Position numbers and translations under genes: made by a program. Below are positions 1-18,792 of a DNA stretch of 18,792 bases, piece by piece. Under the pieces are notes generated by a model. The model ran no database searches and had not been told where the DNA came from. It was given only the letters and a program-made list of their open reading frames with translations. Within the stretch, counting starts at the first letter, position 1; the number at the start of each line of letters is the position of its first letter. This DNA is from Candidatus Epulonipiscium sp. GTDB lineage: Bacteria; Bacillota_A; Clostridia; Lachnospirales; Cellulosilyticaceae. The stretch covers positions 1 through 18,792 of the forward strand of contig DUUM01000166.1 of NCBI GenBank assembly GCA_012841565.1, in the 5' to 3' direction.

Positions 1-32
1 AGGATAAATCGTCGTATCAAAGCTCATTCATA

Positions 33-54
33 AGTAGTAAATTAGTAGTAAATT
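33..54. repeat. 11-bp tandem duplication
   Basis: AGTAGTAAATT occurs twice back to back (33-43, 44-54) in the AT-rich stretch downstream of the first minus-strand genes. No function is apparent. Nothing else is recognisable in 1-114. Confidence 0.6.
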
Positions 55-114
55 GAGTGGTTTTGACCTTGATAAAGTGTGATAAGTCCAGTTTTTATGC
101 GGATAACTAGATTT

Positions 115-207
115 TTATGCTATTTTTATAATAAAAAGACCAAGAAATAAAATACATACAGAAATAAGTAAAAAGAAAACACGAATAAATGATACGCTTT
201 TTTTCAT
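115..207 (-). CDS. 30-residue single-helix membrane peptide
   Basis: This is a short open frame just downstream of the SdpR-type regulator. An excellent ribosome binding site (GGAGGAT, plus-strand 211-217) lies a few bases upstream of the ATG, and the frame closes with TAA. The product begins MKKSVSFIRVFFLL. It has two lysines at the N-terminus and then about 20 hydrophobic residues, so it is probably one membrane helix. SdpR-type regulators are normally followed by SdpI, a much larger multi-helix immunity protein. This peptide occupies that slot but is far too short. It could be the start of a decayed sdpI-like gene or a genuine small membrane protein; the strong ribosome binding site favours translation. 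The function is unknown. Confidence 0.5.
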   Translation of the reverse strand: MKKSVSFIRVFFLLISVCILFLGLFIIKIA

Positions 208-219
208 AATATCCTCCTC

Positions 220-480
220 CTATTTTTTATAAAACAAATCTAAGAAATCGCCAAGGACTTCTTGTAGAACAGAAGTATTAATAGAATAAATTACAAATTG
301 TCCTTTTTTTTCAGAACTTACTAACTCTGCTTCCCTTAGCACATCTAAATGCTTAGAAATAGATGGTTTCGACATATCAAAGTGCTCAGATATCTCTCCA
401 GCGTTCATATCCGCAGAGTTTAATAACTTTAAGATAGATCTGCGAGTTTCATCGCTTAAAGCTTTAAACACTTTGCTCAT
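220..480 (-). CDS. sdpR: SdpR-family ArsR-type autorepressor
   Basis: An 86-residue winged-helix DNA-binding protein of the ArsR superfamily. Residues 1-30 (FKALSDETRRSILKLL) and 38-60 (SKPSISKHLDVLREAELV) form the helix-turn-helix, followed by the KGQFVIYSIN wing. The motif order and 'TSVLQEVLGDFLDLF' tail match the SdpR autorepressor group rather than the metal-sensing ArsR proteins, and no metal-binding Cys pair is seen. The ATG has GGGG-rich sequence upstream (AAAGGGGTGC). A perfect 44-bp palindrome sits between the -10 box and the start codon, consistent with autorepression. In Bacillus, SdpR is antagonised by the membrane protein SdpI; here only a 30-residue membrane peptide follows. 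The family call is firm; the partner and signal are inferred. Confidence 0.85.
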   Translation of the reverse strand: MSKVFKALSDETRRSILKLLNSADMNAGEISEHFDMSKPSISKHLDVLREAELVSSEKKGQFVIYSINTSVLQEVLGDFLDLFYKK

Positions 481-498
481 AAAAGCACCCCTTTCTTA

Positions 499-542
499 CA
501 GCATATAGTTATTTAACTAATTAGTTAAATAACTATATGCTG
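499..542. promoter_or_regulatory. 44-bp perfect palindrome, putative SdpR operator
   Basis: The half-site CAGCATATAGTTATTTAACTAA (499-520) is followed immediately by its exact reverse complement (521-542). It abuts the -10 box of the sdpR promoter and covers the expected transcription start, so a bound repressor would block initiation. The core resembles the AT-rich dyads bound by ArsR-type dimers. Its length would suit two dimers. Confidence 0.75.
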
Positions 543-571
543 ATTGTAATACAAATTAGTAATTAATGCAA
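543..571 (-). promoter_or_regulatory. SigA-type promoter of sdpR
   Basis: On the minus strand, TTGCAT (566-571) and TACAAT (543-548) are separated by exactly 17 bases. The palindromic operator begins directly downstream of the -10. Confidence 0.7.
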
Positions 572-610
572 GGCAAATACAAGGACCGTTTATTAGTAGA
601 TAATATGTAT

Positions 611-648
611 AAAAAAGCAGGGTGATTGGCTATTAGCTAATCACCCTG
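611..648 (-). terminator. Intrinsic terminator of TA module 1
   Basis: A 14-bp stem (618-631 with 635-648; one G-T pair) with a 3-base loop. On the minus strand it is followed by a T6 tract (611-616). It lies 20 bases past the toxin stop codon. Confidence 0.85.
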
Positions 649-668
649 TAAATAAGAGGATTACCCCA

Positions 669-917
669 TTATTTACTATATACTTCACCGCGTGGTAAAA
701 TCTCAATAACTAAGATAATGAACTTTTCATCATCTTTACTAAAGACAATTCTATAACTACCCACTCTAAGTCGGTAATTATCTGTATTTCCTTGTAACCT
801 TTTCACATCTCCCAAGGGAAGTTGATTTATGGCCTTAAGTATTCTAATTTGAGTGTTTCTATCTAGCCTCTTAAAATATTTTAGGCACTTCTTCTCATAA
901 CTGATATTATATTTCAT
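669..917 (-). CDS. RelE/ParE-superfamily toxin, copy 1
   Basis: An 82-residue basic protein of the RelE/ParE toxin superfamily. RelE members are ribosome-dependent mRNA endonucleases; ParE members poison gyrase. The sequence shows the N-terminal helices with 'KYFKRLDRNTQIRILKAI' (14-30), the family turn 'LPLGDVKRLQG' (33-43), the beta-strand core 'YRLRVGSYRIVF' (48-59), and a terminal strand with 'LPRGEVY' (74-80). Conserved Arg/Tyr residues at 49, 51, 55, 56 and 76 are present. RelE-like mRNA cleavage is the likelier activity, but the sequence alone does not settle it. The ATG lies inside the end of the antitoxin gene (11-base overlap), so translation is probably coupled. A near-identical copy lies at 9428-9679. 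Confidence 0.85.
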   Translation of the reverse strand: MKYNISYEKKCLKYFKRLDRNTQIRILKAINQLPLGDVKRLQGNTDNYRLRVGSYRIVFSKDDEKFIILVIEILPRGEVYSK

Positions 918-1161
918 CCTGACTAATCTCCAGTTCTTTCAAGAGACTATCCTGGTTTATAAATTCACCCTGTAATTTTAGTTCTTCCAAACGCTTCGTT
1001 TCTTCTTCTGACATATACTCATGCTCTAATTTGTTTATTTCACTCCATATATTTTCACTTTCTTTAAACTTTAAAAACTCTGTCATATGGATAATTGTTG
1101 TTATGTTCTCAGGCTTCAGTTCGTCTTTTAGTATTTGTCTTATTTTATTTTCCAGAGTCAT
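907..1161 (-). CDS. Cognate antitoxin of RelE-like toxin, copy 1
   Basis: An 84-residue acidic protein encoded directly upstream of the RelE-like toxin and overlapping it by 11 bases, the standard antitoxin-first order. I start it at the ATG at 1161 (MTLENKIRQ) because AGGAGGG (plus 1168-1174) lies six bases upstream; an ATG six codons earlier would place that site inside the gene. The N-terminal 25 residues are probably helical. The middle is rich in Glu/Lys ('YMSEEETKRLEELK'), and the tail (GEFINQDSLLKELEISQDEI) is probably the segment that wraps the toxin. No ribbon-helix-helix or Phd fold is obvious, so I leave the antitoxin family unassigned. Paralogue: 9669-9923, differing at about 10 of 84 positions. 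Confidence 0.8.
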   Translation of the reverse strand: MTLENKIRQILKDELKPENITTIIHMTEFLKFKESENIWSEINKLEHEYMSEEETKRLEELKLQGEFINQDSLLKELEISQDEI

Positions 1162-1180
1162 ACATATCCCTCCTAACATT

Positions 1181-1207
1181 GTAGTGTGTTCTACTTATAT
1201 TGTATCA
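1181..1207 (-). promoter_or_regulatory. Extended -10 promoter and dyad of TA module 1
   Basis: On the minus strand TGATACAAT (1199-1207) is an extended -10; no good -35 is seen. Between it and the antitoxin start is the dyad GTAGTGTGTTCTAC (1181-1194, 4-bp arms GTAG/CTAC), a plausible autoregulation site. Copy 2 keeps both elements with one base changed in the spacer of the dyad. Confidence 0.5.
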
Positions 1208-1289
1208 TGAACAATAATATTATTATACATCTCTAATATTATTTCTGCTAATTTACTTCCGGTGCTATGGATATCTACTCTCTCGTAAG

Positions 1290-1390
1290 CTTGTTAAATA
1301 TGGACAAAAACAACCCCCCGCTCCAACTTCTTGTCAGAATCAGGGGGTTATAACTGTGGGGGCGAGGCGCAACGAAACTATCCACGATAT
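1290..1390 (-). repeat. Interspersed hairpin repeat, copy A
   Basis: A member of the roughly 100-bp repeat family (others at 4044, 6061, 6842, 9345, 10052). Order on the plus strand: CTTGTTAAATAT, an A-rich run, AACCCCCC, the conserved loop CTCCAACTTCTTGTCAGAAT, GGGGGTTATAAC, then a GGGGCGAGGCGCAACGAAACTATCCACGAT tail given here only in outline. The CCCCC/GGGGG stem (1313-1349) followed by T5 on the minus strand looks like a terminator with a long loop. This copy is contiguous with TA module 1, as copy F is with TA module 2. Confidence 0.8.
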
Positions 1391-1427
1391 CTAAACAACT
1401 TTGACAACCATTATAAAAACTTCGTAC

Positions 1428-1456
1428 TTGTCATTTTACATTAAATTTCCTATAAT
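1428..1456 (+). promoter_or_regulatory. SigA-type promoter of the symporter gene
   Basis: TTGTCA (1428-1433) and TATAAT (1451-1456) with a 17-base spacer, 60 bases before the ATG. The gap 1180-1515 otherwise holds the TA promoter and repeat copy A. Confidence 0.8.
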
Positions 1457-1515
1457 CTAATAAGAGGTTACTTAAAAACAAATAGTATGATAAAAATAAG
1501 TTAGGAGTTATTGAA

Positions 1516-2853
1516 ATGCATATAGAAAAAAACCACAAAAAACAAGGATTTGGAAGTCGTTGGGGATTTATATTAGCCTCTGTAGGTTCTGCTGTTGGAA
1601 TGGCTAATGTATGGGGATTTCCAAATAAATTAGGCAGTTACGGCGGAGGTGCCTTCCTACTGATTTATTTGTTTTTCATCTTTATTTTTAGTTATGTTGG
1701 CTTGCCTGCAGAATTTGCTATTGGACGCCGTTCCCGAACAGGGACTTTAGGTTCTTATGAAAATGCGTGGGAAACCCGAGGTAGTAGAACTAAGAAAATA
1801 GGTAGTATACTGGGTTGGTTGCCACTGGCAGGGTCCATGTGTATTGCTATTGGCTATGCTGTTATTGTATCTTATATTCTGAAGGCTCTGGTTGATTCCT
1901 TAACAGGTACATTAATGACTGTCAACGCTACAACATGGTTTGAATCATTTTCCCTTATACCTTATTCGGTTGTTCCATACCATATTATTATCGTCGTTAT
2001 TACTTTACTGACATTATTGTTAGGGGCAAAAAGTATTGAAAAAACAAATAAAATTATGATGCCCCTATTTTTTATTATATTTATTATTTTAGCCATACGC
2101 ATAGCCATGCTACCAGATGTTATGTCAGGTTACTTATTTATGTTTCTCCCTCGCTGGGATGCACTAAAAGATCCAATGGTATGGATCTGGGCAATGGGTC
2201 AGGCCTTCTTTTCATTATCTATTACAGGTAGCGGGATGATTGTTTACGGGGCTTATTTAAGCGAAGATGAAGATGTTGTATCCGCCTCTCGTAAAACGGC
2301 TTTTTTTGATACCATTTCAGCCATTATTGCTGCTTTAGTTATTATTCCAGCATGTTTTTCCTATCAACTTGATATTGGAGCAGGACCTGGTTTACTTTTT
2401 GTTACACTACCTACCATTTTACAAGATATTCCTATGGGCCATATTTTTGCAATTATTTTATATGTTGCTATGATTTTTGCAGGTATTAGTTCCCTGCAAA
2501 ATATGTTTGAAGCAGTATGTGAATCTTTGTTACATAAGTTTCCTAAGTTAAGTCGTAGAGTAGTCCTGATAATTTTATGCCTGGTTTGTTTGGCTTTTGG
2601 TATTAATATGGAGGCCATATTCCAATGGGGTCCATGGATGGATCTAATCTCTATTTATATTATTCCAATCGGTGCAACATTAGGTGCTGTTTCTTGGTTC
2701 TGGGTCATGAAAAAAGAAGTATTACTTTTTGAAATCAATAAAGGGACTAGAAAGAAGCATGGGAATCTATGGTATATATTTGGCCGCTATATCTATGTCC
2801 CACTTGCTCTAATTCTTTGTCTGGTTGCATTGCTTAAAAGGGTAGCTTTTTAA
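1516..2853 (+). CDS. Sodium:neurotransmitter symporter family transporter
   Basis: A 445-residue membrane protein of the NSS/SNF family (LeuT fold), which couples uptake of amino acids or related solutes to Na+. The start has TAGGAG eight bases upstream. The diagnostic first helix 'ASVGSAVGMANVWGFPNKLG' (residues 21-40) and the following 'GGGAFLLIYL' are present. About 11 to 12 hydrophobic helices follow, ending near residue 440, close to the usual bacterial size (about 440-510). Odd point: the normally conserved arginine of the WRFP-type motif is glycine here (VWGFP). In LeuT that Arg is part of the extracellular gate. The gene is monocistronic, with its own promoter and a terminator at 2904-2936, and is on the opposite strand to its neighbours. 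The substrate cannot be read from sequence. Confidence 0.9.
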   Translation: MHIEKNHKKQGFGSRWGFILASVGSAVGMANVWGFPNKLGSYGGGAFLLIYLFFIFIFSYVGLPAEFAIGRRSRTGTLGSYENAWETRGSRTKKIGSILGWLPLAGSMCIAIGYAVIVSYILKALVDSLTGTLMTVNATTWFESFSLIPYSVVPYHIIIVVITLLTLLLGAKSIEKTNKIMMPLFFIIFIILAIRIAMLPDVMSGYLFMFLPRWDALKDPMVWIWAMGQAFFSLSITGSGMIVYGAYLSEDEDVVSASRKTAFFDTISAIIAALVIIPACFSYQLDIGAGPGLLFVTLPTILQDIPMGHIFAIILYVAMIFAGISSLQNMFEAVCESLLHKFPKLSRRVVLIILCLVCLAFGINMEAIFQWGPWMDLISIYIIPIGATLGAVSWFWVMKKEVLLFEINKGTRKKHGNLWYIFGRYIYVPLALILCLVALLKRVAF

Positions 2854-2903
2854 TTGCTCATTTTTGATGTACCTGAGCGCCTAGCATCCTTCTTTTATAT
2901 GTA

Positions 2904-2936
2904 AAAAACAGAAGACCTATTAAGTCTTCTGTTTTT
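2904..2936 (+). terminator. Intrinsic terminator after the symporter gene
   Basis: A 13-bp perfect stem (2904-2916 with 2924-2936), 7-base loop. Its right arm ends in a T5 tract. The A-rich left arm would let it work on the minus strand too, toward the decayed ABC operon. Confidence 0.85.
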
Positions 2937-2987
2937 GCTTAAATTTATTTTCTTATAATAAGTTCTTTAGATATATATAACAGAAAT

Positions 2988-3041
2988 TTATTCTACTTGA
3001 TTAAGTAGTACTTTAAAGTCCTTATAAAAAATTCCTTTCAT
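2988..3041 (-). pseudogene. N-terminal stub of an ABC-2-type permease
   Basis: A strong ribosome binding site (AAGGGGGAG, about 4 bases upstream) precedes ATG and 17 codons, MKGIFYKDFKVLLNQVE, then TAA. The start resembles ABC-2 permease N-termini (MKGLLxKDF...). Its position right after a GntR/YtrA-type regulator remnant supports this. The body of the permease is gone. The identification is inference from a short motif plus context. Confidence 0.4.
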
Positions 3042-3083
3042 TTTGCTCCCCCTTAATATAAAATGGTAGTGTAAAGTATTACC

Positions 3084-3340
3084 CTACCTTTTTGAAGTTG
3101 CGTAAAACAACTTAACAAGTTCGATTATCTTATTCATCTCAATTCCATTTTCTCTGGCAATTTATATCGCTTCTTGTATATAACTTTCTACTCTTCTGAG
3201 ATGTTCTTCTTGTATAAAATCAATATTATGATTCGATACATAAGTTCCTTTTCCTGAAACAGTTTCAATAAACCCATCCCTTATATTCCTGCTGTACACA
3301 CGAATACAAGCACGGTATAGTACAGTGTTTTTATTTTGTG
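3084..3340 (-). pseudogene. GntR-family (YtrA-type) regulator remnant
   Basis: The minus-strand frame ending at TAG 3084-3086 reads '...RDGFIETVSGKGTYVSN' followed by 'HNIDFIQEEHLRRVESYIQEAI', an in-frame TAA (3162-3164), then 'IARENGIEMNKIIELVKLF'. The block 'DGFIETVSGKGTYV' is the wing of the GntR winged helix, and the following helical segment fits the short YtrA-type tail. The TAA replaces what is commonly a Lys codon. The N-terminal DNA-binding helices are degenerate upstream of about 3340, and no start is visible. A permease stub follows, so this was probably a ytr-like regulator plus ABC-transporter operon that has decayed. The rest of 2937-3430 shows nothing else. Confidence 0.65.
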
Positions 3341-3435
3341 AATACCTTTGATAATTATTACTATACTTTTAGCCTTGTCTTAACTCAGGTTTGCAATTTG
3401 TAGTCTCCCTTGTCAATTCTTTTATTTAAGCATAC

Positions 3436-3468
3436 AAAAAACTCCCTAGAACAGTTGTCAAAGGGAGT
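3436..3468 (-). terminator. Intrinsic terminator of the Phd/ParE module
   Basis: A 7-bp stem ACTCCCT (3441-3447) with AGGGAGT (3462-3468), 14-base loop. On the minus strand it is followed by a T-run (3436-3441). It lies 31 bases past the toxin remnant. Confidence 0.65.
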
Positions 3469-3498
3469 ATAAAACATATTTTAATATATTATTATCAA

Positions 3499-3675
3499 TC
3501 ATAGTCTAACTCTGAACCTTCTCCAAACAACTGCTCCTAGTGCCGGATATTGTTCTAACCTTCTAATATCTGATGTAATCTTTCCCAAAATTCTTTTTGC
3601 CACATTCTCCATTACATATTCCTTGATTTCTGTCAAATCTTGTAATGCCATGGGTGAGTACTCAATTTTAGCCAT
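3499..3675 (-). pseudogene. Truncated ParE/RelE-type toxin
   Basis: A 58-residue frame starting MAKIEYSPMALQDLTEIKEY, the classic N-terminus of ParE-type toxins (normally about 95-105 residues). The helix 'AKRILGKITSDIRRLEQYPALG' (26-47) is recognisable. After it the usual strand core ('YRYLFI...YVFYR...RIIRI') is missing: the frame runs into 'AVVWRRFRVRL' and stops. A few residues also seem lost after 'VMEN'. The start has AGGAG seven bases upstream, and the ATG overlaps the antitoxin stop codon, so the gene arrangement is intact while the toxin almost certainly is not. Confidence 0.6.
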
Positions 3676-3677
3676 AC

Positions 3678-3923
3678 CTATACTCCTAGCATAGCTTCAA
3701 CATCATCTGCGGAAAGCCACCCTTTCTCTCTCGCTGATTTCTCACCTTCCTCTAACTTTGTTAGTAACCTAATTGTCGCCTTTAATTTATCTAGTTCATT
3801 AAGTTTCATAATGGCATATTCTCCTCGCCCATTTCTAGTTAAATAAACTGGACTATTTTCCTTTACTTCTTTAAGTACTTCTGTATAGTTCCTTAAATCA
3901 GAAATTGGTTTAATGTTTAGCAT
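3678..3923 (-). CDS. Phd/YefM-family antitoxin
   Basis: An 81-residue antitoxin. I start at the ATG at 3923 (MLNIKPISDLRNY) because AGGAG sits nine bases upstream; the ATG three codons earlier touches that site. Residues 1-50 match the Phd/YefM DNA-binding fold: 'IKPISDLRNY' , 'ENSPVYLTRNGRGEYAIMKLNELDKL'. The C-terminal half (ATIRLLTKLEEGEKSAREKGWLSADDVEAMLG) is the toxin-binding helix region. It normally represses its own operon and neutralises a downstream ParE/RelE toxin. That toxin is truncated here, so the antitoxin is effectively an orphan. Its promoter carries a perfect 18-bp palindrome beside the -35 box. Confidence 0.85.
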   Translation of the reverse strand: MLNIKPISDLRNYTEVLKEVKENSPVYLTRNGRGEYAIMKLNELDKLKATIRLLTKLEEGEKSAREKGWLSADDVEAMLGV

Positions 3924-3946
3924 AACGATCATCTCCTTATATAAAT

Positions 3947-3996
3947 ATTATATCCTATATTTTAATAAATATCAATGTTAATTAACATGTTAATTA
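3947..3996 (-). promoter_or_regulatory. Promoter and operator of the Phd antitoxin gene
   Basis: On the minus strand TTGATA (3970-3975) and TATAAT (3947-3952) are 17 bases apart. Just upstream of the -35 is the perfect 18-bp palindrome TAATTAACATGTTAATTA (3979-3996), a likely Phd-type autoregulatory operator. Confidence 0.7.
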
Positions 3997-4043
3997 GCAG
4001 CATATCTTTATAATGTCATTAATCTAACCTATTTCATATTAGG

Positions 4044-4148
4044 CTTGTTAAATATAAGTACAAAAAAACAACCCCCGAACTCCAACACAATTGTCAGAAT
4101 CCGAGGGTTATAACCATGGAGGTGAGCCACGGTGACTCTATCCACCAT
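4044..4148 (-). repeat. Interspersed hairpin repeat, copy B
   Basis: Same order as copy A: CTTGTTAAATATA, an A7 run, the AACCCCCG/CGAGGGTT hairpin (4070-4109), the conserved loop CTCCAACACAATTGTCAGAAT region, then TATAACCATGGAGGTGAG and a GACTCTATCCACCAT tail. On the minus strand the hairpin is followed by T7. It lies 60 bases past the 196-residue gene and could terminate it. Confidence 0.85.
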
Positions 4149-4210
4149 ATCACCAAAATTCAGATTTTTCGCTACTCATGCGGTCCCTACTTACCTTCTA
4201 AAAGAAATTA

Positions 4211-4801
4211 TTAAGCATGCTTAGTGATTTTATATATGTAGGTTTGTCCACCATTTTCTCCAATTTCCATTGGAAGTTGTGGGCAGAAATAAACTCTATC
4301 AGGTGCGTTACTTGTTAACCTCTTCATTTTAGTATGGAGTTCACAATTAACGTCAATACCATTAATCTCTTTAGTCAACGAACTTCGCACTATATCTCTA
4401 CTCCTCTCAGGGGAACAATCTATAGACATTCTGTCCCCTATTTCCCTATATCCTTGTGGTATCTGCTTCATAATTTTCAAAATCTCATTATCAATACAGT
4501 ATAAATGATAAATTATTTCTTTTTTTCGATTTTCAAAACCATCATTTAAATGTCTCATCGATTCGACTATATCCTCATCAAAACATAAGGAATACAAAAT
4601 TATTTTGATTTTTTCTATAAACTCACTTATATTTTTTTTATTATCACAAAAAATTAATAGTACTTGTTTAAAACCTTGCATACCAATTATATTCCTTATA
4701 CCCTCCACCCCATCAAGTCTATATGCTACCATCTTTAAATCACGCCTAAACAGGGCATTATCTGCTAATGCATTAAAAACTTTCCTCTTCAGTTTTATCA
4801 T
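4211..4801 (-). CDS. Hypothetical protein, 196 residues
   Basis: I do not recognise this protein. It is soluble, mostly alpha-helical in appearance, with no signal peptide or membrane segment. Segments that may help a search are 'MVAYRLDGVEGIRNIIGMQGF' in part (25-44), 'QVLLIFCDNKKNISEFIEKI' (46-65) and a C-terminal 'RVYFCPQLPMEIGENGGQTYIY'. No Shine-Dalgarno sequence precedes the ATG at 4801, and an in-frame TAG lies immediately upstream. Another frame (MVNVKRNRYQNQIGQ..., from about 4892) runs across that start and meets an IS3 fragment upstream. The annotated start may therefore be a scar left when the 5' end was displaced. Repeat copy B follows and may terminate it. Confidence 0.45.
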   Translation of the reverse strand: MIKLKRKVFNALADNALFRRDLKMVAYRLDGVEGIRNIIGMQGFKQVLLIFCDNKKNISEFIEKIKIILYSLCFDEDIVESMRHLNDGFENRKKEIIYHLYCIDNEILKIMKQIPQGYREIGDRMSIDCSPERSRDIVRSSLTKEINGIDVNCELHTKMKRLTSNAPDRVYFCPQLPMEIGENGGQTYIYKITKHA

Positions 4802-4866
4802 CTATATGAATTATCCATACTTCATCTGCATATTCACTTAATCTTTGCCCTATCTGATTCTGATAT

Positions 4867-4960
4867 CTATTCCTTTTTACGTTTACCATTTTTATGAAGT
4901 TGAACTAACTGATGCTTAAATTCGGGTGTGAATGTACGTCTTGGTTTTTGACTGGGCCAT
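4867..4960 (-). pseudogene. IS3-family OrfA N-terminal fragment
   Basis: One minus-strand frame reads 'QKPRRTFTPEFKHQLVQLH' then 'KNGKRKKE' and stop. That is the N-terminal helix of IS3-family OrfA transposase subunits (…RRTFTPEFKxQxVxLYxNGKR…). The likely ATG (4960, after AAGGAGTAGAGACC) is one base out of frame with this stretch, so there is a frameshift within the first few codons. Everything after residue 28 or so, and OrfB, is absent. No terminal inverted repeats were found. This is an old insertion scar. Confidence 0.6.
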
Positions 4961-5022
4961 GGTCTCTACTCCTTAAGGTTTATAAGTTTACATTTCACAC
5001 ACCTCATTTTCCCTCCTCAAAA

Positions 5023-5068
5023 TAGCAAAAGACAGACTACTAAATTAGCTAGTCTGTCTTTTGTTTTT
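5023..5068. terminator. Bidirectional hairpin terminator
   Basis: A 13-bp perfect stem (5027-5039 with 5050-5062), with T-rich sequence on both sides (T5 at 5064-5068 on plus; TTTTGCTATTTT on minus). It lies between the AraC-type gene and the IS3 fragment. The rest of 4802-5166 holds only the IS fragment and a short minus-strand open stretch (5087-5165, ending RKLRIQHEVQKQYELKRLKK) that I cannot assign. Confidence 0.65.
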
Positions 5069-5166
5069 ATTTCGCATAATTAATTATCATTCTTTTTTCA
5101 ATCTCTTTAGTTCATATTGTTTTTGAACTTCATGTTGTATCCGTAATTTCCTTGATAAGATGAAAT

Positions 5167-6006
5167 TTATGCCTTCTCCACTGGTATCCAAATCTCGTTG
5201 TAGCTATCCTCCGCATTTTCGCATGGCGGTGTATACATTTCAATGTTGTAGTTACCTGCAAGCTTATATGCTTTGCAAGATGGCAGCCACTCACTCCAAA
5301 TCTTTGTATTCACGTCCTGCAATGCTTTTGGCAATGCACCACGACAAGGAAATACAGCCCATGTACCTGCAGGAATTACTTTTGTTTCGTAGCCTTCCTG
5401 AATCTCATCCCATGGAATATAGTTATCGGCAATGAAATAATCAAAATTCTTTCCATCAGAGTCCATACATATTCCATACATGCCACAAACAACTTCTCTC
5501 TCACCACTTTCCATATGTTCCTTCCAGAACTTAGGAATTTCAGCATAAGAAGTTTCCATATTGAATTTACGTGACTTTCCCATTACTGTAAACTGTGCCT
5601 TTTCAACAATTTTGTACTCTAACATAGTACCACCCTCCAATGTAAGTTTAATTTTCAGCGGCGCAAAAGAATTCAGTTTACTACCTCTTCCTCTTGCTGC
5701 TGAAGGATTTACCCCATGAAACTTTGTGAATGCTCTAGCAAAACTATCCGGCGAATCGTAACCGTATTTCAATGCAACATCAATCACCTTAATATCAGTA
5801 GAACAAAGTTCCTGCGCAGCAAGCGTCAGACGGCGATTCCTTATATACTCACCAACCGTAAATCCGCATAGTACATTGAATATTTTTTGAAAGTAGAAAC
5901 TTGACACATATGCTTTATTGGCTATTTTATTTATATCAATATGGTCCATTAAATTGTCTTCAATGTATGCAATTGCATTAGCAATACCTTCATTCCAACC
6001 AATCAT
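5167..6006 (-). CDS. AraC-family regulator with GyrI-like ligand domain
   Basis: A 279-residue two-domain regulator. Residues about 8-105 are the AraC/XylS DNA-binding domain with two helix-turn-helix units ('INKIANKAYVSSFYFQKIFN' and 'VIDVALKYGYDSPDSFARAF', followed by the usual 'FTKFHGVNPSAAR'). Residues about 128-279 are a GyrI-like/effector-binding domain ('MLEYKIVEKAQFTVMGKSRK', 'IPAGTWAVFPCRGALPKALQ', 'EMYTPPCENAEDSYNEIWIPV'), the small-molecule pocket found in Rob, BmrR-like and SbmC/GyrI proteins. This domain order is common in Firmicutes. AGGAGGG lies six bases before the ATG. No target gene adjoins it; repeat copy C lies just upstream. The ligand is unknown. Confidence 0.9.
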   Translation of the reverse strand: MIGWNEGIANAIAYIEDNLMDHIDINKIANKAYVSSFYFQKIFNVLCGFTVGEYIRNRRLTLAAQELCSTDIKVIDVALKYGYDSPDSFARAFTKFHGVNPSAARGRGSKLNSFAPLKIKLTLEGGTMLEYKIVEKAQFTVMGKSRKFNMETSYAEIPKFWKEHMESGEREVVCGMYGICMDSDGKNFDYFIADNYIPWDEIQEGYETKVIPAGTWAVFPCRGALPKALQDVNTKIWSEWLPSCKAYKLAGNYNIEMYTPPCENAEDSYNEIWIPVEKA

Positions 6007-6060
6007 AAGATGCCCTCCTTCCTTATTTCGCTGTAATTATATTATACGTATAAGTGTACC

Positions 6061-6130
6061 TATTTTCCCGACTCTCCTTGTTCTGTTGTATCGGGTTATA
6101 ACCATGGAGGTGAGATGTACATCACTATTC
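6061..6130 (-). repeat. Interspersed hairpin repeat, copy C (degenerate)
   Basis: It retains GGGTTATAACCATGGAGGTGAG (6093-6114, shown in outline) and a loop resembling the family loop (CTCCTTGTTCTGTTGTA), with a short CCCGA/TCGGG stem (6067-6071 with 6091-6095). There is no T-run on the minus strand, so it is unlikely to terminate. It sits between the AraC-type gene and the recombinase fragment. Confidence 0.6.
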
Positions 6131-6150
6131 TATAGCCTTTTTATACGGAC

Positions 6151-6354
6151 ATGCGTAGGGGAGAGATATTAGGCTTACCATGGGATAATGTAGATTTTAA
6201 AAATCAATCCATTTATGTAACACAAACAAGGCAATTTGTAGGGAATGATATTATTGTAACTGGTGTAAAAACAAAGAAGAGCAAGCGGATGATTACTATA
6301 TTTGATGAATTATCTAAGGCGTTACAAAAAGGCTATAATCCCTATAGATTATAG
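6151..6354 (+). pseudogene. Tyrosine recombinase (phage-type integrase) fragment
   Basis: A 67-codon piece of a tyrosine recombinase catalytic domain. 'MRRGEILGLPWDNVDFKNQSI' in part (residues 1-20) contains the first catalytic Arg in its standard context (G/D-M-R-x-G-E). Then follow the beta-strand region 'SIYVTQTRQF' and 'VKTKKSKRMITIFDELSKAL'. Everything before that Arg and the downstream HxxR and Tyr residues are absent. An in-frame TAG lies just upstream, and no ribosome binding site fits the ATG. The 3' end runs into the tRNA-Lys terminator hairpin. Integrases of integrative elements often lie beside the tRNA 3' end they use, so this is probably the remains of one that targeted tRNA-Lys. 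Confidence 0.75.
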
Positions 6355-6361
6355 CCTTTTT
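6326..6361 (-). terminator. Terminator of tRNA-Lys
   Basis: A perfect 14-bp stem (6326-6339 with 6348-6361), 8-base loop. On the minus strand it begins three bases after the tRNA and ends in T5. It also overlaps the end of the recombinase fragment. Confidence 0.8.
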
Positions 6362-6363
6362 AG

Positions 6364-6436
6364 TGCGCCATCAGGGGTTCGAACCCTGGACCCCCTGATT
6401 AAGAGTCAGGTGCTCTGCCAACTGAGCTAATAGCAC
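6364..6436 (-). tRNA. tRNA-Lys (anticodon CUU)
   Basis: A 73-base complete cloverleaf. Acceptor stem GTGCTAT pairs with ATGGCGC. The D-arm has AGCTCAGTTGGCAGAGCA. The anticodon stem CCTGA/TCAGG encloses CTCTTAA, giving anticodon CTT. The T-arm is CAGGGTTCGAACCCTG. The discriminator base is A, and CCA is not encoded. It has its own promoter and terminator. Confidence 0.95.
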
Positions 6437-6457
6437 ATTTATTAAACTTACTTAAAA

Positions 6458-6486
6458 AGTATACCACTACTGTCATAGACTGTCCA
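6458..6486 (-). promoter_or_regulatory. SigA-type promoter of tRNA-Lys
   Basis: On the minus strand TGGACA (6481-6486) and TATACT (6458-6463) are 17 bases apart, about 20 bases before the mature tRNA 5' end. Confidence 0.75.
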
Positions 6487-6504
6487 TATATATATTTAAA
6501 ATAT

Positions 6505-6752
6505 TTAAATTTTGTAAATTGCAATATTAAATGTCCGATATTTTTAAATAAATTTCAGTATGATAATAGAATACCAGGCAAACTTTTTATCTATGAACAG
6601 GATGTTATTTCAATGGGTGCACAAGGAATATTCATGTAGAAAGCTCATTACCTATAGAATATATTCCAAATGATTTAAGATCATTAGGAATGTCATTGTT
6701 AATTTTATTTGCCATGGACTTAAGACCTTATATGAATTATTTTTTATCGTAG
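6505..6752 (+). pseudogene. Unassigned frameshifted gene remnant
   Basis: Two overlapping plus-strand open stretches in different frames join into one protein-like text. The first (to TAG 6637-6639) includes 'NRIPGKLFIYEQDVISMGAQ'. The second (6597 to TAG 6750-6752) includes 'VESSLPIEYIPNDLRSLG' followed by 'MSLLILFAMDLRPYMNYFLS'. A single frameshift near 6635 would connect them. There is no start codon or ribosome binding site. I cannot name the family. The remainder of 6437-7035 holds the tRNA promoter and repeat copy D. Confidence 0.3.
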
Positions 6753-6841
6753 GTGCTACCCCTCCAATAAGCTGCAGAATTATCGCAATAACCTTAACAT
6801 TCTAACCCTAATTTGTCAATCCTAATATACTCTCTATCATA

Positions 6842-6945
6842 GTTATTAAATATACCTGAATAAAATAACACTCGGATTCCAACTTAATTGTCAGAATCTG
6901 AGGGTTATAACCATGGAGGTGAGCCACGATGACTCTATCCACCAT
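6842..6945 (-). repeat. Interspersed hairpin repeat, copy D
   Basis: The tail (TATAACCATGGAGGTGAGCC and on to CTATCCACCAT) is nearly identical to copy B. The hairpin (about 6867-6907) has changed: inner pairs GATTC (6875-6879) with GAATC (6894-6898) and CTC with GAG take over from the CCCTCG stem. The A-run is interrupted, so termination would be weaker. It lies about 90 bases past the gene ending at 7036. Confidence 0.8.
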
Positions 6946-7035
6946 TTACACAGCTAACTGCCTATTCTGTTCTTTAATCCATATACCTATAAAAGACATA
7001 CCAAAACTTGAAACAAACCGCAACCCCTTAAAACA

Positions 7036-7413
7036 TTATGAAATACTTAATGAGAAATCAAAATAATATTTTCTGATTATGTCCTCTACTACCATATCCT
7101 CTTCTTCTATAAAGTATCTACTATAAACTTCTGATAGTTCATCAAATCTAATATTAGACTGAATTATGTGTGAGTCTATGACTGCAACTATTTCGTTTGA
7201 AACAATTTCTTCATAGCTATTTTTGTATTCGTCCGAAGGTATGTTGTTTTTGAAATATTTTAATATATTGTCATAGCTGGTATCATCAAAAAAGTTATTT
7301 GATAATGAACATAGGACAATGCTTTCTTCAAAAATCTTAGTATGATCATTAGCTAATCTTTTATTTATTATTCCTTCTTTCAATAAAACGACTGAATATT
7401 TATCTAATTTCAT
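7036..7413 (-). CDS. Hypothetical acidic protein, 125 residues
   Basis: Not recognised. I start it at the ATG at 7413 (MKLDKYSVVLLKEGI) because AGGAGG lies seven bases upstream; an ATG 11 codons earlier would place that site inside the gene. The product is strongly acidic in its C-terminal half ('RFDELSEVYSRYFIEEEDMV'), soluble and probably helical. It is last in a run of small minus-strand genes (7802, 8213, 8492 starts). Size, charge and position beside another small orphan protein are reminiscent of immunity proteins, but nothing in the sequence proves this. Confidence 0.6.
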   Translation of the reverse strand: MKLDKYSVVLLKEGIINKRLANDHTKIFEESIVLCSLSNNFFDDTSYDNILKYFKNNIPSDEYKNSYEEIVSNEIVAVIDSHIIQSNIRFDELSEVYSRYFIEEEDMVVEDIIRKYYFDFSLSIS

Positions 7414-7466
7414 TTTAAAACCTCCTACAAAGTCTACAGACACCAAATTAAAAATTTTGTTTCAAT

Positions 7467-7802
7467 CTAATTTCCTTTTTCTATAAGAGGATGCCATTCT
7501 TTGTATTGCTTAAGTGGATTTAATAAGATAGCTTGCTTAATATAATGCATAGCCAGTTCCCATGAACCGGGCGGAGTTAGGGTTATAAACAGATAGTATG
7601 CCATTAAAAAACTCAAATGAGCAGCTTTTTCCTGGTCTCCTTTGTCTAAATAATGATGGAAAGATGTTAGGAGAACAAAATATAGGTTTGTTTTGTCAAA
7701 ATTATCTGCACCTATATAAAAATCATCTAAATCTGAAGGCTGTATCCGCATCACACCACTTTCTTTAATGACAGGTTCTTTCCAGTTAATTTTTAGCACC
7801 AT
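7467..7802 (-). CDS. Hypothetical protein, 111 residues
   Basis: Not recognised. The start has AGGTAGGA about seven bases before the ATG. The body looks like paired helices: 'NLYFVLLTSFHHYLDKGDQE' and 'KAAHLSFLMAYYLFITL', then 'GSWELAMHYIKQAILLNPLK', which resembles a single TPR-type hairpin (A...Y...A..L.P). It may thus be a small TPR-like adaptor or an immunity-type protein. Upstream and abutting it is a 31-codon fragment of another gene (7805-7900). It lies 53 bases before the 7413 start and is probably co-transcribed with it. Confidence 0.6.
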   Translation of the reverse strand: MVLKINWKEPVIKESGVMRIQPSDLDDFYIGADNFDKTNLYFVLLTSFHHYLDKGDQEKAAHLSFLMAYYLFITLTPPGSWELAMHYIKQAILLNPLKQYKEWHPLIEKGN

Positions 7803-7804
7803 AT

Positions 7805-7900
7805 TTATCCTACCTCTTTTAACTTTGTTTTATCAGGCACACGATCTTCTAAGCACACACTAGCAATTAGTAATCCTAGTATAGCCTCAATTACATTCCC
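7805..7900 (-). pseudogene. C-terminal fragment of an unidentified gene
   Basis: A minus-strand open stretch with no start codon signal reads 'GNVIEAILGLLIASVCLEDR' then 'VPDKTKLKEVG' and TAA. It ends two bases before the ATG of the next gene, the spacing of a genuine operon partner. It was probably the 3' end of the gene that once preceded the 111-residue protein. Family unknown. Confidence 0.35.
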
Positions 7901-7913
7901 TTAAAGTCCTAGA

Positions 7914-8213
7914 TTACTTGAAACTAAATAAGTGGGTCGGCTCCTCAACTTCAGGAGACTCCTCATATATTGTAAAGGGATCAATATCTAAACATGTGCT
8001 TTCGCTATAATTCCCTTCTAAATCCCATGCTAATGTCCCATTTAATACAGTACAACTATCTATAAACAAAGTAATATCTTGTAGTGGCTGAAACACACCT
8101 TGCTGAATAATTTTTTTAGCATCAAACAATTTTATAGATCCATCATCAAAATAAACATATACCGTATAATCTTCCGTTGGTATAACCTGTATAACTTCAG
8201 GCATATATTCCAT
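7914..8213 (-). CDS. DUF2442 domain protein
   Basis: A 99-residue protein of the DUF2442 family. The pattern 'PEVIQVIPTEDYTVYVYFDDGSIKLFDAKKII' (two strands and the Y/F-DDG turn), then 'LFIDSCTVLNGTLAWDLEGN' and 'CLDIDPFTIYEES', is typical; the central 'GTLAWD' block is the family hallmark. AGGAGGG precedes two consecutive ATGs; I favour the second (8213), six bases from it. DUF2442 genes are commonly paired with DUF4160 genes, as here, and the pair has a TA-like architecture, but the biochemical role is not established. Confidence 0.8.
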   Translation of the reverse strand: MEYMPEVIQVIPTEDYTVYVYFDDGSIKLFDAKKIIQQGVFQPLQDITLFIDSCTVLNGTLAWDLEGNYSESTCLDIDPFTIYEESPEVEEPTHLFSFK

Positions 8214-8231
8214 CATTATCCCTCCTACAAT

Positions 8232-8492
8232 TTAACTTAATGGTGCAATCTTATACACAGGTTGCCCACTATTTGCGAGCTCCCAGTTTTGCATTAGTTC
8301 GTCTTTATGAATTTCAGCCCAAGCTAACACTAATTTTAACTGCCTCTTTGGCAAGTTGCCTTTTAAAACTCGGCAGTTTATTATATCTATCAATGCTTGA
8401 TTTCCATTATACTGTGCATGAAAATGGGGTGGTACATGATCATTAAAATTAATTGTAATTCTTATTCCAAAAAACAGACTTATCTCCGGCAT
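8232..8492 (-). CDS. DUF4160 domain protein
   Basis: An 86-residue protein of the DUF4160 family. The hallmark 'HVPPHFHAQYNGNQALIDI' (residues about 20-38) is present, with clustered histidines that may be functional. It is followed by 'LPKRQLKLVLAWAEIHKDEL' and 'NW'. I start at the ATG at 8492 (MPEISLFFGI) because GGGAGG lies seven bases upstream; the ATG 12 codons earlier lacks a site. It is first in an apparent operon with the DUF2442 gene (18-base gap). It has a long AT-rich leader with an extended -10 at 8590-8598. Confidence 0.85.
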   Translation of the reverse strand: MPEISLFFGIRITINFNDHVPPHFHAQYNGNQALIDIINCRVLKGNLPKRQLKLVLAWAEIHKDELMQNWELANSGQPVYKIAPLS

Positions 8493-8589
8493 TGCTATTC
8501 CTCCCTGTGAAAGTATATATCTTTTCATATTTTTAAATTTATATCTTATTAGTCATAAATAACTCTATTTATTAAACATCTTTATATTT

Positions 8590-8598
8590 ATTATATCA
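8590..8598 (-). promoter_or_regulatory. Extended -10 promoter of the DUF4160 operon
   Basis: On the minus strand TGATATAAT is an extended -10 with no convincing -35. It would give a leader of about 90 bases. Confidence 0.4.
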
Positions 8599-8687
8599 TT
8601 AAATATATCATATTTGTAGGAAGTAATATTGTCTGTTATTCACATTCTTTCCGATATTTTGTGCTTCTAACATACACGGCCTATACT

Positions 8688-8897
8688 CTATTGAAGATAA
8701 AACAACTCTTCAAACTTTTTATCAAGTGCGGTACAAAGAATAAGAGCTAGTTTGGCCGTGGGGTTAAACTTGCCTATTTCAATAGAGCTAATTGTATTTC
8801 TTGATACACCTACTATTTCAGCAAGTTCACTTTGTGAAAATTCCTTTTCTGCGCGCGCTACTTTTAATCGGTTTTTTAATACTAATTCATCTTTCAT
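8688..8897 (-). CDS. Xre-family HTH regulator
   Basis: A 69-residue protein that is essentially one Cro/cI-type helix-turn-helix. 'LKNRLKVARAEKEFSQSELA' leads into 'EIVGVSRNTISSIEIGKFNP', with the Q-x-x-L-A and S-R-x-T-I-S-x-I-E signatures intact, then 'LALILCTALDKKFEELF'. A TTG start four codons earlier is possible. I prefer ATG 8897 because it follows the upstream stop codon by one base (TAATATG), which points to translational coupling. It is co-transcribed with a DUF6442-like membrane protein, a common pairing in Clostridia. An inverted repeat in their promoter is a likely target. Confidence 0.85.
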   Translation of the reverse strand: MKDELVLKNRLKVARAEKEFSQSELAEIVGVSRNTISSIEIGKFNPTAKLALILCTALDKKFEELFYLQ

Positions 8898-8898
8898 A

Positions 8899-9225
8899 TT
8901 AATATCCAATTATCTTTACTAAATCTCTTAGTAAATAAGAACGTAAAAAAGCAATAGACATAAGTATACCTAAAACAAATCCCAAAAGCTCCCTTTTTCT
9001 TTTGTTTACACGATATTTCCCATAATATTCTGCTCCCAGAAAAGCAAACCACATACTCATAGGAGCATTAATACTTCCCCCTATGGAGATATCAATCACA
9101 CAATATATAGAAATCATTACAGTTAATCCATAAAAACCATACTGTCTCCCCAAGTTCTCTTTATAAATAAGTCCCTCATCTTCTTTTTGCTCACGGCTTT
9201 TTCGCAAAATTTCTTCTTTGTCCAT
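8899..9225 (-). CDS. DUF6442-like small membrane protein
   Basis: A 108-residue protein with a charged N-terminus (MDKEEILRKSREQKEDEG) and three predicted membrane helices: about 30-48 (YGFYGLTVMISIYCVIDI), 56-68 and 80-98 (ELLGFVLGILMSIAFLRSYL). The N-terminal 'KEEILxKSR' pattern and helix layout match the small membrane proteins annotated DUF6442 that precede Xre regulators. AAGGGTG lies seven bases before the ATG. By analogy with membrane-protein/Xre pairs it may sense or control the regulator, which is inference. Confidence 0.65.
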   Translation of the reverse strand: MDKEEILRKSREQKEDEGLIYKENLGRQYGFYGLTVMISIYCVIDISIGGSINAPMSMWFAFLGAEYYGKYRVNKRKRELLGFVLGILMSIAFLRSYLLRDLVKIIGY

Positions 9226-9249
9226 ATATACACACCCTTTACAAGTATT

Positions 9250-9278
9250 ATTGTATTTATGACAGGTTTACTTGTCAC
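9250..9278 (-). promoter_or_regulatory. Promoter and operator of the membrane protein/Xre operon
   Basis: On the minus strand GTGACA (9273-9278) and TACAAT (9250-9255) are 17 bases apart. The spacer holds the imperfect inverted repeat TGACAAGTAAACCTGTCA (9260-9277; 6 of 7 arm positions pair), placed for repression by the downstream Xre protein. Confidence 0.65.
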
Positions 9279-9344
9279 TCTTAATTTACCCTTAATCACC
9301 TTTTTTGTCAATCCTTTTTTATCATGCAGTAATTCCATATCAAA

Positions 9345-9418
9345 CCTATTATAAATAAATGTACAAAAAAATAACCCCCAAACTCCAACTTCTTGTCAGA
9401 ATTCAAGGGCTATAACTC
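9345..9418 (-). repeat. Interspersed hairpin repeat, copy E (truncated)
   Basis: It has the A6 run, ATAACCCCC, the conserved loop CTCCAACTTCTTGTCAGAAT, and AAGGGCTATAAC (hairpin 9373-9411), then breaks off before the GGAGGTGAG tail. It lies 10 bases past the toxin stop of TA module 2 and supplies a T6-ending hairpin on the minus strand. Confidence 0.75.
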
Positions 9419-9427
9419 TATTGTTTT

Positions 9428-9679
9428 CTATAATCTATTATATACTTCACCGCGTGGTAAAACCTCAATAATTAATATAATGAACCTTTCATCATCTTTA
9501 CTAAAGACGATTCTATAATTACCCACTCTAAGTCGGTAATTTTCTGTATTTCCTTGTAATTTTTTCACATCCCCTAAGGGAAGTTGATTTATGGCCTTAA
9601 GTATTCTAATTTGAGTGTTTCTATCTAGCTTCTTAAAATATTTTAGACACTTCTTCTCATAACTGATATTATATTTCAT
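9428..9679 (-). CDS. RelE/ParE-superfamily toxin, copy 2
   Basis: An 83-residue paralogue of the toxin at 669-917. It differs at about nine positions, nearly all conservative (K/R, D/E, S/N, V/I), and has one extra terminal Leu. The core 'YRLRVGNYRIVF' and 'LPRGEVY' are kept, so it looks functional rather than decaying. It overlaps its antitoxin by 11 bases as in copy 1. The 3' flank differs from copy 1: here repeat copy E, not a dedicated terminator, follows. Confidence 0.85.
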   Translation of the reverse strand: MKYNISYEKKCLKYFKKLDRNTQIRILKAINQLPLGDVKKLQGNTENYRLRVGNYRIVFSKDDERFIILIIEVLPRGEVYNRL

Positions 9680-9923
9680 CCTGACTAATCCCCAGTTCTT
9701 TCAAGAGATTATTCTGGTTTATAAATTCACCATTTAATTTTAGTTCTTCCAAACGCTTCGTTTCTTCTTCCGATATATACTCATGCTCTGATTTATTTAT
9801 TTCATTCCATATATATTCATTTTCCTTAAACTTTAAAAACTCTGTCATATGGATAATTGTTCTTATGTTCTCAGGCTTCAGTTCATCTTTTAGTATTTGT
9901 CTTATTTTATTTTCCAGAGTCAT
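9669..9923 (-). CDS. Cognate antitoxin of RelE-like toxin, copy 2
   Basis: An 84-residue paralogue of the antitoxin at 907-1161, started at the equivalent ATG (9923, AGGAGGG upstream). It differs at about 10 positions, several non-conservative and in the C-terminal half (L/S, M/I, Q/N, D/N, E/G), the part expected to contact the toxin. Cross-neutralisation between the two modules may therefore be reduced, but the first 20 residues are identical. No structural family is assigned. Confidence 0.8.
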   Translation of the reverse strand: MTLENKIRQILKDELKPENIRTIIHMTEFLKFKENEYIWNEINKSEHEYISEEETKRLEELKLNGEFINQNNLLKELGISQDEI

Positions 9924-9941
9924 ACATATCCCTCCTAACAT

Positions 9942-9969
9942 TGTAGTATGTTCTACTTATATTGTATCA
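9942..9969 (-). promoter_or_regulatory. Extended -10 promoter and dyad of TA module 2
   Basis: On the minus strand TGATACAAT (9961-9969) with the dyad GTAGTATGTTCTAC (9943-9956), matching copy 1 except for one spacer base. Confidence 0.5.
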
Positions 9970-10051
9970 TGAACAATAATATTAGTATACATCTCTAATA
10001 TTATTTCTGCTGACTTGCTTCCAGTGCTATACATATCTACTCTCTAGTAAA

Positions 10052-10155
10052 CTTGCTAAATATAGCTACAAAAAAATAACCCTCGAACTCCAACTTAATT
10101 GTCAAAATCCGAGGGTTATAACCATGGAGGTGAGGGGCATCGAACCCCGTATCGC
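10052..10155 (-). repeat. Interspersed hairpin repeat, copy F
   Basis: The most symmetrical copy: ATAACCCTCG (10076-10085) pairs perfectly with CGAGGGTTAT (10110-10119). On the minus strand it is followed by T7. The tail CATGGAGGTGAGGGGCATCG then AACCCC contains a GGGG/CCCC hairpin around TTCGATG, which resembles a tRNA T-arm on the minus strand. It lies 54 bases past the last ABC permease gene and probably terminates that operon. Confidence 0.85.
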
Positions 10156-10208
10156 ATCTTTTTTACTGCATATTGATTCACTTTTAAATACAGCCTCATA
10201 AATATAAA

Positions 10209-10988
10209 TTACCCTTTAACCCCCCCCGCAGTCATCCCTTCTATAAAATATCTTTGGAATGATAAAAACAATACCAATATAGGTATGATTGCTAGCACAG
10301 ATCCTGTAATTAATATATCGTAGTTATTGCCATAAGGTGTTATTAAGGTTGCCAGACCTATTGGCAAAGTAAGTTTTTCTGGGCTTCTTAGCACGATCAG
10401 TGGCCATAAGAATCCATTCCAACTATTCATGCCTACAAAAATACCCATTGCAGCAAAGGATGGCGCCATTAGTGGAAAAAAAATTCGCCCAAAGATGTCG
10501 TACTCTGTGCATCCATCAATTCTTCCTGCTTCCATTAACTCTTTAGGTATCCCACCTAAATATTGTCTAAAGAAAAATATAGGAGCTGGGGATGCTATAA
10601 ATGGAAGAATAATTCCCCATACGGAGTCTATAATTTTCATGTTAATGGCTTGTTTATATAACGGCAACATAATAATCTCCATAGGTACCATCATAATAAT
10701 AAGAACACATGTAAATAAAATATTTTTAAACCACATAAAGTAACTATGTTTGCCTGTAAACATATATTTGTAATTATCCCACGACATAATCGCTGGATCT
10801 ATTTTAATATTCAAACCAAATCTCAAAAGTTCTTTGGATGGTTTAAAAGATGCTAAAACAATACAATATATAGGGAACAATACCAGGAGGGCTAAAACTG
10901 TAAAAAATACCACTAGAAAAATAGTTTCTGGCGTTATTTTTTGTTTTACTTTAATCTTTGTTTTAATGTTAGCTTGCTGCTTATCCAT
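10209..10988 (-). CDS. Carbohydrate ABC permease (MalG/AraQ type), possibly deleted
   Basis: A 259-residue permease of the MalG/AraQ family, the second membrane subunit of a CUT1 sugar importer. The ATPase-contact loop 'MEAGRIDGCTEYDIFGRIFFPL' (152-173) and the C-terminal 'QRYFIEGMTAGGVKG' are standard. TM1 is at about 22-45. However, 'WFKNILFTCV' (86-95) passes directly into 'LIIMMVPMEIIMLPLY' (96-111). In relatives these are separated by about 30 residues that complete TM2 and the 'YAFAK..F.GK' loop, and usual lengths are 270-300. An in-frame deletion is therefore likely, leaving about five helices. The ATG is three bases past the stop of the preceding permease, with GGAGGAG overlapping that gene's end. 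Confidence 0.8.
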   Translation of the reverse strand: MDKQQANIKTKIKVKQKITPETIFLVVFFTVLALLVLFPIYCIVLASFKPSKELLRFGLNIKIDPAIMSWDNYKYMFTGKHSYFMWFKNILFTCVLIIMMVPMEIIMLPLYKQAINMKIIDSVWGIILPFIASPAPIFFFRQYLGGIPKELMEAGRIDGCTEYDIFGRIFFPLMAPSFAAMGIFVGMNSWNGFLWPLIVLRSPEKLTLPIGLATLITPYGNNYDILITGSVLAIIPILVLFLSFQRYFIEGMTAGGVKG

Positions 10989-10991
10989 AGG

Positions 10992-11903
10992 CTATCTCTC
11001 CTCCTCGAACAGGCCGAATATTTTCAATTGTAATAAGTTTACCGTTAGGGCAAAAACAAGAAGAAGGATACCTACTGCACTTCCAAATCCCATGTTGTTT
11101 TGCTCCCATCCTTGCCTATATAGATAACCAACGATGGTTAGGCCTAAGTCATTAGGAGACCTATTACCACTCCAAAGCATATATGATTCCGTAAACATGG
11201 CCATGCCACCATATATACTAATTGTTAGGACATAAACCGTAATCGGTTTAAGCATAGGCACTGTAATGTATCTAAACTTTTGCCAACTTGTTGCCCCGTC
11301 TAAATCAGCAGATTCATTAACCTCCATGGGAATGTTTTGTAATCCTGATAGAAAATACATAATATTTACACCTGTCCATCTCCAACAAGCAATTGTGAGT
11401 AAAGAAGCAAATGCAGTAGATGGAACTTTAAGCCACTTAATCGGTTCCATTCCAATCACACTAATTGCCCGGTTCATCAATGACCCGGGTAATTCACCAA
11501 AAATCAGTCTAAATATTGTGGCTGCTACAACAGCTGATGTCAATGCCGGTATAAACAAGGTAGATTTAAAAAAATCTTTTCCTATCATCTTTTTACTATT
11601 TAAAAAGCAAGCAAGAACCATAGGAATAGGGATTAAAAGTACTAACGTAAATATGGTATACAAAGTACTGTTTTTCACTGCCTTCCATAGGGTAGGATTT
11701 ACAAGGTTTTTATAGTTTGTTAGTCCTATAAATTCTATTTGTCCTGGTAATACTTTTTGGAAGCTCATAACGATTGTAGAAATAACTGGATATATAAAAA
11801 ACACTAAAAATGTAATAATAAAAGGCCCTATAAATACATAGGGTGCAATTTTTTTAGAATATAATAAGCTTTTAATTCCTTTTTTTTGTCGTGTTTCTTC
11901 CAT
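10992..11903 (-). CDS. Carbohydrate ABC permease (MalF/AraP type)
   Basis: A 303-residue CUT1 permease, full length for the family. It has a basic cytoplasmic N-terminus, TM1 at about 22-46 ('PYVFIGPFIITFLVFFIYPV'), and five further helices. The EAA loop 'ESADLDGATSWQKFRYITVP' (197-216) contacts the ATPase; the E-x-x-x-x-D-G-A core is intact. AAAGGAG lies nine bases before the ATG. It heterodimerises with the downstream MalG-type subunit. An intercistronic terminator separates it from the binding-protein gene, so permease expression should be lower than binding-protein expression. No ATPase gene is nearby; a shared MsmK/MsiK-type ATPase is the usual solution. Confidence 0.92.
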   Translation of the reverse strand: MEETRQKKGIKSLLYSKKIAPYVFIGPFIITFLVFFIYPVISTIVMSFQKVLPGQIEFIGLTNYKNLVNPTLWKAVKNSTLYTIFTLVLLIPIPMVLACFLNSKKMIGKDFFKSTLFIPALTSAVVAATIFRLIFGELPGSLMNRAISVIGMEPIKWLKVPSTAFASLLTIACWRWTGVNIMYFLSGLQNIPMEVNESADLDGATSWQKFRYITVPMLKPITVYVLTISIYGGMAMFTESYMLWSGNRSPNDLGLTIVGYLYRQGWEQNNMGFGSAVGILLLVFALTVNLLQLKIFGLFEEER

Positions 11904-11930
11904 TACTATCTACTCCTTTCACTTTCAGAT

Positions 11931-11970
11931 AAAAACAGCACCATCATTTCTACTTAATTTTGATGGTGCT
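11931..11970 (-). terminator. Intercistronic terminator between binding protein and permeases
   Basis: A 10-bp stem AGCACCATCA (11937-11946) with TGATGGTGCT (11961-11970). On the minus strand it is followed by GTTTTT. Its position allows partial termination, giving more binding protein than permease. Confidence 0.85.
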
Positions 11971-11987
11971 ATAAATTTTAATGCAAT

Positions 11988-13325
11988 TTAATTTTGTTTA
12001 ACCAGTGCCTGCTCTTCTTTTAAAACTTGACCTGCCTCTTCTAGATTTTCAAACGCCCTGAAAAATGTTGTTGTTCTTAAGGCATCCGTAACTACTGGGA
12101 GATTCTCAGAAACATTGATGCCTACAATTTCGTCTTTAATATCTTCTAATACATCAAAAGGATTCGTTACAAAGAAATCGGTAAATTTATTAGGTTTTTT
12201 CAATTCTTCTGATGACCATACTTCTGTTCTAATAGGATCAAATCCTAGAGTGTTCCAAATTTCTATATTTCCTTCTCTTTCTAATTTAGCAAATGCTAAA
12301 ACTTCTTTTGCAAGTTCTTGATCTTTACATTGATTTGTAATAGATGTCCCCGTTCCGCCTAATCCTACAGAACGTGGTTGCCCTTTTTCCCATACTGGAT
12401 TCGGTTTAATAGCCATTTTACCATCTAAGTCCGTCATGTAATCTGTAAATCTTCCCATATACCAAAGTGGCATTGAAACTGCTGCTGCGCCACCTTCATT
12501 CATAAAACCATAATATTCTTCAGCATGGTGAAATCCACCAGGTGTAACAACTGCCGTACCTTCTTTTATCATATCTTGTAGAAAAGTAATGGTGTCTTTA
12601 AGTTCTGGTGTGTCTAACGTTGGTTCCCCATCAGCTCCTAGGAAATCTGCTCCACGTGATATCAACATAGGGTATATGGACCAAGGGTCACTACTTTCAA
12701 CTGTTGTCATAGGGACACCTGTTTTTTCTAACACTTGCTTGCCCGCTTTTCTAAAATCATCCCATGTAACAATATCATCTGCATTTACGCCCGCTGCATC
12801 TAATATTTCTTGATTATAATACATAACTGAAGCGCCAACGTGGAAGCATATACCATAATACTGGCCTTCTTTTGAATAAATATCCACACGTGATTTAACA
12901 ATATTATCAAGTTCTGGCTCTATAATACTATTTAAAGGTATCAGCTGTGGCTCACCTTTTAGGTAGTTAGGAAACTTAGAAATTTCTATATCCACGATGT
13001 CCGGAGCTCCTACTCCTGATTGTAGTGCAATTAATAGTTTATTATGCAAATCATCATAAGGTAGTACACTATACTTAAGGGCCACTTGTCTATCTGGATT
13101 TTGTTCGTTCCATTTTAGCATTACTTTATCATAATATTGTGTGTGAATTTCTTGGAATGTCCATAATTCAAATTCTGTGGCACCTTCTGGTGCTGGTGGC
13201 GCAACAACTTCTCCCTGAGGCGCTGCTTCCTCCTTTGGCGTTTCCACCTTACTTCCTCCTGAACAACCTGTTATCATAACTCCTACTAATAAAAAACTCA
13301 TTAACTTGGTTACCATTTTCTTCAT
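11988..13325 (-). CDS. Sugar-binding lipoprotein of the ABC importer
   Basis: A 445-residue extracellular solute-binding protein (SBP family 1, CUT1). I start at ATG 13325 (MKKMVTKLMSFLLVGV) with GGGAG eight bases upstream. The signal peptide ends at the lipobox ITGC with Cys21, so the mature protein is a lipoprotein on the outer face of the membrane. A Pro/Glu/Ala-rich linker (residues about 25-48) precedes the binding domain, which opens 'FELWTFQEIHTQYYDKVM' and includes 'GAPDIVDIEISKFPNYL' and 'EEYYGFMNEGGAAAVSMPLW'. Its place after a GH51 arabinofuranosidase gene suggests arabino-oligosaccharides as ligand. That is inferred from context. Confidence 0.92.
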   Translation of the reverse strand: MKKMVTKLMSFLLVGVMITGCSGGSKVETPKEEAAPQGEVVAPPAPEGATEFELWTFQEIHTQYYDKVMLKWNEQNPDRQVALKYSVLPYDDLHNKLLIALQSGVGAPDIVDIEISKFPNYLKGEPQLIPLNSIIEPELDNIVKSRVDIYSKEGQYYGICFHVGASVMYYNQEILDAAGVNADDIVTWDDFRKAGKQVLEKTGVPMTTVESSDPWSIYPMLISRGADFLGADGEPTLDTPELKDTITFLQDMIKEGTAVVTPGGFHHAEEYYGFMNEGGAAAVSMPLWYMGRFTDYMTDLDGKMAIKPNPVWEKGQPRSVGLGGTGTSITNQCKDQELAKEVLAFAKLEREGNIEIWNTLGFDPIRTEVWSSEELKKPNKFTDFFVTNPFDVLEDIKDEIVGINVSENLPVVTDALRTTTFFRAFENLEEAGQVLKEEQALVKQN

Positions 13326-13355
13326 TTCTCTCACTCCCATCTGATTTTTTGCGTT

Positions 13356-14864
<1,509 letters not shown>

Positions 14865-14914
14865 TTTTCTCCCCCTTTTGTTTGAGTATAGTTTTAGATT
14901 TTTATAAACTAGTA

Positions 14915-14944
14915 ATTATAACACTTATTAAAGATTAATCACAA
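14915..14944 (-). promoter_or_regulatory. Promoter of the arabinofuranosidase operon
   Basis: On the minus strand TTGTGA (14939-14944) and TATAAT (14915-14920) are 18 bases apart, with an extended -10 (TGTTATAAT). It gives a leader of about 45 bases. Confidence 0.65.
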
Positions 14945-15020
14945 TTAATTATAGCTAATTGTATATTATTTTTTTATTATCCACCTTAGTTATGTAATAT
15001 TTATCTATATCCTTAGTTAT
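14941..15020. promoter_or_regulatory. Candidate regulatory sites upstream of the GH51 operon
   Basis: Two signals lie upstream of the promoter. ACAATTA(8 bases)TAATTGT (14941-14962) is an inverted repeat overlapping the -35. CCTTAGTTAT occurs as a direct repeat at 14984-14993 and 15011-15020, 27 bases apart, a layout compatible with an AraC-type activator. No regulator gene is adjacent. The rest of 14865-15278 holds only the terminator at 15104-15148. Confidence 0.35.
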
Positions 15021-15103
15021 AATTTACTATTATATGTTGAATGTGTCAATATATTTATTTTTTTACTTATATTATACGTCCTACTATAGTATATGTTTAT
15101 CGT

Positions 15104-15148
15104 AAAAAGGCTATGCATAATCAAATTGTGATTATGCATAGCCTTTTT
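15104..15148 (-). terminator. Intrinsic terminator of the yoaP-like gene
   Basis: A perfect 20-bp stem (15104-15123 with 15129-15148) with a 5-base loop, ending in T5 on the minus strand. It is also symmetrical enough to act from the other side. Confidence 0.8.
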
Positions 15149-15278
15149 GCTCATTTTAGTGAAATATAATTTCTACATTAATATCTTGATTATGATTCAC
15201 AAATCCTTTATGAAAAAGAGTTTTATATCCTATATATTGGATCCATATAAAACATTCGGCCACAAAATAGGCTTTACA

Positions 15279-16028
15279 CTATTTTTTATTTGTAATCATT
15301 TTTTTAAGATATCCTTCATTTAATAGATGTACGGTTTCAAACTTTCCGTCATAGAATACCGCCCAATTATTAAACACGCATGGCATGTCTTTTGCCTTTT
15401 CCAGACTATCCACCTTTACTAAATTTAACTTTATTTCGTTAGCTTTGCAATAAACTTCAATTTCTTTAATACAATTTGGTATGTAAGGGCACTGCAAGCC
15501 ATAATATATTGTTAGCTCTGTACTTCCTATGCTTTGTTTCTTTGCAGCATCTGTAAAATGAGGCTTAGTACCATCAAACGATAATGTTAAAAGTTCATAC
15601 TCGTCACCAATAATATCTACAGTTTCAAATCCATGTCTAATCATAAATTTCTTATCTGTAAGAAATGGTTTCTTTTTCTTAGAACTAATAACACAAATCC
15701 CTGATTTGTTTTGCTTTTTAGCATCTTCTATACAATAATCTAAAAGCTCTTTTCCATATCCTTTTTTCTTGAAACTACCTGAAACCCATAGGCAGTAAAT
15801 ATAAAGATAGTTATCTCCCAAAACAGGTGTCCATGCTGTTTCAAGAGGAGCATATTCAATGAACACCTTTCCTCTTTCATCTAGTTTTCTAAAAATATGA
15901 CCTTCAGCAATCCTAGCTTTCAACCATTCCTTTTTTACATCCACACCACATTGATGTTTTTTATCCGCAATTGCACAACAAATATGCTCTTTTTCTAAAT
16001 TATCCATTGTCATATTTATAAAGCTCAT
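15279..16028 (-). CDS. yoaP: GNAT acetyltransferase with YoaP domain
   Basis: A 249-residue protein matching Bacillus YoaP in length and layout. Residues about 1-150 are a GNAT N-acetyltransferase domain: 'YIYCLWVSGSFKKKGYGKEL' holds the acetyl-CoA loop (Q/R-x-x-G-x-G/A variant KKKGYGK), and 'HGFETVDIIGDEYELLTL' closes it. Residues about 165-245 are the YoaP C-terminal domain ('ELTIYYGLQCPYIPNCIKEI', 'LVKVDSLEKAKDMPCVFNNW'), thioredoxin-like in appearance with a Cys-x-x-x-x-x-Cys pair. GGGAGG lies seven bases before the ATG. The acetyl acceptor is unknown. The frame stays open for 39 codons past its TAG stop, to a TAA at 15156. Confidence 0.85.
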   Translation of the reverse strand: MSFINMTMDNLEKEHICCAIADKKHQCGVDVKKEWLKARIAEGHIFRKLDERGKVFIEYAPLETAWTPVLGDNYLYIYCLWVSGSFKKKGYGKELLDYCIEDAKKQNKSGICVISSKKKKPFLTDKKFMIRHGFETVDIIGDEYELLTLSFDGTKPHFTDAAKKQSIGSTELTIYYGLQCPYIPNCIKEIEVYCKANEIKLNLVKVDSLEKAKDMPCVFNNWAVFYDGKFETVHLLNEGYLKKMITNKK

Positions 16029-16279
16029 AATCTTGCCTCCCTGCTAAGTAATATTGGTTTATCTGGCTCTTACTTCGTATCTTCATAACCCATTGGGTGG
16101 CATCACTGTTGGTAAACAGAACAAATTATTTCATTATTTATCTTAACAACTTTATCTTTTTACCCTAAGGTGGATAACGCACCAGAGGCATACCTTTGCT
16201 AATACCTCCTTCTTGGGAAATATTTTTTAAACTGGTTCCCTATTCCTTGCCCTGGCAATGAAGCTAACCTCTTACTTGG
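16029..16279. other. Intergenic stretch, nothing recognised
   Basis: 251 bases between the BlaR1-type gene and the yoaP-like gene. I find no convincing terminator, promoter, RNA or coding segment. A minus-strand AAGGAGG near 16210 is followed by an ATG 13 bases on that opens only eight codons. Confidence 0.4.
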
Positions 16280-18145
16280 CTAATCTTGAGTATCTGTTAC
16301 TTCTGCTCCTTTAGAAAGGATGTAATCACTCATCCCAGTTTCTACCCACTCAACACCATTTGGTGATGCATTGGAATATAAGACTATTTTATCCTTCTCA
16401 TCTATAATAATCTTTAAATCAAAGTTCATTTCCCTCGGCTCTAAATACTCATCATACATTTGTTGATAATTGCTATTTCCACTTTCTTTTGCATCTTTAA
16501 TATACCCCACTGTATCCGGATCTTTATCATAGTTCTTCTCTATAACCTGGTAAAAGAAAGTAGCGTGAACTGTGCCATCTACAACTTCTTCCTCGTAATT
16601 CGATATATTAAATTCTAGTAGTTCATAGTAGGGGGAAAAGGTAGCGAAACTCGCTCCTTTCATATAGGCACTTATTTTATCGTAGTTTATATCTTTTTTT
16701 ATTGCTGCTGTTTCATTAGATGCCTGATTTTCAGAAATTCTCGAATTAAAACCCAGGTCTCCATTTATGGTATTAATATATATTTTATTTTCAAATTTCT
16801 TTAACACAAAATCAAGTTCAATTATTTTTTCTTGTATGAGATTTTCCTCTATATAACCTACAACCTTAAAGCTTGCCTGGATAATATCCTTATCTTTTTT
16901 TAATTTCAAATCCGTGATTTCACTTTTCGTAAAGTTTTTCTCAAACATGATATAATTAGGAATCTTCCTATTTCTAGTCATGGTATCATACAACTGGGGT
17001 GTGAACGTTTCCTTGTAAAAATAATAGAATCCATTTGGCTTTACTTCCTCTGAAGGTATTTTATCACTTTCCCCGTCTAAACTAATGATTGTGCTAAGCT
17101 CCCACATCTCCTGCTCAATTTCTTCTTGTTCTTCTTGTGTATAGGATAATTGTGCGTAATAATTTTCTAAAAACCCTTTAATAAGCATCTCTTCTTCTAC
17201 TGCTAATCTAGTATTAGGTTTTGGATTACTAAGTAGGCCTATAACAGCAACTACTATTACAACAATCCCCACAAGAGTTGCCCAGAACCTAGGCTTTTTG
17301 TAGTTTAGGATATTTTTAATTCGCCCCTTTGTATTTTCTCCGCCAAAAGCCAAAGGAGAACCACCCATCATCTTTTTGCTACTAGATAAAGATAAAAGAA
17401 AGTGAGAATAATCCTTTTTGATTTCGTTGCCCATTTCTGAGATTACTTTCTCATCACAAGCTAACTCCATATCTTTCCCCATTAAGAGAAATGCAACCCA
17501 AACTAAAGGATTAAACCAATGAATCGATGCCGCTATAAAAGAGACAAACTTAATAATATGATCATATCGTTTAATATGGGTTTCTTCATGCTTTATAATA
17601 TAGGATTGCTCAACCTCAGAAAGGCCAAAAGGAATATATATTTTAGGCCTTAATAGGCCAAATACAAAGGGTGTTTCAATATGATTCACTTCATAGATAT
17701 TTTCTCTAAAATATTTAGCGGACCTCAATCTTTTAGTTAATTTTCGTGTATTTATAATACTGTAAATCAGAAGTACTGCAATCCCAATTAACCACAGTAG
17801 TTGACCGATTAAAATCCATATCTGAATTGGATTTACACTGGCACCAACAACAGGTATTGGCAATGAATTATTGACGACTCTATCCACAAGTGCAATGCCG
17901 CTATGAATCTCTGGGGTTGGTGCATAGACAATATCTGTGGGTACCGCCTTGGTATTCATAGGAATCATACTAAGTGCACTTGAAAAGGAGAATGGCACCA
18001 GTAATCTTACTAACACTATTATCCAAAGACTATAAGAATAGATCTTAGGGACCTTTTTCAGAAATAAACGAAGTAATATAACGAACAAAATAACATAAGA
18101 GGCTGTCATACTCATATTAATAATTTGCAGAAATATTTTTTCCAT
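16280..18145 (-). CDS. BlaR1/MecR1-family membrane metalloprotease sensor
   Basis: A 621-residue M56-family protein. Membrane helices are at about 10-30, 38-56, 107-130 and 288-306. The cytoplasmic zinc protease carries HEETH at 186-190 and the third-ligand region 'ELACDEKVI' (227-235). On signal detection such proteins inactivate the partner BlaI-type repressor. The extracellular part (about 310-621) is not an obvious penicillin-binding domain: I see no SxxK/SxN/KTG set. It is acidic and two-lobed in appearance (repeats of 'SAYMKGASFATFSPYYELLE'-like text are not evident). The signal is therefore probably not a beta-lactam. The ATG is two bases past the repressor stop, so the pair is one operon. 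Confidence 0.9.
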   Translation of the reverse strand: MEKIFLQIINMSMTASYVILFVILLRLFLKKVPKIYSYSLWIIVLVRLLVPFSFSSALSMIPMNTKAVPTDIVYAPTPEIHSGIALVDRVVNNSLPIPVVGASVNPIQIWILIGQLLWLIGIAVLLIYSIINTRKLTKRLRSAKYFRENIYEVNHIETPFVFGLLRPKIYIPFGLSEVEQSYIIKHEETHIKRYDHIIKFVSFIAASIHWFNPLVWVAFLLMGKDMELACDEKVISEMGNEIKKDYSHFLLSLSSSKKMMGGSPLAFGGENTKGRIKNILNYKKPRFWATLVGIVVIVVAVIGLLSNPKPNTRLAVEEEMLIKGFLENYYAQLSYTQEEQEEIEQEMWELSTIISLDGESDKIPSEEVKPNGFYYFYKETFTPQLYDTMTRNRKIPNYIMFEKNFTKSEITDLKLKKDKDIIQASFKVVGYIEENLIQEKIIELDFVLKKFENKIYINTINGDLGFNSRISENQASNETAAIKKDINYDKISAYMKGASFATFSPYYELLEFNISNYEEEVVDGTVHATFFYQVIEKNYDKDPDTVGYIKDAKESGNSNYQQMYDEYLEPREMNFDLKIIIDEKDKIVLYSNASPNGVEWVETGMSDYILSKGAEVTDTQD

Positions 18146-18147
18146 AA

Positions 18148-18510
18148 TTAGGCCTCCTTGTGATCATTTATTAGCCGTTCTAATTCTTCTACTTCCTCTA
18201 CGCTCAGTTTATTCTTTCTTGTAAATGCCGCAATAAATTTAGGCAAAGATCCTTCAAACTTTTCCCTTACAAAAATCTTACTTTGCTCTGCATAGAAGTC
18301 TTCTTTTTTTATGACCGAAATAACTGTGCTCTTATTATTATGAAATATTTTCTTACTCTCTAGCCGCTTCAACATTGTATATGTTGTGGATTTCTTCCAG
18401 TTAAATTCTACGCTGCACAGTTTTACTAAATCTGGTGATTTAATTGGCTCATTTACCCAAATAAGCTCTGCAAGATTTTCTTCCGCATCCGTTAGTCTAT
18501 AATCTATCAT
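18148..18510 (-). CDS. BlaI/MecI/CopY-family repressor
   Basis: A 120-residue winged-helix repressor. 'LTDAEENLAELIWVNEPIKS' opens the DNA-binding domain, and 'NWKKSTTYTMLKRLESKKI' is the recognition helix region typical of BlaI/MecI. The C-terminal 50 residues form the dimerisation helices ('FVREKFEGSLPKFIAAF', 'EEVEELERLI'), where the partner protease normally cleaves. GGAGG lies six bases before the ATG. The promoter carries TACA/TGTA dyads, so autoregulation is expected. Partner: the BlaR1-type gene two bases downstream. Confidence 0.92.
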   Translation of the reverse strand: MIDYRLTDAEENLAELIWVNEPIKSPDLVKLCSVEFNWKKSTTYTMLKRLESKKIFHNNKSTVISVIKKEDFYAEQSKIFVREKFEGSLPKFIAAFTRKNKLSVEEVEELERLINDHKEA

Positions 18511-18524
18511 ACAACGCCTCCAGT

Positions 18525-18583
18525 CTACAGTGTTTAAACCATCTTCTTAACTACAGTTTACACTTTGTAGCCTGATTTGTCAA
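18525..18583 (-). promoter_or_regulatory. Promoter and BlaI-type operators
   Basis: On the minus strand TTGACA (18578-18583) and TAAACT (18555-18560) are 17 bases apart. The dyad CTACAGTTTACACTTTGTAG (18551-18570) covers the -10 and spacer; a second half-site, CTACAGTGT, lies at 18525-18533. TACA/TGTA half-sites are the BlaI/MecI signature. Confidence 0.75.
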
Positions 18584-18686
18584 CGTTTTAATTTGAAGAC
18601 AAAAACAAATTCACCCTGATTCAAATTAAATCGAATTAGCATGTGCCGTGGTTAATCATATTGGATAGTGATTACGGCCACTCAAA

Positions 18687-18792
18687 TGTACCACCCCTGC
18701 CATCTTATGTACCATCAAAAGACACCTAATGTACCACTCAATGACATGTTGTTTACCACCCCTACCTCTTGTATAATTAGTATACACACAAT
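18687..18792 (+). mobile_element. Probable end of an IS21-family element
   Basis: TGTACCA motifs recur in one orientation at 18687, 18708 and 18730, with a variant TTTACCACCCCTACC near 18752: a spacing of 21-22 bases, two DNA turns. IS21-family elements carry such multiple end repeats beginning TGT. The sequence then leads into TTGTATAATTAGTATACAC at the window edge, possibly the transposase promoter. No transposase gene is inside the window, so this is inferred. The flank 18584-18686 shows only an AATTTGAA/TTCAAATT inverted repeat and no gene. Confidence 0.5.

Follow-up and report, generated by a model that had tools for sequence, protein, structure and literature searches.

Tycheposons are tRNA-targeting cargo elements, in which small cargo lies beside partial tRNAs that serve as att sites. 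The att sites of tyrosine recombinases are direct repeats of 8-60 bp, with tRNA 3′ ends as targets, and the tandem accretion of ICE/IME elements with CIMEs has been reviewed (PMC5704250). Stem-loop repeats have also been treated as families in their own right, and one survey of bacterial genomes covers two Clostridium species (PMC2267715).

Here we describe a family of repeats in an 18,792-nucleotide stretch of DNA from Candidatus Epulonipiscium sp. (the window). We think it probable that decayed, CIME-like integrative elements lie here in tandem, with att relics from the 3′ end of tRNA-Ala(GGC).

The copies and the genes between them

The earlier note counted six hairpin copies built from the same blocks in the same order. 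The full hairpin is present in five (A at 1290, B at 4044, D at 6842, E at 9345 and F at 10052), all on a single strand, against 0.01 expected from shuffles; the remaining copy, C (at 6061), lacks the A-run and the conserved inner stem and has only a 22-bp core in common with B, D and F. This core, CTCACCTCCATGGTTATAACCC, occurs four times with zero mismatches (B, C, D and F, 22/22 identical), where shuffles give 0.00. The series of ordered blocks is not found in every copy, since A matches the core at 18/22 positions and E has neither the core tail nor ATGGAGGTGAG. The features, with their coordinates in the window, are:

669..1179, minus strand: toxin-antitoxin (TA) module, ParE-type toxin and putative antitoxin (no family match)
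1283..1393, minus strand: copy A, core with 4/22 mismatches, terminator hairpin (stem ~1310-1351) and tail; sits in a duplicated unit with the TA genes at 669-1179
4037..4150, minus strand: copy B, perfect 22-bp core (4105-4126), hairpin (4068-4111) and U-run
4117-4126, minus strand: putative acceptor-strand remnant CTCACCTCCA of copy B
6067..6114, minus strand: copy C, perfect 22-bp core (6093-6114), tail unlike the others, and a different, weaker hairpin (~6067-6095, -8.1 kcal/mol)
6151..6354, plus strand: tyrosine recombinase fragment (phage integrase family), 37 bp from copy C
6838..6950, minus strand: copy D, perfect core (6902-6923), hairpin (6865-6908) with two mismatches, B-like tail
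9361..9431, minus strand: copy E, hairpin (9371-9413) and U-run, without the tRNA-like tail
9428..9941, minus strand: second copy of the TA module, between E and F, 94% like 669-1179
10045..10160, minus strand: copy F, perfect core (10113-10134), hairpin (10076-10119) and U-run
10125..10148, minus strand: apparently tRNA-derived 3′ end in copy F, with T-arm GGGG-TTCGATG-CCCC (10134-10148), acceptor 3′ strand and discriminator

Two observations of the earlier note hold as made: all copies face the same way (6/6, C included), and none lies past 10155. An unfiltered scan of the window with a covariance model of the five hairpins (A, B, D, E and F) gave these training hairpins 73-93 bits, high by construction, and copy C 14 bits. 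Next after the five came copy D read on its other strand (18.8 bits) and a different hairpin at 11925-11989 (18.7 bits); apart from the latter, everything past 10155 scored at most 11.3 bits. The intervals between copies span 0.7-2.8 kb and hold TA modules, DUF proteins, an AraC/Cass2 regulator and a symporter, and copy E begins 14 nt past a toxin stop codon. A Pfam scan of 19 window proteins shows no full integrase gene, only the phage-type fragment at 6151..6354 (E 0.00017, 21.8 bits, under the cut-off of 27.1).

A hairpin of the minus strand

The hairpin structure is a feature of the minus strand, where the stem forms a G·U-rich helix of 19 bp. In a hand alignment, 92 of 99 stem cells pair on the minus strand (25 as G·U) versus 68/99 on the plus strand; copy D alone folds about equally well on both (-17.1 and -17.7 kcal/mol). 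What remains as an actual loop is a variable tip of 5-6 nt (AAUUAA, AAUUGU, AAGAA). What had been read as a loop at least as conserved as the stem is mainly the inner half of the helix, so the argument from loop conservation falls. The case for something more than a plain terminator thus loses that reason and keeps two others, the conserved sequence next to the stem and the single facing. Copy D had been said to exchange stem pairs for other pairs, which is true of two G·U pairs that became Watson-Crick, while two further pairs became mismatches.

The proposed covariation check, run on the five hairpins of the window, did not rise clearly above its controls: in five measures the observed value was reached by 37 to 124 of 500 shuffles, with copy A one base out of register in the alignment. 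Sliding the partner strand by 1-3 columns lowered pairing from 92.6% to at most 57.9%, a control biased in that the structure was taken from the same sequences.

A U-run of seven, its first U paired, directly follows the stem in B, E and F, which by anatomy are terminator-like and would act as intrinsic terminators. A terminator scan lists these three, each with seven T, and omits A (five T) and D (TTTTATT); C has no T-run. Rfam searched over the whole window (E up to 1) returned four matches, none on a copy and only tRNA-Lys above its gathering score, and all matches to short stretches of F and B fell below gathering.

Coding and plus-strand candidates were rejected. A plus-strand RNA or leader with a Shine-Dalgarno sequence would turn the G·U pairs into A·C, and the short plus-strand frames of B and D agree only over their first six codons, (M/V)TLSTI (D by eye). 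On the minus strand a frame through the hairpin is open in B, D and F and out of frame or stopped in A and E; 7/8 codons that differ between B and D before the U-run alter the amino acid (by eye). This read-through frame served solely as a search probe.

Origin of the tail and comparison of the core

Translated copies used as queries led to two proteins in other contigs, P0041 and P0042, that read through the same element; their cores are known through codons only. P0042, found via the read-through frame, reads ...WGCSSFGRALEWHSRGRGFDSPHLHGYNPRISDNLVRVRGLFEF, and a tRNA-Ala(GGC) gene found with it has the translation WGHSSVGRALEWHSRGQGFDSPWLH. Judged by translation, P0042 appears to read tRNA-Ala(GGC) straight into the hairpin. 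Random back-translation of a P0042 stretch gave ARAGORN tRNAs in 7/4000 trials, five of them tRNA-Ala(GGC), compared with 0/40,000 for 10 shuffled peptides. The shifted minus frame of copy B, SDNCVGVRGLF, matches SDNLVGVRGLF of P0041 at 10/11 residues; in the same register F matches at 9, D at 8, A at 3 and E at 4, and the best non-copy site in the window reaches 6. P0041 itself, from a 3.2-Mb contig, marks another relic, one that lacks a T-arm.

Within the window, the tRNA-like end of copy F lies in the same reading frame as P0042. From the tRNA/tmRNA clan, the tmRNA model matches it in truncated form, with the model's 3′ end and under the gathering score (9.6 bits, E 0.02), a match not seen for copy B in the short-stretch scan, and strict T-arm motifs occur at just two places, copy F and tRNA-Lys. 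The direct repeats thus include a tRNA 3′ end: CTCACCTCCA with a T-arm in F, and the tRNA-Ala reading in P0042. The copies share common descent and, as the translations of their relatives indicate, come from a tRNA 3′ end. ARAGORN finds tRNA-Lys and no intact tRNA-Ala in the 18.8-kb window; an intact gene would be expected beyond the F end and may lie past the end of the contig.

The core and its flanks were compared without gaps. C agrees with B, D and F at 10-11/40 positions on the hairpin side and 3-4/20 on the tail side, F agrees with B and D at 35/40 on one side and 5/20 on the other, and B and D are alike on both (32/40 and 19/20). The tail of A takes a middle place, with 12/20 matches to B, 13/20 to D and 11/20 to F, so, with the likeness of B and D, the tails are not fully independent. 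The 22-bp core of B, C, D and F falls within the 8-60 bp of att repeats, and C has differing flanks, whereas B and D share both. Between A and F, which are attached to TA copies 94% identical, the hairpin (47/55 plus 6 gap columns) is more diverged than the flank (95/103). A shared core with differing flanks fits the core of a site-specific recombination event. Descent from a tRNA 3′ end, together with such a recombination-type core, accounts better for the conservation beyond a terminator.

Relatives were also sought by other routes. The exact DNA pattern matched genome contigs once, in a Gammaproteobacterium without the matching 3′ arm; P0041 and P0042 point to an additional base at that place, so the pattern asked for too close a match and its scarcity of hits carries little weight. 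Pattern and protein scans of viral contigs (IMG/VR) gave 46 loci, all judged unrelated by eye; at one of them (L007) an unrelated hairpin stands just before a shared 17-mer, which we take as chance. In blastn, phages gave no match, nor did plasmids with B or with a composed query, while F (E up to 5) gave 31 plasmid records, mostly Klebsiella, with a best E of 0.03. One of these, on inspection, lies between annotated genes and adjoins transfer genes. In tblastn the antitoxin found nothing in plasmids, and P0041 found nothing in plasmids and three phage records at E 2-5. With the queries used, no relative of the repeat was found in IMG/VR, phages or plasmids.

How the array may have arisen

The single orientation (6/6), the TA and DUF cargo between copies and the integrase fragment beside C lead us to favor a tandem, CIME-like array of decayed elements. 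The 3′ end of a tRNA-Ala(GGC) gene would have taken up a succession of mobile elements, each bringing or regenerating the last tRNA bases, CTCACCTCCA, and a short downstream block, TGGTTATAACCC. The trailer hairpin, which would terminate tRNA transcription on the minus strand, would usually have been included. The crossover core would be CTCACCTCCATGGTTATAACCC, and site-specific accretion would have joined the decayed elements or cargo cassettes that make up the intervals between copies. Recombination at this core, the enzyme that would have performed it and the order of insertion we infer. Counted against this array are the want of an intact tRNA-Ala in the window and of a full integrase among the proteins scanned, the lack of a tRNA part in E and the four changes in the core of A. 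The flanks common to B and D, the intermediate tail of A, the diverged hairpins of A and F and the failure to find a relative in IMG/VR, phages or plasmids with the queries used also speak against it.

Ordinary segmental or tandem duplication and decay of a tRNA-Ala 3′ end with its terminator, leaving only terminators between minus-strand genes and requiring no site-specific recombination, would account for A and F within the duplicated TA unit (94%), for the two flanks common to B and D, and for the terminator anatomy of B, D, E and F downstream of minus-strand genes. We nevertheless consider it unlikely, because duplication would carry flanks along, whereas C has exactly 22 bp in common, its flanks being at chance level on both sides, and F departs from B and D on one side only. 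Rather unlikely, too, is an integron-like system with tRNA-Ala 3′ ends and terminators as recombination sites, in which a tyrosine recombinase acting in trans would capture, duplicate and shuffle small integrase-free cassettes (TA modules, DUF pairs) in a tandem array, each insulated by its own terminator. Direct orientation, hairpins and cassette-type cargo (TA modules, the Cass2 regulator) would recall attC sites of an integron cassette array. The attC consensus boxes are RYYYAAC and GTTRRRY; by eye they are absent here, the minus strand having TTATAAC (TTATAGC in E) and GTTATTT or GTTGTTT, and no integron integrase is among the 19 proteins scanned with Pfam. The sequence already contradicts a canonical attC, and we give attC-like sites almost no credence.

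A SINE- or MITE-like interspersed element, short (~120 bp), non-autonomous, of tRNA-end origin and spread by transposition, would be multicopy, intergenic and tRNA-derived, as these copies are, with a hairpin part rather uniform in B, D and F. The single orientation (6/6), the varying copy boundaries with only 22 bp kept in C, and the failure to notice terminal inverted repeats or target duplications, by eye only, make it quite improbable. It is very improbable that the copies are minus-strand small regulatory RNAs of one family, in which an exposed CACCUCC would bind Shine-Dalgarno sequences and the hairpin would be the 3′ terminator. RybB and NsiR1 are sRNAs that end in a terminator, and, besides the C-rich stretch upstream of the terminator, sub-threshold short-stretch matches link the F hairpin to RybB (E 0.066) and B to NsiR1 (E 0.68). 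Yet the CACCUCC is accounted for as a tRNA acceptor strand, the best 60 of 89 promoter-like sites include none on the minus strand up to ~150 nt upstream of any copy, and the whole-window Rfam scan is silent on every copy.

If the array of decayed elements is the right reading, this puzzling family of RNA-like repeats records how DNA inserted time and again at a single tRNA gene, the 22-bp core becomes a concrete search query, and the clustering of toxin-antitoxin and unknown-function genes here has a reason. It would also caution that a conserved hairpin beside a conserved tail can be a tRNA remnant and not a riboswitch or small RNA.

Among known systems, integron attC arrays share the array logic and type of cargo, but neither the R-box consensus nor an integron integrase was seen here. 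Tycheposons resemble the array in carrying small cargo beside partial tRNAs, but neither a recombinase module nor a full target tRNA was seen in the window. The intrinsic terminators of tRNA genes have the same GC-rich stem and U-run directly after the tRNA, whereas here there are several copies and the tRNA body is missing. Stem-loops are likewise repeated in the surveyed families (PMC2267715), but here an origin from a tRNA end is recognizable and the copies have a core in common, not a whole unit. The closest parallel is with CIMEs and tandem accretion (PMC5704250): direct repeats of 8-60 bp that take in the 3′ end of a tRNA, and decayed elements that lack integration genes, arranged in tandem. 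Unlike those described there, the window holds no intact target gene, the intervals are very small (0.7-2.8 kb, five in succession), and a trailer terminator joins most att relics. The array looks like a genome island of a known kind, though an unusual one.

Hairpin and core in the repeat copies

The hairpin is carried by five copies in the window:

Copy A, 1290, minus strand, hairpin
Copy B, 4044, minus strand, hairpin
Copy D, 6842, minus strand, hairpin
Copy E, 9345, minus strand, hairpin
Copy F, 10052, minus strand, hairpin

In pattern scans of the window, GTTATARCCCNNNNATTYTGACAA matches exactly these five minus-strand places (0.01 expected), and only these with up to three mismatches permitted, while CTCACCTCCATGGTTATAACCC has four mismatch-free occurrences (0.00 expected), in B, D, F and copy C at 6061. 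An unfiltered covariance-model search scores A, B, D, E and F at 73-93 bits, values that are high by construction because the model was trained on the same five hairpins; its informative part is that the window holds no sixth full copy, the next-best matches reaching 18.8 and 18.7 bits and copy C 14 bits. Of the six hairpin copies described in the earlier note, five thus share the hairpin, but C shares the core alone. A different hairpin, scoring a weak 18.7 bits, lies at 11925-11989 directly after the minus-strand gene 11988-13340, and the pattern scan finds no core motif in it.

The core, a 22-bp block, is identical (22/22) in all six pairwise comparisons of B, C, D and F, all comparisons here being ungapped. 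Copy C against B, D and F is at chance level on both flanks (hairpin side 10-11/40, tail side 3-4/20), and F against B and D gives 35/40 on the hairpin side and 5/20 on the tail side. B and D are alike on both sides (32/40 and 19/20), and copy A, with 18/22 of the core, has an intermediate tail (12, 13 and 11 of 20 against B, D and F). Not every tail is therefore independent of the others. A short common core with unlike flanks is the trace that site-specific recombination would leave.

Strand, fold and covariation of the hairpin

Standard pairs occupy 92 of 99 hand-aligned cells on the minus strand, 25 of these G·U, and 68 of 99 on the plus strand. Since each G·U turns into A·C on the plus strand, the inner helix half, AUUCUGAC/GUUGGAGU, does not show there; the near-invariant loop of the earlier note proves to be mostly this half, and the real tip is 5-6 nt long and variable between copies. 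The minus-strand RNAs of the five hairpins fold at -17 to -27 kcal/mol, whereas plus-strand folds are weaker in A, B, E and F (-4 to -15 kcal/mol) and equal in D (-17.7), whose hairpin has two mismatches; that of A has one bulge. Seven T follow the hairpin in B, E and F, the first of them paired, five in A, and TTTTATT in D; a terminator scan of the window lists B, E and F, and not A or D.

The strand preference is clear, since pairing counts favour the minus strand, yet covariation is not proven, since the check proposed in the earlier note found that 37 to 124 of 500 shuffles reach the observed value across five measures. In the hand alignment, the copies use different standard pairs at eight of 19 positions. 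By the tool's count two pairs change on both sides; its alignment sets the 3' arm of copy A off by one base, lowering the score. When the partner strand is shifted 1-3 columns, pairing falls from 92.6% to 36-58%; this control is biased towards any structure derived from the same sequences.

A probable tRNA-Ala gene upstream of the hairpin in another contig

Read on the minus strand, B, D and F keep an open frame through the element; this frame served only as a probe against a protein collection, in which gene callers may have translated other copies. P0041 (77 aa, from one 3.2-Mb contig), the only one of 19 candidates to be listed, matched at E 8, non-significant alone, with HLHGYNPRI identical, and led to P0042 (81 aa; E 6e-5, 22/27 residues). 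In both proteins HLHGYNPRI is followed by SDNLV(G/R)VRGLF, the hairpin read in a shifted frame: copy B reads SDNCVGVRGLF (10/11), F matches at 9/11 and D at 8/11, with A at 3 and E at 4 in that register, and the best 11-residue match in the window outside the copies is 6.

Right before HLHGYNPRI, P0042 has WGCSSFGRALEWHSRGRGFDSPHLH, which reads as a typical translation of tRNA-Ala genes. A plasmid search with P0042 gave 122 records, and ARAGORN found tRNA-Ala in all three examined of the 15 listed (two GGC, one CGC); the match at a Paracoccus plasmid tRNA-Ala translates as WGHSSVGRALEWHSRGQGFDSPWLH. Among the best 20 of 95 phage records, 16 have an annotated tRNA-Ala at the match. Random back-translation of a P0042 stretch yielded ARAGORN tRNAs in 7 of 4000 sequences, 5 of them Ala(GGC), against 0 of 40,000 from ten shuffled peptides. 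P0042 reads as tRNA-Ala and then as the hairpin frame, so that, judged by translations, the hairpin forms the trailer of a tRNA-Ala gene on a different contig.

Within the window, copy F has GGGG-TTCGATG-CCCC followed by TCACCTCCA, one of only two strict T-arm motifs, the other being in the tRNA-Lys gene. Cut at the T-arm, this stretch hits the 3' end of the tRNA/tmRNA clan, with tmRNA as the top-scoring family (9.6 bits, E 0.02, sub-gathering), and copy B gave no clan match in the same kind of short-stretch scan. The F match alone fits tRNA-Ala and tmRNA alike; P0042 settles the choice in favour of tRNA-Ala.

Probable attachment sites and their cargo

The intervals carry the following cargo:

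ParE-type toxin-antitoxin (TA) module, twice, 94% alike
Phd/YefM antitoxin
DUF4160 and DUF2442 proteins
Cass2-type AraC regulator
SNF-family symporter
HTH/DUF6442 pair

By eye, a 58-aa frame after the Phd/YefM antitoxin (3499-3675) looks like a short ParE/RelE-type toxin. The gene at 4211-4801 is probably truncated or frameshifted, since its product has 196 aa and 32 of the 36 other homologs listed have 280-300 (best identity among them 62%, Anaerovorax odorimutans). At the right end (16280-18510) a BlaR1-type M56 peptidase is paired with a penicillinase-repressor-type (BlaI) protein. The left contig end, window 1-152, matches pCF10 and other, mostly enterococcal, plasmids at 96-100% identity across 127-152 bases; the pCF10 stretch has no annotated gene and lies beside YdcP/FtsK-type genes. 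This is probably where a Tn916-family element ends, and a conjugative element may therefore sit beyond the contig edge.

The repeats are most likely relics of attachment (att) sites, arrayed in tandem at a tRNA-Ala gene or derived from one, and the minus-strand terminators would belong to the site. Were each element required to give the tRNA a terminator, hairpin and core would move together; that would account for the hairpin shared by five copies and for the different one of C. A phage-type integrase fragment lies 37 bp from copy C. Also by eye, TATAGCCTTTTTA occurs beside C and at the tRNA-Lys 3' flank (6130-6362) with the integrase fragment between, possibly as a second att pair or merely as the tRNA-Lys terminator arm.

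Against att sites count the lack of an intact tRNA-Ala within the window (ARAGORN), copy E being without a tRNA remnant, and the hairpins of A and F, which differ more than their adjoining TA modules. Past the end of F, at the expected tRNA-Ala place, the genes present are those for a sugar ABC permease and an arabinofuranosidase-type protein. Given the small size and number of the cassettes, there is still scope for an integron-like system. Attachment-site relics remain the preferred reading. A review (PMC5704250) describes tRNA 3' ends as insertion targets, direct repeats of 8-60 bp, and elements that have lost their integration genes (CIMEs) and build up in tandem by accretion.
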